From NCBI GenBank assembly GCA_030429735.1, contig JAUIET010000001.1, positions 558,001 through 622,000 of the forward strand: a DNA stretch of 64,000 nucleotides, read 5' to 3'. The position numbers and the translations under genes were made by a program. This document shows, one piece after another, positions 1-64,000 of the stretch (positions are counted from its first letter, which is position 1; each line of letters begins with the position of its first letter). The notes under the pieces are model-generated. The model saw nothing but the letters and a program-made list of their open reading frames with translations, was not told where the DNA came from and did no database searches. The DNA comes from Gammaproteobacteria bacterium (GTDB lineage: Bacteria; Pseudomonadota; Gammaproteobacteria; Pseudomonadales; JAUIET01).

Positions 1-57
1 CCCTTGCGTGTCGCCAAAGCAGCGGCAGGCATTTAAACCCTTAATCGGAGACAACAT

Positions 58-1464
58 ATGTCAGAGAAAACTCTGAAATTAATCAAAGACAACGACGTAA
101 CGTGGGTAGACCTGCGATTCACAGACACCAAGGGTAAAGAGCAACACGTTTCCATACCTTCAACAGAGATAGATGCCGACTTTTTCGAGAAAGGCAAAAT
201 GTTCGATGGTTCATCCATTGCCGGATGGAAGGGTATCAACGAATCTGACATGGTACTGGTACCAGACGATGACTCCTCAGTTCTTGACCCGTTCACCGAC
301 GAAAACACCGTAAACCTGCGCTGCTCGGTTGCTGAACCGTCCACCATGCAGGCCTATGATCGCGACCCGCGCTCATTGGCCGGTCGTGCGGAAGAGTATT
401 TGAAATCAACCGGCATTGGCGATACAGCATACTTTGGCCCGGAGCCTGAGTTTTTCGTGTTTGATGACGTTAAATGGAACGCAGACATGTCTGGCGCCAT
501 GTACAAGATCAACTCCGAGGAAGCGGCATGGGCATCAGCTGACAATTTTGCGGAAGGCAACATAGGTCACCGACCCGGCGTAAAAGGCGGCTACTTCCCA
601 GTACCTCCAGTAGACTCATCGCATGATCTGCGCGCTGCCATGTGCGCGGCCATGACCCAGATGGGGCTTGAAGTTGAAGTACATCACCACGAAGTGGGCA
701 CGGCCTGCCAAAACGAAATTGGTGTGAAATTCAACACGCTGGTGCGCAAGGCTGACGAGGTACAGATACTGAAGTACTGCGTACATAATGTAGCCCATGC
801 GTATGGCAAAACAGCCACATTTATGCCTAAACCTCTGGTTGGCGACAATGGTAGCGGCATGCACGTTCACATGTCACTGTCCAAAGGCGGAGACAACATT
901 TTCTCGGGCGACGGCTACGGCGGCCTGTCAGAAACCGCGCTGTACTACATTGGCGGCATCATCAAGCACTCGCGTGCAATTAACGCGTTTGCCAATGCCT
1001 CTACCAACTCCTACAAGCGTCTGGTACCTGGCTTTGAGGCACCGGTTATTCTGGCTTACTCAGCGCGTAACCGCTCTGCGTCAATTCGTATTCCTTTTGA
1101 GAGCAATCCGAAGGGCCGTCGTATTGAAGTGCGCTACCCAGACCCAACCGCCAACCCATACCTGGCATTTGCTGCCATGTTAATGGCCGGCCTTGACGGC
1201 ATTCAGAACAAGATCAACCCGGGCGATGCCGCGGACAAGGACTTGTATGACCTGCCTGCCGAGCAGTTGGAAGAGTACCCCACCGTGGCCTCTAGCCTGG
1301 AGCAGGCACTTGCTGCACTGGATGCTGACCGCGGCTTCCTGACGGCTGGCAATGTATTCACCGACGACATGATCGACGGTTATATTGCGCTGAAGTCTGA
1401 AGAAGTAGAGAAACTGAACATGACCACTCACCCGGTTGAGTTCGGCATGTACTACAGCTGCTAA
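58..1464 (+). CDS. glnA: Glutamine synthetase type I (GSI-beta)
   Basis: Cytoplasmic enzyme that joins ammonium to glutamate with ATP, the main entry of ammonium into biomass. The 468-residue product has the usual length. An N-terminal beta-grasp domain (about residues 14-97) is followed by the catalytic domain with the ATP/glutamate signature [15 protein letters not shown] near residue 265. The adenylylation loop DLYDLPAE places its tyrosine at residue 397, the position modified by GlnE in E. coli, so this is a GSI-beta enzyme controlled by adenylylation. A GGAG ribosome site lies about 8 bases before the ATG. Only 57 bases of upstream DNA are visible, so its promoter is outside the window. 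A strong terminator follows, separating it from the DUF4124 gene and ntrBC. Confidence 0.98.
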
Positions 1465-1504
1465 TCACCCGCTGTTTATTAGCTGATCGCCCAACAGGGC
1501 GACG

Positions 1505-1530
1505 AAAAGCCCGCTTTCGCGGGCTTTTTT
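1505..1530 (+). terminator. Rho-independent terminator of glnA
   Basis: AAAAGCCCGC-TTTC-GCGGGCTTTTTT forms a GC-rich hairpin with a run of six T about 40 bases after the glnA stop. It indicates that glnA is normally transcribed apart from the ntrBC genes downstream. Confidence 0.93.
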
Positions 1531-1626
1531 GTGCCTGAAACACCGTTTTACAGCAATTAGTTGCATGCAGCGAACCCAGCGGTTTTACTTTAGTCTAAAG
1601 TAGTAGTACTGACCTGGAGTTCTGTT

Positions 1627-2187
1627 TTGCGCACTTATCCCTCACTTTTGATCGCCCTGCTTGGCCTGCTGTTAAGCCTGCCAAGCCTGGCCGATATTTA
1701 CAAAACGGTGGACAAAGACGGTAACGTTATTTACACCGATCAGGCACCTGTTGGGGATAAAAAGACAGAAAAAGTAACCTTAAAGCCCTCAAACAGCGTA
1801 CCGGCGGTTGAAACACCGGGTATCAAACTCAGCCCCACTACTGCCGACACCGCCGCCGACCCCAGCAAACCGTTCAAATACAAAACGGTGCGCATTGTGT
1901 CGCCCGAGAACGACAGCGCTATTGAGCATGGGCCGGGTAATTTTTCAGTCAGCGCCACTATCAGACCGGAGCTTCGCAATAGCGATACGGTTCAGCTCTT
2001 CATTGATGGCAAGCCACACGGTAAACCGGGCAAATCCACCACGTGGGCACTTAAAAATGTGTTTCGTGGCACTCATATGCTGCAAGTGAAAGTGCTGAAC
2101 GCCAGCGGAAAAACGCTGAAGAAATCGAAAAAGTCCTCTGTGCATGTATTTCGACCCTCGGTCGCCCACCCCGGTAACCGAGGCTGA
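1627..2187 (+). CDS. DUF4124 domain-containing exported protein
   Basis: A 186-residue exported protein of unknown function. Residues 1-22 form a signal peptide (hydrophobic LLIALLGLLLSLPSLA). Next comes the DUF4124 core typical of small gammaproteobacterial envelope proteins (DIYKTVDKDGNVIYTDQAP), a Pro/Thr linker, then a C-terminal Ig-like beta domain (about 85-170) ending in a basic stretch. The start is TTG at 1627, supported by GGAG with seven bases of spacing; no ATG gives a signal peptide. DUF4124 genes are commonly found between glnA and ntrBC in this class, but no role in nitrogen metabolism has been shown to my knowledge. It lies between the glnA terminator and the ntrB regulatory region, so it probably has its own promoter. 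Confidence 0.85.
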   Translation: MRTYPSLLIALLGLLLSLPSLADIYKTVDKDGNVIYTDQAPVGDKKTEKVTLKPSNSVPAVETPGIKLSPTTADTAADPSKPFKYKTVRIVSPENDSAIEHGPGNFSVSATIRPELRNSDTVQLFIDGKPHGKPGKSTTWALKNVFRGTHMLQVKVLNASGKTLKKSKKSSVHVFRPSVAHPGNRG

Positions 2188-2198
2188 TATCCAGCCTC
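2180..2198 (+). terminator. Hairpin at the end of the DUF4124 gene
   Basis: GAGGCTG-ATATC-CAGCCTC is a perfect seven-base-pair stem that includes the TGA stop. There is no clean T-run after it, so it may be only a weak terminator or an mRNA 3' stabiliser. Confidence 0.4.
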
Positions 2199-2225
2199 AC
2201 TGCGCTCTTCCCCGCGCAGATCATT

Positions 2226-2242
2226 TGCACCATAATGGTGCA
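2226..2242 (+). promoter_or_regulatory. NtrC-binding site (enhancer) upstream of ntrB
   Basis: TGCACCATAATGGTGCA is a perfect dyad matching the enterobacterial NtrC consensus TGCACC-N5-GGTGCA at every conserved position. It lies about 107 bases upstream of the -24 element at 2349, a normal distance for an NtrC enhancer. This implies autoregulation of ntrBC. The match is seen directly; occupancy is inferred. Confidence 0.88.
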
Positions 2243-2347
2243 CCGCTACCGACCACCGTCGCTTTTTTTGCGGCTAGCGAACTGAGTTAAGTTGTTGATA
2301 TTCAAGAAATAAACCTTGAGCCAAATTAAAAGTCAAAGTTGGCAGGG

Positions 2348-2365
2348 CTGGTGCGTTTCTTGCAG
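2348..2365 (+). promoter_or_regulatory. Sigma54 (-24/-12) promoter of ntrBC
   Basis: CTGGTGCGTTTCTTGCAG matches the RpoN consensus TGGCACG-N4-TTGCA with invariant GG and GC in exact register; the only departures are CA to TG inside the -24 box. Transcription should begin about 12 bases after the GC, near 2375, giving a roughly 40-base leader before ntrB. With the NtrC dyad upstream it forms a complete nitrogen-regulated promoter. Confidence 0.75.
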
Positions 2366-2415
2366 TTTGTGGCTATGCGCTATTAAACAAACATTTATGC
2401 ACAACACCAGAAGTG

Positions 2416-3531
2416 ATGAAACCTGAACGTTTCTCTGCACAGCTGCTAGAAAGCCTGAACTCCGCAATCATCGTTCTCGACGATGAGCTGACCGTGCTGT
2501 TTCTCAATCATGCGGCGGAGTCACTGCTTGAATGCAGCAACAATCGCGCAGAAGGCTTCCCGCTGTCGGCCTTGTTTCTGACGGGGCTGCAAACATTTGA
2601 AGACCTTGCCGATGCTATTGTCTGTGAGTCACCGTTCACACAGCGCTCTATCAAAATGGTGTTGGCCAGTGGTAAGGAAATCACCATTGATCTGGCAGCC
2701 ACTCTTCTGGAGCCTGGCTCGGCGAGTAAACGCAAATCAGACAGCGCAAGATACGTTCTGGAAATGCAGCCGCTGGACCGAATATTGAGAATCAGCCGGG
2801 AAGAAACACTGCTCGCGGCACAGACCACGTCTCGTTCTCTCATACGCGGTCTGGCCCATGAAATTAAAAACCCCCTGGGCGGTCTACGAGGTGCTGCACA
2901 ACTGCTGGCCAAAGAGCTCAGTGACCCGGCGCTCACTGACTACACCCAGGTGATTATCGAAGAAGCCGACAGGCTGCGTAATCTGGTCGACAAGATGCTT
3001 GGCCCCAACAAGCTGTCGCAAAGAAGCGCAATCAACGTGCACGAAGTACTGGAGCGGGTAGCCAAGCTGCTGCTCGCGGAAAATCATCATCGGGTGAATA
3101 TCATTCGTGATTACGATCCCAGCATTCCGGATATCTATGCCGATTTCGAACAACTGATCCAGGCTGTCTTGAATATTATGCGCAATGCAAAGCAAGCTCT
3201 GACCACGCTGGGCCCCGAGCATGACAGCAAGATTACGTTGCGAACCCGGGTTATTCGCCAGTTCACCATCGGTCGCTTACGACACAGGCTGGTAGTCAGG
3301 GTAGATATTATTGATAACGGCCCTGGCATTGATAAAGAGCTATTGCACTCGGTTTTTTACCCGATGGTCAGCGGTCGACCCGACGGCACAGGCCTTGGTC
3401 TATCCATTTCTCAATCAATTTTGCAGCAGCACCAGGGATTAATTGAATCTGTTAGTGAACCAGGTAACACCTGCTTCTCATTGTATATACCACTGGAACC
3501 CGTTAAGGATGAACACGAGCACACGCATTAA
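2416..3531 (+). CDS. ntrB: Nitrogen regulation sensor kinase NtrB
   Basis: Soluble histidine kinase/phosphatase that responds to PII (GlnB) and phosphorylates NtrC under nitrogen limitation. The 371-residue protein has an N-terminal PAS domain (about 10-115), a HisKA dimerisation helix with the phospho-acceptor histidine at about 148 in GLAHEIKNPLGG, and a HATPase domain with N box (NIMRNAKQAL), G1 (DNGPGI) and G2 (GTGLGLSIS). No membrane segment is present, as expected for NtrB. GTG at 2413 directly precedes ATG at 2416; the ATG is preferred but both are possible, and the ribosome site is weak. It overlaps ntrC by 23 bases, so the pair is one transcriptional unit driven by the sigma54 promoter upstream. 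Confidence 0.95.
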   Translation: MKPERFSAQLLESLNSAIIVLDDELTVLFLNHAAESLLECSNNRAEGFPLSALFLTGLQTFEDLADAIVCESPFTQRSIKMVLASGKEITIDLAATLLEPGSASKRKSDSARYVLEMQPLDRILRISREETLLAAQTTSRSLIRGLAHEIKNPLGGLRGAAQLLAKELSDPALTDYTQVIIEEADRLRNLVDKMLGPNKLSQRSAINVHEVLERVAKLLLAENHHRVNIIRDYDPSIPDIYADFEQLIQAVLNIMRNAKQALTTLGPEHDSKITLRTRVIRQFTIGRLRHRLVVRVDIIDNGPGIDKELLHSVFYPMVSGRPDGTGLGLSISQSILQQHQGLIESVSEPGNTCFSLYIPLEPVKDEHEHTH

Positions 3532-4945
3532 CCAGAGCAACGATTTAGTCTGGGTAGTCGACGACGACAAGTCCATTCGCTGGGTACTGGAGAAGTCCTT
3601 ACAAGCAGACGGTATACAAACTGAAAGCTTCAGCGAGGGAACGGGCATATTGCACCGCCTGTCGCGCGAACGACCTGCGGCCATTATCAGTGATATTCGT
3701 ATGCCCGGCATTGACGGTCTCGAGTTGCTTGCAGAGATAAGTGCCGCCTACCCCGAGCTACCGGTGATTATTACCACCGCCCACTCTGATCTGGACAGCG
3801 CTGTCGCCTCTTATAAGGGGGGCGCGTTCGAGTATTTGCCAAAACCGTTCGACATTGACGACGCCGTAGCGGTTACCCGCCGAGCATTGGCCCACAGTCG
3901 CGAGCAACGAAACGCCCTACCCTCCATACCGGACTACCAGGAAACAGAGATCATCGGCGAAGCCCCTGCCATGCAGGAAGTGTTTCGCGCTATCGGCCGA
4001 TTGTCTCGCTCGCACATGACCGTGCTGATTAATGGCGAGTCCGGCACCGGGAAAGAGCTTGTTGCTCAGGCGCTGCATAATCACAGCCCGCGCAGCGCGC
4101 AGCCTTTTATTGCGCTCAACATGGCCGCCATTCCCAAAGACCTGATGGAATCAGAATTGTTTGGCCACGAAAAGGGCGCGTTCACGGGAGCTACAGCCCA
4201 ACGCATCGGGCGCTTCGAACAGGCCAATGGCGGCACTTTATTTCTCGATGAAATTGGCGACATGCCTGCTGAGACGCAAACGCGTTTGCTACGTGTGTTG
4301 GCCGACGGTCAGTTCTATCGCGTGGGCGGCCACACCCCGGTCAGCGTCGACGTGCGTATTATTGCTGCCACTCACCAGAAACTTGAGCAGTTGGTCAGTG
4401 AACGCAGTTTTCGCGAAGACCTCTTTCATCGACTGAACGTCATTCGGGTTCACCTTCCTCCCCTGCGCGAGCGACGCGAAGACATACCCAAGCTAATGAA
4501 CCACTTTTTCCAACTGGCTGCTGAAGAGCTGAACGTGGAGCGCAAAGTGCTTTCTGAAGAGTGCGAACGCGTGCTGTGCGGGCTTGACTGGCATGGCAAT
4601 GTTCGCCAATTGGAAAATACCTGTCGCTGGTTAACCGTTATGGCCAGTGGCCGCGAAGTAATGGTCAGTGATTTACCGCCGGAGTTGAAAAGCGGTACCA
4701 CTGACACAGACGCCGACAACGAACACTGGCCCAAACTGCTGCGCCGCTGGGCAGACCAGCAATTACAAGCCGGCAAGTCACAGATACTCGACCAGGCCGT
4801 ACCGGAATTTGAGCGCGTGATGATTGAGGCGGCCTTGCATTACACTCAGGGGCGAAAACGCGACGCGTCTGAGGTATTGGGTTGGGGCCGCAATACTTTA
4901 ACCCGTAAAATCAATGAACTCGGCATGGACAGCGAGGAAGAATAG
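3509..4945 (+). CDS. ntrC: Nitrogen regulation response regulator NtrC
   Basis: Sigma54-dependent activator. From ATG 3509 it is 478 residues, close to the usual 470. The receiver domain carries the acidic pair in VVDDDKS and the phosphorylated Asp at about 62 (SDIRMPG). The AAA+ domain follows with Walker A GESGTGKE, the sigma54-contacting GAFTGA loop and the [10 protein letters not shown] Walker B. A C-terminal Fis-type helix-turn-helix ([18 protein letters not shown]) ends the protein. The frame is open upstream to 3443, but that extension lacks family similarity; ATG 3509 starts directly on MNTSTRI with AAGG immediately before it, translationally coupled to the ntrB end. Likely targets in this window are the ntrB promoter and the nrtA promoter region. 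Confidence 0.96.
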
Positions 4946-4947
4946 CC

Positions 4948-5415
4948 GTGCTGGACATTGTGCTATATGAGCCCGAAATTCCACCAAACACCGGCAATAT
5001 TATTCGCCTGTGCGCAAACACCGGCTTTCGCCTGCACTTAATCGAACCCCTGGGCTTTGACTGGGACGACAAGCGCCTGCGCCGCGCAGGTCTGGACTAC
5101 AGCGAATTTGCTGACGTAAAACGCCACGCCGATTGGCAAGCCTTTAATGCGGACATTGGCACCCGGCAGCGGGTGTTTGCAGTCAGCACCAAAGGCACGA
5201 CCAACTACTCCGAGGTTGGCTACCAGGCAGATGATGTACTGCTGTTTGGCCCTGAAACCCGCGGGCTGCCGGCCAGTATCCTGGACGCCAGCCCGACTGA
5301 ACAATGCATTCGAATACCAATGCGCGCCAACAGCCGCAGCCTGAACCTGTCAAACAGCGTGGCGGTGGTGGCTTACGAAGCCTGGCGCCAGTTGGGCTTC
5401 AAGCAACCGGGTTAG
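4948..5415 (+). CDS. trmL: tRNA (cytidine/uridine-2'-O-)-methyltransferase TrmL
   Basis: SPOUT-family enzyme that 2'-O-methylates the wobble base (position 34) of certain leucine tRNAs using SAM. The 155-residue product has the family length. It shows the N-terminal [18 protein letters not shown] motif, the [11 protein letters not shown] loop and the C-terminal trefoil-knot segment ([19 protein letters not shown]). The start is GTG at 4948, two bases after the ntrC stop, so it may be co-transcribed with ntrBC. The last four bases overlap the convergent secB gene. Confidence 0.94.
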
Positions 5416-5921
5416 TGCGCCGTGTTTCCATCGGCCTTGGTTTCCGCTTCCTGGCGGGCTTTTTCCATGGCTTGCTGGTAAAACGCGTCGAAATTGATCG
5501 GCGACAACATAACCGCCGGAAAGCTGCCACGGGTCACAATGCTGTCGATCGCTTCACGCGCATACGGAAACAGAATGCCAGGGCAAACGCTGCCCAACAC
5601 CTGATGCAAATTGTCACCAAAGTTGGCGCACATAAACACACCGGCTTGTTGAATTTCAGCAACATAGGCGGTTTTCTCGTCCTGGGTTGCCGTCAGCGTA
5701 ATGCGCAGCGACACTTCAAAGTGCTCGTCATCAAGGCGATTGCTGCTGGTATTTAAGTCGAGATTCATTTTTGGCTGCCAATTCGCCGTACCAGTGAACA
5801 CCTCCGCGCCATTGGGGACTTCAAAGCTCAGGTCTTTAACGTAAATTCGCTTTAAGGCAAATTGTTGCTCGGTGCCCGTTTGCGCCTGTGCGGCAGCCTC
5901 TGGAGTTTGCTCGTCAGCCAT
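5412..5921 (-). CDS. secB: Protein-export chaperone SecB
   Basis: Cytoplasmic chaperone that holds preproteins unfolded and hands them to SecA. 169 residues, slightly longer than the 155 of E. coli because of Gln/Ala- and Glu/Ala-rich tails. The core [17 protein letters not shown] at residues 20-37 and the segment [17 protein letters not shown] near 110 are characteristic. A GGAG site precedes ATG 5921. It is the last gene of a yibN-grxC-secB operon, the same order as in E. coli, with 30 bases after grxC, and it converges on trmL. Confidence 0.97.
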
Positions 5922-5951
5922 GGGTAATGTTCTCCGGTGTGTCAGTGATTG

Positions 5952-6230
5952 TCAGGTTGAAGGGTACAAAAAATTATCCAGCTTGCCATTGTCGTGCAAA
6001 CTGTACAGCTCATCACAGCCGCCAATATGTGTGTCGCCAATCCAGATTTGCGGCACGGTGTTGCGGCCACTTTCCTGCATCATTTGCTGGCGCAAATCTG
6101 GTTGCGCGTCTACCGCAACATCGTCATAGTCCAGTTTATAGTGGTCGAACAAGCGCCGTGCTGCCACGCAATACGGGCAGAACTGCGTGCTGTACATTCG
6201 GATTGGCGCCTGCCGGCCGGGGCCTGACAT
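5952..6230 (-). CDS. grxC: Glutaredoxin 3 (GrxC)
   Basis: Small thiol-disulfide oxidoreductase that reduces protein disulfides with glutathione. From ATG 6230 it is 92 residues with the active site CPYC (about residues 17-20), the cis-proline TVPQIWIG motif and the GGCDEL glutathione-binding turn. The reading frame is open further upstream, but ATG 6230 overlaps the TGA of the preceding rhodanese gene (TGATG), a typical coupled start, and gives the normal length. It lies between yibN and secB in one operon. Confidence 0.95.
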   Translation of the reverse strand: MSGPGRQAPIRMYSTQFCPYCVAARRLFDHYKLDYDDVAVDAQPDLRQQMMQESGRNTVPQIWIGDTHIGGCDELYSLHDNGKLDNFLYPST

Positions 6231-6646
6231 CAGGTTTTTACTACCGGCATCTGCGAAGATTGCCACTCAGCCATGCCACCGCTGAGCTTGGACACGTTTT
6301 CAAAGCCGGATGCCTTCAGTATTTTACTCACCATACCGGCGTGCTGGCCAAAACGGCAGACCACTATCACCGGCTTTTGCTTGTGCTTTTCAATTTGAGT
6401 GAGCTGCGAGGCCACTTTCGCGTGCGGAATGTTAATCGCCCCCACAATATGACCTTCGTTAAAATCTTTGCTGTCGCGCACATCAATGACCAGGCCGTCT
6501 TCATTGTTGACCAAAGCGGTCAGCTGGGCGGGCGACAGAGCGGCACCACCACGACGGGTTTCATGCATCACCAGCATGAACACAAATGCCATCATAATAG
6601 ATACCATCAACCATTCCTGGCTGACAAACTGTAAGAACTCGGCCAT
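6230..6646 (-). CDS. yibN: Membrane-anchored rhodanese-like protein (YibN type)
   Basis: 138 residues: one N-terminal transmembrane helix (about 12-28, WLMVSIMMAFVFMLVM) followed by a single rhodanese domain with the catalytic loop CRFGQHA (cysteine near 97) facing the cytoplasm by prediction. Rhodaneses carry persulfide sulfur on that cysteine; the physiological role of YibN is not firmly known. AGGAAG precedes the ATG. It is the first gene of yibN-grxC-secB and diverges from gpmI. Confidence 0.92.
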   Translation of the reverse strand: MAEFLQFVSQEWLMVSIMMAFVFMLVMHETRRGGAALSPAQLTALVNNEDGLVIDVRDSKDFNEGHIVGAINIPHAKVASQLTQIEKHKQKPVIVVCRFGQHAGMVSKILKASGFENVSKLSGGMAEWQSSQMPVVKT

Positions 6647-6664
6647 TAGCTTCCTGGTCCAGTT

Positions 6665-6682
6665 GGTGGAACAAATTCCACC
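6665..6682. promoter_or_regulatory. Perfect dyad in the yibN-gpmI divergent promoter region
   Basis: GGTGGAA-CAAA-TTCCACC is a perfect inverted repeat 19 bases upstream of yibN in the 147-base gap shared with gpmI. It could be an operator or an mRNA hairpin; no known factor is assigned. Confidence 0.4.
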
Positions 6683-6793
6683 GGGTCAAAGGGCGGCCAA
6701 TTATACAGACAATGGCCTATGCTTTAAAATCTCCGTTACATACAACAAAACACTTAACCTTCAACCCTCAACCCTGGATAAAGTCCCCAAACT

Positions 6794-8338
6794 ATGCCCG
6801 AACAAAAGATACCCACCGTACTGATCATTCTGGACGGCTGGGGCCACCGCACCGACACTGAGCATAACGCCATTTACAGCGCAAACACGCCGGTTTGGGA
6901 TGAACTCTGGAAGAATGCGCCGCATACACTGATTTCTGGCTCGGGAATGGACGTTGGCCTGCCAGAAGGGCAAATGGGCAATTCCGAGGTGGGCCATATC
7001 AGTCTAGGCTCAGGCCGAATTGTGTATCAGGCCATCTCACGCATCGACAAAAGCATTGCAGACGGGGATTTTCAGCAAAACCCTGCCTATTGCGAGGCAA
7101 TAGATGCGGCCGTAGCCGCTGCAAAAACCGTACATATTTTCGGCTTACTGTCGCCGGGCGGCGTGCACAGTCACGAAGACCATATTGCCGCTATGATCGA
7201 GATGGCTGCCAGCCGTGGTGCCGAACGCATTCAATTGCACGGCTTTCTGGACGGCCGTGATACACCGCCACGGAGTGCCATGGCGTCGATTGAAAAAATG
7301 CAGGCGTGTTTCGCGAAGGCCGGCCGTGGCTGCATAGCTTCCCTGGTAGGCCGCTACTACGCGATGGACCGCGATAACCGCTGGGACAGAGTACAAAAAG
7401 CCTACGATATGCTGACCCAGGGTCGTGGTGAATATCACGCCGAATCGGCAACCCAGGCTTTGGAGCAAGCGTACGCACGTGACGAGAACGACGAGTTTGT
7501 AAAACCAAGCTGGATCGGCAATGCCCGCGCAGTGAGTGACGGTGATGCCGTAATATTCATGAACTTCCGCGCCGACCGTGCGCGCGAAATTACCCGCGCG
7601 TTTACCGAGCCAGGTTTTAAGGAGTTTGACCGCGCAGTCGTGCCAGACCTGGCGGCCTTTGTGCAAACCACCGAATACTCTGCCGACTTTGACCTGCCCT
7701 GTGCATACCCGCCTGAGCAGTTGGTGAACAGCTTCCCCGAGTATTTACAGAATCTGGGCAAAACCCAGCTTCGAATTGCCGAAACTGAAAAATACGCACA
7801 CGTAACATTTTTCTTCAGTGGCGGCAGAGAGGAATTATTTGACGGTGAAAGTCGCGAATTAATCCCGTCACCCGATGTTGCAACCTACGACCTGAAACCG
7901 GAGATGAGCGCGCCCGAAGTAACCGACAAACTGGTCGCCGCCATTAAAAGTGGCAACTACGACGCAATTATCTGCAATTACGCCAACGGCGATATGGTGG
8001 GCCACACCGGTGTGTTTGACGCCGCTGTAAAAGCAGTAGAAACACTCGACAGCTGCATTGCGCGAGTTGCACAGGCTGTTAAGGAAGTGAATGGCCACTG
8101 CCTGATTACCGCCGACCATGGCAACTGCGAACAAATGAGCGACCCAAGTACTGGCCAGGCGCACACAGCACACACCACTGAATTGGTACCGTTGGTGTAC
8201 GTGGGGAATGCCAAGGTGAGCTTCAATAGCGACACACCTGGCCGGCTCAGCGATGTGGCACCCAGCCTGCTTGAATTAATGCAACTGACCCCCCCGGCAG
8301 AAATGACCGGAAAATCTTTGTTAAGCGTTCAGCGATAA
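6794..8338 (+). CDS. gpmI: 2,3-bisphosphoglycerate-independent phosphoglycerate mutase
   Basis: Glycolytic/gluconeogenic enzyme that interconverts 3- and 2-phosphoglycerate with two manganese ions. 514 residues, the expected length. The phosphatase-type domain carries VLIILDGWG (metal Asp about 14) and the catalytic serine at about 64 in MGNSEVGH. The inserted phosphotransferase domain contains [14 protein letters not shown]-like and FLDGRDTPP motifs, and the C-terminal metal site is [11 protein letters not shown]. No good Shine-Dalgarno is visible. It starts a plus-strand cluster gpmI, envC-like, ctpA, yibQ, an arrangement common in gammaproteobacteria. Confidence 0.97.
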
Positions 8339-8356
8339 GACTTAGCCGATAGTACA

Positions 8357-9538
8357 ATGGCCGCTATGCGGTCACCACACTTACACGTGCACTTACATTT
8401 TGCAGTTCATACCACGCTTGCAGCACTGTGGCTGTGTGTATTCGCTTTGCCTGCGTACAGTGACGACATAGAAGACACCTCTGCAAAAATTTCGGTATTG
8501 CAGCAATCGATTGATGCCCTGCGAAATCGAATTGACGTGTTCACTGGCAAACAGGAAGCGCTGCAAAAAGATGTGCGCGAAGCCGAGCAAAAAATAGTAG
8601 CCAGCCTTGCCAGAATACGCGAGGTTCGCCAACAGCGTGCCGAACTTGATGCCGGCTTGGCTCAGTCAAAACAACGCCAACGCGCGCTTGAATCGCAGCG
8701 CGACGAACAGCAGGAGGCCATAAAGTCTGCGCTGGTTGATGCCTACAAACAGGGCAAGCAAAACCGCGTGAAATTAATTCTGAACCAGCAAGACCCTGCC
8801 GAGGTCGAACGTTTACTGAAGTACTACGAATACATCAACAAGGCACGACAGAAAAAAATTGACACCTACCTGGCAACGCTGCAGGACATTGCTGACAACA
8901 AGGCCATACAGGAAGCGGCAGTTAAAAAAATAGCGGCGCAGGCGGACATTTTACAGGGCGAATTAAAGCAACTGGAAAGCGCTCAGGCCGAACGTAAGCT
9001 GGCCATCAGCGAGCTCGGCAAGCGAATTGGCAGTGACGCCGACAAACTGGCCAACCAGGAACTGGAACGCAACCGTTTGCAAAGCCTGCTGAATGAAATT
9101 GAGCGCGAGGTGGCCGATATTCAGCTGCCCTCCTATAAAGGCTTGCCCTTTGCCGAACTGAAAGGTCGCATGGCCTGGCCGGTGGCTGGCAAGGCCATGA
9201 ACAAGTTTGGCCAGCGCAAAACCGACAGCAGGGTGCGATGGCAAGGCCTGTTGATGGAGGCCAATGAAGGCGATGATATACGCGCTATTCATGACGGCCG
9301 CGTGGTGTATGCTGACTGGTTTGCCGGTCAGGGATTGATGCTGTTAATTGATCATGGGGACCGATTTATGAGCCTGTATGCTCACAATTCGACCATATTG
9401 AAACAAACCGGCGAGCTGGTCAGCGCCGGCGAGCCGATTGCTACCGTGGGTAACAGCGGTGGCCAGTCTGAGACTGGCTTGTATTTTGAAATTCGCAGCA
9501 AAGGCAAACCCGTTGATCCGGCCGACTGGTGCCGCTAA
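8357..9538 (+). CDS. envC: EnvC-like murein hydrolase activator (LytM/M23 domain)
   Basis: Periplasmic factor that in E. coli, with FtsEX, activates amidases for septal peptidoglycan splitting. 393 residues: signal peptide (about 1-35), a long coiled coil (about 40-245, heptad-rich with many Gln/Lys/Glu), then a C-terminal LytM domain (about 275-390). The LytM domain is degenerate: the usual HxGxD and HxH zinc motifs are replaced (RWQGLLME; GLYFEIRSKG), matching the non-catalytic activators rather than active endopeptidases. ATG 8357 or ATG 8366 could start it. It follows gpmI by 18 bases and precedes ctpA by about 50. Confidence 0.92.
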   Translation: MAAMRSPHLHVHLHFAVHTTLAALWLCVFALPAYSDDIEDTSAKISVLQQSIDALRNRIDVFTGKQEALQKDVREAEQKIVASLARIREVRQQRAELDAGLAQSKQRQRALESQRDEQQEAIKSALVDAYKQGKQNRVKLILNQQDPAEVERLLKYYEYINKARQKKIDTYLATLQDIADNKAIQEAAVKKIAAQADILQGELKQLESAQAERKLAISELGKRIGSDADKLANQELERNRLQSLLNEIEREVADIQLPSYKGLPFAELKGRMAWPVAGKAMNKFGQRKTDSRVRWQGLLMEANEGDDIRAIHDGRVVYADWFAGQGLMLLIDHGDRFMSLYAHNSTILKQTGELVSAGEPIATVGNSGGQSETGLYFEIRSKGKPVDPADWCR

Positions 9539-9587
9539 TGGACTCCTTTGATATCATCGTGTTTACTGAATGAGTATGGAAAGAAAT

Positions 9588-10973
9588 ATGCTAAGCCAAA
9601 AATACAGGCTTCTCAAAGTGGTGATAGTGAGCGGACTGCTGGCCAATAGCTTGGCATGGGCGCAGGATGACGCGGCTGAGCAAGACGCTACTGACGCCGC
9701 CCGGAAAGCTCAGAAAGCAGCCGCAGAGCTGTTACCGCTTGAAGACTTGCAAACCTTCACCAATGTTTTCGGCCAGATTCGAGCCAAGTACGTTGACGAG
9801 ATAGACGACCGCACGCTGCTCAGAAATGCCATAAAAGGCATGTTAGAAGGTCTCGACCCCCATTCAACCTACCTGGACCGCGACTCGTTCAGCGAGCTGC
9901 AGGAACACACCAGCGGTGAGTTCGGCGGTTTGGGCATGGAAGTGGGTATGGAGAATGGCTTTGTAAAAGTCATCGCACCCATTGATGACACGCCAGCCGA
10001 AAAAGCCGGCGTGATGTCCGGTGACCTGATTATCAAGCTGGACCAGCAGACGGTGAAAGGCTTAACCCTGCAAGAAGCAGTAAACCTGATGCGTGGTGTG
10101 CCCGGTTCAGAAATCGTGCTGACCATAGTTCGCGAAGGCGGCCCACCCTTTTTGCTTACTCTGAAGCGCGACATTATTGCCGTGAAATCTGTCCGCACGC
10201 GCATGCTGGAGCCTGACTATGGCTACTTACGCATTTCGCAATTTCAGGCCAATACCGGCCCTGGTGCATTAAAAGCGATCAAGAAACTTCGTGAGAAAAA
10301 CCCGGGGCTACGTGGCTTGATTCTTGACCTTAGAAATAACCCTGGTGGCGTATTGCAGGCCGCGGTTGATATTTCCGACCTGTTTGTCGAGGGCGGTACT
10401 ATTGTCTACACCCAAGGCCGCGCCAAAGAAGTTGAAACCCGTTTTTCATCCACCACCGGCGACCAAACCAATGGTTTGCCACTGGTGGTATTGGTCAATG
10501 GCGGCTCCGCCTCGGCTTCTGAAATTGTTGCCGGCGCACTGCAGGATCACCGCCGCGCTGTAATCGTAGGTACAAAGACTTTCGGTAAAGGCTCTGTACA
10601 AAGCGTATTGCCCTTGTCTGAAGAACACGGCATGAAGCTAACAACTGCTTTATATTTCACCCCTAATGGTCGATCCATTCAGGCACAGGGCATTGAGCCT
10701 GACATTATCGTCAAGCCTGCCAAGGTAACCGAGTTACAGCCCAATATATTAAGCATACGAGAAGCAGACCTTAATCGGCGGCTGGACAACGCCAATGGCA
10801 ACGCTGAAGATGCGCCAGCAGCAGAGCAGGAAGACGCGCCGTTGATCACGCGTGATAACCAGTTGGCGGAAGCGCTGAACATGCTGAAAAGCATCAGTCT
10901 GTTAAACAAACAACAGCAAAAGATAAATACCGAGGCCGTCAAGGACATGGCAGCTTCCAACTCAGGCGTGTAA
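9588..10973 (+). CDS. ctpA: S41-family C-terminal processing protease (CtpA/Prc type)
   Basis: Periplasmic serine protease that trims or degrades envelope proteins, often peptidoglycan hydrolases. From ATG 9588 it is 461 residues with a signal peptide ending near Ala-Trp-Ala, a PDZ domain (about 85-165, GLGMEVGMENGFVKVI) and an S41 catalytic domain with Ser in GGSASASEIVAGAL and Lys in TFGKGSVQ. The tail is rich in Gln/Glu/Ala. In-frame ATGs at 9570 and 9576 are possible; GGAAAG placed seven bases before 9588 favours the latter. Its position after envC fits a role in cell-wall turnover. Confidence 0.95.
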   Translation: MLSQKYRLLKVVIVSGLLANSLAWAQDDAAEQDATDAARKAQKAAAELLPLEDLQTFTNVFGQIRAKYVDEIDDRTLLRNAIKGMLEGLDPHSTYLDRDSFSELQEHTSGEFGGLGMEVGMENGFVKVIAPIDDTPAEKAGVMSGDLIIKLDQQTVKGLTLQEAVNLMRGVPGSEIVLTIVREGGPPFLLTLKRDIIAVKSVRTRMLEPDYGYLRISQFQANTGPGALKAIKKLREKNPGLRGLILDLRNNPGGVLQAAVDISDLFVEGGTIVYTQGRAKEVETRFSSTTGDQTNGLPLVVLVNGGSASASEIVAGALQDHRRAVIVGTKTFGKGSVQSVLPLSEEHGMKLTTALYFTPNGRSIQAQGIEPDIIVKPAKVTELQPNILSIREADLNRRLDNANGNAEDAPAAEQEDAPLITRDNQLAEALNMLKSISLLNKQQQKINTEAVKDMAASNSGV

Positions 10974-11017
10974 ACGCTGCCGTTTACTAAACAAGGACGA
11001 ACCGGAAACAATCCCTA

Positions 11018-11878
11018 ATGTTAGATATCAAACGGCCACGCGCATACGGACGTGCTTCTGGCCTTCAACCCAAGACTGGCTGCAGCCTGTGCCTGACCAT
11101 TGTCTTAACACTCATAGTAAGTATTGTGCCAGCCGTGAGTCTGGCGCAAGAGCCCGACGCGCCGGCTATTGTGCTGATCATTGATGACCTGGGCAATAAT
11201 CAGGAAGCCAGCCTGCGGACTGTGCAGCTGCATGGCGAACTGACATTGGGCATTCTGCCGCACACTCCGTATGCCGGGCGTATTGCCAAACTGGCTACCG
11301 CTGCAGGCAAGGAAGTAATTGTGCACGTGCCCATGAGCAGCATACACGGCATCAATACCGGGCCGGGCGGGCTAAGTGAGCAACAAAGCGAACAGAGTTT
11401 TGTTCAGGTGCTAACAGATAATCTTGGCGCAGTGCCGTACGCACGCGGCGTTAACAATCATATGGGCAGCTCACTGACTCAAAACAACGTTATGATGCAG
11501 TTATTGATGTCGGTAATCGCCGAGCGCGAGCTGTATTTCATAGACAGCCGTACGTCAGCAAAAACGGTAGCGGCCGCCACGGCTGGTCGGCACAATATCA
11601 AGCACCTGAGCCGCGACGTATTTCTGGATAACACCCCCACCCTGGACCACATACACGGCCAATTTCAACGGTTGTTACGCATGGCGCGCAAACACGGTGT
11701 TGCTGTGGCCATTGGCCACCCATATATGGCCACTTTAGACTATTTAGAGAGCGTATTGCCCACCCTGGAGGCGCTGGAGAACGTTCGCTTGATCAGCGGT
11801 AGCAAAGCCATCGCACTGCGCTACCCAGCGCTCGAAGTGGCAGACCAGCGGCTTGCCGAGCCTTTCGCCTTTCGTTAG
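11018..11878 (+). CDS. yibQ: Divergent polysaccharide deacetylase (YibQ family)
   Basis: Periplasmic protein of 286 residues with a basic N-terminus and signal/anchor helix (about 22-43), then a polysaccharide-deacetylase-like NodB fold. Visible motifs are IVLIIDDLGNN, VIVHVPMSS and GVNNHMGSSLT, with a late IGHPYMATL. The metal-binding and catalytic residues are only partly kept, as is usual in the YibQ branch, and the substrate is unknown. It closes the gpmI-envC-ctpA-yibQ cluster, suggesting a role in the cell wall. Confidence 0.9.
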   Translation: MLDIKRPRAYGRASGLQPKTGCSLCLTIVLTLIVSIVPAVSLAQEPDAPAIVLIIDDLGNNQEASLRTVQLHGELTLGILPHTPYAGRIAKLATAAGKEVIVHVPMSSIHGINTGPGGLSEQQSEQSFVQVLTDNLGAVPYARGVNNHMGSSLTQNNVMMQLLMSVIAERELYFIDSRTSAKTVAAATAGRHNIKHLSRDVFLDNTPTLDHIHGQFQRLLRMARKHGVAVAIGHPYMATLDYLESVLPTLEALENVRLISGSKAIALRYPALEVADQRLAEPFAFR

Positions 11879-11981
11879 TATTTGCTTGCGAGTTGCTCTA
11901 CCCGAGGCCAACTTTCCGTGTAATGGTTTGTAGCCATTGCCATGAAAGGTCGAGTAGAACTGCAAGATCAATGGAGAGGCT

Positions 11982-12200
11982 ATGATTACATCATCTCAAA
12001 CACTGTCGAATAATCGCGCCGGCGAGCTGGGGGGCATTCCGGAACGCAGCGAACGCTTTTTAAGCGATAACGACGAATGGTTTTTTCACACCCGCGAGGG
12101 TGCTGTTGAAGGCCCGTTTGAGAGCCAAAATCAAGCGAGCAAAGCCCTGGGTGAATTTCTGGAGTTTTTGTCGATGGCTACACCCCGGATGCCGATCTAG
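11982..12200 (+). CDS. Small DUF6316-like protein, copy 1
   Basis: 72 residues with the pattern RxGELGxIPxRSxRF-(6)-WFFxTREGxxxGPF, then a helical tail ending in FLEFL. I assign it tentatively to DUF6316, a small family of unknown function. The strong GGAGAGG ribosome site four bases before the ATG supports translation. A second copy follows after 52 bases; the two are paralogues, about half identical by eye. The conserved aromatic and glycine positions suggest a compact beta fold. No signal peptide, no membrane segment. Confidence 0.75.
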   Translation: MITSSQTLSNNRAGELGGIPERSERFLSDNDEWFFHTREGAVEGPFESQNQASKALGEFLEFLSMATPRMPI

Positions 12201-12252
12201 CAGACAGCAACTGCACTAAAAGGACCAAGACCAATAGCTTGCAGGTGCAGTA

Positions 12253-12495
12253 ATGAATTTGAATCGTGAAGGCGAGCTGGGCAACGTACCCATGCGCTCT
12301 GACCGTTTTTTCAGTGCGGATTCAGCCTGGTATTTCTCAACCAGGGAAGGCACTGCCATAGGCCCCTACGACAGCAAGCGGCTTGCCAGCCGTGGCCTGA
12401 ATGATTTTCTGGAATTTCTTGGGCTCGCCAAGCCCAAGGTTTTAGCCGCATTCTTCCGTTCGTTGGCCGGCAGCTCACTTCCACCCACCTTGTAA
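12253..12495 (+). CDS. Small DUF6316-like protein, copy 2
   Basis: 80 residues, a tandem paralogue of the preceding gene. It shares GELGNVPMRSDRFF, WYFSTREGTAIGPYDS and NDFLEFLGLA with copy 1, but has a different extended C-terminus (AAFFRSLAGSSLPPTL). AGGTG lies just before the ATG. The tail beyond about residue 62 may be non-native, because the DNA immediately downstream is a region of gene debris. Function unknown. Confidence 0.7.
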   Translation: MNLNREGELGNVPMRSDRFFSADSAWYFSTREGTAIGPYDSKRLASRGLNDFLEFLGLAKPKVLAAFFRSLAGSSLPPTL

Positions 12496-12761
12496 AAAAC
12501 CCGGGTAGCCTGTCTTCAGCGCCATCCAAACTCCCATAGTTCGCACCCAATTGTCGCAGTAGTTTCAGGCCGTGGTGCATTTGTGCGATCCCCAACAATT
12601 CCGACAAAGCTAAGTGCTTGATTTCTTTTTCTAAACCTCGGCTGGCACCAATTTTGCTGTCAATTTCAGTGTAAAACCTATGCCACAAGCCGTGTCGCAC
12701 CTTGACCTCTTTGGTTGGGCGTACGGCGGTGGTTAATACAACATGAATTATTGAGTAAAGA
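12496..12761. other. Stretch without a confident gene
   Basis: No plus-strand gene is visible. A minus-strand open frame runs through it (12847 down to 12311), with a stretch such as GLEKEIKHLALSELLGIAQMHHG that looks protein-like. However, the frame also crosses the terminator hairpin and the second DUF6316-like gene, so at most its middle could be the remnant of an unrecognised gene. Confidence 0.4.
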
Positions 12762-12796
12762 TGCTCATCGATTGTGAATCGATGGGCATTTTTTTT
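12762..12796 (+). terminator. Rho-independent terminator
   Basis: TGCTCATCGATT-GTG-AATCGATGGGCA pairs over 12 positions (one G-T) and is followed by eight T. It is a strong plus-strand terminator, about 270 bases after the small paralogues and immediately before the truncated FAD oxidoreductase. Confidence 0.85.
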
Positions 12797-12807
12797 GGTA
12801 CGAAATA

Positions 12808-13048
12808 ATGCTGGTTCAGACTTCTCAACCATTTCACGAAGTGACAACAGCTCGCAACGTGGAACAACGGCCCATCATCATTATTGGTGCTGGACCGATA
12901 GGCATGCGCCTGTATGAACAATTGATCCGGCGACACCCTCAGCAGCCGATACTCATCATGGGTAACGAGAATCGGGTACCTTATGATCGCGTGCAATTGT
13001 CATCGATGCTCGCGGGTAGCGCTCGATTTGAGGAAATTTCAGCCTCAA
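12808..13048 (+). pseudogene. Truncated FAD/NAD(P)-dependent oxidoreductase (NirB-like N-terminus)
   Basis: About 58 residues of a pyridine nucleotide-disulfide oxidoreductase are recognisable: the FAD-binding Rossmann start RPIIIIGAGPIGMRLYEQL followed by RVPYDRVQLSSMLAG, the region that in NirB-type proteins reads RPAYDRVHLSEYF. After about 13042 the frame loses similarity and overlaps a cytochrome fragment in another frame. A full protein would need over 300 more residues. This is the 5' stump left by a deletion and is probably non-functional. It differs from the intact NirB of this window, so it is not a recent duplicate of it. Confidence 0.75.
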
Positions 13049-13049
13049 A

Positions 13050-13235
13050 TTGGCGCAGAAAATGCTGCAGCTTGACTCTGACAAAACCGTGTTTCTACCG
13101 GGGCAGACCACCCACGGCCATCATCAGATAGAAATGGCCTGCGTAAGCTGTCACAACGACCACAAAGACACACCCAAGGCTGACTTCAAGCTCGGAGATG
13201 TTATGGGTGGCGTTGTAATTCGAGTGCCGATCTGA
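13050..13235 (+). pseudogene. Fragment of a multihaem c-type cytochrome
   Basis: The reading frame 13050-13235 gives a segment around KTVFLPGQTTHGHHQIE followed by ACVSCHNDHKD, containing one CxxCH haem-binding motif and histidines that could be distal ligands. This style is typical of periplasmic multihaem cytochromes. There is no signal peptide and no second CxxCH before the frame ends in VVIRVPI. The fragment joins the FAD-oxidoreductase stump at its 5' side and a cytochrome c5 tail in another frame at its 3' side, so both ends are deletion junctions. Confidence 0.65.
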
Positions 13236-13375
13236 GCGATGCGCCATTCGTACATGCACTGGAGGGCTTCTATGGACCCAAAGGCACAATGATGCCGCCT
13301 CGCGGTGGCAATGATGCTCTAAGCGACGAACAAGTTAAGGCCGCCGTGGATCACATGATTGGTTTGGTCGAGTAA
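13216..13375 (+). pseudogene. C-terminal fragment of a cytochrome c5-like protein
   Basis: In the frame ending at the TAA of 13373-13375 the sequence reads GTMMPPRGGNDALSDEQVKA, then AVDHMIGLVE. This is the classical methionine-ligand loop and final helix of short class I cytochromes (cytochrome c5). The CxxCH half is missing; upstream the frame merges into the multihaem fragment. The conserved end shows that the decay is recent enough to keep coding sense. Confidence 0.7.
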
Positions 13376-13424
13376 GGACCCACCAGTAACAAATTTCAGT
13401 TAACCGTTTGAAAAGGAAGTATTT

Positions 13425-13778
13425 ATGAATGACACGCAAATAAATCTGGTTAAAACCACTTGGGAAAGTCTGACACCCAACGCCGATAAAGTAGCTCGAC
13501 TGTTCTATTCCAATTTATTTGAGATGGAGCCAGAGTATCGAGAAATGTTTGGCACTGACATGGAGAGTCAGGGTAAAAAATTAATGATGATGCTCAACAC
13601 AGCTGTTCGCAGCCTTGATGTTATCGAGTCGGTCGTTCCGGCAGTGCAGGCATTAGGCCAACGACACGTGAAGACAGCGATTATTCGCCAGCGCCCAACG
13701 CTTCCGACACCGATACAGACTTGGTACCAATATTGCTTCACTACGCGTAAGTATATGACGCAATGGATCATACGATGA
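13425..13778 (+). pseudogene. Broken globin (bacterial haemoglobin-like), truncated after the F helix
   Basis: A good AAGGAAG site precedes ATG 13425. Residues 1-80 form a clear single-domain globin N-terminus: QINLVKTTWESLTPNADKVA, LFYSNLFEMEPEYREMF, the E helix and ALGQRHV, which should hold the proximal histidine. Directly after this the similarity stops and the frame runs on as unrelated RQRPTLPTPIQTWYQYC before ending inside cobA. Helices G and H, needed for haem binding, are absent. A frame change or deletion near 13665 is the likely cause. Globins of this type bind O2 or NO, which fits a former neighbourhood of nitrogen-oxide genes. Confidence 0.75.
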
Positions 13779-14590
13779 CGAAGATAGGGCGTGTTTCTCT
13801 GGTGGGCGCTGGCCCAGGCGACCCCGATTTACTGACACGCAAGGCATTCCAGCGACTTCAAGAAGCAGACTGGATTCTTTATGATCGACTGGTCAGTGAC
13901 GAAATACAGTCGCTGTTTCCAGCTCATTGCCGAACAGAAAGTGTTGGTAAGTGCGCGGGCAAACCTTCCATAAAACAAGTCGACATTTGTAAGCGCTTGA
14001 TTCAGCTTGCATCTTCGGGTCACACCGTGTGCAGGCTGAAAGGCGGCGACCCTTTTGTGTTCGGCCGTGGTGGCGAAGAACTGTTGGCCTTACAGGCTGA
14101 AGGGATTGAGGTAGATGTTGTACCCGGTATCACAGCCGCATTAGGCTGCGCTGCCAGCACGCAGATTCCGCTGACACATCGGGGTCTCTCTCAGGGTTTC
14201 ACCAGCATTACCGCGCATGGCGCACGCGCGCTAGATCACGATTGGCATGCCCTGGTGGCACTGCAACACACGCTGGTGTTCTATATGGGCATAGAGAGCG
14301 CCATCTTGGTGCAACGAGAATTGCTCAATGCCGGCATGGCCAGCACAATGCCAGTCGCGATTGTTGAACGTGGCACTCAAAAAAACCAGCGCGTTATCAA
14401 TGGTTGCCTGCAGGACTTGTCCGCACTGATTGTCAGGCACGACGTTGAGTCGCCCGCCTTATTAGTCATTGGTGAAGTCACCGCTCTGCCCACAGAACTC
14501 GCTCTACCCTTTGAGCAGCACTTTTCTGCTAGCGCCGGTGAACGTATCAAAACACCATCATACCAATCCGGCATCCACCACCTTTTGTAA
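13775..14590 (+). CDS. cobA: Uroporphyrinogen-III C-methyltransferase (SUMT)
   Basis: Cytoplasmic enzyme that uses two SAM to turn uroporphyrinogen III into precorrin-2, the first step toward siroheme, the prosthetic group of NirB encoded opposite. 271 residues from ATG 13775 (ATG 13763 is also in frame). Motifs are VSLVGAGPGDPDLLT (SAM loop), VGKCAGKPSIKQ, CRLKGGDPFVFGRGGEE, VVPGITAALGCAA and IPLTHRGLS. It lacks the CysG dehydrogenase/ferrochelatase domain, so later siroheme steps must be encoded elsewhere. Its 3' end overlaps the convergent FeS/membrane subunit gene by 33 bases. Confidence 0.95.
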   Translation: MTKIGRVSLVGAGPGDPDLLTRKAFQRLQEADWILYDRLVSDEIQSLFPAHCRTESVGKCAGKPSIKQVDICKRLIQLASSGHTVCRLKGGDPFVFGRGGEELLALQAEGIEVDVVPGITAALGCAASTQIPLTHRGLSQGFTSITAHGARALDHDWHALVALQHTLVFYMGIESAILVQRELLNAGMASTMPVAIVERGTQKNQRVINGCLQDLSALIVRHDVESPALLVIGEVTALPTELALPFEQHFSASAGERIKTPSYQSGIHHLL

Positions 14591-16435
14591 GCCAATTTCC
14601 CTTGCATGATCCGCGAAGCCTTTATTTCGCCAGAAAAACGCACCCGGCATCGTGGTAGGAATCACCAATACATAGAATAGCGCACGACCAAGCAGGGCCG
14701 TACAAACAATACTTAGGCTTAATAACATCCAGGCAAACAGCACCAGCGTACCACTGCCGGCACTGACGAAAACAGCCAACCCGAAATTCGCTATCATCAG
14801 CGTATTGCGCAACGCATAGGTTTTGCCAAACTCCGTGACTTGCACGTAGTGGGAAGCCGCCCCTTCGTGTTGTGCATCAGGTCGGTTGGCGTGCCGATGC
14901 GCAAGCAAGCCTGCAGCTTCCAACGCTATGCCAATGGCAATAACAATCGCCAGTGTTTTCATTACCGGCATGGCTTCAGCCACACCGTTTAGCAATAGTA
15001 CAATTGCGCCAAGTATCAACGCACCCAATGACAGGCCATTGCCTACGAAAGCGCTGGCCGTTTGCCAATGATTCCAGAATGGACGTGCAGGTATCAGGTA
15101 GCATTTGATCATGTAAAACAGACCCGCCGCGCCGCCCAGCAGCGCTAAGGTCAGCGTCGTGAATAGAAGCGGTGTCAGCGCACTTCCATCGAGAAACGCG
15201 AAACTGAACCCTGCGACGCTTTCAAGCGATGCATTCAACAGATCATTGCGCGGCAGTGACACCAAAGCAGTGATCACAGCGAACGCCATAAATATCGCAA
15301 CACCAAGCCCTTCCCGCGACACGGGCGAATAGCGAAGATTATTGAAACCTCGATAAAAGCGCATCGGCTTACCCAGATGAACCGTACTCATCAACAAACC
15401 GCCCGCCGACAACAAGAAGGCAGTAACCAGCAGAAAAGTGAACGCGTCTCCGCTCAGTACCTGTTGCAAAGCATTCACGCCTAACAATGCACCAATGGCT
15501 GGAATAAATACAAGACCAATAGCTGCCTGAGTTAACAGGGTAAATAACACCAACGGATTTTCATGCGAATACAACTTGCCCATACTCCAGGATCGTGCCT
15601 GCCCCTTTTTTGGATCAAGAACGGTCTGGTAACCATCGCCGTCAGCACTGCGTCTGTATTTGACCGGTGCGGAGTCGGTTCGGGTCATTTCATCGGGCAA
15701 CTCGTTGCGTTGCTGAAATCGAATATTCGGCTGACTAATAGACGGGTCCGGAAAGCCCGGTATTGAGGTTTTCGCCTGCGAGCGATTCTCGGGCACACTC
15801 TCAACAACACCAAAGTCCAGGGCATTACCAACACACGCAGACACACACGCAGGCTTCAGGCCCACCTCCAGACGATCCACACACATATTGCACTTGCTCA
15901 CCTGGCCTTTTACCGGATCAAGTTGTGGCGCATTGTAGGGGCATACCCAGGTGCAATACCCGCAACCGAAGCAAGTATCAGGGTCTTGCAGCACGGCACC
16001 ATACTCGGTGTGTTTGGTATAGGCATTGGTTGGGCAACCCTTGAGACATACAGGGTCATCACAATGGTTGCAGGCCATTGAGATGTTCATGCGTTGAAAA
16101 TCAGGGTAACTGCCACCTTCTACATAGCCTACCGAGCGGAACGCCAGATGGGACGGTGTTTCATTCTTTTCAGCACACGCACTTTCACAGGCGTGGCAAC
16201 CGATGCAATTGTCGGCAGTGAAGTAAAAAGCGTGCTGTTTGTTTCGATCCGGGTTTTCGCCCACAGCAGGGTTGTCATTGATGTACAAAGACTGCTCACG
16301 CGGAACGGTGTTATCGAGCAAATCGATTAAATCGATCGATCGTCCATACACATTACTGGTACATTCCGGCGCAGGACCCAGCTTTGCGTAGTCAGGCTCA
16401 GTTGGGCGAGCATCCCACAGTTGTACACCAGACAT
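14558..16435 (-). CDS. Fused DmsB-like ferredoxin and DmsC-like membrane anchor of the nitrate reductase
   Basis: 625 residues combining two proteins normally separate. Residues about 65-215 form a DmsB-type polyferredoxin with four cysteine clusters (CIGCHACESAC, CNHCDDPVCLKGCP, CFGCGYCTWVCP, CNMCVDRL plus CVSAC) for four Fe-S centres. Residues about 280-625 form a DmsC/YnfH-type anchor with about eight transmembrane helices. It starts with TGATG overlap on the nasA stop, so it is almost certainly the electron-supply subunit of NasA. Inference: electrons may come from the quinol pool rather than from NAD(P)H or ferredoxin. No twin-arginine signal is present, so the Fe-S domain is probably cytoplasmic. 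Confidence 0.88.
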   Translation of the reverse strand: MSGVQLWDARPTEPDYAKLGPAPECTSNVYGRSIDLIDLLDNTVPREQSLYINDNPAVGENPDRNKQHAFYFTADNCIGCHACESACAEKNETPSHLAFRSVGYVEGGSYPDFQRMNISMACNHCDDPVCLKGCPTNAYTKHTEYGAVLQDPDTCFGCGYCTWVCPYNAPQLDPVKGQVSKCNMCVDRLEVGLKPACVSACVGNALDFGVVESVPENRSQAKTSIPGFPDPSISQPNIRFQQRNELPDEMTRTDSAPVKYRRSADGDGYQTVLDPKKGQARSWSMGKLYSHENPLVLFTLLTQAAIGLVFIPAIGALLGVNALQQVLSGDAFTFLLVTAFLLSAGGLLMSTVHLGKPMRFYRGFNNLRYSPVSREGLGVAIFMAFAVITALVSLPRNDLLNASLESVAGFSFAFLDGSALTPLLFTTLTLALLGGAAGLFYMIKCYLIPARPFWNHWQTASAFVGNGLSLGALILGAIVLLLNGVAEAMPVMKTLAIVIAIGIALEAAGLLAHRHANRPDAQHEGAASHYVQVTEFGKTYALRNTLMIANFGLAVFVSAGSGTLVLFAWMLLSLSIVCTALLGRALFYVLVIPTTMPGAFFWRNKGFADHAREIGLQKVVDAGLV

Positions 16436-18630
16436 CAGAACGCCCGCCTTTGCAGATTAAGTTGAGCAGCCAGCGTTTGTGACACTTTTTCAAGCCGCAC
16501 TGCGCATTGCTTAAAGGCTGGCTGGCGCGAATATGGGTCGAGCAGCCCGAGCGTCAAGCGGTTAACACAATCGTGATAATGAAACGGAATGAATACCATA
16601 TTAGGCGGTACGCGTTGCGTTAGTTGCACCATCACTACAGCGTCACCGCGGCGCGAAATGGTGCGTACATAATCGCCATGACCAATACCCAGTTCAGCGG
16701 CCGCATCCGGGTTAAGCTCCATATACGGCGTTGGGCTGAACTTATTGATGTTGCCTATTTTTCCTGTTCGCGTTCGGGTGTGGAAATGTTCAACCACCCG
16801 ACCACTGTTCATCCAGAACGGGTATTCAGTATCAGGCACTTCATTGTTATTCACGAAATTCACTGCAATCAGGTTTGCACGACCGTCAGGAGTTTGAAAC
16901 TTACCATCAACGTACAAACGCGGAGATCCCACCTGATGGTTTTCAGCATCCGCCTCCGTAAATGGCCACTGTAAACCGCGCGCCTGTTCAATACGGTCAT
17001 ACGTCATGCCGGAAATATCCAGAGTACGCCCCTGGCCTACCGACAACCGCTTCATTTCATCAAATACGGTTTCAGTGTCTTGCGGAAAACTCATATTGGC
17101 GGCATTATCAAAACGTTTGGCCATTTGATTGAAAATCCAGAAATCGGGCTTTGATTGCGCAAACGGGTCCAGCGCATTACGTGTCAGATTAACCCGGCGT
17201 TCGCTGTTGGTGTGACAACCCTGCTTCTCAGCCCAAACAGCAGCAGGAAAATACGCGTGCGCGTACTCCACCGTTTCCACGTCCTGATAAACATCCTGAA
17301 CGATCAGATAGTCCAGCTTCTCCATCATTTTTCGAATACGACCCTGATTGGCCATACTGGTCAACGGATTGGTTGCAACTAACCAAAGGCCTTTTATCTG
17401 CCCGGTTTCTATCGCTGGAAAAATGTCGGTTTGCTTTAAACCGACTTTGGGTGGAAAAAAGTCAGCGTCTACGTTCCACGCCTCAGCGATTTCCTGCCTG
17501 TGCTCTGCGTTTTCCAGCAGTCGATAGCCGGGCAGCCCGGAGCAGGAGCTCCATTCACGCGTGCCCATCGCGTTGCATTGCCCGGTGATGGAAAGGCTGG
17601 TACCGCCCGGCTTACCAATATTGCCGGTGACAAGGCTCAGGTTATTGATATTGCACACGCCATCAGAACCGTGCGTGCTTTGATTAATACCCATGGTCCA
17701 AATCGACATTGACGCGCCTGCTTTCGCGTACAACCTGGCTACGTTGCGTATGGTATCTTCGTCTATTCCACATTGACGCTGCGCAATCTTCGGGTCGTAG
17801 GCTTTTACGGTTTCGCGTAATTGCTCAATACCGTTGGTATGTTTGGCAATATAGTCAGCGTCTTCCAAACCCTCGTCAAAAATCACGTAGAGCATGGCGT
17901 TCATCAGCACGGTATCCGTACCGGGTGTGATCGGCAGATGAATGTCAGCCCATTGGGCGAACATGGTGACACGCGGGTCAATCACAATCATTGGGAAGTG
18001 GCGTTTCTCTCTGGCTTCTTTTAACCGCCAGTACAAAACCGGATGTTGCTCAGGCAGATTAGAACCCCAGGCCATCAGGCACTCGGTGTGTTCAAAGTCT
18101 TCATAACAGCCGGGTGGACCGTCGCTGCCAAAAGAACGCTTGTAACCACTCACCGCAGAGGCCATACACAAGGTTGTGTTGCCATCGTAGTTATTGGTAC
18201 CAATACAGCCTCGCACCAGTTTTCCCAAGGTGTAAAACTCTTCGGTCAGCAGCTGACCGGTGGACACTACGGCAAATGAATCTCGCCCGTATTTTTCCTG
18301 AATGGCTTTGATCTTGCCGGCACTTGCATCCAGCGCCTTGTCCCAACTCACCGCGGCGAATGGTCGGTCAGTGGTATCTCGCAGCAAGGGTTCAATGCCA
18401 CGCCCAGGAGATTCAAACAGCTCCTGTTCCAGAATTCCTTTAATACACAGTTTGCCGCGATTCACATCAGCTTCGGCATGGCCACGGCTGGTCACTACCT
18501 TGCCGTCACTGCCAATACCCAATTCTATTGCACAGCCTGTCGAACAGTAGTTACACGTACTGTATTTCCACTCCACCACTGGTTTGCTTGGAATGCGAAC
18601 CGGGTTGCGCTTGGTGCGTCCGAAAAACAT
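16435..18630 (-). CDS. nasA: Assimilatory nitrate reductase catalytic subunit NasA
   Basis: Molybdenum bis-MGD enzyme that reduces nitrate to nitrite in the cytoplasm. 731 residues. The N-terminal 4Fe-4S site is C26-x2-C29-x3-C33 with C62; the likely Mo-ligand cysteine is C155 in TTLCMASAVSGY. MGD-binding segments include GSNLPEQHP, IDPRVT and LSLVTGNIGKPGG, and the C-terminal molydopterin-dinucleotide domain contains NSGRVVEHFHTRTRTGK. No twin-arginine signal is seen, which fits a cytoplasmic enzyme, and the C-terminal BFD-type 2Fe-2S domain of some NasA proteins is absent. It starts seven bases after nirD and is coupled to the fused FeS/membrane subunit. Confidence 0.95.
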   Translation of the reverse strand: MFFGRTKRNPVRIPSKPVVEWKYSTCNYCSTGCAIELGIGSDGKVVTSRGHAEADVNRGKLCIKGILEQELFESPGRGIEPLLRDTTDRPFAAVSWDKALDASAGKIKAIQEKYGRDSFAVVSTGQLLTEEFYTLGKLVRGCIGTNNYDGNTTLCMASAVSGYKRSFGSDGPPGCYEDFEHTECLMAWGSNLPEQHPVLYWRLKEAREKRHFPMIVIDPRVTMFAQWADIHLPITPGTDTVLMNAMLYVIFDEGLEDADYIAKHTNGIEQLRETVKAYDPKIAQRQCGIDEDTIRNVARLYAKAGASMSIWTMGINQSTHGSDGVCNINNLSLVTGNIGKPGGTSLSITGQCNAMGTREWSSCSGLPGYRLLENAEHRQEIAEAWNVDADFFPPKVGLKQTDIFPAIETGQIKGLWLVATNPLTSMANQGRIRKMMEKLDYLIVQDVYQDVETVEYAHAYFPAAVWAEKQGCHTNSERRVNLTRNALDPFAQSKPDFWIFNQMAKRFDNAANMSFPQDTETVFDEMKRLSVGQGRTLDISGMTYDRIEQARGLQWPFTEADAENHQVGSPRLYVDGKFQTPDGRANLIAVNFVNNNEVPDTEYPFWMNSGRVVEHFHTRTRTGKIGNINKFSPTPYMELNPDAAAELGIGHGDYVRTISRRGDAVVMVQLTQRVPPNMVFIPFHYHDCVNRLTLGLLDPYSRQPAFKQCAVRLEKVSQTLAAQLNLQRRAF

Positions 18631-18637
18631 CGTTACC

Positions 18638-19057
18638 TCAAGCGGCGCTGTTGGGCGAATCTAGAGAAAGTGACGCGGTTGCTTCTTTCTGCCCCTGCAG
18701 CACAATCTTGTTGTCAATCACATCCACGTCATAAGTTTTCACTTTCACTGTTGAATCTTCCAGACACTCACCACTTACCAGACTGAAGTGCTGTTTGTAC
18801 AAAGGTGACGCCACAACAAGCGTGTTGTTCAAACTGCCTAATATGCCGCGTGATAGCACATTCGCCTTGCCCAAAGGGTCCCAGTTGTTCAAGGCATACA
18901 CGCTTGGAGACTGCGCAGGCAAGTAATACAGAGCAATCTGCTCTTCACCGTTGGGACCGTCAAACAGCGCGCACACGCCGGCGTTTTCAATCAAATCATC
19001 AATAGTGCAAAGCACGGTTGATGCGCTGACTTCACGAAAAGTTGTAGTAGTACCCAT
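18638..19057 (-). CDS. nirD: Nitrite reductase small subunit NirD
   Basis: Partner of NirB in NADH-dependent reduction of nitrite to ammonium. 139 residues with a Rieske-like fold that lacks the Cys/His iron-sulfur ligands, as in NirD proteins: ALYYLPAQSPSVYALNNWDP, GKANVLSRGILG and SPLYKQHFSLVSGECL. It is about 30 residues longer than common NirD proteins because of a Ser/Ala-rich C-terminal tail. The start overlaps the nirB stop (TGATG). Confidence 0.93.
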   Translation of the reverse strand: MGTTTTFREVSASTVLCTIDDLIENAGVCALFDGPNGEEQIALYYLPAQSPSVYALNNWDPLGKANVLSRGILGSLNNTLVVASPLYKQHFSLVSGECLEDSTVKVKTYDVDVIDNKIVLQGQKEATASLSLDSPNSAA

Positions 19058-21609
19058 CAGCTGACCTTCGCAATCATGTTGTCATCCAGCTCTTCATCAG
19101 TTGCAGGGCGCAGTTGTTTGCGCTCTTCCACCAAAACCACCGCCGAGTCTTGCTTGTCAGAGTTAACAAACTGCCTGAACTGCTTTTTCTTGTCTGGATC
19201 GTCGATGGCCGCTTTCCATTCGCACTGATAGGTACCAACAATGTTTTCCATCTGTTGCTCAAGCTCTGCACACAAACCCAGGCGGTCTTCAATAACCACT
19301 TCTTTCAAATACTCCAGCCCCCCTTCCAGGTTGTCCAGCCATACCGACGTGCGCTGCAAGCGATCAGCGGTTCGAACATAGAACATCAAGTAGCGGTCGA
19401 TGTATTTGATCAGCGTTTCGTCGTCCAGATCAGTAGCAAACAGGTCAGCATGTCGTGGCTTCATGCCTCCGTTACCCCCCAGGTAAAGGTTCCAGCCCGT
19501 TTCGGTCGCAATCACACCAAAGTCTTTTGACTGCGCTTCGGCGCATTCCCGGGTGCAGCCGGATACCGCTGACTTGATTTTGTGTGGCGAGCGCAAACCT
19601 TTGTAGCGATTTTCAATGAAGATTGCCATCGTGGTGCTGTCTTGCTGACCGTAGCGGCACCAGCTGGTACCAACACAGGATTTCACCGTGCGCAGCGCTT
19701 TGCCGTAGGCGTGGCCGGTTTCAAAACCCGCCTCACTCAACGTGCCCCAGATCTCCGGCAACTCTTCCAGGCGCGCGCCGAACAAATCAATTCGTTGACC
19801 GCCAGTAATCTTGGTGTACAGATTGTATTGTTTGCCAATCTCGCCAAGTACGATGAGTTTATCTGGCGTAATTTCCCCACCGGCAATTCGCGGCACCACG
19901 GAATAGGTGCCGTTCTTTTGAATGTTGGCCATATAGCGGTCGTTGGTGTCTTGCAACGGTGCGTGCTCGGGTTGCAGAACGTGTTCGTTCCACAACGAGG
20001 CCAAAATAGATGCCACCGCGGGTTTGCAAATATCGCAGCCAAGCCCCTGACCATGTTGTTCAATCAGTGCGTCGAAACTTTTTATTTCGCCAACCTTGAT
20101 CAGATGAAACAGGTCCTGGCGGGTATACGAAAAGTGCTCGCAAATATCCGTGTTGACGGTCATGCCGCGCGATAACATCTCGTCATCGACAATTGATTTC
20201 AATAAGGCCGCACACCCTCCACAACCGGTGCTGGCCTGTGTCTCAGACTTCACATCGGCAACCGAGCAGCAACCATTGTCTATCGATGCACAGATATCAC
20301 CCTTGCTGACGTTCAAACAACTGCACACCGTTGCAGTCATAGGCAATGCACCGGCACCGAGCAAAGGCGCGCCATCGCTGGAAGGCACAATTAATGATTC
20401 GGGCATTTCCGGCAACTCTATCTCGTTCAGATAATACTGCAGCAGCATGTCGTAGTCGGTGCAATCGCCCACTAACACAGCGCCGAGTAAGCGCGAATAG
20501 TCAGCGCTTACCACCAGGCGTTTATAGATGCCCTCTTTGGCATTCGAGTACACATATTCCTGTACGCCATCGGCACGCCCGGTTGAGTCACCAATAGCAC
20601 CCACATCCACGCCAAGCAACTTGAGCTTGGTGGACATATCTGCGCCAGTGAAACTGACTTTGTCATCGCTCAACTGGCTTGCTGCTGCCTCGGCCATTCG
20701 ATAGCCGGGGGCCACCAATCCATAAATAAAGTTTCCCAGCGAAGCACACTCGCCTATCGCATAAATATCAGGGTCGCTGCTGGTGCAGTGATGATCAATC
20801 ACAACGCCACCACGATCGCCAACACGTAAGTCGCTCTCTCTGGCCAATTGATCGTACGGACGAATGCCCGCAGAAAACACGATCAGATCAGTATCCAGTG
20901 GCTCTTCGGAATCGGCAAACACCATGCGCAGATGGTGCGGATCGCTGTCGGGTAGGACTTCTATTTTTTGCGTGGCGGTAGAGGTGTGCACACTCACACC
21001 CAGCTCTTCAATCTTGCGGCGTAACATGCCACTGCCGCCCGGGTCCAATTGCACACCCATTAAACCGGGCGCAAATTCGATAACATGCACTTCAAGACCA
21101 AGGTTTAACAAGGCGTTGGCGCACTCAAGCCCTAACAGCCCGCCACCAATCACTACCCCTATTTTCGAGTCGGCCGCATTTGCCTTAATCGCGCCCAGAT
21201 CATCAATGGTTCGATACACCAGGCATCGCTTGTGTTCATTGCCCGGTATAGGCGGCACAAACGGATACGAACCCGTCGCCAACACCAGCTTGTCGTAGTC
21301 GAAACGGCGGCCACCGCGAGTTACTACCTGTTTCTGCTCACGATCAATTGCAAGCACTTCGTCGCCAAAATGGGCCTGGATGCCTGTGGCTTCATAGTGT
21401 TCGCGAGTGGTCAACGCCAGGTCTTCCGCCGTTTTCCCGTTAAAGTACTCAGACAGATGCACCCTGTCATAAGCGGGTCTAGGCTCACCGCCAATCACTA
21501 CAATCTCGCAGTTTGCGTTTAAATTGCGCAGCTGCTCTACATAGTGATGGCCAACCATGCCATTACCAACAACCACTACTTTGGTTCTATTCATTTGATT
21601 TGTAAGCAT
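19057..21609 (-). CDS. nirB: Nitrite reductase [NAD(P)H] large subunit NirB
   Basis: Cytoplasmic siroheme enzyme that reduces nitrite to ammonium. 850 residues, family length. Order: FAD domain (VVVVGNGMVGHHYVEQL; RPAYDRVHLSEYF), NAD domain (IGVVIGGGLLGLE), BFD-like 2Fe-2S domain (cysteines in CSCLNVS and STGCGGC), then the nitrite/sulfite reductase repeats with the 4Fe-4S-siroheme cysteines in CVGTSWCRYGQQDS and SGCTRECAEAQ. ATG 21609 or the ATG five codons on (21594) may start it; neither has a good ribosome site. It follows nrtC by three bases, so transport and nitrite reduction are co-transcribed. Confidence 0.96.
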   Translation of the reverse strand: MLTNQMNRTKVVVVGNGMVGHHYVEQLRNLNANCEIVVIGGEPRPAYDRVHLSEYFNGKTAEDLALTTREHYEATGIQAHFGDEVLAIDREQKQVVTRGGRRFDYDKLVLATGSYPFVPPIPGNEHKRCLVYRTIDDLGAIKANAADSKIGVVIGGGLLGLECANALLNLGLEVHVIEFAPGLMGVQLDPGGSGMLRRKIEELGVSVHTSTATQKIEVLPDSDPHHLRMVFADSEEPLDTDLIVFSAGIRPYDQLARESDLRVGDRGGVVIDHHCTSSDPDIYAIGECASLGNFIYGLVAPGYRMAEAAASQLSDDKVSFTGADMSTKLKLLGVDVGAIGDSTGRADGVQEYVYSNAKEGIYKRLVVSADYSRLLGAVLVGDCTDYDMLLQYYLNEIELPEMPESLIVPSSDGAPLLGAGALPMTATVCSCLNVSKGDICASIDNGCCSVADVKSETQASTGCGGCAALLKSIVDDEMLSRGMTVNTDICEHFSYTRQDLFHLIKVGEIKSFDALIEQHGQGLGCDICKPAVASILASLWNEHVLQPEHAPLQDTNDRYMANIQKNGTYSVVPRIAGGEITPDKLIVLGEIGKQYNLYTKITGGQRIDLFGARLEELPEIWGTLSEAGFETGHAYGKALRTVKSCVGTSWCRYGQQDSTTMAIFIENRYKGLRSPHKIKSAVSGCTRECAEAQSKDFGVIATETGWNLYLGGNGGMKPRHADLFATDLDDETLIKYIDRYLMFYVRTADRLQRTSVWLDNLEGGLEYLKEVVIEDRLGLCAELEQQMENIVGTYQCEWKAAIDDPDKKKQFRQFVNSDKQDSAVVLVEERKQLRPATDEELDDNMIAKVS

Positions 21610-21612
21610 TCC

Positions 21613-22506
21613 CTAAGCAGCCTGATTGCTACTGTTTTTTATCACCGTATCGTCGGTACTGACATCAACTGCGGTCTGCACACTCTCGATAGTGGCAGAC
21701 GGCTCAAGCTCTTCAGAATTGTCATCGTCCGAGCTGTACAGAAATTCCAGAACCTGATGACGACAATGGTTGTACTGCTGGTCTTCCGCCAACGCCAGCC
21801 GATCGCGCGGCCTTGGCAGTTTCACCTCAACGATTTCGCCTATGGTTGCCGCAGGTCCTGTTGTCATCATCACAATGCGATCAGATAGCAGAACCGCTTC
21901 GTCTACGTCGTGGGTAATCATGATGATCGTGTTTTTCAGTTCCGCTTGAATCGCCATCACCGAATCTTGCAACTTGGCCCGAGTCAGCGCGTCCAGGGCA
22001 CCGAACGGCTCGTCCATCAGAACAACCTTTGGCTCCATCGCAAGACATCGCGCGATACCAACTCTCTGCTTCATACCGCCCGAGATTTCATGCGGTGCCT
22101 TGTCGGCGGCATGACCCATGCCAACCAAATTCAGATTGTGCAGAATCCACTCGCGCATTTCTGCCGCACTTTTGCTGCCGCGAAATACCTGAGCTACTGC
22201 CAATTCCACATTTTCGTACACGGTCAACCAGGGCATCAGGGCATGATGCTGAAACACAACAGCCCGATCCGGACCTGGTTCGTTGATGTGCTTGCCTTCC
22301 AGTATTACGCCACCGACACTGGCCTGCTCAAGCCCGGCTACAATATTGAGCACCGTGGATTTACCGCAACCGGAATGTCCGATCAGGGAAATAAACTCCC
22401 CTTGTTGAATGGTTAGTTGAACGTCTCTGAGGGCCTCAAAGCCACCGGTGTCAGTCGGAAAGGTTTTACCCATTTTGCTGATTTCAAGATAACGCGCACT
22501 GCTCAT
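21613..22506 (-). CDS. nrtC: Nitrate/nitrite ABC transporter ATP-binding protein
   Basis: ATPase of the nitrate importer. 297 residues: Walker A GHSGCGKST, signature ISGGMKQR, Walker B VVLMDEPFGALDA and the H-loop MITHDVDEA. After the ABC domain (about 1-260) there is a 40-residue acidic Ser/Asp/Glu tail. It lacks the NrtA-like C-terminal receptor domain of cyanobacterial NrtC, so it corresponds to the short NrtD/NasD type; the symbol follows the common naming. GAGGAG precedes the ATG, and 28 bases separate it from nrtB. Confidence 0.92.
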   Translation of the reverse strand: MSSARYLEISKMGKTFPTDTGGFEALRDVQLTIQQGEFISLIGHSGCGKSTVLNIVAGLEQASVGGVILEGKHINEPGPDRAVVFQHHALMPWLTVYENVELAVAQVFRGSKSAAEMREWILHNLNLVGMGHAADKAPHEISGGMKQRVGIARCLAMEPKVVLMDEPFGALDALTRAKLQDSVMAIQAELKNTIIMITHDVDEAVLLSDRIVMMTTGPAATIGEIVEVKLPRPRDRLALAEDQQYNHCRHQVLEFLYSSDDDNSEELEPSATIESVQTAVDVSTDDTVIKNSSNQAA

Positions 22507-22534
22507 ATCACACTCCTCATTTCATTCCCCCGCA

Positions 22535-23533
22535 TTACCTGACAACGGCTTGTTTGTCCCAGCTTAGCCAACGTTGCAAACGCAACATCAATTGGTCCAA
22601 CGCGAAACCAAGTAGACCGATGGTAATAACGGCGGCCATGATTCGACCAAGGGAATTAGATGATCCGTTTTGAAACTCATCCCAGATAAACTTTCCAAGA
22701 CCCGGGTTTTGCGCCAACATCTCGGCGGCTATCAATACCATCCAGCCGGTTGCCAACGACAGTCGCAGGCCAGTAAAAATCAGCGGTACAGATGACGGCA
22801 GTACAACCTTGCGAACATGGGTAATGGAGCCCAACTTGATCACGCGGCTGACATTCACCAGGTCTCTGTCGACACCCGCAACACCGACCGTTGTATTGAT
22901 CAAGGTCGGCCAAAGACAACACAGCGCCACAGTAAGACCGGAGTTCAGGAACGATTTCTCAAACATTGGCGAATCGCTGACGTACATCGCGGAAACCACC
23001 ATGGTCACCAGCGGCAACCACGCCAGTGGCGACACCGGTTTAAACACCTGGATTATTAGGTTGATCGCCTGATACGCGGACTCACTCAACCCACACAGTA
23101 TGCCCAGCGGAACTGCTATCGCAGTTGCGATCACAAAGCCAAAGGCCACCGTGTACAAGCTGGTAAATATCTGGTCGAAGAAGGTAGGCTTGCCTGTGTA
23201 GCTTCGAATCTTGACCGGAGCGTCAGGGTCTTTTTCCAGCCGAGCAGCATTGCGCTTCTCCTGACGCTCGTAAAACGCTTCCGCTTTCGCCCTTTGTTCC
23301 TGATGCTCAACAACCAGGTTCTTCGACTGCGTCCATACTTCCGCAGGGCCAGGAAAAGCGCCGAGCGAGGTAACGATATTGGCAGCCACGATTTGCCAGA
23401 ACGCCAAAAAGAGCAGAATTCCAAACGTTGGGAAAAACAGCTTGGCTGCAACAAAGTCACCAATCCTGGATTTTGATGATGCAACAGGCGAGGCTGTGCC
23501 CGCGCTGCTGCTATCCGCTGTTGTTACGCTCAC
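22535..23533 (-). CDS. nrtB: Nitrate/nitrite ABC transporter permease
   Basis: Inner-membrane permease of 332 residues. One N-terminal transmembrane helix is followed by a charged cytoplasmic loop (about 75-115, [19 protein letters not shown]), then the BPD_transp_1 core with five further helices and the coupling EAA-like loop. It starts at GTG 23533, overlapping the nrtA stop by four bases (GTGA), which argues for translational coupling. Confidence 0.93.
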
Positions 23534-24891
23534 AACACTTCATCCTTCAGCCCGATGGGAAACTTCTTCAAGTACTCATTCGGCTTGCTACCGTCAAAGC
23601 TGATGCTGTCAATAAATTCGGTTTGTTCGGGCTTGAAGCCGGATTCCGTAGCGAACTCCGGAAAATCAGCCGCTGTCATGATCTTTTCAGAAATCAATTC
23701 CTCTGCCGCGACGCGATATATATCAGGGCGATAGACTTTCTTCGCCACATCCATGTACCAGCTGTCAGGCTTCGGTTCCGAGATTTGCCCCCAGCGACGC
23801 ATTTGCGTGAGGTACCAGATAGCGTCTGAGTAGTATGGGTATGTCGCAAAGTAGCGGAAGAACACATTAAAGTCAGGCACGGCGCGCTTATCGCCTTTTT
23901 CGTACTCAAACGTACCCGTCATAGAGTTTGCAATCACTTCGTAATCTGCTCCCACGTATTCAGGCTTCGACAGTATTTTTACGGCTTCCGGTCGATTGGC
24001 ATTGTTGTTTTCATCCAGCCACTTCGCCGCTCGCAACATGGCTTTCACAATTCGAACCGTTGTATTGGGGTACTTTTCCGTGAACTCTTTGTTCAGCCCA
24101 AACACCTTTTCAGGATTGTCTTTCCATATTTCATAATCCGTAATCACCGGCACACCAATACCCTTAAACACTGCTTGCTGGTTCCAGGGCTCACCCACGC
24201 AATAGCCGTAGATGGTGCCCGCTTCAAGAGTTGCTGGCATTTGCGGTGGCGGTGTTACTGATAGCAAGACATCCGCATTCAGCGTGCCGCTTGTGTCGCT
24301 TTTGTGTGGTGCGTAGTAACCGGGGTGCAAACCGCCGGCGGCCAACCAGTAGCGAAGCTCATAGTTATGAGTTGATACCGGAAATACCATGCCCATTTTG
24401 AACGGCTCACCTTTGTCTCGGTAGGCTTCAACCACTGGCTTAAGGTAATCGGCCTTAATCGGGTGTACAGGCTTTCCATCCGGCTGCATTGGAATGTTCG
24501 CTTTCATTTCCTTCCAGACCTTATTGGAAACGGTGATGCCATTACCGTTCAGGTCCATGGAAAAAGGGGTCACGATGTGCGCTTTCGTGCCATAGCCAAT
24601 CGTTGCAGCCAGCGGTTGGCCCGCCAGCATGTGCGCGCCATCCAACTGGCCGTCGATCACACCGTCTAACAGCACTTTCCAGTTCGCTTGTGCTTCAAGT
24701 TCCACGTACAAACCTTCGTCTTCGAAGTAACCACGTTCGTAGGCGATGGCAAGCGGGGCCATATCGGTTAGCTTTATAAAGCCAAACTTAAGTTCGTCTT
24801 TTTCCGGATAGCCCACCTCGCCATAAGCGAGGGCTGTGAAACTGAGACAAAACGCGATCACAATAAATCGCGAAAGTGAAAGAAAATGCAT
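23530..24891 (-). CDS. nrtA: Nitrate/nitrite ABC transporter substrate-binding protein
   Basis: Periplasmic receptor for nitrate. 453 residues from ATG 24891, with a signal peptide ([20 protein letters not shown], cleavage near Ala-Tyr-Gly). The mature part follows the NrtA family: [51 protein letters not shown]. The frame stays open to 24921, but GGAG sits nine bases before ATG 24891 and that start gives a clean signal peptide. The signal peptide shows it is a transport protein, not a cytoplasmic NasS sensor. Its leader carries a terminator hairpin and a sigma54-like promoter. Confidence 0.95.
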
Positions 24892-24908
24892 AATCTGATT
24901 CTCCAGAC

Positions 24909-24953
24909 AAAAAAAGCCCACTGACCGCGCAAATACATGCGTAGTCAGTGGGC
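24909..24953 (-). terminator. Attenuator-type terminator hairpin in the nrtA leader
   Basis: On the minus strand GCCCACTGAC pairs perfectly with GTCAGTGGGC ten base pairs deep, with an inner CGCA/TGCG stem and a TGTATT hexaloop, followed by seven T only a few bases before the nrtA ribosome site. As a terminator in front of an operon encoded just after an ANTAR protein (NasT), it is best explained as the NasT-controlled attenuator. The other antiterminator hairpin could not be identified with confidence. Confidence 0.85.
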
Positions 24954-24970
24954 GTCTTTACCCTAATTGC

Positions 24971-24989
24971 TGTGGATAACTGTGGATAT
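24971..24989. repeat. Two tandem DnaA-box-like 9-mers in the nas leader
   Basis: TGTGGATAA (24971-24979) is the exact complement of the E. coli DnaA box TTATCCACA, and TGTGGATAT (24981-24989) differs at one base; they lie in direct repeat one base apart. They fall between the sigma54-like promoter and the attenuator, so they could act as DNA (DnaA or another factor) or as part of the leader RNA. Confidence 0.6.
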
Positions 24990-25043
24990 TTGCGCAGGCC
25001 ATTCGCGCCATTACGAAGTTCAGCGTGCGACTGTTAATACCGT

Positions 25044-25061
25044 ATTCAAGTAACGTGCCAA
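25044..25061 (-). promoter_or_regulatory. Sigma54 (-24/-12)-like promoter of the nrtABC-nirBD-nasA operon
   Basis: Minus strand TTGGCACGTTACTTGAAT carries the full TGGCACG -24 box and TTGA in place of TTGC at -12, in exact spacing. Transcription would start near 25035, leaving a leader of about 140 bases that contains the DnaA-box-like repeats and the terminator hairpin. The changed base (C to A in the -12 GC) is the main reason for doubt. Confidence 0.65.
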
Positions 25062-25142
25062 CTTGGTATCGAGTTTAAGTGCTTGTATTTTCGTTTGGAA
25101 AAGCGAAGAGGCGGACGAAAGCAAGGCAAACCAGACCTGGTG

Positions 25143-25159
25143 TGCGCCAAAATGGGGCG
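25143..25159 (+). promoter_or_regulatory. NtrC-like binding site upstream of the nrtA promoter
   Basis: TGCGCCAAAATGGGGCG matches TGCACC-N5-GGTGCA at 14 of 17 positions when the spacer is scored as matching the classical TGCACCAAAATGGTGCA. It lies about 85 bases upstream of the sigma54-like element. It also overlaps a hairpin after nasT (AAACCAG...CTGGTTT), so a terminator role is an alternative. Confidence 0.55.
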
Positions 25160-25171
25160 CTGGTTTTTCGC

Positions 25172-25807
25172 TTATGACGCGGAACGATCCAGGCCAGTGT
25201 GCGCGTCTATCACCCTGGCGGCAACTTCCACGAGGCGAAAATTCTCCTGCATAGAGAATTGATGCAAAGCGCGATGCGCCTGGTCTTCAGTAAGCCGGTC
25301 GTGTTCAATCAGCAGCGCTTTTGCCCTGGCAATTATTTTCTCTTCGCTGAGCTTTCCTTCAGCCGCTCGTAATCGGCTGTCCAGGTCTTGCGTACGCTTA
25401 AGCAGATTTTGGGTACGCTCGAACTGAGCCATCACCACGCCCAGGCGATTGAATATTCGCTCGGCATGAAGCATTTCTGTAACGAACATAGTAACGCCTT
25501 TGGACAAGGCGCTATTAACAAACTCAGGGTCTTTGCCACTCGCGAACATCATGATTGGCGTGGGCCGCATTTCATTCAGTACGCTCACACAATGCAAGGT
25601 TTTCGAATGATCAACGCCCGCCGGAAGCGCAATCACAATCAACTGTGGATCTGAAACCTCCACATTGTGCAGCAGGGTATGGCCATGCAGCACATGCGAC
25701 ACATGCTTCACACCAAGATATCCCAGCTCGGCAATTATATTGGTCGCCCGCTGCTGTTGGCTGTCGACCAACAGCAGGCGTGCGTTCTTTACGTCACCGG
25801 CTGCCAT
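25172..25807 (-). CDS. nasT: NasT-type ANTAR transcription antiterminator
   Basis: RNA-binding regulator that lets RNA polymerase pass leader terminators of nitrate-assimilation genes. 211 residues from ATG 25807: a receiver-like N-terminal domain (LLLVDSQQQRATNII) without the usual phosphorylated Asp context, a linking coiled coil (about 115-150), and a C-terminal ANTAR domain (KIIARAKALLIEHDRLTEDQ to VARVID). The open frame begins at a TTG at 25861, but that would overlap the porin gene; ATG 25807 leaves 26 bases. The usual partner NasS, a nitrate sensor, is not next to it; a porin is. Its likely target is the hairpin in the nrtA leader directly downstream. Confidence 0.92.
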   Translation of the reverse strand: MAAGDVKNARLLLVDSQQQRATNIIAELGYLGVKHVSHVLHGHTLLHNVEVSDPQLIVIALPAGVDHSKTLHCVSVLNEMRPTPIMMFASGKDPEFVNSALSKGVTMFVTEMLHAERIFNRLGVVMAQFERTQNLLKRTQDLDSRLRAAEGKLSEEKIIARAKALLIEHDRLTEDQAHRALHQFSMQENFRLVEVAARVIDAHTGLDRSAS

Positions 25808-25833
25808 AGATAACGTGCCTGGCTTTGACAGAA

Positions 25834-27042
25834 TTAAATCGCAAAATTCAACGTTGCCCAAATCTTGGTAGTGTCGGTTGCGTGGTTATCTGCTGAATAG
25901 TCCGCAAACTTAAGCTGTAATGATGTGGTTTTATGCAACGGCAATGTCGCCACAATATTTATTTCGCTGCCAAGATCATCTGACCCTTCGTTCGATGTGT
26001 AGTCGTGGAATGTAGCAGCCAACTTGAGCTTGCCCACCGCACCGGCTACACCAACATACAAGTCTTCAATTCCGGCAGCGGGTGTGCCAAGAAACTTATC
26101 GGCCCAGCCTTGAAACTTGTGCAAGGTGGCCAGCGGTGTTCTGAACGCCGCCACGCCGTCGTCGCTGCCCAACACTTCATAACCAACTGTGAAGTTAACC
26201 GGCTTCACATTGTACGACGCTGACACGGCGTAATAATCTGCGCTGTAATCCAACGGGCTGTCGCCGTAGTCGGACTGGCTGGCGTAGCTTGCATCCAGCT
26301 TGAACGCGCCAAACACACCGGCGTAATCAAGCCCGTAAGTTGATGTTGAGTTTGGAATACCATTGCCATTGCTAAAATCAAGCAGGTAAGCAAAGCCGGT
26401 CAGTGAGTGCTGCTTGTTGATCGCGTACTTTGCCAGAAAAAAGTGCGACTCGCTGTCCCATTCAGCCGGCTGTGCGCCACCGTCGGGTCCAAAAATTCTG
26501 TTTACATTGAACACGAAGCTGTAATCAACGCTTAACGCCTCAACCGGCTTGAACTGCAAGCGAAACGCGTCGTAGGTCTGTTCGTTCTGTCGCCAACCTA
26601 CACCACCTACAAATCGTTGCCCCTGGTGAAGAATACGCTGGCGCCCAAAAGTAGCGGTAACGCCTGAAGCGTTGTACTTCAAGAAAGCCTGATTGACATC
26701 AAACCCTTCCGGATCGGCAACCACTGGAAACGCAGTTCGCCCGTTGTCCGTTGAATTGTACTGATCATCACCAATAGCAAGCACGTAGTCCGTTTCCAGG
26801 CCCACCGTAAAGTTATTTACTGAACCCGAGGTCCACGTAAATCTTGTTTTTGCCGTGGAAGCAAGTGCGTCTTCTGCAATGCCGTCCTGGTCTACTGCTT
26901 CAACCCGGTAACGAACACCGAACTTGGCTGTGCCGTCTTTCGCAGCGCTGGATAATGCCTCAGTGATATCGCCATTGGCAGTGTGTGATGCGGTCAGCGC
27001 CAACGCCGCTGCCAAGCCGGTGATTCGTAAATCAAAAACCAT
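25834..27042 (-). CDS. Outer-membrane porin-like beta-barrel, linked to nitrate uptake
   Basis: 402 residues from ATG 27042, with signal peptide (VFDLRITGLAAALALTA) and a mature part made of alternating beta strands ending in an aromatic-containing final strand (ATLNFAI). This resembles the alginate-export/porin-type barrels found beside nitrate assimilation genes in marine gammaproteobacteria. The substrate is not defined; nitrate diffusion across the outer membrane is inferred from position, 26 bases upstream of nasT and preceded by a sigma54-like promoter. The frame is open to 27075, but the chosen ATG gives the better signal peptide. Confidence 0.82.
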   Translation of the reverse strand: MVFDLRITGLAAALALTASHTANGDITEALSSAAKDGTAKFGVRYRVEAVDQDGIAEDALASTAKTRFTWTSGSVNNFTVGLETDYVLAIGDDQYNSTDNGRTAFPVVADPEGFDVNQAFLKYNASGVTATFGRQRILHQGQRFVGGVGWRQNEQTYDAFRLQFKPVEALSVDYSFVFNVNRIFGPDGGAQPAEWDSESHFFLAKYAINKQHSLTGFAYLLDFSNGNGIPNSTSTYGLDYAGVFGAFKLDASYASQSDYGDSPLDYSADYYAVSASYNVKPVNFTVGYEVLGSDDGVAAFRTPLATLHKFQGWADKFLGTPAAGIEDLYVGVAGAVGKLKLAATFHDYTSNEGSDDLGSEINIVATLPLHKTTSLQLKFADYSADNHATDTTKIWATLNFAI

Positions 27043-27185
27043 GTGTTTTCCCCACGCGCGGACACCCAGGCTCATTGCAGAGACCAGGCGCCGTTGCCTT
27101 CAAATGATGTAATTCCGTGATAGTAAGGTCGTTGTGCTCAGACAAACAACTGCGGTCTGGCATACGAACCCACGCGGAACAACTA

Positions 27186-27203
27186 ACAAGTTTCGTGCCA
27201 AAA
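27186..27203 (-). promoter_or_regulatory. Sigma54-like promoter of the porin-nasT genes
   Basis: Minus strand TTTGGCACGAAACTTGTT contains TGGCACG, four bases, then TTGT (consensus TTGC) in the exact -24/-12 spacing. It lies about 145 bases upstream of the porin ATG. No NtrC dyad with correct spacing was found between it and hisF, which lowers confidence. Confidence 0.5.
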
Positions 27204-27331
27204 ACCAAATGCTCGCGCTAAGCACTTAATTTTTAAGGAATAGTTGGTTTATGCAAGCCCGGCGAATTACGCTGATTGGTGGCTTGAACGACATTGTCTG
27301 CGCCATTAAAAGGACCGGACGTTTTGAAATG

Positions 27332-27349
27332 GTGCGCGCTTCAGCGCAC
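27332..27349. repeat. Perfect dyad across the hisF stop
   Basis: GTGCGC-GCTTCA-GCGCAC is a perfect inverted repeat overlapping the hisF stop codon. In RNA it makes a GC-rich hairpin, but only a weak T-run follows on the minus strand, so it may be a poor terminator or a 3' stabilising structure. Confidence 0.5.
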
Positions 27350-28111
27350 TACTATCCCACGTGAGGCCATATGATCCTTGGCCTGCTGCACCGTGTATTC
27401 CCCAAAATGAAAAATACTCGCCGCCAGCACTGCGTCGGCATGCCCTTCCAGCACGCCTTGTGCCAAATGTTCCAGATTACCCACACCACCTGAGGCAATC
27501 ACCGGAATATTCACCGCGTCACTCACGGCGCGAGTTAACGGCAGATTAAAACCGTCTTTGGTGCCGTCTTTGTCCATGCTGGTGAGCAACAATTCTCCGG
27601 CACCGTAGTTGGCCATTCGAACTGCCCATTCCACCGCATCAATGCCTGTCGGACGCCGGCCACCGTGAGTAAAGATTTCCCAGCGCAATGAGCCATCATC
27701 AGTGTCTACGCGTTTGGCATCAATCGCTACCACCGTGCACTGCGAGCCAAAGCGCTCTGAGGCTTCACGCACAAATTCCGGGTTATGAATAGCCGTGGTA
27801 TTGATACTGACTTTGTCGGCACCCGCGTTAAGAAGATTGCGAATGTCTTCCAGCTTGCGTACACCACCGCCCACCGTAAGCGGAATAAACACCTGTTCCG
27901 ACATTTTCTCCACGGTGCGATAGGTAGTGTCGCGCTCTTCGTGGCTGGCGGTAATATCCAGAAAGGTAATTTCGTCTGCACCTTGCTCATTGTAGCGCCG
28001 GGCAACTTCTACCGGGTCACCTGCGTCGCGTATATCAACAAACCGCACGCCTTTTACAACGCGACCTTTGTCAACGTCCAGGCAGGGGATGATGCGTTTG
28101 GCAAGGCTCAT
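27341..28111 (-). CDS. hisF: Imidazole glycerol phosphate synthase cyclase subunit HisF
   Basis: Cyclase half of IGP synthase in histidine biosynthesis; uses ammonia channelled from HisH to convert PRFAR to IGP and AICAR. 256 residues forming a TIM barrel: [19 protein letters not shown] (catalytic Asp about 11), [30 protein letters not shown] (catalytic Asp about 130) and [12 protein letters not shown] 28111 overlaps the hisA stop (ATGA). It is the last gene of hisBHAF. Confidence 0.97.
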
Positions 28112-28842
28112 GCGTTTTCGTCGCACCAGGCTTGTGCTTGTGCCAAATCCAGGCTGCCTTCATAGATTGCCCGGCCAGTTATTGCACCCAGAATTCCTTT
28201 GTGCGCATGCTGTTGTAACTGTTGAACATCCGCCAGTGTTGTCACCCCCCCGGACGCAATCACCGGGATAGATATGGCTTCCGCCAACGCTGCAGTAGAC
28301 TCCAGGTTCAAGCCCTGCATCATGCCGTCGCGTTCAATATCGGTATACACAATAGCCGCCACACCCGCCGCTTCAAACTCACGCGCCAAATCAATCACTG
28401 ACCGATCGGACGCTTCAGCCCAGCCTTCGGTAGCTACCATGCCATTCATTGCATCAAGCCCGATAATAATATGGCCTTTAAACTGCCCACAAAGCTCACG
28501 CGTCAGATCCGGGTCTTTCACAGCAATAGTGCCAAGAATGGCAAACTGCACACCGGCTGACAGATACGCCTCAATCGTGTCGGCTGAGCGAATACCGCCG
28601 CCAATCTGAATCGGCAGGTCTTTGTGCTCGGCCGCTATGCCTTGAATAATGTCGCGGTTAACCGGCTCACCGGCGAACGCACCGTTTAAGTCCACCAGGT
28701 GCAGGCGACGACAACCCGCTGCCACCCATTGCCGCGCCATAGCTAATGGGTCAGTTGAAAACACGGTAGAGTCTTCCATGCGCCCCTGGCGCAGCCGTAC
28801 GCATTCACCGTCTTTTAAATCGATGGCCGGAATAATCAGCAT
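28108..28842 (-). CDS. hisA: Phosphoribosylformimino-5-aminoimidazole carboxamide ribotide isomerase HisA
   Basis: TIM-barrel isomerase converting ProFAR to PRFAR, the substrate of HisHF. 244 residues: [20 protein letters not shown] with the catalytic Asp about 8, [21 protein letters not shown] with the second catalytic Asp, and [12 protein letters not shown] 28842 is favoured over the upstream GTG because GGAG lies seven bases before it; it overlaps the hisH end by seven bases. Confidence 0.97.
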
Positions 28843-29486
28843 TCGCCGCTCCACTGCACAAAATTATGTAACAACTGTAAACCACTGGTGTGGCTTTTCT
28901 CAGGATGAAACTGGGTGGCAAACACATTGTCTTTCGCAAGTGCTGCCGCAAAAGGCACACCGTAGTCACTGGTGCCCGCCAGCAGCGCTTTATTGTCGGG
29001 CATCACGTAATAACTGTGCACAAAATAAAACCGGGCGTGGTTTTCAATACCTTCCCACAATGGGTGCGCCACCGTTTGCTCAACAGTATTCCAGCCCATG
29101 TGCGGTACTTTCAACGCCGCTCCTTGTGCGTCTTCACCACCTGGAAACAGTTTTACATCACCTTCGAAAAGACCAAGGCAATCAACACCATTGTTTTCAG
29201 CGCTGTGGCTGAGCAATGCCTGCATCCCTACACAAATCGCCAGCATGGGTTTGCTTTGGCTGACTTCGGCCACTACCTGATCAAAACCCGCCGCAAGAAT
29301 TTCCGCCATGCAATCACGAATAGCACCCACGCCTGGAAAAATCACCCGGTCCGCTGCAAGAATATCCTCAGGTTTGCTGCTGACCAGCACTTCTACGTCG
29401 GGCGCAACTTTGCGCACAGCATTGGCCACCGAGCGCAGATTGCCCATGCCGTAGTCCATAACAGCCAGCGAGCTTGTACTGGGCAT
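28836..29486 (-). CDS. hisH: Imidazole glycerol phosphate synthase glutaminase subunit HisH
   Basis: Class I amidotransferase that supplies ammonia to HisF. 216 residues from ATG 29486: [17 protein letters not shown] at the start, oxyanion region FPGVGA, nucleophilic cysteine in [10 protein letters not shown], and the catalytic His/Glu in [13 protein letters not shown]. The frame is open 18 codons upstream into hisB, but ATG 29486 is seven bases after the hisB stop with an AGG site. Confidence 0.96.
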
Positions 29487-29493
29487 ACTGGGC

Positions 29494-30087
29494 CTACAAA
29501 ACGCCTTTGGTGGAAGGCGTTTGCTCGCCCAGACGATCATCAGCGCTTAAGGCCATGCGCAGTGCGCGGCCGAAGGCTTTGAAAATGGTTTCCGCCTGAT
29601 GGTGGCTGTTTACACCGCGTAAATTGTCGATGTGCAAAGTGACATTGGCGTGATTCACAAAGCCCTGGAAGAACTCGCGAAACAAATCCACATCAAATTC
29701 GCCGATTTGGGCACGGGTATAGTCCACGTGGTACTCAAGCCCCGGGCGACCGGAGAAATCAACCACCACCCGAGACAAGGCTTCATCCAGCGGCACATAA
29801 GCGTGCCCATAGCGGGTAAGGCCCTTCTTGTCACCGGCGGCTTTGGCCATGGCCTGACCAATAGTAATGCCAATGTCTTCCACGGTGTGGTGGTCATCAA
29901 TGTGATTGTCGCCTTTGGCCGTGACCTTCAGGTCGATCATGCCGTGGCGGGCAATCTGGTCCATCATGTGCTCAAGAAAAGGCACACCGGTGGCAAATTC
30001 GCCACGTCCTGTGCCGTCCAGGTTCAATTCAACACTGATCTGGGTTTCCAGCGTGTCGCGGGTGACGGATGTTGTGCGCGCGGCCAT
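29494..30087 (-). CDS. hisB: Imidazoleglycerol-phosphate dehydratase HisB
   Basis: Manganese enzyme that removes water from imidazole glycerol phosphate. 197 residues, single-domain (no HisB phosphatase fusion). The metal-binding repeats [14 protein letters not shown] and [16 protein letters not shown] are intact, as is [13 protein letters not shown]. First gene of hisBHAF; its promoter must lie in the 139-base divergent gap with the AsmA gene. Confidence 0.97.
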
Positions 30088-30226
30088 GGGGGTTCCGAAT
30101 CAAGCAAAAGAGCGCGGATTATAGAGAAATTCGCCCGTCACATCATTTAACTTTTGCGGTCGCGACGAAACAGCGGCAATTATGCTATTTTTAGCGCCCA
30201 ATAAAGAGTTACTACTGAGTCTGCGC

Positions 30227-32398
30227 ATGAAATCGCTAATTAAATGGTTGCTGATAGGCGTTCTGCTTGTGGTGCTGGTACCCGTATTGATCGGGTTGGT
30301 GGCCAGCATTGTGATAGACCCCAATGAATTTAAGCCCCAGCTTATTGAGGTGGTGGAAAAAAACACCCGCGGCTCGCTCACCATTGATGGCGAACTGAAC
30401 TGGTCGGTGTTCCCAAGCATTGGCGTTGAACTGAACCAGGTAACCTACGCGTTGCCGGAAGACAAAGACAAGCCGTTTGCCTCACTGGATGGCGTGCAAC
30501 TTGGCGTGAAGCTGCTGCCATTGCTGCGCCTGGCGGTAGAGGCCGATGGCCTGACCATTAATGGCCTGAATCTGAACATGTACACCAATAGTCAAGGCGT
30601 GAACAACTGGGAACAGATATTCCCGGAAGCAAAAGCCGACGAAAAAAGTGCGGCTGAAGACACTGACTCTGGCGTAACCGCGGGCCCGCTGGCAGTGGAC
30701 ATTGCCCGCATTGCGATTGTTGACTCAGCCGTTACCCTGCGCAACGACCAGGAAGGCAGCAACTACCTGCTGGAAGATTTCAATTTTGAAAGTACCGACA
30801 TCAGTGCCGATGGCGACGAGTTTCCGCTGGATATCAGCTTTAACGTAACCTTGAGCGACCCTGCGCTAACCAGCCAGTCAACCATCAAAACGCGCTTAAG
30901 CGCCGACATTGCCAAGCAACTGTTTACATTTAGCGACTTAAACGCCGACTTTCTATTAGCAGGCGCGCCGTTTAACGATAAGAAAGTAAGCCTTAACGTA
31001 AGCAGCACCGGCCAGTACAACGGCGCAAACAGCAGCGCCAAACTGGAACAGTTAAAACTGGCACTGGCCGGCGTGCTTAACGCCGACATGCAAGTGGATG
31101 CCAGTGGTTTAAGCGGCAAGCCCAGCTTTGCCGGCAAGCTATCAGTGGCCGAGTTTGATCTGAATAAACTGATGTCCGCCTTGGGTATGGAAGCCACTGA
31201 GTACGCCAGCGACAGCGCCATGAGCCGCATCAGCTTTAATGGCACACTTAGCGGCCCCGCCAACAGTTTTATGTTGAACCCGGTTAACGTTACGTTAGAC
31301 AGCACCACAATGACCGGCCGCATGGGCGTCAAGAACCTCGACACCAGCGAATACGTGTTTGTTCTTCGCGGCGACAAAATCAATATTGACGACTACTCCG
31401 CCCCGGCTGAAGAAGACGCCAACGTACCAGACGACCAACCCAACGCGGCCCTGTTGCCATTGGCCGCTCTGCGCGACCTGCTGTTCAGCGCCGAATTCGG
31501 CTTTAAAGAGCTGATTGCGGGCGGTTTAAACATCACCGACCTGGACATGAACGCCAACGGCAATAAAGGCCTGATCAAACTGAACAAGCTCAGCGCCAAG
31601 CTGTACGAAGGCACTATGAACATGACGGCCACCGTGGATGCGCGCAAAGACATGCCCACCACCAGTATTACCGCCAAGCTGGCCAATGTGCAGCTCAAAC
31701 CCTTAATGACCGACTTTGCAGAAATGGACACCATTTCTGGCGTTGCTCGTTTCGACGCGAAGCTGACCACAAAAGGCAACAGCACAGCCGCCTTTCAAAG
31801 CAACCTGAATGGCCCGATCACGTTCGGTATAGACAATGCCATTCTGACCAACCTGAATGCCGACAAGCTGGCCTGCCAGGCCATAGCCACCGCGCGGCAA
31901 AAGCCCTTCCCGGCTGACAAGGAATGGCCCGCCACCACTACCTTCCAAAAACTTGGCGGCACGTTTAACTTTGTGAATGGCGTGGGTCGCAACGACGACC
32001 TGGCCGCCTCACTAGACAATATGCGCGTAACCGGTAACGGTGTAATTGACCTGAACGCCGAAACAGTAGACTACCAGGTGGCCTTGAATATCAGCGGCGA
32101 TTTGGAAGAACCCGGTGAAGACGGCGAGAAATCAGCTTGTGCGATCAACGAAAAATACCGCGGCATTGGCTGGCCACTGCGTTGCAAAGGGTCACTGAGC
32201 GCAGACCCGGGTGACTTGTGCGGCATAGACACCAAAGGCCTGACCAAAGTAGCTGGTCAGTTGCTGAAAGCCGAAGCAAAATCCAAGCTGGCCGAAAAGC
32301 TGTTCGGCAAGAAAAAGGAAGGTGCTGAGGGTGAAGAAGCCGAAGAAGAAAGCCCAGAAGACCAGCTGAAGAAAAAGTTGTTTGAGAAACTGTTCTGA
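30227..32398 (+). CDS. AsmA family protein
   Basis: 723 residues from ATG 30227: an N-terminal signal anchor (MKSLIKWLLIGVLLVVLVPV), then a large periplasmic domain of repeated beta strands with AsmA signatures (IVIDPNEFKPQLIEVVEK; the C-terminal AsmA_2 part with DAKLTTKGNS and GNGVIDL). It ends in a Glu/Lys-rich tail. AsmA-like proteins are thought to carry phospholipids between membranes and affect outer-membrane assembly. The frame is open to 30182, but ATG 30227 gives the anchor at the N-terminus. It overlaps mutY by four bases. Confidence 0.92.
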   Translation: MKSLIKWLLIGVLLVVLVPVLIGLVASIVIDPNEFKPQLIEVVEKNTRGSLTIDGELNWSVFPSIGVELNQVTYALPEDKDKPFASLDGVQLGVKLLPLLRLAVEADGLTINGLNLNMYTNSQGVNNWEQIFPEAKADEKSAAEDTDSGVTAGPLAVDIARIAIVDSAVTLRNDQEGSNYLLEDFNFESTDISADGDEFPLDISFNVTLSDPALTSQSTIKTRLSADIAKQLFTFSDLNADFLLAGAPFNDKKVSLNVSSTGQYNGANSSAKLEQLKLALAGVLNADMQVDASGLSGKPSFAGKLSVAEFDLNKLMSALGMEATEYASDSAMSRISFNGTLSGPANSFMLNPVNVTLDSTTMTGRMGVKNLDTSEYVFVLRGDKINIDDYSAPAEEDANVPDDQPNAALLPLAALRDLLFSAEFGFKELIAGGLNITDLDMNANGNKGLIKLNKLSAKLYEGTMNMTATVDARKDMPTTSITAKLANVQLKPLMTDFAEMDTISGVARFDAKLTTKGNSTAAFQSNLNGPITFGIDNAILTNLNADKLACQAIATARQKPFPADKEWPATTTFQKLGGTFNFVNGVGRNDDLAASLDNMRVTGNGVIDLNAETVDYQVALNISGDLEEPGEDGEKSACAINEKYRGIGWPLRCKGSLSADPGDLCGIDTKGLTKVAGQLLKAEAKSKLAEKLFGKKKEGAEGEEAEEESPEDQLKKKLFEKLF

Positions 32399-33462
32399 GC
32401 AAAACCAATAGCGCGCAACACGCCGGCGAAGCCATTCTTCGCTGGTTTGACCGGCACGGTCGCAAAGACCTGCCCTGGCAACACAACACCACCGCCTACC
32501 GGGTGTGGGTCAGTGAAATCATGTTGCAGCAAACCCAGGTGGCCACGGTAATTCCGTATTACCAGCGCTTTATGGCCAGCTTCCCCACTGTGCACGATTT
32601 GGCCAATGCACACGAAGACGACGTGCTGCACCATTGGACCGGCCTGGGCTACTACGCCCGCGCTCGCAACCTGCATAAAACCGCCAAAGTTGTCAGCGCG
32701 GATTTTGCTGGCGAATTTCCGGACAGTGTTGACGCTCTGGAACAGCTGCCCGGCATAGGCCGCAGCACCGCCGGCGCCATACACGCCATCTCAAACAATG
32801 AGCGCGCAGTGATTCTGGACGGCAACGTAAAACGGGTGCTAAGCCGCCTGCATTGCGTGCAAGGCTGGTATGGCCACACCCAGGTGGCCAAGACCTTGTG
32901 GCAGCTGGCCGACGCGATGACCCCACCCGCTGAAGCCGGCCGCGCCGCCGACTACACCCAGGCCATCATGGACCTGGGTGCGACCCTGTGTACCCGTTCA
33001 AAACCCGATTGCCCCCGCTGCCCGGTACAAAGCCATTGCCTGGCCTACGCCAACGGCGAAGTAAGCGCTTACCCCCACAGCAAGCCTAAAAAGGAAAAGC
33101 CCGTTAAACGCACCCAAATGGTATTGCTAAAGAACCAGCACAACGAGTTCTGGCTGGAAAAGCGACCGGCCAGCGGCATTTGGGGCGGACTGTGGAGCCT
33201 GCCGGAAATAGGCACCGACGCCAACCCCGTGGAGTGGTGTGAACAAATACTTGGCCAACCCGCCGAACTGCAGCACACCCTGCCCGACTACCGCCACACC
33301 TTCAGCCATTACCACCTGGATATTGTGCCGGTGGTGCTGCGCACAGATCACTCGCCGAACACGCTAATGGAAGCCGACCGCCAGCTCTGGTATAACACGC
33401 TAAAGCCGGCCAGCGTTGGCCTGGCCGCGCCGGTAAAACGCCTGTTGGCGCTTTGCGCCTGA
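32395..33462 (+). CDS. mutY: A/G-specific adenine DNA glycosylase MutY, apparent CTG start
   Basis: Removes adenine mispaired with 8-oxoguanine. Helix-hairpin-helix LPGIGRSTAGAIHAI, catalytic Asp in YTQAIMDLGATLC, the 4Fe-4S cysteines (C-x6-C-x2-C-x5-C in CTRSKPDCPRCPVQSHC) and a C-terminal NUDIX-like 8-oxoG-reading domain are all present. The family N-terminus continues upstream of the first canonical start (GTG 32503) through RWFDRHGRKDLPWQ back to a CTG at 32395; an in-frame stop sits at 32383 and there is no ATG, GTG or TTG between. CTG 32395 overlaps the asmA stop as CTGA with GAG eight bases before it, giving 355 residues, close to E. coli's 350. Confidence 0.93.
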   Translation: MSKTNSAQHAGEAILRWFDRHGRKDLPWQHNTTAYRVWVSEIMLQQTQVATVIPYYQRFMASFPTVHDLANAHEDDVLHHWTGLGYYARARNLHKTAKVVSADFAGEFPDSVDALEQLPGIGRSTAGAIHAISNNERAVILDGNVKRVLSRLHCVQGWYGHTQVAKTLWQLADAMTPPAEAGRAADYTQAIMDLGATLCTRSKPDCPRCPVQSHCLAYANGEVSAYPHSKPKKEKPVKRTQMVLLKNQHNEFWLEKRPASGIWGGLWSLPEIGTDANPVEWCEQILGQPAELQHTLPDYRHTFSHYHLDIVPVVLRTDHSPNTLMEADRQLWYNTLKPASVGLAAPVKRLLALCA

Positions 33463-33486
33463 ACAGGAATAATCACAGGAAAAGTC

Positions 33487-33765
33487 ATGAGTCGCACCGT
33501 TTATTGCAAGAAATACCAGCAAGAATTGCCCGGCCTGGAAAAGCCACCCTTCCCCGGCCCCAAGGGTCAGGACCTGTTTGAAAACTATTCCGCCAAAGCC
33601 TGGGAAGAATGGCAGGCGCACCAGACCATGCTGATCAACGAGCGCCGTCTGAACATGATGGAACCCGGCTCGCGCGCCTTTCTGGCCGAAGAACGCGACA
33701 AATTTATGGCCAATGAAGAAGTGGCCCAGGCCGAGGGCTATGTACCACCCGAAGAAAACCAATAG
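33487..33765 (+). CDS. yggX: Fe(2+)-trafficking / oxidative damage protection protein YggX
   Basis: 92 residues, the usual length. Motifs are [17 protein letters not shown] with the conserved Cys7, [17 protein letters not shown] and [11 protein letters not shown]. YggX protects Fe-S clusters and reduces Fenton damage; it is encoded next to mutY in many gammaproteobacteria, linking iron care and repair of oxidised DNA. AGGAAAAG precedes the ATG, 24 bases after mutY. Confidence 0.97.
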
Positions 33766-33778
33766 GCTCCCATAAGCG

Positions 33779-34972
33779 ATGATTTCCCCCAAAACAGCTC
33801 AAGGCGCAACTCAGACACAGCAACAAGCTCCGGCAGAAGAGACCAAGCAGGAACCCATGCTGTCGCTCGCCGAGCAGTTACCCGAAGTGAGTAGCTGGGT
33901 ACCAGAGCCTCTTCTGCCCGCCTGGGAAATGATGATCAGCAATCCGTGGCTGGGCCCACTGCTGGTTGCCACATTATTTTATATATTGGCCTTGGTGCTG
34001 CGCGCCACCCTGTTCCTGATATTGCACAGACTGGCCAACCTGACCGAAAGTGGCACTGACGACCTGATTCTGAACCAACTCAAACGCCCGGTATTCACCA
34101 CCGTTTTCAGCTTTGGTTTGATGCTGGCCGTGCAAGTGGCTCAACTGCCCGCAGGCACGGTTGTATTGAACAACATATTGTTCTCGCTGATTGTCATCAG
34201 CTGGATGCGCGCGCTGTTCAACGTAGCCAGCCTGGCGCTGGAGGCTTTGGGCCGGCAAGGCCGTTTCAACATCATTGAAGCCCGCACCGTACCGCTGTTT
34301 GACATAACCGCCAAACTGCTGATTATTTTGTTTGGCAGCTACAGCCTGTTGATGGTGTGGGGCGTAAATCCGGTAGGCTGGCTGGCCTCAGCCGGTATTG
34401 TAGGCATTGCCGTTGGCTTTGCCGCCAAAGACACACTGGCCAACCTGTTCTCAGGCTTTTTCATTGTGGCCGACGCCCCCTACAAAATTGGCGACTACAT
34501 TAACCTCGACACCGGCGAGCGCGGCAGAGTCAGCGCCATAGGTCTTAGAAGCACCCGCCTGCTCACTCGCGACGACGTGGAAATCACCATTCCCAACGGC
34601 GTAATAGCCAACGCCAAAATAGTGAACGAAAGCGGCGGCCACGCCCAATCCATGCGAATTCGAGTGGATGTTGGCGCTGCCTATGGGTCCAGCACCGAAA
34701 AAGTGTGCGAGATTTTGCAGGCTATTGGCGACAAACACCCTGATACCCTGAAACACCCCGAACCCAGAGTGCGAATGCGCGCCTTCGGCGCCTCCAGCCT
34801 GGACTTTCAACTCATGTGCTGGATAGACCACCCGCAAGATCGTGGCCGCATCACGCATGAGCTGCTAATGCAGATTTACAACGCGTTTGCAGACGCCGGT
34901 ATTGAGATTCCCTACTCAAAACACGACGTATACATCAAAGAGATGCCAGCTGCGGCCGACAAGGAAACGTGA
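33779..34972 (+). CDS. Small-conductance mechanosensitive channel (MscS family)
   Basis: 397 residues. A Gln-rich N-terminus is followed by about five transmembrane helices (from residue 60), the pore-lining helix (WLASAGIVGIAVGFAAKDTLANLF) and the cytoplasmic beta and alpha/beta vestibule domains (IADAPYKIGDYINLDTGERG; ITIPNGVIANAKIVN). It opens under hypo-osmotic membrane tension. It lies 13 bases after yggX and could be in the same transcript. Confidence 0.93.
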   Translation: MISPKTAQGATQTQQQAPAEETKQEPMLSLAEQLPEVSSWVPEPLLPAWEMMISNPWLGPLLVATLFYILALVLRATLFLILHRLANLTESGTDDLILNQLKRPVFTTVFSFGLMLAVQVAQLPAGTVVLNNILFSLIVISWMRALFNVASLALEALGRQGRFNIIEARTVPLFDITAKLLIILFGSYSLLMVWGVNPVGWLASAGIVGIAVGFAAKDTLANLFSGFFIVADAPYKIGDYINLDTGERGRVSAIGLRSTRLLTRDDVEITIPNGVIANAKIVNESGGHAQSMRIRVDVGAAYGSSTEKVCEILQAIGDKHPDTLKHPEPRVRMRAFGASSLDFQLMCWIDHPQDRGRITHELLMQIYNAFADAGIEIPYSKHDVYIKEMPAAADKET

Positions 34973-35074
34973 ACCAGCGCACACTATTAACGAAAACGTT
35001 CATTTTTTAGCCGCTTAAACGCTAACCTGAATTAATAAGATCATTTTTTGATCAATGATTCAGGGGCCGCGACC

Positions 35075-35332
35075 ATGTTACGCATTAGCATTCAGAAAAC
35101 CATTGCCAGCACCGCAACCGCACTATTGCTTGCCACCAGCCTAAGCGCCTGCAGCACAAACCCGACAGAGCGCACCGCCTACGACCGCCAGCACAGACCC
35201 AACTGCGAACTGCAGGGCGAGACGAAAAAGCTGGGCAACACCACCTTGTTCGCCCCGCGCCAGCGCGTAGTGGCCAGCTCGGCTGAATGTCAGAGCTGGG
35301 GTGGGGATATGTTGATCTCGGCGGCGGACTAA
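35075..35332 (+). CDS. Small lipoprotein
   Basis: 85 residues from ATG 35075. Type II signal peptide with lipobox LSAC (cleavage before Cys 27), then a short mature part rich in Thr/Arg/Gln with two further cysteines (PNCELQG, AECQSWG). Function unknown. The frame is open to 35048, but only ATG 35075 puts the signal peptide at the N-terminus. Confidence 0.75.
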   Translation: MLRISIQKTIASTATALLLATSLSACSTNPTERTAYDRQHRPNCELQGETKKLGNTTLFAPRQRVVASSAECQSWGGDMLISAAD

Positions 35333-35359
35333 GTACCACTCGCCACAAGCCCGAGCGGC

Positions 35360-35388
35360 TTGACTCCCCACGACCTAAACGGTTTAAT
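35360..35388 (+). promoter_or_regulatory. Sigma70 promoter of tRNA-Phe
   Basis: TTGACT, 17 bases, then TTTAAT, followed by a GC-rich discriminator (ACGCGCTC) typical of stringently controlled stable-RNA genes. Transcription would start about 50 bases before the tRNA. Confidence 0.75.
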
Positions 35389-35444
35389 ACGCGCTCTTTT
35401 TTTGGGGGCCAAAGCACAACTCTGTGCGCACCCAATCAAACAAG

Positions 35445-35520
35445 GCCCAGGTAGCTCAGTCGGTAGAGCAGTGGATTGAAAATCCTCGTGTCGGTGGTTC
35501 GATTCCGCCCCTGGGCACCA
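35445..35520 (+). tRNA. tRNA-Phe (GAA)
   Basis: 76 bases with encoded CCA. Acceptor GCCCAGG pairs perfectly with CCTGGGC; the D arm (GCTC...GAGC), anticodon stem GGATT/AATCC with loop TTGAAAA (anticodon GAA) and T arm with GGTTCGATTCC are all present. It follows mutY-yggX, as in pseudomonads, and marks the left border of the accessory region, since tRNA-Phe 3' ends are common integration sites. Confidence 0.98.
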
Positions 35521-35556
35521 TTTAGCTTGCCAAACAAAATACGCCCTTTTTAATAA

Positions 35557-36564
35557 TCATTTGCCTTCGGCATTGAGCAATACAAAATGCTCCACCAGGC
35601 GAATCATTAATTCTTTTTGTTCAGGCTTACTCTCTGCCACCAACAACGCCAAAGCTACAAGAGTATTATCATTAATCAAACGATCCACTGGCTTCGCTAG
35701 TAAGTGCTGATTGATACGCAAATACCACAAGAAAAGGAATGACCCGGTACGCTTGTTTCCATCCGCCAGCGGATGGTTTTTAATAACAAAGTAAAGTAGG
35801 TGCGCCGCTCGGCTGGCAACATTCGGGTAAAATAGCTCATTATCGAAGCCCTGTTCAATTGTTTCTACTGCTGATGCCAGTCCATCACCTCTCAGTTGGC
35901 CGAACAACTCGGTTGCCTCGCCCTTATTCATAAGCTCTCTCTTCAATGACCGCACGGCATGCAGTACGTCTTCTAAATCAAGGGTTTGCATGCCTTGCTG
36001 AAGCAGAGATATACCCTGCAGATTCTGCTCGTCATAGGACTGCAGCAATGACCAACTGCGAGCGTAGTCGCTGATAACCTCCAAAACAGCTTCGCCTTCG
36101 GCAGAGACCAGCTGTTGATTGCTCAGTGTTCGGGATAACAGGGCAACAGCCTGTTCCAGCTCAATACCTCGTTCCTTCAATCGCCGCTGATTGAGGCTAT
36201 AACCCTGGACCAAATGTTGCTTGAGTACGGATGTTGCCCAAATTCGAAATCGAGTTGCCTGCGCAGAATTAACTCGATAGCCGACAGAAATAATGGCGTC
36301 AAGATTGTAGTGCTTCAGCTCCCGCTTGACCTTGCGCGCGCCTTCCTGTCGAACTACTAAGAAATTCTTAGTAGTTGCTGATTTATCTAACTCGTTGTTT
36401 TTATATATGTTATTCAGATGCATGAGCACATTTTCAGGTGTGGTAGCAAAGACCTGCCCCATCTGAGCCTGCGTGAGCCAAACTGTTTCCTGATCCAGCG
36501 TCACAGCTAGCTCAACAGAGCCATCTGCGGCTTGAAAGATCTGAACTTGGTGTTTATCGAGCAT
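35557..36564 (-). CDS. RhuM-Fic/DOC family protein
   Basis: 335 residues. The N-terminal half (about 1-190) is the RhuM-like domain (VWLTQAQMGQVFATTPENVLMHLNNIY; YNLDAIISVGYRVNS), often seen in pathogenicity islands and near toxin-antitoxin genes. The C-terminal half is a Fic/Doc domain with the complete catalytic motif HPLADGNKRTGS, implying AMP or other nucleotide transfer to a target. An inhibitory-helix motif is not evident. It begins just 37 bases beyond the tRNA-Phe, in the opposite direction. Confidence 0.88.
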   Translation of the reverse strand: MLDKHQVQIFQAADGSVELAVTLDQETVWLTQAQMGQVFATTPENVLMHLNNIYKNNELDKSATTKNFLVVRQEGARKVKRELKHYNLDAIISVGYRVNSAQATRFRIWATSVLKQHLVQGYSLNQRRLKERGIELEQAVALLSRTLSNQQLVSAEGEAVLEVISDYARSWSLLQSYDEQNLQGISLLQQGMQTLDLEDVLHAVRSLKRELMNKGEATELFGQLRGDGLASAVETIEQGFDNELFYPNVASRAAHLLYFVIKNHPLADGNKRTGSFLFLWYLRINQHLLAKPVDRLINDNTLVALALLVAESKPEQKELMIRLVEHFVLLNAEGK

Positions 36565-36764
36565 CTACTAATCCCATTAGACGTATGGAATGCTGCAAGC
36601 CAAATAATGCGCTCTTAACCTGGCAGCGCTACTGCAGGAATCATACCCCACAGGCTTCCCTCAAGCTGCCGACTATTTGCCTTCCTGGACCGCCTAACAC
36701 TACAAACTCGTTATACTGTATATTAACACAGCATTTTTACGATAGAGTAAAACTGAAGCTGGCA

Positions 36765-36851
36765 ATGCAACTATCCATTCATAGCGATTTACACCTGGAA
36801 TTTCTGGACGGCGGTTCCTGGCGAGCGGGAAGCGCTCGAAACGTATCGTGA
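36765..36851 (+). pseudogene. 5' stump of a metallophosphoesterase gene
   Basis: Only 28 residues: MQLSIHSDLHLEFLDGG is the N-terminal signature of calcineurin-like phosphoesterases (metal-binding DLH), then unrelated residues and a stop. The rest of the family (over 200 residues) is missing, so this is a truncated remnant. Confidence 0.65.
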
Positions 36852-36906
36852 GCAGCTGACAATAGAAACTAGGGTCACCCATTAGAACTTGATGCAAACC
36901 AAGTAC

Positions 36907-37191
36907 CTAAGCTGCCTTTGTAACGCTTAAGCGCAATCCAAACACCTTCAAAACGGCAGCAAGAGTATCCAACCTTGGATTGCCATTTTTTGAAAGCGCT
37001 TTATATAAGCTTTCTCTATTCAATTCAGCTGCTTCAGCCAGAGACGCTATACCGCACTTTGCTTTAGCAACGTCACGCAGTGCGAGCAGCAAAACACGTT
37101 CATCGCCATCTTCAAGCACGGCGTCGAGATAGGCGGCAATATCTTCCGGCGAGTTTAAATAATCCTCGACATTAAAGGGTAAAGAAGCCAT
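36907..37191 (-). CDS. HigA-type addiction-module antitoxin
   Basis: 94 residues from ATG 37191, with a perfect AGGAG six bases before it. Matches the putative addiction module antidote family: NVEDYLNSPEDIAAYLDAVLE, then a helix-turn-helix (GIASLAEAAELNRESLYKAL) and LDTLAAVLKVFGLRLSV. It is the surviving half of a HigBA-type module whose toxin gene has lost its centre; the frame is open through the toxin remnant, so a toxin-antitoxin fusion protein of 134 residues can also be made. The 22-bp palindrome at 37316-37337 is its probable operator. Confidence 0.88.
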   Translation of the reverse strand: MASLPFNVEDYLNSPEDIAAYLDAVLEDGDERVLLLALRDVAKAKCGIASLAEAAELNRESLYKALSKNGNPRLDTLAAVLKVFGLRLSVTKAA

Positions 37192-37311
37192 AAATCTCCT
37201 GTTTTTTTGCTCAGCCCAATACGCTTTGGCTCGGTGATCTCGCAGACCATTCAACCAATCATCAAACGGCGCCTGCCCTTCCGAATTCTGATATTTTCTA
37301 AGTTCGCACAT
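37192..37311 (-). pseudogene. Internally deleted HigB/Gp49-like toxin, in frame with the antitoxin
   Basis: The frame from ATG 37311 gives MCELRKYQNSEGQAPFDDWL and then NGLRDHRAKA, the N-terminus of RelE/ParE-like Gp49 toxins, followed at once by YWAEQKNRRF, which resembles the C-terminal end of such toxins (a helix then a basic end). The middle, about 60 residues with the catalytic basic residues, is missing and the stop has been lost, fusing it to the antitoxin. It is very probably inactive as an RNase. Confidence 0.7.
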
Positions 37312-37315
37312 GCTC

Positions 37316-37337
37316 AATGTAGCTTATAAGCTACATT
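37316..37337. promoter_or_regulatory. 22-bp perfect palindromic operator of the toxin-antitoxin module
   Basis: AATGTAGCTTA is followed directly by its reverse complement TAAGCTACATT, with no spacer, five bases upstream of the toxin remnant's ATG 37311. Perfect dyads here are typical operators for antitoxin autorepression. Confidence 0.75.
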
Positions 37338-37406
37338 TTTGCAATGTATGCTGGTATTCCAATAGTTTGATTGGCTTTATAGAATTGAATGTACAGCGAA
37401 AGAGTC

Positions 37407-37419
37407 TAGGGTCAGGCCT
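37407..37419. repeat. 13-bp direct repeat, left copy (flanks the oxygenase gene)
   Basis: TAGGGTCAGGCCT, also present at 38497-38509. It lies eight bases beyond the stop codon of the 2-oxoglutarate oxygenase gene. Confidence 0.7.
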
Positions 37420-37426
37420 ACGGATC

Positions 37427-38452
37427 CTAATTGCGAAACTGCGAAATCTGCACCTCCGCACCGTAGTCAGCGTAATCACCGGCAGAACGCCGGCCACGGT
37501 ATTCGCCCCAGTTGATCGGCCGGTAGCGCGCCGGGTTTTGCTCGTTGACAACACTGGGTAAGGGGCTCACGCGCGCCTCAGCCGCGGGGTTGAAGAAAAA
37601 CGGCACACTGTAGCGGGCCCGCTCGCTCATTGCCAACACGCGGTGCACCGGTGCGTGGTAGATATCGTTTGACCACACCTGCATCATATCGCCGGTGTTG
37701 ACTACGATCGCGCCTTCCACCGGCAGAATGTCGTACCAGTAACCGTTACGGTGTACCTGCAGCCCGCTGACATCGTCCTGAACGAGCAGGGTTAATGCGC
37801 CGGCGTCTGAGTGGTGGTGTATGCCCAGGTCGGCCTCTTGCTGCTGCTCACTTTCCACACCCTCGATGGGGTCGTGCACGGGGTAATAGTTCAGGCGCAT
37901 AAAGCCGGTGTGGTTTTTCTCGAAATCGGCGTGCATGAAATGGGGCGGCAGGCCCAGGCCAATGCTAAACGCTTCCAGCAGTTGCAGCGACAAATTGGTG
38001 CAGGCCTTGAAATACTCCTCCATAACCGGCTTGAATTCACCAGGTTGTTCCGGCCAGCGATTGCTGCTCTGGTAAATCGGGTCGGTGCCAGCTCGCGTGA
38101 AGTCGAACACTTGCTTCCTGTCGCGCTGATTCTTGGTCAATTCCTTATGGTAGAAACCCCAGGGGTTATCATGCGAGCGCAGCACCTTAAGCTTGGCGTC
38201 AATGGGCAAGTCAAAAAATGCATGTGTCTTTTCCCGGACGCGAGCCAACAAGGCGTCTGGAATACCGTGATTGACAGCCTGAAAAAAGCCCCAACGCCGG
38301 CAGGCCGCCGCAATGTCATCGATTACCGGGCGCGACGCCAACGACGTTGAATCGAGCAGCAATTCAGCTATGTCAATGACCGGCAGCGAATCTGGTGCTT
38401 GCGCCGGACCTGCAATGGGGTCGCGATCGAGGTCTTTAATACCGTGGAGCAT
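37427..38452 (-). CDS. Isopenicillin-N-synthase-like 2-oxoglutarate/Fe(II) dioxygenase
   Basis: 341 residues from ATG 38452. The N-terminal DIOX_N region (LPVIDIAELLLDS; CRRWGFFQAVNHGIP) is followed by the double-stranded beta-helix with iron ligands His and Asp in HHHSDAGALTLL and the distal His in APVHRVLAMSERARYSVPFF, whose RxS binds 2-oxoglutarate. The substrate is unknown; relatives act on small molecules such as amino acids and peptides. The frame is open to 38596 through sequence containing a repeat, so the internal ATG is used. The gene is bounded by 13-bp direct repeats, indicating insertion as a cassette. Confidence 0.85.
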   Translation of the reverse strand: MLHGIKDLDRDPIAGPAQAPDSLPVIDIAELLLDSTSLASRPVIDDIAAACRRWGFFQAVNHGIPDALLARVREKTHAFFDLPIDAKLKVLRSHDNPWGFYHKELTKNQRDRKQVFDFTRAGTDPIYQSSNRWPEQPGEFKPVMEEYFKACTNLSLQLLEAFSIGLGLPPHFMHADFEKNHTGFMRLNYYPVHDPIEGVESEQQQEADLGIHHHSDAGALTLLVQDDVSGLQVHRNGYWYDILPVEGAIVVNTGDMMQVWSNDIYHAPVHRVLAMSERARYSVPFFFNPAAEARVSPLPSVVNEQNPARYRPINWGEYRGRRSAGDYADYGAEVQISQFRN

Positions 38453-38496
38453 CGAGCTATTTGCCTGTTGGGCCGTGTGGGAAAGTATATAAGATT

Positions 38497-38509
38497 TAGG
38501 GTCAGGCCT
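38497..38509. repeat. 13-bp direct repeat, right copy
   Basis: TAGGGTCAGGCCT identical to 37407-37419, about 45 bases upstream of the oxygenase start. The following TGTCCCC is reminiscent of ends near REP-associated transposase elements, but no transposase is present. Confidence 0.7.
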
Positions 38510-38528
38510 GTCCCCAACATCCCAACAC

Positions 38529-38557
38529 CTGGCGATCCCGTCCCCGGGCACCATTAG
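38529..38557 (+). repeat. Degenerate second copy of a tRNA-Phe 3' end (attachment-site remnant)
   Basis: TGGCGATCCCGTCCCCGGGC then ACCATTAG aligns with the end of the intact tRNA-Phe (TGGTTCGATTCCGCCCCTGG then GCACCATTTAG) with few differences. It carries the CCCGGGC acceptor form seen in other bacteria's tRNA-Phe rather than the local CCTGGGC. It sits in the same orientation about 3 kb from the tRNA. Confidence 0.6.
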
Positions 38558-38673
38558 TTCAACAACAATTGACAAACGAAACCCATTAGAGAGCATTCGA
38601 ATCGCTTGATTTTGATATATACTTGTCTCAAGTGGATTGGGGGTGCCCGGTCGGCGCTATAGTCTCGGTGGGT

Positions 38674-39549
38674 TCACCGGGGCTTTTCGCTTTCTGGGGT
38701 AGGGAAAATTTTCATTCCTATGCCTTCGTAACCCTGGCCAACGTGCTCCCTACCGCCTTCACAGTAGAATTTACGTTTCAGAACCTCAAAGGCTCGGTTA
38801 CCTTGATCAGGCTTCACCGTTTTTAGGCCGATCGGTCGTGCTACGAGATCTGCTAATTGCAATCCCGAAGACATGGCTTTCTTGTCGGAGAATTGAATCT
38901 CAAAAGGCAAATCTATTCCCAGGCCGTTATTACCATCACAAAGTCGCCTGAACTCAAGTTCTAGTTCTTGGTCTTCTTTCTTTCCGCGGCATTCAAAAAC
39001 GATATGAGTTCTTAGTTTCGCCTGCTCTTTCTCCTCAAGAAAGCCATAGAGGGCCTCCATGCAGTACCGAAGCGCGATGTGATAGGGGTTTGTGTCTAAC
39101 TCATCTCTGGTCTTAAGTGCTCTTTTGTCAATGGTGCAGCTAATGAGCACGAAATTACTGCGATCGATGATTTCCGTTAATTGATCAAGGAAATACAAAT
39201 TCTCGTCCCGACTTTTGAATATATTGAAGGAACCCGATTCCTTGCGAATTTCATTCTCATGCAGAATGATTTGGTCATGACCGAACCAATTAAACTTGAA
39301 TTTCTCAAGCGCTGGAACAATAGCCTCGCTGTAGTGCCGTTTATGAAAAATACAAAATGCGAGAACAAATACTGGGTAGTTATCGTCGATGCTTTGCAGA
39401 CTATGGTCGCCACTCTCATCAACATAAACTATATATTTACTAAATTCAGGCGCAGCGGAGAATGTTTCTTGCTGCCCCTTGTCAGCCGAAAATTGCCTTT
39501 CTGGATCAGTATCAAATAGGGGTAATTGAGCTTCATCCTCAGCGCTCAC
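38674..39549 (-). CDS. DUF3800 domain-containing protein
   Basis: 291 residues. An acidic N-terminus is followed by the DUF3800 core (IVYVDESGDHSLQSID; DNYPVFVLAFCIF; later ECRGKKEDQELELEFRRL and SSGLQLADLVARPIG). The family is predicted to have an RNase H-like fold with acidic residues (the Asp-Glu of VDESGD and the late Asp of QLADL), and is common in defence regions; biochemical function is unknown. It starts at GTG 39549 with a strong GGAGG six bases before. It lies 39 bases after hsdR on the same strand, so it is probably the fourth gene of the hsd operon. Confidence 0.88.
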   Translation of the reverse strand: MSAEDEAQLPLFDTDPERQFSADKGQQETFSAAPEFSKYIVYVDESGDHSLQSIDDNYPVFVLAFCIFHKRHYSEAIVPALEKFKFNWFGHDQIILHENEIRKESGSFNIFKSRDENLYFLDQLTEIIDRSNFVLISCTIDKRALKTRDELDTNPYHIALRYCMEALYGFLEEKEQAKLRTHIVFECRGKKEDQELELEFRRLCDGNNGLGIDLPFEIQFSDKKAMSSGLQLADLVARPIGLKTVKPDQGNRAFEVLKRKFYCEGGREHVGQGYEGIGMKIFPTPESEKPR

Positions 39550-39588
39550 TTAAATCCTCCAACGATTAAGAACTGCAGCCATAGAATG

Positions 39589-42500
39589 TCAATTCCCCGC
39601 CGCATCCAATCCATCCTTAGGATCATACGCATTTCTACGAATCGTTCGAACGAGTTCAAGCACTTCCTTAGCTCGTTCATCGCCCATAATTCCCACAACG
39701 CCGTGATCATGGTGGTGGGTGAAGGGTTCGTCGAATAACTCTTTTTCTTCCATTACGCCATTCTTAACCAAGTAAGACACTACTTCATCTAGAAAGCGAA
39801 TCTGGTCAGGGTGCAAAGGTGCTTTGGCAATGAACTCGGCAAAGGCGTCTTTCGCGGCTTTTCTATCAAGACCTACAATTGACCGCACTAACAGGCCCAA
39901 AGGTTTTTCGCCATAAATACGGCTGTATTCCACGCGCGGAATTACTTCTGCTTCGTGAAACAACAGGTCTTCCAATGCGCCAATATCTGTTTCAGATACC
40001 GGCTGATTGTTGCGCAGCCTGCGAATAGTTATGTGATCTTTATGCTCTCGTATATACCGTTCCACTCGTGATCGGTAGTCGCTTAGATTCGGGTCGGCTT
40101 TAACGATCTCGTGCTCGGCTATACCCGTAAGGTCAATGGAGTCTTCAAAATCTGTATAGGTTTCGTAGTAACTGACATTCGGATCTGCGAAGCGCACCAA
40201 GCCTCGTAGCTTTAACCGAACATCTTCGAGTATTGGTAAACTAACATTCTGCCACCACGCATCAGTTTGCAAGGCCAGGATAAGCTCGATCTGCTGGGCA
40301 ACCATTGGAATGGCCTGCTTTTGCTCAAGATCTGCAGCCGTTTTCTTCACTGCTTTAATATAATTTTTAACTGAGCTGCTTTTTTGCAGTAATGCCACCT
40401 GAAGATTGAGTATCAATAGGTCAAGCCGTCGCGCAGTCTCTTCGTCATCGTCCGCCCAAGGCAACGAGGCAATCTTGTTCCCCAGCGATTCAATATCTTT
40501 CTCGGCAAGGGAATCCCAGCGCGCTCTATCCGTATATTGCTCCACCGTCTCGCGGTGCTTACGAACGAGGAAGTTATCAACATTCAGCGAGCACACAATC
40601 TCATGCATTTGGTTTTTAAGCTGCTCTGCTAAGTCATTCAAACCTTGCTCTTCTGCCTGAGCTTGCTGCAAAACCGTGGCCAGTTCCAAACGACGACGAA
40701 ATATCCGCTGCTTAACTGATTCCTGCGTTCGAGGTTCATAGCCATCTGGATTGGCGTCAAAGAATTCCAGATTTTCACAGTAATCAAACACAATGAATTC
40801 TTTCTTATGCTGCCCAGGACCAAAAATATCCGGGCACAAGCGAGTTCCCCGCCCTATCATTTGCCAGAACTTAGTTTTAGACCGAACCATTTTAAAGAAC
40901 ACCAGGTTCAATATCGGCGGCACGTCTATACCGGTATCTAGCATATCGACCGACACGGCTATTTGCGGCATTTTCTCCTGCAGCTCAAAATCGTCGATAA
41001 GGCTTTGAACATACTTAACCGAGTAATCTACCTGGCGACAAAATTTACCGGCAAGATGCGGATAGTTAGCATCAAACTGCTCAACAATAAACTCAGCATG
41101 CTTGGAGTTCTTGGCGAAAATAATGGTCTTCCCAAGCGTGTCGCCGCCCCCAACTCTTAGCCCATTTTCCATTAAGTGCATAAGCACTTTGTTTACCGTG
41201 TCTTTATTGAATAGCCATTTATTCAGCGCAGCCGAACCTATTTCGGTTTTTAGTTGGCCCTGTTCGTCATAAAACTGTTCCTCAAGCTCATACTCTTCTT
41301 GCTCTTCCTCAGAGAGCTCATGGTACTTAATACCTTCACGTTGAAACTGCAGCGGTACAGATATCGCTCGTGGTGGGTTGAGGAACCCGTCTTCCACCGC
41401 ATCTTTCAACTCGTAAGCAAATGTTGGCTGATGGTCCGCTAGCTCAAACAATCTATAAGTGTTTCGATCCAACTCACCTCGCGGAGTGGCGGTTAAGCCG
41501 ATCAACAGACTGTCAAAATAATCGAAGATGGCCCCGTACTTCTGATAAACACTGCGATGCGCTTCATCGATAATGATCAAATCGAAATGACCAACACTGA
41601 AAGTTTCGGTTTGGTTCTTCTTCGTGCCATCAATCAGATTTAACATGGTAGGGTAGGTGGAAAACACCACCCGCGCCGCCTCACGTTCCTCCTTCGAGGC
41701 ACTCTCCAGTAAGTTGGTTGTGCTGTAGGCCGGAATGTTGGCCACAAAGTTCTTCTTCGCCTGCTTCACCAGGCTAATACGATCTGCCAAAAACAACACT
41801 CGCCGTATCCAATTGCCGCGCATCAGCACGTCAACAATCGACATAGACAATCGCGTTTTGCCCGTGCCAGTCGCCATCACAATCAGCGCTTTGCGTTTAT
41901 TCTGCTCCTCAAACGCCTGCATCACTCGCGCTGTAGCTTCCAACTGATACGGCCTGCCAGCCACGTCCGCGTCTGGCGAAATCTGCAACAAGTTTTGTTT
42001 ACCACTACGCCGATTAAGCAACCAACTCAACTCATCACGCGTGTAGAAACCATGAACCTCACGTGGCGGGTACTGCGTATCATCCCAAAACCAGGTGGTG
42101 TAGCCATTCGTATAGAAAATAACGGGGCGGCGATTGAATTTCTTCTCCAGGCAATCGGCATATAGCTCCGCTTGGTGTTTACCCACCTTAGCGTTCACCT
42201 TGGTTTTCTTAGCCTCAACCACTGCCAGCGGCAAACCATCCTCACCCCACAGCACATAATCCACATACCCCACACCACTGTTGCTAGGCATACCGTGAAC
42301 TTCATACTCTTCTACATTCTTAGCCTTAGGGTCCCATCCCGCCTCACGCAACATCACATCAATAAATTCATCGCGTGTTTGCGACTCGGAATAATCGCCG
42401 GCCGGAATCTTCTTCTTGTTTTCCTCCTTGGTGACTTGCAGCAAAGCGAGCTGCTCTTTTAACTGCGCAATCTCAGCCTCAGAATGCTGCTGCGCCTCAA

Positions 42501-43050
42501 GCGCCTTGCGCTCCGCTTCATCCCGTCGCGCCAGCTCTTCACGAACTTTCTGCAACTGAATAATGGCTGCCTGTTCTGCTTTTTTGGATTCTTTTGCCTC
42601 AGCCTCGTTTTTGGCATCACCCTCCGCCGGTGGCAACAAGGTAATATTGAACTGCCCGGGTGCTGGACCACCTCGCGTATAAACCCTCGCCAACCAACCG
42701 GTAAACTGGAACAAAGCAACACAGGCTTTCATTCCTTCCTGAGTAGAAATCGGCTTGTCATCATGCGCCGCCAAGTTACCCAAGCGATGTATGTACTTGA
42801 TGTCGTTGAACAGCCCTGGCTTGATCGCGCCTTTGAAAGTAGGTTCATGGATCATTGCCGCCAGGTTGCGCTCGAAGGGTGCTTTCAGGCTGGTGTCGTT
42901 TTTGTATAGCCAGGCTAGACCTAGTTCTAATGTGCGGCGGGCGTAGAATGCGGCGGTGCGTGGGTCGCGGAAAGCGAAGGCCTCGACTCTTTTCGTTTCT
43001 TTATGCAGGAAACTCCAATTACTTTCAAGGAAATCGAAATTTGAGGGCAT
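39589..43050 (-). CDS. hsdR: Type I restriction endonuclease subunit R (HsdR)
   Basis: 1153 residues; the translocase and nuclease of a type I restriction system. An N-terminal DUF4145-like domain (about 20-120) and a charged coiled coil (about 160-215) precede the HSDR_N nuclease fold (DEFIDVMLREAGWDP; LAVVEAKKTK with the PD-ExK lysines). The SF2 helicase follows: Walker A MATGTGKTRLSM, DEAHRSVYQK, GLTATPRGE, and motif VI MIGRGTRLCPD. The EcoEI_R_C domain ends the protein. It cuts DNA lacking the cognate methylation far from the recognition site. ATG 43050 overlaps the hsdS stop (TAATG). Confidence 0.96.
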   Translation of the reverse strand: MPSNFDFLESNWSFLHKETKRVEAFAFRDPRTAAFYARRTLELGLAWLYKNDTSLKAPFERNLAAMIHEPTFKGAIKPGLFNDIKYIHRLGNLAAHDDKPISTQEGMKACVALFQFTGWLARVYTRGGPAPGQFNITLLPPAEGDAKNEAEAKESKKAEQAAIIQLQKVREELARRDEAERKALEAQQHSEAEIAQLKEQLALLQVTKEENKKKIPAGDYSESQTRDEFIDVMLREAGWDPKAKNVEEYEVHGMPSNSGVGYVDYVLWGEDGLPLAVVEAKKTKVNAKVGKHQAELYADCLEKKFNRRPVIFYTNGYTTWFWDDTQYPPREVHGFYTRDELSWLLNRRSGKQNLLQISPDADVAGRPYQLEATARVMQAFEEQNKRKALIVMATGTGKTRLSMSIVDVLMRGNWIRRVLFLADRISLVKQAKKNFVANIPAYSTTNLLESASKEEREAARVVFSTYPTMLNLIDGTKKNQTETFSVGHFDLIIIDEAHRSVYQKYGAIFDYFDSLLIGLTATPRGELDRNTYRLFELADHQPTFAYELKDAVEDGFLNPPRAISVPLQFQREGIKYHELSEEEQEEYELEEQFYDEQGQLKTEIGSAALNKWLFNKDTVNKVLMHLMENGLRVGGGDTLGKTIIFAKNSKHAEFIVEQFDANYPHLAGKFCRQVDYSVKYVQSLIDDFELQEKMPQIAVSVDMLDTGIDVPPILNLVFFKMVRSKTKFWQMIGRGTRLCPDIFGPGQHKKEFIVFDYCENLEFFDANPDGYEPRTQESVKQRIFRRRLELATVLQQAQAEEQGLNDLAEQLKNQMHEIVCSLNVDNFLVRKHRETVEQYTDRARWDSLAEKDIESLGNKIASLPWADDDEETARRLDLLILNLQVALLQKSSSVKNYIKAVKKTAADLEQKQAIPMVAQQIELILALQTDAWWQNVSLPILEDVRLKLRGLVRFADPNVSYYETYTDFEDSIDLTGIAEHEIVKADPNLSDYRSRVERYIREHKDHITIRRLRNNQPVSETDIGALEDLLFHEAEVIPRVEYSRIYGEKPLGLLVRSIVGLDRKAAKDAFAEFIAKAPLHPDQIRFLDEVVSYLVKNGVMEEKELFDEPFTHHHDHGVVGIMGDERAKEVLELVRTIRRNAYDPKDGLDAAGN

Positions 43051-44222
43051 TATGCAGTGGCCCCTATCCCGCCACCTTCCGATAATGCGGTGCTGGTAAG
43101 TGAAGAAATCAATTTATTGGTTTCAACCAGATCTTGCTCCGACCGATGCACCCAGCCCATTGCGTATTCGAAAATGGCTGAATATCGCGATCGCAAGTCG
43201 GAACTGGGCCATATAACTTCGACTAGGGAAAACTTGGACTTGCTAACCATTCCTTTCATACTATTTGTTGAGGCGGACCGAACCAATTTTTTGTTGTAGA
43301 GCAGTTGTCCATATAAAAAAAGCAATGACTCTACTGAGCTTGGTATCAGAGCATTTATTTGCTGATTGAACGCTACTGGTCTGTTCGCAATCGCTATGTT
43401 ACCAATGCATGCCTTGCTTCCGGCAATACAGGTTATCAACAAGGAATTGCTAGGAACGATTCTCGCTACCTCCGCACCAGCCTCGGACAAAAATTCTTTT
43501 GCAGTCGTAAGATAGTGTTCTGGCGTGTTTATGTTGTCAGACTTTACCCACTCTATATGGTCTCCGTAATATTCTGGTCGTTTTCGAGACGGAGTGTTCC
43601 CAGTAATCACCTCTCCCACCTCACTAAGTTTCTTCTTCTCAAACCCCTTAGGATTCAAAACCGGATCCCCAAACATATCCAAAAACACAGCCCGCAAAAA
43701 CTCATCAGCCAACTCAATAGCCTGCTGTCGCTTGCGCCGAATAGCGTCCGCCTTATCAAGAATCGCGGCTATGCGTTTTTGTTCTTTTAGGGGTGGAGCT
43801 GGAATCAGAGTGCTTTCCAATCTTCCTTTAGTTATATGTTTTAATCCAACCCCTCCATGTGCTTTATCGATTATTTGCGTAAGTCTTGAGTTTATTGCGT
43901 ATCTCAGGTAATTCTTGTTTACTTTTTTCTCGTCGACATCTACTCGGAATATGTGCTGATTGAGGTATGCCTCTCCACGGTTCCAAAAAAAGGCTCCAAA
44001 AGATGTTCCTGGGGTTCCTGACCAGGAGAACAATAGGTCTCCAGATTTGACATGGAATTTCTTCTCGATTTTTACTCCACAGTAATTAAAAGGTTTTTCG
44101 TCGTCATTCAGATTTTGTATTCGAACAATGGGAACGCCTGATGAAACCCATTCACTCGACTTGAAAGCACGCCCGTTCTGTAATGAACAAAGGGAGCCAA
44201 ATTCGACAATCGGCCAACTCAC
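43050..44222 (-). CDS. hsdS: Type I restriction specificity subunit S (HsdS)
   Basis: 390 residues with two target-recognition domains (about 1-145 and 190-340), each followed by a conserved helical spacer (LKEQKRIAAILDKADAIRRKRQQAIELADEF in the centre). It determines the bipartite DNA target of both methylation and cleavage. GTG 44222 overlaps the hsdM stop (GTGA). The recognition sequence cannot be derived from the protein by reading. Confidence 0.94.
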   Translation of the reverse strand: MSWPIVEFGSLCSLQNGRAFKSSEWVSSGVPIVRIQNLNDDEKPFNYCGVKIEKKFHVKSGDLLFSWSGTPGTSFGAFFWNRGEAYLNQHIFRVDVDEKKVNKNYLRYAINSRLTQIIDKAHGGVGLKHITKGRLESTLIPAPPLKEQKRIAAILDKADAIRRKRQQAIELADEFLRAVFLDMFGDPVLNPKGFEKKKLSEVGEVITGNTPSRKRPEYYGDHIEWVKSDNINTPEHYLTTAKEFLSEAGAEVARIVPSNSLLITCIAGSKACIGNIAIANRPVAFNQQINALIPSSVESLLFLYGQLLYNKKLVRSASTNSMKGMVSKSKFSLVEVIWPSSDLRSRYSAIFEYAMGWVHRSEQDLVETNKLISSLTSTALSEGGGIGATA

Positions 44223-45682
44223 AACATCCCCCTCAACTCCCCAATATCCCCCAATATCTCCTTCTCCAAAGCCTCCAGGCGATCCAATATCACCAAGGGC
44301 GGTTCATACTCCACTTCCTCATACTCAATCTCCTTATACCGGTTGATCGAAAGATCATACTTCTGCTCAACAATGTCTGCCTTATCAACCCCAAACGCCT
44401 TCAGCTTCTTGTCGTCAAACTCGCCCTCACCATTCTGCCAACGCTTGAACTGAGCAATAATGTCTGGAATATCACTGTCGTCGCGTGCTTCACGCTTATC
44501 ATCCAGCGAGTAGCCATCAGATTGCATATCATAGAAAAACACTTTATCCGTGCCGCCTGAATCAGTGCGTGTAAACAGTAATACAGCGGTAGACACACCT
44601 GCGTACGGCTTAAACACGCCCGACGGCATAGAAATTACCGCGTCCAGCTTGTGTTCTTCCACAATCGTTTCGCGAAGGTCCTTATGAGCTTTGCTTGAGC
44701 CAAACAATACGCCGTCAGGTACGATCACGGCGCAGCGACCACCGGGTGTAAGTTGCTTGAGTATCAGGCTAATGAACAGCAACTCGGTTTTCTTGGTTTT
44801 GCTGATCTGCAGTAAGTCTTTGGCTGTACCATCATAATCCAGTGAGCCTTTAAAGGGCGGGTTAGCCAATATCACACTGTATTTATTGCGCTGGTCGGCA
44901 TGGTCTTCACTTAAGGAATCGCGATCTGCAATTTGCGGATTGTCGATGCCGTGCAAGGTCATATTCATGGCACCTATGCGCAACATGCTGGAATCAAAGT
45001 CTGAGCCGTGGAACATTTCTTTATGGAAGTGTTCGCGTAACTTTTTATCTCGAAACAACTCTGGGTGATGATCTTCCAGATATTCCGCCGTAGTAACCAG
45101 AAAGCCACAGGTACCACAGGCCGGGTCGCACACCGTGTCTTTCGGCGTGGGCGCAACCAGCTCAACCATCATCTTGATAATATGCCTGGGCGTTCGAAAC
45201 TGCCCATTCTGCCCAGCCGTCGCAATCTTCGACAACATGTACTCGTACAAGTCACCCTTGGTATCGCGGTCTTCCATCGGGATGTCATCAATCATATTGA
45301 CGACCTTATCCAGCAGCGCGGCATTTGGGATGATAAACACCGCGTCTTTCATAAACTTGGTGTAGGAACTGCCGGCATTACCGTTCATGGATTTAATGAA
45401 GGGGAACACCTCATCTTTGAACACCTCGAACTTGCGCTCAGGTGCGAAGTTTTTAAAACGTGACCAGCGCAAGTCTTCCTCTGCGCTAGTGAAGATTGGC
45501 GCGTCTATAGGCTTTTCTAGAGTATTGGCTTTGAGCTCTTTCGCAATTTGTAGGTCATCCAATCTTTTGGCGAACAACAGGTAGGTGATTTGCTCTATGA
45601 CGGATAATGGGTTGGATACGCCCCCGGACCAGAAGGTGTTCCAGATTTGATCAACTTGGTTTCTTATTTGGCCGGTTAGCAT
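44219..45682 (-). CDS. hsdM: Type I restriction modification methyltransferase subunit M (HsdM)
   Basis: 487 residues. N-terminal HsdM_N helical domain (1-130), then the N6-adenine methyltransferase with SAM motif DPACGTCGFLV and catalytic motif ILANPPFKGS (NPPF). It methylates adenine in the target chosen by HsdS and protects the host. First gene of hsdM-hsdS-hsdR-DUF3800; it diverges from the helicase gene across a 136-base AT-rich gap that must contain both promoters. Confidence 0.97.
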   Translation of the reverse strand: MLTGQIRNQVDQIWNTFWSGGVSNPLSVIEQITYLLFAKRLDDLQIAKELKANTLEKPIDAPIFTSAEEDLRWSRFKNFAPERKFEVFKDEVFPFIKSMNGNAGSSYTKFMKDAVFIIPNAALLDKVVNMIDDIPMEDRDTKGDLYEYMLSKIATAGQNGQFRTPRHIIKMMVELVAPTPKDTVCDPACGTCGFLVTTAEYLEDHHPELFRDKKLREHFHKEMFHGSDFDSSMLRIGAMNMTLHGIDNPQIADRDSLSEDHADQRNKYSVILANPPFKGSLDYDGTAKDLLQISKTKKTELLFISLILKQLTPGGRCAVIVPDGVLFGSSKAHKDLRETIVEEHKLDAVISMPSGVFKPYAGVSTAVLLFTRTDSGGTDKVFFYDMQSDGYSLDDKREARDDSDIPDIIAQFKRWQNGEGEFDDKKLKAFGVDKADIVEQKYDLSINRYKEIEYEEVEYEPPLVILDRLEALEKEILGDIGELRGML

Positions 45683-45818
45683 TTAGTTTACTGCCTTTAC
45701 ATCTAACATATTTTACATTTTTGGCTCATCTTCTGAGTTGTTTACTGTATCGTAGATTCAATGCAGATAACTATCTAATTTGCTTAAAGAAATAACAATC
45801 AACAAATAGAGTCGTGTA

Positions 45819-48800
45819 GTGGCGCCCAAACGAGATTACATCCGTTTTACAACTGCTGAAATTGAGCAGGAATTTAAGCTCAAAAAAGATGATTTAGGCA
45901 TTCTTTTAAAGCTGAAAGCAGAGCTCGAGCATCGCAAACGACAAAGTGCAAAGAATTTGCTGGAAACAGTCAACCAGCAGATAGCGGCTTTGAAGGCGAA
46001 GCAAGGGATTACTCGCACCGAGCCTACAACACCGAAGAATAAACCACACGCAGCATCTAAGCCGACCCTCAAGTCTTCGTCGCAAACCGCCGCTAAACCT
46101 GAGACTCGACCAAAGTCAGACAGCAAAACTGAACCAAAGGCTGAGCAAGCAAGGAGTCAATCTTATACGCCACCAAGTCGTCCTGAAGTAATTCGTGTAT
46201 CGAATAAGGAAAAAACTAACCAGCCGCCGAACATTCTAGATGCTTGGACGATTATTGAGGCACTATCACCACAGAATTATAGATATGAACGCGAGCTTGC
46301 ATTTGGCAAAAATACAGTGGCCAAGTTTGATGCCGGTGGGCGGTTACCTTGGGAAAGAGGCGAAAAATCATTGCCACGGCACCAGCTTTACTACCTTGTG
46401 TATTTGGGCGCTGTTGACCTGCAGCTTGCGACTACTAACTTATTAAAGGTTTTTGAAGACTCAAGAGAGGAGCGGGTTTACCAGCAAGGGTTTGCTTCGA
46501 TGGGTTGCATAATAGTCAACAAGGACGGTGTGCCGATACCTGATTCCGGGCTATCGGTGGCCAGCTTCCCGTGGGCCTATGGCAGAGCTGTAAGCGGCAA
46601 GCTTGGAGAGTTGAAAAATTGGCCTGAAGCAGAAGAACAGCTGGTAGAGGGCTTGGAACGACAGCTCTATAGAGAAGACAGTCATGGCAAAGAATTGCCT
46701 CTGGATCACTCTGTTTTAGTTGGTGCGAGCCGATGGCTGCAACATAAATGTGAACTCTACGACGACGAAGTTAGGTTGCCCTCGTTCGCGATTAGATGTT
46801 TTCAGGCATTCGGCAAGAATGAGCCAGAACCACCAGTCATGAATAGTTTCTTCTTGAGCGATCTACAGCTTGTGAAGCAGAACTTCGAGCAGTCTGGCAT
46901 GGCATTACAACAGTACGTCGGTAGGAAAAAGTTCGCTCAGGAAGTTGACCTATTAAAAGACCATAAAGCACTGGAGGAGGTATTAAGACCAAAACAGACT
47001 CCAGCTGCGAGGTGGCCTGCTCCAGGTCGACACTCGCTTGTTTTACTTCAACAAGCCGCGGTAAATATTGCCGTTAACGCACCTAAGGTTGCCGGCGGTT
47101 TAGTATCGGTAAATGGCCCACCCGGCACCGGCAAAACAACTTTACTTAGAGACATTGTTGCATCAGCTGTACTGGACCGTGCAATCGAAATGTCAAAATT
47201 TGACAACCCCGAAAAAGCATTCATTGCTAAGGCGAAAACTAAAATCGGTAGTAATCAGGTTAGCGTGTTTAGCCTTGACCCATCACTGCGTGGTCATGAG
47301 GTAGTAATCGCTTCCTCGAATAACAAGGCAGTGGAAAATGTCAGCAGAGAATTGCCGCAACGAGATCAGATTGCTGAAGATATAGGGGAGTTTAGCTATT
47401 TTAGGACTATTAGTGACGCTATTGCTGGTACTGAGAATAGTACCTGGGGGCTCATGGCCGCCGTTTTGGGTAATTCGTCAAACAGGTATGAATTCAGCCA
47501 GGCGGCATGGTGGAATGAAGATACTGGGCTGAAAGCTTACTTTGGTGCGATCACCAGCCGCTTTAACTTTCCTGTTGATGACAACGGGGATGACATTATT
47601 CCCCTTGTGGTCAGTGAGAGTAATGCCCCAGCGAGCCCTGAAACCGCGCTTCAACGCTGGTCAGCTGAGAGAGCAGCCTTTGAGCGAGCGCTATCCAGTG
47701 CACAAGCCGTTCTGGATAAAGCACAAGAATCATCAGACGCCTTAAATTCATTGCGCTCTTTGCGGTTTGAAGAGAAGGAGATTGCTCTTGCAATAGAAGC
47801 TGCGCAATCTCATCTTAAGTCTACTTCCCAACAGTCAGTACAGTTTCAATCTATCAAGGATGCTAAGTTAAGCACCTTAAGTACAGTTGACCAGAAGCTC
47901 GAACAACACAATGCTGTGCGCCCTTCCTGGTTTGCTTTTATATTCTTTCTCAGCAAGGCCAAATCGTGGAAAGTAGAGACGGTGCGGTTACAGTCTATGC
48001 AGGGCGTTGCGATGGAAGAGTTTCGAGTTGCTGAGAGCAATATGAACGAGCATGCTTCCAAGCTAACTCATGCGAAAACAGCGCTAAATACGACAATAGA
48101 AAGTCAGCAGAATTGCCTTCGAGAAATCGAACGTTGTAAGCGAGTGATTGATTCCAACTCATCCGTTTGCGAAGGGTATTTGATTCAGCCAGGGTTTGAG
48201 CATCAACCCCACAGAGAACGCCAGCTGTTTACGCCGAACTTCAGCCCGAGAGCCCAGCAAGCTAGAGATGAATTGTTTACTGCGGCTATGAAGCTGCATA
48301 AGGCATTTATTGACGCGAGTGCCGTGCCTTTGGCTCAAAATATGGCCGCTTTGTTCCATGTACTTGGCAACAGAAAATTAAAGGGAGAGGCGCGAAGTTT
48401 ATTGGCAGACATCTGGGCGAGTGGCTTTCTCGTTACACCGGTCGTATCTACCACATTTGCTTCAGTTAGCAAGATGTTCGGCGGACTTTCAAAAGAGTCT
48501 CTGGGTTGGTTACTGATTGATGAAGCCGGCCAGGCGAGTCCGCAATACGCAATTGGCGCAATTTATCGCGCGAGAAATGTCATCGCGGTTGGCGATCCAT
48601 TACAAGTGGAACCGGTTGTTACCTTGCCCACAAGCTTGATAGAGGGAATTGCTGGGCATATGGGTGTCGATAGCATTCAATACACAGCACCCGATGCTTC
48701 CACCCAACAATTGGCGGACGCAGCAAATAAATATTTCACGCATTTTCAGAATCGTCTTAGCCAAGTTCGAGTTGGTATACCGCTACTTGTGCACCGGCGA

Positions 48801-49367
48801 TGCGAGAGCCCGATGTTCGAAATAAGCAATAAGTTGGCTTATGCCAACATGATGGTGTACGCAACTAGAGAAGGTGATTCCCGGCATAGAAACGTATTCG
48901 GTGGGAGCACTGGCTGGATTGACGTGCCCCACGGTACTGCCGAAGAAAAATGGTGTCCTGAAGAAGGAAAAAAAGTAGAAGACATGCTGCTTTCAGTTTT
49001 TAGAGCGGAGCAAGGAATGGCAGATGTTTTCGTCATAACGCCGTTTCGTATTGTGGCTGACAAACTGAGACAAGTTATCAAGCATGCACTATTGCGAGAA
49101 AACTTCAGTGATGATTTATGTGAAGAATGGGTGGCGGATCACATTGGTACAGTTCATACGTTCCAGGGCAAAGAAGCGGAAACAGTGATATTTGTGTTGG
49201 GAGCCCAGGGCCATAATCAGGAGGGAGCCCGCCGTTGGGCAACCAATAATGTAAATCTTCTGAATGTGGCCGTGTCTCGTGCGCAGAAGAATTTTTATGT
49301 GGTGGGCAACAAGGCGCTTTGGGCTAAGTTGGGAAATATGCAGGTTGTTTCTGCTCTGCTGAAGTAA
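45819..49367 (+). CDS. Large SF1 (Upf1/Dna2-like) helicase in a defence island
   Basis: 1182 residues from GTG 45819 (weak ribosome site). Residues 1-60 are a charged helical region, about 60-135 a Lys/Pro/Thr-rich disordered linker, about 140-390 an unrecognised domain. Then come SF1 motifs: Walker A VNGPPGTGKTTLLRDI (about 430), ASSNNKAVENV, a long insertion with coiled coil (about 600-800), Walker B LLIDEAGQASPQ (about 900), motif III AVGDPLQVEPV, motif V TVHTFQGKEAE and motif VI NVAVSRAQKNFYVVG. It could unwind DNA or RNA. It is divergent from the type I system and is followed after four bases by a thermonuclease gene. I cannot match it to a named defence system. Confidence 0.9.
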   Translation: MAPKRDYIRFTTAEIEQEFKLKKDDLGILLKLKAELEHRKRQSAKNLLETVNQQIAALKAKQGITRTEPTTPKNKPHAASKPTLKSSSQTAAKPETRPKSDSKTEPKAEQARSQSYTPPSRPEVIRVSNKEKTNQPPNILDAWTIIEALSPQNYRYERELAFGKNTVAKFDAGGRLPWERGEKSLPRHQLYYLVYLGAVDLQLATTNLLKVFEDSREERVYQQGFASMGCIIVNKDGVPIPDSGLSVASFPWAYGRAVSGKLGELKNWPEAEEQLVEGLERQLYREDSHGKELPLDHSVLVGASRWLQHKCELYDDEVRLPSFAIRCFQAFGKNEPEPPVMNSFFLSDLQLVKQNFEQSGMALQQYVGRKKFAQEVDLLKDHKALEEVLRPKQTPAARWPAPGRHSLVLLQQAAVNIAVNAPKVAGGLVSVNGPPGTGKTTLLRDIVASAVLDRAIEMSKFDNPEKAFIAKAKTKIGSNQVSVFSLDPSLRGHEVVIASSNNKAVENVSRELPQRDQIAEDIGEFSYFRTISDAIAGTENSTWGLMAAVLGNSSNRYEFSQAAWWNEDTGLKAYFGAITSRFNFPVDDNGDDIIPLVVSESNAPASPETALQRWSAERAAFERALSSAQAVLDKAQESSDALNSLRSLRFEEKEIALAIEAAQSHLKSTSQQSVQFQSIKDAKLSTLSTVDQKLEQHNAVRPSWFAFIFFLSKAKSWKVETVRLQSMQGVAMEEFRVAESNMNEHASKLTHAKTALNTTIESQQNCLREIERCKRVIDSNSSVCEGYLIQPGFEHQPHRERQLFTPNFSPRAQQARDELFTAAMKLHKAFIDASAVPLAQNMAALFHVLGNRKLKGEARSLLADIWASGFLVTPVVSTTFASVSKMFGGLSKESLGWLLIDEAGQASPQYAIGAIYRARNVIAVGDPLQVEPVVTLPTSLIEGIAGHMGVDSIQYTAPDASTQQLADAANKYFTHFQNRLSQVRVGIPLLVHRRCESPMFEISNKLAYANMMVYATREGDSRHRNVFGGSTGWIDVPHGTAEEKWCPEEGKKVEDMLLSVFRAEQGMADVFVITPFRIVADKLRQVIKHALLRENFSDDLCEEWVADHIGTVHTFQGKEAETVIFVLGAQGHNQEGARRWATNNVNLLNVAVSRAQKNFYVVGNKALWAKLGNMQVVSALLK

Positions 49368-49371
49368 CTTT

Positions 49372-50070
49372 ATGAAATCAATTCTTCTATTTCTTAGCTA
49401 CATGCGTCGATTATGGACTGCATTTCTAGTTCTGCTGACATTGAGTATGAATGCAAACGGTGCCAGCTTGGCAGGCTCGATAAGTCACTTTAGCGATGGC
49501 GATTCCTTTGAAATCTGGAATCAGCGCATCCGCCTGCTTGGAATTGATGCTCCAGAGTTCGGGCAGGAATGTAAGCGCGCCAGTGGCGCAGTTTATGCCT
49601 GTGGCGATGAGTCGCTCAAATTCCTTAAAAGATACGTTGCTAATACTGAAGTGAAATGCGAAGGAGATGCGAAGGATGATCACGGACGCCTGCTTGCTAC
49701 CTGTTTTGTTAATGGCAAGAATTTGAATGAGACCTTAGTTCGAAAAGGGTGGGCCGTGGCGTTTATTCGATATGATGATCGTTATTTAAACCAAGAGAAA
49801 CAAGCTAAAACGGAAAAACTGGGCCTGTGGCAGGGAGAATTCCAACGGCCAGCAAGTTATAGAAACAAAGCATGGAATTCAGCTGCTGAGCAGCGTAAAG
49901 AAGATTGTGTAATCAAAGGAAATATAAACCGGAAAGGTATTCGTATCTATCATACTCCTTGGGGCTCAAGGCATTATTCTCGAACTAAGATCAATACGAG
50001 TTATGGTGAGCGCTGGTTTTGCTCAGAGGCCGAGGCTGTTAAGGCCGGCTGGCGTGCACCGTATCGTTAA
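49372..50070 (+). CDS. Thermonuclease (SNase-like) family protein
   Basis: 232 residues. A hydrophobic N-terminal signal-like segment (about 11-31; a start at ATG 49402 would give MRRLWTAFLVLLTLS directly) is followed by a staphylococcal-nuclease fold (ISHFSDGDSFEIWNQRIRLLGIDAPE; catalytic Arg/Asp/Glu; HGRLLATCFV) and a C-terminal module (GNINRKGIRIYHTPWGSRHY; GERWFCSEAEAVKAGWRAP). Such proteins cut DNA or RNA with calcium, usually outside the cytoplasm. It starts four bases after the helicase stop, so the two are one operon. Confidence 0.9.
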   Translation: MKSILLFLSYMRRLWTAFLVLLTLSMNANGASLAGSISHFSDGDSFEIWNQRIRLLGIDAPEFGQECKRASGAVYACGDESLKFLKRYVANTEVKCEGDAKDDHGRLLATCFVNGKNLNETLVRKGWAVAFIRYDDRYLNQEKQAKTEKLGLWQGEFQRPASYRNKAWNSAAEQRKEDCVIKGNINRKGIRIYHTPWGSRHYSRTKINTSYGERWFCSEAEAVKAGWRAPYR

Positions 50071-50072
50071 GC

Positions 50073-50294
50073 TCATGTTTGCGGCGTCAGGTCGCATACT
50101 GCATGATCAGGGAGGTCTAATTTGGGGCAGTAATTACCTTTAACATCGCCCACACCCGTAACGCCTTTCTTCCAAGACAAATCTATGTAGCTACACCTTG
50201 AACAATTATCGTGGCTGCCATACGCTTTTTCACCAATGGCTCTGGAACGATATGTTAAAGTTGTTAGAATATGGCGGAGTACGTCGGAAAACAA
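50073..50294 (-). CDS. Possible small Cys-rich protein
   Basis: A 73-residue open frame, convergent with the thermonuclease gene, with a CSRC pair and two more cysteines (NYCPKLDL, AVCDLTPQ). I do not recognise it and no clear ribosome site is seen. It may be a zinc-binding small protein or chance; it occupies most of the gap before the DUF262 gene. Confidence 0.3.
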   Translation of the reverse strand: MFSDVLRHILTTLTYRSRAIGEKAYGSHDNCSRCSYIDLSWKKGVTGVGDVKGNYCPKLDLPDHAVCDLTPQT

Positions 50295-50353
50295 ATGTTT
50301 TTTGTCGCCGCAGCCGATTGTGAAACTAACTCTTCAATATTCGTGGACCAACA

Positions 50354-52150
50354 ATGGGATCGCAGAAATACGCTGTAAACCAGCATTTAATTGAAGCGCT
50401 ACTTAACTGGGTCAAAACTGGTGAAATAGCGATACCAGAAATTCAACGACCATTTGTCTGGGACGCATCAAAGGTTCGCGACCTGATGGATAGCCTATAC
50501 CAAGGATATCCAGTCGGTTACATAATAGCGTGGCGGAATCCTACGGTTAGATTGAAAGACGGAACGCTTGCGGAAGGAAAGAAAATTCTTATTGACGGGC
50601 AACAACGCGTGACCGCGCTACAGGCGGCCATCGCGGGGCAGCAGGTTATTAATAAGGACTACAAGAAGATAAGAATACGAATTGCATTTCACCCAATTAG
50701 AGAAGAGTTTGAGGTGGCTAACCCCGCCATCGACAAAGACAGAACATGGTTTTCTGATATAGGCCCAATAGTGAGCGGCGAGGTCAAAACACACAACATT
50801 GCGAAGCAGTATCTGGAGCGAAACCCCGACGTTGAAGAAGACACGGTTTATGAAAGACTGGACCGTTTGACTGATATCATAAAAAAGCAAATTGGCTTGA
50901 TCGAATTGGCGCCTGACCTCGATATTGAAACAGTTACCGAGATATTCATTCGGATAAACTCGAAGGGCGTAGTTCTGAGCCAAGCAGACTTTGTGATGTC
51001 GAAGATTGCCGCGAATGAAGAGCACCAAGGAAACACGTTGCGAAAAGCTATCGACTATTTTTGTCATCTAGCTGTCGCGCCAGAGTTCCATGCACACATA
51101 GAAGAGAATGATCAGGAGTTTGCCAATACCGGTTATTACTCGGCAATGCGTTGGCTTAAGAATGAAAATGACGACATATATGACCCAAGCTATTCAGATA
51201 TGCTCCGTGTCGCATTCACATCCCGATTCAACAGAGGGCGCTTAGCGGATTTGGTCGGCCTGCTTTCTGGCCGGAATTTTGAAACACGAACCTATGAGAA
51301 GGATATTGAAGAGCAATCATTCTCGCTTCTTAGTGAAGGTGTGAAGGAGTTTATGAATGAAACACATTTCACTCGGTTCGTAATGATCATACGTGGTGCC
51401 GGATTTGTAGATGCCGGTATGATTAGATCACAAGGCGCACTCAATTTTGGCTATATCTTGTATTTAAAGTTAAAGCGCGACCTAGGAAATGAGCCAAAAA
51501 TTGAATCTTGGGTACAACGTTGGTTTGTATTAAGTGTATTAACGCAGCGTTATTCCGGGTCTGCTGAATCTCAATTTGATAGAGATATAAAGAATATCGA
51601 TGACCGAGCGTTTGAAGAGTTTATTAGCGAGGTCGAAGCAGCGAGCCTGGGCGATGCATTTTGGGATGCACGACTGATTCAAGACTTAAACACTTCATCT
51701 ACCAACCATCCGGCTTTCAAGGTATATCTAGCAGCGCAAGCCAGAAACGGGGACCGGGGGTTCTTATCAAAAGATATATCTGTTCGTGACATGTTAATTC
51801 ATCACGGCGATATTCATCACGTATTTCCGAAAAACTATCTAAAGAAAATAGGCCTGCCTAGAAGAAAGTACAACCAGCTGGCTAATTTCGTTTATCTACA
51901 GCAGGAGGTTAACATCAAGATCGGCGATAGAGCGCCAAGCGATTACATAGCAACTGCATTCGAGCAATGCGAAACACAGGCACCAGTGTTTGGCGCGATA
52001 ATTGATCGCGTTCAGATCGAACGCAATCTTAGGCTCAATTGCTTGCCTGTTGATCTTTTGGAGTATGAGTTAGATAACTATGAGAAATTTCTAAGCAACC
52101 GCAGAGCAGCGATGGCTAAAAAGATAAGGGATTACTATTTCTCGCTGTGA
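50354..52150 (+). CDS. DUF262/HNH protein (GmrSD-like)
   Basis: 598 residues. The N-terminal DUF262 domain ([36 protein letters not shown]) is a ParB/sulfiredoxin-like NTPase-type fold; the C-terminal part carries an HNH motif ([13 protein letters not shown], then [10 protein letters not shown]). DUF262 with an HNH or DUF1524 partner is the design of GmrSD, a type IV enzyme that attacks modified (glucosylated) phage DNA, and of BrxU-like proteins. The function here, nucleotide-dependent cleavage of modified DNA, is inferred. No DUF1524 is recognised; the HNH is within the same chain. Confidence 0.87.
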
Positions 52151-52168
52151 GGTATGTACAGCCCGACA

Positions 52169-53152
52169 CTATGCAGTGCTGAGCAAAGTATTCTTACGAT
52201 GCCAATCCAGATAGTACTTTTTATCTTCTGATATGCTAGCTCGCGGTAATTCACTCCTCGAACCAATGATACCCATACGATGCATGGCATCTCGGTCAGC
52301 AGTATCTGCCAGAATTAAACCTCCGTTATTCTCGAAGCTGATAAATCCTTTATCGAACAGATGATCAATAGTAGGGGTAAGCATAAAACCGTTCTCAGGG
52401 TCCAGACGCTCATCATTGTCGGCACTTCGCCAGGGTTTGATATGGCTGGCTATGAGGTGCTCTGGCTTAGACACTCCCGTAATGCGACATTCCCTTTCTC
52501 TTGCCATCACCTCGGCGCGAAACCTGCCTTGCCCTCGGCGAGCGAGGATAACTGCTTCCTTTTGCGTTGCAGACAGGTTTTCAGATTCCGTCAGCGATGC
52601 AACCACTCGGTCTTCCCACTCTTGAATATTACTTTCTACGGTGTGCTCTGCAAAAGTAGCATCCTTAACAGCCAGATCGGTAACCAGGTTCACAGCATGT
52701 GAATCGATATTTCTTGCAAGCCACAGGGCTAGAGGTTTATCAATCTCAAACAGGTAGGCTTGATTGGCGTACCCATTCTCGCTCTTCAGTGGTGAGTATG
52801 AAATTGGCAGGAGTGCCCGTATTTCATCAATATGATCAATTGTGCGGATAGGATTTTCTAACTTTTGGTACCTAACGTCGACCTTCCAGCCTTCTTCAGA
52901 CCAGTTAGCCCCCGCATTGCCAAATTCAATTGGCTTCGGGAACGTATAACAATGAGTTTGTGCAACACCAATGGCAATAATCTGGGATTTAGCATACGAG
53001 AAAACGATGTCTCCTTGCTGTACAGTCTTCATCAATTCGTAGGAGAAATGCGTTCTGTCATTAGCCTGCCTTTTGGGTGACCACATGTAGCCATTCCCAC
53101 TACCAATTTCGTGCGAATGCGTCTGCTTTTGATTTACCCACCAATACTTCAT
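52169..53152 (-). CDS. EVE-like domain fused to HNH endonuclease
   Basis: 327 residues. The N-terminal 130 residues look like an EVE/PUA-type modified-base reader (MKYWWVNQKQTHSHEIGSG; GDIVFSYAKSQIIAIGVA; PIEFG), and the C-terminal part is an HNH nuclease (CRITGVSKPEHLIASHIKPW; DPENGFMLTPTIDHLFDKGFI). EVE/YTH-like modules joined to HNH nucleases are predicted modification-dependent restriction enzymes. It converges on the DUF262 gene. Confidence 0.85.
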   Translation of the reverse strand: MKYWWVNQKQTHSHEIGSGNGYMWSPKRQANDRTHFSYELMKTVQQGDIVFSYAKSQIIAIGVAQTHCYTFPKPIEFGNAGANWSEEGWKVDVRYQKLENPIRTIDHIDEIRALLPISYSPLKSENGYANQAYLFEIDKPLALWLARNIDSHAVNLVTDLAVKDATFAEHTVESNIQEWEDRVVASLTESENLSATQKEAVILARRGQGRFRAEVMARERECRITGVSKPEHLIASHIKPWRSADNDERLDPENGFMLTPTIDHLFDKGFISFENNGGLILADTADRDAMHRMGIIGSRSELPRASISEDKKYYLDWHRKNTLLSTA

Positions 53153-53198
53153 CGGCTAACTATGTCCAATTCCACCCCGATTGTCACTACTCCGCCCC

Positions 53199-53570
53199 CT
53201 ACTCCGCCCCCCACTCCACAACCCTCAACGCCGGCGGCCTCCGCTTATTCCGATAATCAAGATGCAAATTAATAAACGCCTGGTCATGCCAGTGACAACC
53301 AGCGCAATACAGTTCATCGCCAATTTTGCGCAAATACGCGGCGTCGCGGTAATACACGGCGCGGCCAATAAAGCTGCCTATTTGGGAATCTGTGTAGTAC
53401 TCGCGGTCTGAGAATATCGCCGCTAAATCGCTTAACTGATCTAGGCCTGGAATGCGCTCGGTTTTCTTTTTAAGAAACCATACTTCATCGGCCAGTTGCT
53501 CTACCAGGTCTTGAGTAACCAGTTCCTTAAAGCGCCGCAGCGCAACTCGCTTTTGAAACTCGGATGGCAT
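53199..53570 (-). CDS. Hypothetical protein
   Basis: 123 residues, mostly alpha-helical and charged in the first 60 (QKRVALRRFKELVTQDLVEQ), then AAYLRKIGDELYCAGCHWHD and a basic end. I do not recognise a family. The CAGCH motif is unlikely to bind haem because no signal peptide is present; a metal site is possible. It lies between two HNH genes, on the same strand as the EVE-HNH gene and 46 bases from it. Confidence 0.6.
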   Translation of the reverse strand: MPSEFQKRVALRRFKELVTQDLVEQLADEVWFLKKKTERIPGLDQLSDLAAIFSDREYYTDSQIGSFIGRAVYYRDAAYLRKIGDELYCAGCHWHDQAFINLHLDYRNKRRPPALRVVEWGAE

Positions 53571-53708
53571 TGACTTTCGCTCAGCCTTAACGAATTAGGC
53601 GCTAATATACATAGTTAGACTGTATATTTAACCAGTATTTATTGGTAGAATAACAACCGAACATTCCAATCTGCACCTGCCCGTTTAAGCCCTAAAGGTA
53701 ACACGAAA

Positions 53709-55055
53709 ATGAATGCCATCGCCAAGCCCTGCTTTACAAATTCAAACCCGGTTGACCTCACGCAACTGGAGCAAGACATTACTCAGCTGGCCTCGAACAT
53801 TAACGCGGCTAACTACCAATTGATGCTTCTTATCGCTGAGTTCGACAAACACCGGGGTTGGGCCAAATGGGGTTGCCGGTCTTGCGCGCACTGGCTGAAC
53901 TGGAAATGTGGTATTGCCTTGGGTGCAGCGCGTGAGAAGGTTCGGGTAGCTCGTGCGCTGGGTGAATTGCCAAAGGTAAGTGCGGCGTTTGCCAGTGGGC
54001 AGCTCAGTTATTCCAAGGCTCGCGCGATTACGCGGGTTGCCAGCGCGGAAAATGAAGACCAGTTGCTGATGATTGCCGAACATGGGTCGGCGAGCCATAT
54101 TGAAAAAACAGTGCGGCATTTTAGCCGGGTTACCAGGGAGAAGGCTCAGGCCGAGCACAGCAAACGCTGTTTGCGCTACTACTGGGATGACAACGGCAAT
54201 CTGGTGGTGCATGCGCGTTTAAACGCCGAACAGGGTGCCTTGTTTCTTAAAGCACTGAATACTACCGCAGACACTTTGGAGCAAGACGAGTGGAAAACCG
54301 GGCAGGAGGAAACGGCGGAGGATAAAAACGTTTCCGCGGAGACGCTTCCGGCAACTGTTGCGCACCTTGCACCCGAAAAACCACAGCGGCGCATGAGCCG
54401 GCGAGCGGATGCGCTGGTGATGATGGCTGAATGCCAGCTGGAAAACCTGAGTAGCAGCTGTAAAACGGCTGACCGCTACCAGGTGAGTATTCAGGTGGAT
54501 GTTGCAGGAACAGAAACCACCTGTGGCCTGGAGGATGGGCCGGCGTTGGCGGAGGAAACGGTGAAACGGGTGTGCTGCGACGCCAGTGTAAGCCAGGTGC
54601 TTTCTCGCAACGGCGAGCCGCTGTCGATCGGGCGCAAGGCGCGCACTATTCCGCCACCTATGCGCCGTGCCCTGCAGCGCCGCGATGGGGGGTGCAAGTT
54701 TCCGGGGTGTTGCAGTTCACGATTTGTTGACGGGCACCATATTCAGCACTGGAGCGGAGGGGGTGACACCAGCCTGAATAATCTGGTGCTGCTGTGCAGG
54801 CATCACCATCGTTTGGTGCATGAAGGCGGCTATTGCGTTACGCGAAGCGCAAGCGGCGAGCTGGTGTTTCATCGGCCGGATGGTGTATGCATACATCCAG
54901 TTCCGCAAATGCCTGACTCAAGCGCGTTACCGCGCGTGGCGCGAAGCAAATGGTTTTGGAAAGGTGATACGATGGACTATGGCCTGGCGGTGGAAACCCT
55001 GGTGCTTAAGCGCGAGCGAGTGAAACGCGTTTCCGCGGAAACGTTTTCTTTGTAG
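53709..55055 (+). CDS. DUF222/HNH endonuclease signature protein (13E12 type)
   Basis: 448 residues. The DUF222 domain (about 15-300, QLMLLIAEFDKHRGWAKWG; GELPKVSAAFASGQLSYSKA) is followed by an HNH motif (PGCCSSRFVDGHHIQHWSGG; TSLNNLVLLCRHHHRLVHEG). This family is frequent in actinobacteria as REP13E12 repeats and scattered in proteobacteria; it is probably a mobile-type nuclease, biological role unproven. An internal linker carries a Glu/Lys tract near residue 210. AGGTAAC precedes the ATG. It seems to be the last accessory gene on this side. Confidence 0.87.
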   Translation: MNAIAKPCFTNSNPVDLTQLEQDITQLASNINAANYQLMLLIAEFDKHRGWAKWGCRSCAHWLNWKCGIALGAAREKVRVARALGELPKVSAAFASGQLSYSKARAITRVASAENEDQLLMIAEHGSASHIEKTVRHFSRVTREKAQAEHSKRCLRYYWDDNGNLVVHARLNAEQGALFLKALNTTADTLEQDEWKTGQEETAEDKNVSAETLPATVAHLAPEKPQRRMSRRADALVMMAECQLENLSSSCKTADRYQVSIQVDVAGTETTCGLEDGPALAEETVKRVCCDASVSQVLSRNGEPLSIGRKARTIPPPMRRALQRRDGGCKFPGCCSSRFVDGHHIQHWSGGGDTSLNNLVLLCRHHHRLVHEGGYCVTRSASGELVFHRPDGVCIHPVPQMPDSSALPRVARSKWFWKGDTMDYGLAVETLVLKRERVKRVSAETFSL

Positions 55056-55158
55056 CGGGCTAGTGTATGATCGGAACAGCTAAAGACTTCGGTGCTGCAC
55101 ATCCAGGTTGCACATCTAGGAAGGCGAATCTATCCAACCAAGGCACGGCATTTAGTGT

Positions 55159-56667
55159 ATGAAACTGCGAATCATTCTAGCGTTACTGCTACTGATTGCC
55201 CTGTCAGCAGCGGCTGGTTATTGGTATTACCTAACGCGCGACTCCAGGGAACCGTCGCGATTGGCTTATGCCGAGTATTGCGCGGGTTGTCATGGTAACG
55301 AATTGCAGGGCGCAGCAGGGCCGGCCCTAACCGGGCAATTAAAGTATGGTGATGCAACGAGCGAACTGATTGCCAGTATTGCGCAGCGGCATGATGGCGA
55401 GCAATGGTCTGGGCGTTTGCCTGAGCACACAATTAAGGCCCTGGCGCTGTATGTCAGTGAGCAACGCCAGGCTTTTCCTGCCGTTAGTGACAGCTATTAC
55501 AGCACCCCTGCCGAGGGCGTGTTCAACTCTGCACTGCATCGCTTCAAGGTTGAAGAAGTAGCCCGCTTTGCGACCAGGCCGTATTCGATGGCGCCGCTGC
55601 CGGATGGGCGCGTATTAGTAAATGAGCGAACGCGCGGTTTGTCATTTGTCAGCAGCGACGGGCTACAAGGCAATATCGTTAGTGGCACACCGGAAGTGTG
55701 GGAGCCACTGGCTACCATTCAGGGCTCGGAAGTGGTGATGGGCGTGTTGCTTGATGTTGAGCTGCATCCTGATTATGAAAACAACGGCTGGGTGTATTTG
55801 TCGTATGGGCACTTATGTCTGCTTGAATGTAATTCTCTGGTACCGCAAACCATGGTGCGCGTTGTGCGCGGGCGAATCGAGAATGGTCAGTGGCAGGACC
55901 AGGAACTGATTTGGTCGGTACATAGCAAGTACTACACGGTGGTGCCGGATAATGTTGCGTCCGGCAGGCTGGCGCTGGACGGCAAGGGCTATGTGTACGT
56001 AACGGTTGGCGGCAAGGGTGCTTATAAACACCTGCATGACTTGAACACACCGTACGGCAAAATTCATCGTGTAGCTGATGACGGCACGGTGCCGACGAAC
56101 AACCCGTTTTGGCAGCCAGCCGAGCAGCGTGAACACGGCTCAACGCGCCACACGGTGTTCAGCTATGGGCATCGTACGGCGCAGGGTTTAACAGCACACC
56201 CGGTGACTGGCGCGATATGGAGCACAGAGATGGGGCCGCGTGGTGGTGACGAGGTGAATCTGATTCGTGCCGGCGGAAATTATGGCTGGCCACTGTACAC
56301 CAACGGCCTGGATTATGATGGTGAGCCGTTAACCATTGGTGTTGAGCTGGGTTTGAACTTCAGCTTTGAGAGCACGGTGGCACCCGTTGTGGATTTTACG
56401 CCTGCGCCCGCCTTGTCGAATCTGAGTATTTACCACGGTAATCATTTTCAGGAGTGGCAGGGCGATCTTCTGGTCGGCAGCCTAAGGGCTAACACATTAT
56501 ATCGTGTGCGTGTTAACCCCAACGGTAACGCGGGGGCAAGTGAGCTTGAAAAACTGCACACGGCCTTGGGTCGTATTCGTGATGTTGAGATTGCCAGTGA
56601 CGGCACAGTGTATGTGCTGAGTGAAGACTTGCAAGGCGGTGCTTTATATCGGCTTAGCAAAATGTAG
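55159..56667 (+). CDS. PQQ-dependent soluble sugar dehydrogenase with N-terminal cytochrome c
   Basis: 502 residues. An N-terminal signal/anchor helix (5-22), then a cytochrome c domain with the haem motif CAGCH at residues 41-45 and a probable methionine/His ligand region before 110, then a six-bladed beta-propeller of the sugar/aldose dehydrogenase (GSDH) family. Signatures are MAPLPDGRVLVNERT, GVLLDVELHPDYENNG, GSTRHTVFSYGHRTAQGL and EMGPRGGDEVNLI. The fused haem would accept electrons directly from PQQ and pass them to the respiratory chain. Sugar specificity cannot be told. Confidence 0.9.
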   Translation: MKLRIILALLLLIALSAAAGYWYYLTRDSREPSRLAYAEYCAGCHGNELQGAAGPALTGQLKYGDATSELIASIAQRHDGEQWSGRLPEHTIKALALYVSEQRQAFPAVSDSYYSTPAEGVFNSALHRFKVEEVARFATRPYSMAPLPDGRVLVNERTRGLSFVSSDGLQGNIVSGTPEVWEPLATIQGSEVVMGVLLDVELHPDYENNGWVYLSYGHLCLLECNSLVPQTMVRVVRGRIENGQWQDQELIWSVHSKYYTVVPDNVASGRLALDGKGYVYVTVGGKGAYKHLHDLNTPYGKIHRVADDGTVPTNNPFWQPAEQREHGSTRHTVFSYGHRTAQGLTAHPVTGAIWSTEMGPRGGDEVNLIRAGGNYGWPLYTNGLDYDGEPLTIGVELGLNFSFESTVAPVVDFTPAPALSNLSIYHGNHFQEWQGDLLVGSLRANTLYRVRVNPNGNAGASELEKLHTALGRIRDVEIASDGTVYVLSEDLQGGALYRLSKM

Positions 56668-56858
56668 CGGGCTATATGCGAACAACTCCGCTTCCCAATT
56701 AGCGCTATGAAGCCCACTCCTTAGCCAGTCAGTTCTGAGACCTGGTTAACAGTTTTTGCACAACACACAGAATATTAAGCTCATTCCTTTAGGCCATACC
56801 GTGGCCGAAGATACGCATGATATAGTTAATCAGAGATGTTTTTCTAACGAGGAATTTA

Positions 56859-59800
56859 GTGCGCACGCTACTCGCATACCTGATCGTTTGCCTATTGATT
56901 GCTTCATGTGGAGGTGGAGGTGGAGGTGGCGGCGGAAGTCAGGGCCCGGTACCAGCCAGCCCTACGCCTTCACCTTTTCCTGGGTCTCAGTTCAGCGCCG
57001 TTTTCAGCGAGACTAACGCCGCGGAGGTACTATCATTTGGCTTGCTAATGCCGGATACCGCCGCAGCACTTGCTGAAAAACATGTAGTAGCCTTGCTTCG
57101 TAACTTTCACTCCGGACCAGAAGACCAGCCTGCTGCTTATTCACAATTCTGTGATGACGCGGAAGCTGTCACTCTGTCACACATCGATAACGACACGAAC
57201 GCTCAGTTTACAGCGGGCGATTCGATTGATGTGCTAATTGATAATTGTGTGCTCCTGTACAATCGAGCAGGAGCAAGTGGCCGGTCGCGAATCGACCTCG
57301 CTACAATTAGTATACCCAACAACGGAGAAATTCGAATTGAGGGTACGCTAGTACTGGAAACCTTCCCAATTGTTTTGGAGGCGGCCGGCAATGAAATTGC
57401 CTCGTTTAATGGTCAATATCAATTTGTTTTCACATTGGATGAAAACGGTCAATCCGTTAGGGCATATACTAACGATGCAAACGATAGCTTTTCCACTGAT
57501 GATGGCCAAGATGACGTTAATCTATTGGTTTTTGATGCAAGCAAAATCTGGATCAATGAAAGTGGCAGAGGATCTCTGTCTTTCACGGCAGAGTTGGACA
57601 GTTCGATTGTTGGTGGCAGCTTCGGCTGCGAAACGCTGGAGCCTGTATCGGGCACAAGACCATTAAATCTAACTGACTATCGTATCGATTGTCGTGACCG
57701 TAGCAATGAAAGGTTACTGGTAGAACCCATCTCGCAAGGTGCCTACACCACCCTGGGCAGTACCGAACTTGGCCTGTTCAGCCTCTTTGATGTTGTTGGT
57801 GAATCAATTGTTACTGCCCCAGCGCTGAACCACGGGCAGTTTCAATTTAACCTGGATTTTGACCAGCTCAACCTTGACGCCATAGATCTTGATGTTGATG
57901 AAGTTCGTAACCAGTTATTGGTTGCAACAACAGCCATCAGTCCACTTTACCCTAACTCACTTGTCGCAGTGAATGTCGAGTCTCTGATTGTTGAACGGGT
58001 TCTGGAATTTGACAACGCACTTACCAGCCTATGGAAACGAAAAGACTCCAATTTTCTCTATTCAAGCCAGGCACGTTCTGGCGAAATTATCGTCGTCTCT
58101 CTTGCTGAATTTGAAGAGGTACAGCGCATAGAACTCGACCAAACCGGGCAGATTCCTGAAGATGGCACACTTCCAGGCGTAGTCGCTTCACCCTACTTAA
58201 TGCACCTTTCCCTGCCAGCAACAGGCCCCGAGAATTTGGTGGCGCGCATTGGCCGAATTCTAAGTGACCGTACTCCTACCCCTGAATATTGGTTTACCGC
58301 AGCGTATCAGAATGGCGTGGAACTGCCGGCTATCCTTTCAGGAACACCAGACTCAGGCAAATTGCACTTTGTGTCAGAGCAACTGCTTTTGAGTGTAGAT
58401 TCGACCGAACAGACAGTTGTTACCCTTGGCGCTATTGGTCTTGAGTCCAGAGCCAGAAACAGCGCAACAGACGCGGTAGTCGGGCCAGATTTACGCGTAC
58501 AAACGCACTACATATCCACCATGGACGGAGCACCGAGTGGCTCTCTCGATGGTGGCGGCTACATCAACACTGAGGACTCTGCCAGTAACCGTGTGTACAG
58601 CGTGAGTGACGGTATTCTTGTGATTCACGATGCTACCCGACGCACTCTAAACGCCCACTACCCTATTCCAAGAGCCGAGAGACTTCGAGAAAACTTGCGC
58701 ACTCTGGTTACTCTGAGCAATCGTGTGGTAATAGCCCGTGATGGCGAGTTGGTACTACTGAATTCTGACGAACTAGAGGACAACCTCACTGACGATTGCC
58801 AATTCGCGCAATCACGCTCAGTGGGCGAAGGGAATCTGCAAAGTGCTTATGCTACTTGCGCGTTCACAGACCTTGTATACGACAGTAACCGAAACCTCGC
58901 GTACGCTGGCATCGGCTGGCAGCAAGGCCGCGCTGGAAGGCGCATTGTTGAAATAAACCCGGAAACGGCTGAATTGGTTCGTGAGTTCCCCCTCGCGATT
59001 AACCCAGACAAACTGGTGGTATCTGTGAATGGTGACTTCCTTTTTGTAACTACCGCTGAACAACGCATTGTTACCATCAACCTCAATTCTGGCGAGACAG
59101 TTAGCGAAGCAACTACACCTTTCTTACCAAGCGCGTTTCACGCTAGTACAACGGAACACAAAAACGAGATTTTTGAAGCAATACCCTCTCGAAACGCAGA
59201 TGATGAACTGCTGGTTTCGTTAGCTAACCGAGTTGGAGGTTTTCAGCGAGATAGGGTGGTGAAATTTCGTGCTGGCGAATATCTGGTGGATGGACGCCTT
59301 GAGATAGCAGACGCCCCACGAGTTTTCTACAGTGAAGACGGAGACTTGTACGGCATAACGGAGGGCCCTTCAAGTACTGTAAGGCTTTACGAGTTGGCCG
59401 ATGATGGCAATGCAATTAGCGAGATCTCTAGCGTAGACGCCTTGGTGGATGAATACCAGTTCAGTCGAAGTGACCTGATTGCTGTGAATAATGCTGGAAT
59501 AAACTATGTTTTGCTGCGACAAAACCTTCTGAATCTAGAAGACGGCAGCATTACTCAGTGGGGCAGCGACACGCCTTCTGCAATCATGCGAACAGCCTAT
59601 AACCCCGCAACAAAGTCCGTAATACAACTAGAGAACCCGGGCCTTGACCCATGCATTATTCGTAGCTACGATCTGTCTGCAAACCTGCAGGGCGAATATG
59701 AAATACCATCTGAGCGTTGCACACGTACAATGTATGACAACAAGTTGGTATCGATGGGAGCAGACCGTTTTGCGATGATGGACGTTCATGCCGGCTACGT

Positions 59801-59867
59801 AGATACTGGCTACTCTAATATCGAATTAGTTGAGTTACAGTTCTATCCACTTAGCTTGCTTGAATAG
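56859..59867 (+). CDS. Large lipoprotein with beta-propeller-like repeats
   Basis: 1002 residues from GTG 56859, supported by GAGGA nine bases before it. A type II signal peptide ends at the lipobox LIASC, followed at once by a run of nine glycines (codons GGT/GGA/GGC) that must lead to an extended linker. The remainder, rich in Asp, Glu, Ser, Thr and Leu, shows repeating blades of the kind YVGDGILVIHDATRRTLNAHY and ELVLLNSDELEDN, suggesting a WD/YVTN-type propeller domain in the second half and a C-terminal end facing the periplasm or outside. No family is recognised for certain; function unknown. Confidence 0.72.
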   Translation: MRTLLAYLIVCLLIASCGGGGGGGGGSQGPVPASPTPSPFPGSQFSAVFSETNAAEVLSFGLLMPDTAAALAEKHVVALLRNFHSGPEDQPAAYSQFCDDAEAVTLSHIDNDTNAQFTAGDSIDVLIDNCVLLYNRAGASGRSRIDLATISIPNNGEIRIEGTLVLETFPIVLEAAGNEIASFNGQYQFVFTLDENGQSVRAYTNDANDSFSTDDGQDDVNLLVFDASKIWINESGRGSLSFTAELDSSIVGGSFGCETLEPVSGTRPLNLTDYRIDCRDRSNERLLVEPISQGAYTTLGSTELGLFSLFDVVGESIVTAPALNHGQFQFNLDFDQLNLDAIDLDVDEVRNQLLVATTAISPLYPNSLVAVNVESLIVERVLEFDNALTSLWKRKDSNFLYSSQARSGEIIVVSLAEFEEVQRIELDQTGQIPEDGTLPGVVASPYLMHLSLPATGPENLVARIGRILSDRTPTPEYWFTAAYQNGVELPAILSGTPDSGKLHFVSEQLLLSVDSTEQTVVTLGAIGLESRARNSATDAVVGPDLRVQTHYISTMDGAPSGSLDGGGYINTEDSASNRVYSVSDGILVIHDATRRTLNAHYPIPRAERLRENLRTLVTLSNRVVIARDGELVLLNSDELEDNLTDDCQFAQSRSVGEGNLQSAYATCAFTDLVYDSNRNLAYAGIGWQQGRAGRRIVEINPETAELVREFPLAINPDKLVVSVNGDFLFVTTAEQRIVTINLNSGETVSEATTPFLPSAFHASTTEHKNEIFEAIPSRNADDELLVSLANRVGGFQRDRVVKFRAGEYLVDGRLEIADAPRVFYSEDGDLYGITEGPSSTVRLYELADDGNAISEISSVDALVDEYQFSRSDLIAVNNAGINYVLLRQNLLNLEDGSITQWGSDTPSAIMRTAYNPATKSVIQLENPGLDPCIIRSYDLSANLQGEYEIPSERCTRTMYDNKLVSMGADRFAMMDVHAGYVDTGYSNIELVELQFYPLSLLE

Positions 59868-60004
59868 CTATTTATACCAACCTAACGTTTGATCTGCACA
59901 GCCCTTAACTGCTTCATCGGACCTTAAACGGCCAGTGGTCGCTGAGTTACCACTGATTCTTGATCATCTACTATGCTTAACCTAATCAGTTAGGAGATTG
60001 CGTG

Positions 60005-60478
60005 ATGAAAAAGCTGGTGGCTTCGGTGTGCCTTTGTGCAAGTAGTGTTGCTTTTTCCGAAGGCGACTCTCACTTGGATGCTGCTTACAAACTACTAGAA
60101 GTCAGTAACACTGAGAAAACGCTAACACAGTCAATTGATCAGATGGCCGAGCTGGAGCTTCAAAACAATCCTGCGCTGCTGCCTTATCGCGATATTTTGC
60201 GTAATTTCTATGCGGAAGTCCTGAGCTTTGAATCGCTCAAAGATGACTACGCATATATTTACATGGATCATTTTACAGAAGCCGAGATTCGCGAACTGAT
60301 TGAGTTTCATCAATCTGAAATTGGCCAGAAGCTAGTGGCATCTCAGCCTATTATAGTGCGGCAAACTGCTGAACTGGGGCAGGAGCGTGTAATGAATGGA
60401 ATTGGTGATTTACGAGTTAGAATTGAAGACGAGGCTATGCGGATCGCGCGTGAGAAAGAACTTGGGCAAATAGACTAG
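60005..60478 (+). CDS. DUF2059 domain-containing exported protein
   Basis: 157 residues from ATG 60005 (a GTG at 60002 is in frame); AGGAG precedes it. Signal peptide (KKLVASVCLCASSVAFS), then the DUF2059 helical core (AAYKLLEVSNTEKTLTQSID; YIYMDHFTEAEIRELIEFHQ then SEIGQKLVASQP). Periplasmic, function not known. Confidence 0.87.
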   Translation: MKKLVASVCLCASSVAFSEGDSHLDAAYKLLEVSNTEKTLTQSIDQMAELELQNNPALLPYRDILRNFYAEVLSFESLKDDYAYIYMDHFTEAEIRELIEFHQSEIGQKLVASQPIIVRQTAELGQERVMNGIGDLRVRIEDEAMRIAREKELGQID

Positions 60479-60500
60479 CGGCCCTTGTTCCCCCATAGCA

Positions 60501-60827
60501 CTACAAACACAGTACTACGTCCTCCCAATCACCGCGTCGGAAAGAACGTATTTCTATCTCTTCTGATTGCTCACACCATTCCAAACTGAGCACTTTTCTT
60601 CCCGCCCATATGTCCAGCGTCCATGGTTTTTGTGCCGCTAGTCTGGAACGCCTGGGTGCAGCTGCACGTGGCGAGGGAAGTGCATTTCCTGGTGGGCAGC
60701 TCAGCAGTATCTCAATGCCTTTTTGATAGTCTCTAAACGAAAAACCTTTTTCAGATACCATTTCATTTTTTAATCGCGAAACGGTAGCATCGCGAATGGA
60801 TCTAACCACGTCTAATTGTTCTGACAT
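60501..60827 (-). CDS. Hypothetical protein
   Basis: 108 residues from ATG 60827 (frame open to 60845). Helical N-terminus (EQLDVVRSIRDATVSRLKNE), a basic Pro/Arg/Ala linker near 60 and a C-terminal half with WTLDIWAGRKVLSLEWCE. I recognise no family. It converges on the DUF2059 gene. Confidence 0.5.
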   Translation of the reverse strand: MSEQLDVVRSIRDATVSRLKNEMVSEKGFSFRDYQKGIEILLSCPPGNALPSPRAAAPRRSRLAAQKPWTLDIWAGRKVLSLEWCEQSEEIEIRSFRRGDWEDVVLCL

Positions 60828-60913
60828 TCGGCCCCTGGCTGCCATGTTCCAGTAATGCGAACAATTTTACATTTAGTCAGGAAAAGTTCCAGACCGCCCA
60901 TCTTCCAAGCGGC

Positions 60914-61075
60914 TTACTGGTCGAGTAACAGGGCACAGAAGTTCCAGCGCCCTTCCATGAGCATGAGCTCTTCTGTCGCTGCATTGCGTTGAGCAGAGCT
61001 GAGCAAGGTTTCATATTCAGCGTGGATGTTTAGCAGATACGCGGCTGAAATTAAATTGCCCCGCTGCGCTGACAT
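60914..61075 (-). pseudogene. Sel1-repeat-like fragment
   Basis: A 53-residue open frame begins AQRGNLISAAYLLNIHAEYE after its ATG; the codons before that ATG read LWFEM up to a stop, giving the WFE-x-SA-x-x-GN pattern typical of Sel1 repeats. It is too short to fold as a Sel1 protein and has lost its upstream repeats, so it appears to be a relic. The rest of the 60846-61148 gap shows nothing else. Confidence 0.45.
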
Positions 61076-61148
61076 TTCGAACCACAGTTATGGGTTTGCG
61101 CTGGATTCAAACCCGTTAAAGTACATAACACCCAGGACCTTGCCCTAA

Positions 61149-61553
61149 CTACCTGATTCGACCAGCCATCGCCATTCCAGCAATCATGCTAATCACAAAC
61201 ACCGCTGTTACCGGCGAGAGATAGCCGAGTGCGGCTATTGCCGGGCCCGGGCAGTAGCCGTATAAGCCCCACCCTGTTCCGAACAATACGGCACCGCTGA
61301 TGAGCTTTTTATCGATCTCGGTTTTGGAAGGAAGTGAAAATTTTAGCGCGAATAAAGGTTTTTCTTTGCGGAGTATGTATTGAAAACCGACTGCGGCCGT
61401 GAGTACGGCGCTGCCCATCACGAACAGAAGGTCGCTGTCCCAGTCACCGAACACATCCAAAAAGCCAATCACTTTTGCGGTGTCGGTCATTCCGGACGCC
61501 GCCAGGCCTGCGCCAAAAATAAGGCCTGTTGCTAAACCAGCGAAGAGCTTCAT
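61149..61553 (-). CDS. YeeE/YedE-type (DUF6691-like) membrane protein, second half
   Basis: 134 residues, four transmembrane helices. Contains [20 protein letters not shown] at the start and the reactive-cysteine loop [14 protein letters not shown]. It starts with ATGA overlap after the partner half. In proteins such as YeeE/TsuA the two halves form one transporter for thiosulfate or other sulfur species; here they are separate chains. Sulfur substrate is inferred. Confidence 0.85.
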
Positions 61554-61975
61554 GCGCTACCCCCCGTAAGCATATTAAAAACAGCCACGGTTGCAATACC
61601 AAACACCATGAACACAGCGGTGGCTGCAAAAGAGCGCGGCGACAAACGGCTCATGCCGCACACACCGTGCCCACTGGTGCAACCGCTACCCAGCTTCACG
61701 CCAAAGCCAACCAGCAGCCCCGCAATAATGGCCAGTGGGTAATTGTCATTAACAACCGGCACCGAGCGCCCCGTCAGGCTATGGAAAGCTAACGCGCCGG
61801 CGATAAGGCCGGCCAGAAACAAAAGCCGCCAAAGCTTGTCGCCAGGTTCACCAGCGATCGCGCCCCAGACAATACCGCTGATGCCTGCGATGCGGCCTAT
61901 TAGCCACATTAACAAAACAGCTGATAGCCCGATCAGTACTCCACCAGCTACCGCCCAAACAGGAAAGTTGATCAT
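61550..61975 (-). CDS. YeeE/YedE-type membrane protein, first half
   Basis: 141 residues with four transmembrane helices. Contains the cysteine loop [21 protein letters not shown], characteristic of YeeE/YedE sulfur-transport proteins. Overlaps the gene before it (ATGA at 61972-61975) and the gene after it (ATGA at 61550-61553), so the three proteins are likely made together. Confidence 0.88.
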
Positions 61976-62979
61976 TGCGCTGATTCCTGTTGACCATTTA
62001 CGTTAGAAGAATCAATCTCGGCTTCAACCGCGGGCAATAAGCTGCTCATGCCCGCAAGCGTTCCAAGATTAATGGCGTTTGCACGGTCCAACCCGTTTTT
62101 ATACGCATCAAGCGCTAACAAGGCGCCCGCCCTGTTCGAGCTACCGCAATGCAGAAACACGGGCCCTTTGGTTTTATCAAGTATCGCTCGAAGGCGCTGG
62201 CTGTTGCTGAACGTAATATCTTTGGCGCCTGCAATGGGGAGGCTTTCGTATTGCAGGCCCAATTGTCGCACGGCTTCTGCCTCGTTGAAGGAAGATTCGT
62301 CCGTAGTGCGCAGATTAATGACAGTAGCAATTCCCTGCGTTTTCAACTGGGCTATTTGCTCTTCGCTCGGTTGCCCCCCCACCCACAGTTCCTTGCTGAT
62401 CATTGCCAGGTTTCTGATCGCCGAAGAGTCTTCACTACTGATTTGCCGCTCTACGCTGAACATGCCCCTGAGCTCACCCAGTGAGTAACCGGTTGCGGTG
62501 TCAAACGGGTAGCTGGCTTGCAACTGGTTCGACACTTCCGGCGCAAGGTCGGTTCCATGACACGACAGGCAAAGGCCGTCTGTTCGAATTGCCTCTGCGT
62601 ACACAGAGACGCCGTCACGTGAGTCGTCGAAATACACGTTTGAGCCGTACGGATTGTTGGCGAAGAACTCCAGTATGCTGGCCTGCGACTCGGAAGCTTC
62701 GTTTAAGGGGTTTCGCGTACGATCACTGACACGTTGAAGTTTCACGCCATGTGTTCTCGACAAGCGAGACGCAATTAGCGGCGCCTGTTCGGCACAAACC
62801 GAGACCGCGCTGGCTGCACCACCCTTGTTGATCGCTGATAGCAGTTCTGATTTCAGCTCCTTTTTAAACTGGCCAACCAGCGCCGCGCTGTGTTGTTTTG
62901 TGTCTGTCGCACTGCTTGTCTGGCTTAACCCGACACTCATCAATACTGCAAACAGTAAATCTCCCGCTTTGTTTTTCAT
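61972..62979 (-). CDS. Periplasmic c-haem (DUF3365/Tll0287-like) domain fused to DUF442-type phosphatase
   Basis: 335 residues from ATG 62979 (ATG 62997 also in frame). Signal peptide, then a DUF3365 domain (about 30-170; AASAVSVCAEQAPLIASRLS; haem site C137-x2-C140-H141 in GLCLSCHGTD), a short linker, and a C-terminal cysteine phosphatase-like domain (about 185-315) with the CX4R loop HCGSSNRAG (C277, R282) and ELWVGGQPSEEQIAQL. The CX4R form is that of DUF442/TIGR01244 proteins, which are linked to persulfide handling with ETHE1-type sulfur dioxygenases. The SulP and YeeE genes around it suggest a sulfur role. The predicted periplasmic place of the phosphatase-like part is unusual. Confidence 0.82.
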   Translation of the reverse strand: MKNKAGDLLFAVLMSVGLSQTSSATDTKQHSAALVGQFKKELKSELLSAINKGGAASAVSVCAEQAPLIASRLSRTHGVKLQRVSDRTRNPLNEASESQASILEFFANNPYGSNVYFDDSRDGVSVYAEAIRTDGLCLSCHGTDLAPEVSNQLQASYPFDTATGYSLGELRGMFSVERQISSEDSSAIRNLAMISKELWVGGQPSEEQIAQLKTQGIATVINLRTTDESSFNEAEAVRQLGLQYESLPIAGAKDITFSNSQRLRAILDKTKGPVFLHCGSSNRAGALLALDAYKNGLDRANAINLGTLAGMSSLLPAVEAEIDSSNVNGQQESAQ

Positions 62980-62986
62980 AGTCTGT

Positions 62987-64000
62987 CTATTCTCCATGGT
63001 CTGTGTTCAATTGGGCCAATTGCGTATGAGCATCAAACTGCGACAGAAAAAGATTACCGCTCATTCGCGTCAGGAATCGATGTCGTTTCAATGTTCTCAG
63101 GACGGGTCCTTTCACTTCGGATAAATGCAGCTGTACTCCCTGGGCTTTGAGCATGTCATTCATTTGGCCCAGCGTTTCGATTGCACTGAAATCAATTTCG
63201 TTAATAGCCGAACACATCAGCACAACATGTGCAATGCGATCATTGCCAAATACTCTTGCACTCACCCAGTCTTCAAGGTAACTGGCGTTGGCGAAAAACA
63301 AACTTTCGTCCATACGCACAACTAATACATGCGGTAAGGTGTCTACGCGATAATGCCGCACGTTTCTAAAATGTTCGGTGCCGGGCACTCTGCCCACTTC
63401 CGCTATGTGCGGGCGCGAGGTGCGGTACAGGTGAAGCGCTATCGAAACAGCAATTCCGCTGGCAACACCCACTTCCACACCGGAACTTAAGGTCAGTAAA
63501 ATAGTGATCAATACAGCCAGAAAATCACTTCTGGATGTTAGCCAGGTTTTTTTCAAAATACTCAAGTCCACCAGCGACAGCACCGCAACAATGATGGTGG
63601 CAGCGAGCGCTGCTTTTGGCAGGTAATACAAACTCGGTGCGAGAAAAAGCGCGCAAACGGCGATGCCCGCCGCGGTGAATAAACTGGACGCCTGGGTGAG
63701 TGCGCCTGCGTCAAAATTCACTACTGACCGAGAAAATCCTCCCGTTACCGGAAACGCACCAGAGAAGCCCGCGGCCAGGTTGGAAGCCCCCAGGGCAAGC
63801 AGTTCCTGGTCAGGGTTTATTTTCTGTTGGCGCCTGGCTGCCAGTGTTTTACCCACAGACACTGACTCCACGTAGCCGATAACAGAAATCAGGCACGCCG
63901 GGAATAATAACGTTTGAATCAGTTCTGTATCAGGTATAGACAATGCGATACGTGGCAAACCGTTCGGGATGGCGCCAACCACGGCCACGCCGCCTGTATC
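62987..64000 (-). CDS. SulP-family anion transporter (N-terminal end beyond the window)
   Basis: About 337 C-terminal residues are visible; the N-terminal part (some 170-200 residues) lies beyond 64000. SulP motifs are FPVTGGFSRSVVNFDAGA and SLFTAAGIAVCALFLAPSLYYLPKAAL, then a C-terminal STAS domain (MDESLFFANASYLED; INEIDFSAIETLGQM). SulP proteins carry sulfate, bicarbonate or other anions. Its stop lies just before the haem-phosphatase fusion, with which it is co-transcribed. Confidence 0.93.
   Translation of the reverse strand, partial: DTGGVAVVGAIPNGLPRIALSIPDTELIQTLLFPACLISVIGYVESVSVGKTLAARRQQKINPDQELLALGASNLAAGFSGAFPVTGGFSRSVVNFDAGALTQASSLFTAAGIAVCALFLAPSLYYLPKAALAATIIVAVLSLVDLSILKKTWLTSRSDFLAVLITILLTLSSGVEVGVASGIAVSIALHLYRTSRPHIAEVGRVPGTEHFRNVRHYRVDTLPHVLVVRMDESLFFANASYLEDWVSARVFGNDRIAHVVLMCSAINEIDFSAIETLGQMNDMLKAQGVQLHLSEVKGPVLRTLKRHRFLTRMSGNLFLSQFDAHTQLAQLNTDHGE

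Follow-up and report, generated by a model that had tools for sequence, protein, structure and literature searches.

The 64,000-nucleotide stretch of DNA analyzed here ("the window") carries a UPF1-like superfamily 1 (SF1) helicase gene followed at once by a gene for a staphylococcal-nuclease-type (SNase) protein. Our preferred reading, to which we assign a probability of roughly 63%, is that the first encodes a self-standing defense helicase resembling those of Mokosh and CoCoNuT (CnuH), while the second encodes an unrelated, exported SNase lying behind it in a variable tRNA-Phe island. The two would thus be independent genes with a common direction of transcription. Their features are as follows.

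45819–49367, + strand: UPF1-like SF1 helicase resembling the Mokosh MkoC core; 1182 aa, GTG start (Pfam, PADLOC, AlphaFold2, fold search)
45852–46001, + strand: N-terminal three-helix segment, aa 12–61 (AlphaFold2 helices 12–21, 26–36, 42–61)
46011–46160, + strand: disordered linker, aa 65–114 (pLDDT <50)
46206–47048, + strand: conserved N-terminal mixed alpha/beta region, aa 130–410, at the position of the UPF1 stalk/1B region (alignment, VIA ranges)
47115–47141, + strand: Walker A, GPPGTGKTT, aa 433–441 (unchanged or almost so across the 37 aligned sequences)
47637–48155, + strand: coiled-coil insertion, aa 607–779, between the Walker A region and motif II (AlphaFold2 helices 607–699, 712–779)
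48519–48533, + strand: motif II, DEAGQ, aa 901–905 (alignment)
49263–49283, + strand: motif VI region, NVAVSRA, aa 1149–1155 (alignment)
49372–50070, + strand: SNase-type protein with leader, 232 aa, ATG start (Pfam, NCBIfam, alignment)
49372–49470, + strand: hydrophobic leader, putative signal peptide, approximately aa 1–33 (hydropathy; alternative starts Met11, Met26)
49525–49833, + strand: SNase domain, aa 52–154 (PF00565, 1.3e-19)
49912–50061, + strand: sunset domain, aa 181–230 (NF051437, 42.5 bits, cut-off 27)

An earlier, sequence-only reading had described a helicase of 1182 residues with a thermonuclease four bases behind it, and both open reading frames (ORFs) were found exactly so. 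The four-base gap (49368–49371) is consistent with translational coupling, and the genes are presumably co-transcribed; a promoter scan was uninformative, because it returned no plus-strand site ahead of either one. To the left lies a divergent type I system (HsdM/HsdS/HsdR, 39589–45682, − strand). To the right is a protein whose sole Pfam match is GmrSD_N (DUF262; 50354–52150, + strand), followed by a gene with a Pfam HNH_2 match (52169–53152, − strand). The proposed position of the pair, between type I restriction and a DUF262-HNH nuclease, therefore holds for both flanks, with the amendment that DUF262 and HNH_2 reside in separate genes on opposite strands. The Pfam and PADLOC profile matches of the type I system and the GmrSD_N neighbor also bear out the suggested defense-island setting. 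The locus is best read as a variable tRNA-Phe island: in a genome of the same genus, the distance from tRNA-Phe to the DUF2059 flank is about 15 kb, with different cargo in between. Direct repeats were sought at the island ends, and none was convincing.

What kind of helicase is this? Pfam identifies AAA_11 (aa 411–934) and AAA_12 (aa 1001–1165) domains, and these, the two RecA domains with their SF1 motifs and a UPF1-type fold match confirm the Upf1/Dna2-like assignment made from the letters. The AlphaFold2 model (mean pLDDT 88.3) likewise displays the predicted long coiled-coil insertion as two long helices. Over the core and stalk region, the model shares its fold with UPF1, IGHMBP2, Sen1 and Dna2 (VIA Z 18.6–20.5; for example 4b3g_B, Z 20.5, rmsd 5.2, 467 residues aligned), and Foldseek matched it to 8ftm_B (SETX) at 8.8e-16. 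Identity in these alignments is 10–20%, however, and the present protein differs from these helicases in its long coiled-coil insertion and extra N-terminal helices. NCBIfam gave only partial matches, far below their cut-offs (bits/cut-off: ProA, 40/1500; PLuB, 37.5/999; the IGHMBP2 family, 37.5/348.9; Hhe, 22/2000). We conclude that the helicase is a member of a broad SF1 family of UPF1/SETX/IGHMBP2-like proteins, in which the N-terminal region is conserved and a long coiled coil is inserted.

That N-terminal region had been called unrecognized, a description that needs qualification. It is conserved across the aligned relatives: W143, E147, W178, G197 and N342–F344 are invariant in the 37 aligned sequences (the window's helicase included), and R5, L15, E16, E35, L36, R39, A44 and L47 are shared further upstream. 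Judging by VIA aligned ranges only, which for the full-length model start at aa 121–133 against UPF1, IGHMBP2, Sen1 and Dna2, it sits at the UPF1-type stalk/1B position. Structure prediction of the N-terminus, as had been proposed, was run on aa 1–420 (pLDDT 84.1) and gave no PDB match when modelled without the core: Foldseek returned nothing at E ≤0.001 (best, 9kjx_A at 0.43), and no VIA row exceeded Z 4.8. For this reason, nothing was read from those two lists.

Among defense profiles, the best match to the helicase is MkoC of Mokosh type II, which has a UPF1/COG1112-type core (PDLC03924, positions 249–952 vs. aa 407–1173, 2.7e-66). The same profile is matched by all 11 members of our first alignment and by eight of eight more distant members. 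In MkoC, however, the same polypeptide ends in a PLD nuclease, and profile positions 953–1136 (of 1136) are unmatched here. The helicase stops 27 residues past motif VI, too soon to accommodate a nuclease domain at its end; Pfam detected no PLD family in it, although the string HxKx4D occurs in isolation at aa 289. Mokosh type I comprises a separate PLD nuclease gene and a kinase domain, whereas here the neighbor is an SNase, and Pfam scans of the helicase and of flanking genes gave neither kinase nor PLD. With these defining parts missing, membership in Mokosh was rejected.

CoCoNuT offers a second comparison. Bell et al. (2024; PMC11090510) describe UPF1-like coiled-coil CnuH helicases with downstream, swappable CnuE nucleases. 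By that description, CnuH resembles our helicase in being a UPF1-like SF1 protein whose Walker A is followed by a helical, coiled-coil insertion, and some members resemble our locus in having a downstream nuclease gene. CnuE is characterized there as an effector with an elongated wHTH; the window's nuclease, in contrast, matches no HTH family and looks exported. CoCoNuT systems also include CnuB/CnuC (McrB/McrC) genes, but PF10117 has no match in the whole genome from which the window derives, and the genes scanned at the locus include no McrB-like match. Lacking McrC, McrB and a wHTH effector, the locus was not assigned to CoCoNuT. Hachiman differs in that its helicase, HamB, belongs to SF2, and its HamA is not known to be an SNase. 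The likeness of HamAB to our locus lies in its combination of helicase and nuclease and in its sensor/effector logic (PMC12278908, compared by description). The open-license literature searched contained no paper on an SNase–helicase defense pair; in agreement with the earlier reading, neither it nor the profile and fold searches brought up a named system with this pairing.

Relatives of the helicase occur on plasmids, on viral contigs and among defense genes. The 113 ORFs neighboring family members at 33 loci match 85 PADLOC families, vs. 12 families among the 117 ORFs of 20 control regions; this comparison counts profile families rather than genes, excludes ORFs of more than 900 aa on both sides and takes its controls from other genomes. 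Shango, BREX, CBASS, AbiE and Druantia appear among the matches listed (25 of the 85). Both this excess and the MkoC matches throughout the family argue against a non-defense alternative, namely that the protein is a maintenance or repair helicase of plasmids and islands whose neighborhood reflects the mobile element only. Such a role would agree with the five plasmid relatives that lie near replication, partition and transfer genes (L035, L040, L279, L280 and L282), and with the matches to Phage_integrase (6/113) and T4SS coupling protein (3), which were counted for family neighbors alone. On balance, we consider it improbable. The window's own copy presumably acts in defense.

The nuclease, for its part, looks like a secreted enzyme, as the sequence-only reading had it: a hydrophobic leader is present, judged by hydropathy alone, with the top windows beginning at residues 11–19. 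This leader and the protein's six cysteines lead us to predict export. Residues R54, D59, E62 and R106 align with R35, D40, E43 and R87 of SNase (1snd), which we take to be catalytic; D44, just outside the SNase domain, is likely the counterpart of D21. Both proteins of the pair have putative enzyme activities. In Pfam and NCBIfam, the nuclease matches only the SNase and sunset models, with no wHTH, HTH or other adaptor domain, and its match to the PADLOC candidate SNase family C3a212 is weak (1.9e-7). Its best matches among related thermonuclease family proteins are 36–47% identical. Sunset-domain thermonucleases, many of them on alphaproteobacterial plasmids, share its SNase domain, and many also show, by eye, an N-terminus resembling a leader and a sunset-like motif at the other end. 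Unlike the window's nuclease, none of those examined adjoins a helicase of this family.

Does the pair recur? An unfiltered six-frame search found no SNase downstream of the helicase at any of 123 other helicase loci, of which 111 have at least 800 bp of downstream sequence and 12 have less; the same search recovered 58 of 58 known SNase loci. The genome-collection scan is represented by the best 80 of at least 428 confirmed loci, and plasmids by 19 of the 718 records with a helicase match. There are 102 distinct helicases among 103, some loci are near-duplicates, and one (L045; 74 bits) encodes a more remote SF1 protein. Conversely, no helicase was found near 91 nuclease or sunset-domain loci, mostly with short flanks: 58 genome loci (best places only, flanks ≤1.5 kb), 29 on viral contigs (14 matching mainly the sunset part) and four on plasmids. 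Of the five nearest relatives in the tree, three (L042, L043 and L078) carry other genes downstream of the helicase; the other two (L076 and L077) stop 185 and 381 bp past it, with no nuclease start there. Because the arrangement is absent from the relatives examined, a local accident is the likelier explanation of the pairing, ahead of a new defense system with two parts. The earlier reading had named lack of conservation in other genomes as grounds for refutation, and the surveys largely point that way. Joint function, which had been proposed from the close coupling, is accordingly no longer the leading interpretation.

The co-occurrence check did yield one qualification: adjacency is not conserved, yet three plasmid loci have an SNase upstream of the helicase on the same strand. 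In an Ancylobacter plasmid (L035), it lies 430 bp upstream and is 40% identical over 130 aa; by eye, its N-terminus is also hydrophobic. In two similar Acetobacter plasmid loci (L279 and L282), weakly matching SNases (4e-5 to 6e-5) lie about 6 kb upstream. Since SNases are common on plasmids (more than 5000 of 72,556 records), chance linkage is plausible; the 20 control regions (280 kb) contained none. These plasmid cases lend slight support to a functional pair.

Other partners were sought downstream of the family. At only 40 of 103 loci is the helicase followed closely by a gene on the same strand, as judged from an ORF list that leaves out ORFs overlapped by longer ones. The recurrent genes comprise four of Mrr type, two for membrane proteins, and those of two locus pairs that are nearly identical (L087/L111 and L143/L147). 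An Mrr_cat nuclease directly follows the helicase in L037 and L044, and the downstream nucleases of L036 and L039 share 51% identity with the L037 enzyme; in L042 and L085, the gene immediately behind the helicase encodes a multi-pass membrane protein. Homologues of both kinds of partner are found also without the helicase. With so few loci having such a gene and so few genes recurring, a fixed partner is unlikely, and no conserved one emerged among the 40.

These observations bear on three further interpretations. In the first, the genes would form a defense unit, with the helicase as sensor or unwinder of invading nucleic acid and the SNase as effector, taking the place of the PLD or Mrr nucleases found in relatives. 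The four-base spacing, the Mrr-type nucleases directly behind four related helicases, the CnuH/CnuE precedent (PMC11090510) and the Ancylobacter SNase all fit such a unit, but it would require a cytoplasmic nuclease, e.g., a leaderless form from Met26. The leader and cysteines suggest export, the Ancylobacter N-terminus is hydrophobic too, no adaptor domain was matched in the nuclease, and neither survey found the arrangement again; we rank this as the least probable interpretation. In the second, doubtful to the same degree as a maintenance helicase, two layers of protection would operate without contact: the exported nuclease would cut phage or plasmid DNA as it crosses the envelope, the helicase would handle cytoplasmic arrivals, and co-transcription or linkage would be their only tie. 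The retained catalytic positions, the leader, the defense island, the loose SNase linkage on three plasmids and the membrane proteins behind two related helicases are in keeping with it. SNIPE (PMC13190303) supplies a precedent for cutting at entry, being a membrane-bound nuclease with a TM helix, DUF4041 and GIY-YIG that cuts injected phage DNA. Its GIY-YIG domain, though, is on the cytoplasmic side and unrelated to our nuclease (SNase only in Pfam), and the arrangement does not recur. In the third, the helicase family would be a platform with varying partners (Mrr endonuclease, multi-pass membrane protein, KAP ATPase or exported SNase, with SNases loosely linked on some plasmids), giving here a two-compartment defense of secreted nuclease at the envelope and helicase on entering DNA. 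We hold this unlikely as well, a shade more so than the second and less so than the first.

Under the preferred reading of two independent genes, the helicase would be a cytoplasmic ATP-driven translocase that loads onto nucleic acid recognizably abnormal or foreign, via its N-terminal stalk/1B-like region. It may work alone, or its long coiled coil may engage any effector at hand. The nuclease would be a generic SNase, exported and metal-dependent, that carries a sunset domain and breaks down DNA or RNA extracellularly or in the periplasm. It would have arrived behind the helicase in this lineage, within the variable island, and probably only rides the helicase transcript.

The pairing itself is probably of little importance. 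The interest may lie instead in the helicase family, whose members are mostly about 1000–1250 aa and occur in several phyla, on plasmids and on viral contigs. In PADLOC-DB, this family appears mainly as a partial match to Mokosh MkoC, and the helicase studied here has no PLD effector; if such helicases are classed as Mokosh type II, that system would be over-called. If they defend unaided, they would provide a simple, single-gene test of bacterial UPF1-like helicase function.

Does the UPF1-like helicase work together with the SNase-type nuclease encoded directly behind it? The sequence-only reading had proposed a jointly acting pair in a defence island, and its account of the two genes was confirmed: both open reading frames lie on the plus strand, with four bases between them. 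The GTG start of the helicase brings its N-terminus into line with the starts of its relatives in an alignment. Before the nuclease start there is only a short purine stretch; because this stretch falls at the helicase stop, the sequence makes translational coupling of the nuclease to the helicase possible.

Features around the helicase and nuclease genes (window coordinates; strand where assigned)
35445-35520, tRNA-Phe
35557-36564, RhuM-Fic fusion protein, beside the tRNA-Phe
between the RhuM-Fic gene and the restriction system, 2OG-Fe(II) oxygenase, then DUF3800
39589-45682, minus, type I restriction system HsdR, HsdS, HsdM
45819-49367, plus, helicase, 1182 codons
49372-50070, plus, nuclease, 232 codons
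50354-52150, GmrSD_N protein, right of the pair
52169-53152, minus, HNH_2 protein
beyond the HNH_2 gene, DUF222-HNH protein, then GSDH enzyme

The GC content of positions 35521-55100 is 47.9%, vs. 52.7% to the left and 50.8% to the right. In G001, the only same-genus genome listed, about 15 kb of different genes, one of them presumably integrase-like, separates the tRNA-Phe side from the right-flank DUF2059 gene. The stretch from tRNA-Phe to DUF2059 (35445-60478) is a variable island, and G001 carries other cargo between the same flanks. G001 shares the DUF3800 (80% identical) and DUF222-HNH (70%) genes with it, in a different order. A 1002-residue open reading frame at 56859-59867 had zero Pfam matches at 0.01.

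The helicase is of an already known kind. Pfam matched AAA_11 and AAA_12, and the AlphaFold2 model (37 aligned sequences; mean pLDDT 88.3) found senataxin, Upf1 and Sen1 as its top Foldseek matches (8.8e-16 and weaker). VIA gave Z scores of 18.6–20.5 against IGHMBP2, Sen1, Upf1 and Dna2 entries; because the aligned ranges start near residues 121–133, the modelled residues from about 130 onward may sit where UPF1-type helicases carry the stalk and 1B. The long coiled-coil insertion expected from the sequence is present in the model as residues 607–779, lying after the Walker A region and before motif II. The N-terminal domain had been called unrecognised; residues 1–420, modelled without the core, gave no structure match, but the N-terminal helices and the 130–410 region are kept in 36 relatives (34–45% full-length identity).

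The best PADLOC defence profile for the helicase was MkoC, the Mokosh type II helicase-PLD fusion (2.7e-66), covering only positions 249–952 of 1136; each of the 11 sequences in the first alignment also matches it, as does each of the eight more distant family members examined. Mokosh type II ends in a PLD nuclease, according to PMC11672841 and PMC10952713, whereas the present helicase stops 27 residues past motif VI, and Pfam found no PLD family in it. Its architecture resembles that of CnuH, the CoCoNuT helicase, as described in PMC11090510: a UPF1-like protein with a helical, coiled-coil insertion and CnuE nucleases encoded downstream. Unlike CoCoNuT loci, however, the whole source genome has zero matches to McrBC (PF10117), and, in contrast to CnuE, no wHTH was detected in the nuclease.

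The nuclease contains an SNase domain (Pfam, 1.3e-19), a sunset domain (42.5 bits; cut-off 27), a hydrophobic leader and six cysteines. In an alignment, it keeps the catalytic positions R35, D40, E43 and R87 of staphylococcal nuclease; it matches the PADLOC candidate family C3a212 (SNc+LTD) weakly (1.9e-7). Its top genome relative is 47% identical; the top plasmid relatives, mostly alphaproteobacterial, are 36–44% identical, and the top-scoring other match among 194 genomes of the same order is 33% identical. The neighbours of inspected relatives were unlike one another, except for one setting common to several genomes of one family. On a Microvirga plasmid (L274:1-5675), a relative lies 40 bp past a same-strand run of hypothetical genes, one weakly ZorA-like (5.6e-8). 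Fourteen viral contigs (L230–L243) carry sunset-type motifs and match mainly that part of the query rather than the SNase part.

The recurrence search went against joint function. An unfiltered six-frame search, which picked up all 58 of the known SNase loci, showed an SNase behind the helicase in none of 123 other helicase loci (114, plus nine further plasmid loci); at least 800 bp of downstream sequence was available in 111 of these (92 of 102 in the first set, the rest judged from locus coordinates). Conversely, no helicase lay near nuclease relatives in 58 nuclease loci (flanks up to 1.5 kb), 29 viral loci and four plasmid loci. A single comparative hint favours a link: SNases upstream of helicases on plasmids. 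On Ancylobacter pratisalsi plasmid pLGM (L035), a same-strand SNase-type frame ends 430 bp before the helicase, with 40% identity over 130 residues to the present nuclease and without the sunset part; two related Acetobacter plasmids (L279, L282) carry a distant SNase on the same strand about 6 kb upstream, several genes away. Since SNases are abundant on plasmids (matches in at least 5000 records), these arrangements may be due to chance. The L035 frame (6929-7555) lies between plasmid replication genes and is absent from the PLSDB gene table.

Helicase matches at 1e-60 occurred in 11 of 398 sampled genomes of the phylum, source genome included; from the genome collection, the best 80 of 428 confirmed loci were kept. 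Relatives were found on 10 viral contigs and in four phage records, and 718 plasmid records held some match, 20 of them with at least 80% of the query matched at a single place. The family's neighbours match more defence families than control frames do: 113 neighbour frames from 33 helicase loci match 85 PADLOC families (Shango, BREX, CBASS, AbiE and Druantia among the 25 listed), vs. 12 for 117 control frames from 20 other regions (1e-15). In the 113 family neighbours alone, Phage_integrase was matched by six frames and a T4SS coupling protein by three. On an Azospirillum plasmid (L284:7920-18558), the neighbours of a related helicase are a TerB-domain protein, an ATP-binding protein and another helicase, a Shango-like set.

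In a FastTree phylogeny of 92 helicases, the present one clusters with L042, L043, L076, L077 and L078 (support 0.993). Downstream of these helicases lie a membrane protein (L042) or an opposite-strand frame (L043, L078), and no nuclease start was seen in L076 and L077, which stop 185 and 381 bp past the helicase. Helicases followed by Mrr-type genes are not grouped in a single clade (the smallest clade holding them all has 61 members), and the same is true of the two with membrane-protein neighbours (45 members). From these differing neighbours and the absence of a single clade per neighbour type, downstream genes seem to have been gained and lost over time. The Mrr-type endonucleases lie directly 3' of four helicases (L036:11627-13264, L037:11307-12917, L039:11270-12973, L044:7908-8912), and their homologues are also found where this helicase is absent. 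The multi-pass membrane protein directly behind the helicase in two distant lineages (L042:7677-8993, minus; L085:9492-10844, plus) had no Pfam or PADLOC match; an Arcobacter plasmid homologue sits instead behind an AAA_13 (PDC-S06-like) ATPase, and the protein may serve defence ATPases as an interchangeable partner.

A two-layer scheme, in which phage DNA would be cut during entry and the helicase would act as well, is possible by analogy: SNIPE, which cuts phage DNA during entry according to PMC13190303, offers a precedent. Recurrence gives no support to a joint helicase-nuclease system, which is improbable but conceivable. Most likely, the helicase works by itself, and would translocate along abnormal or foreign nucleic acid in the cytoplasm; the nuclease would be an ordinary exported enzyme, co-oriented with the helicase and perhaps co-transcribed. 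If the two do not work together, the puzzle of an exported nuclease paired with a cytoplasmic helicase vanishes.
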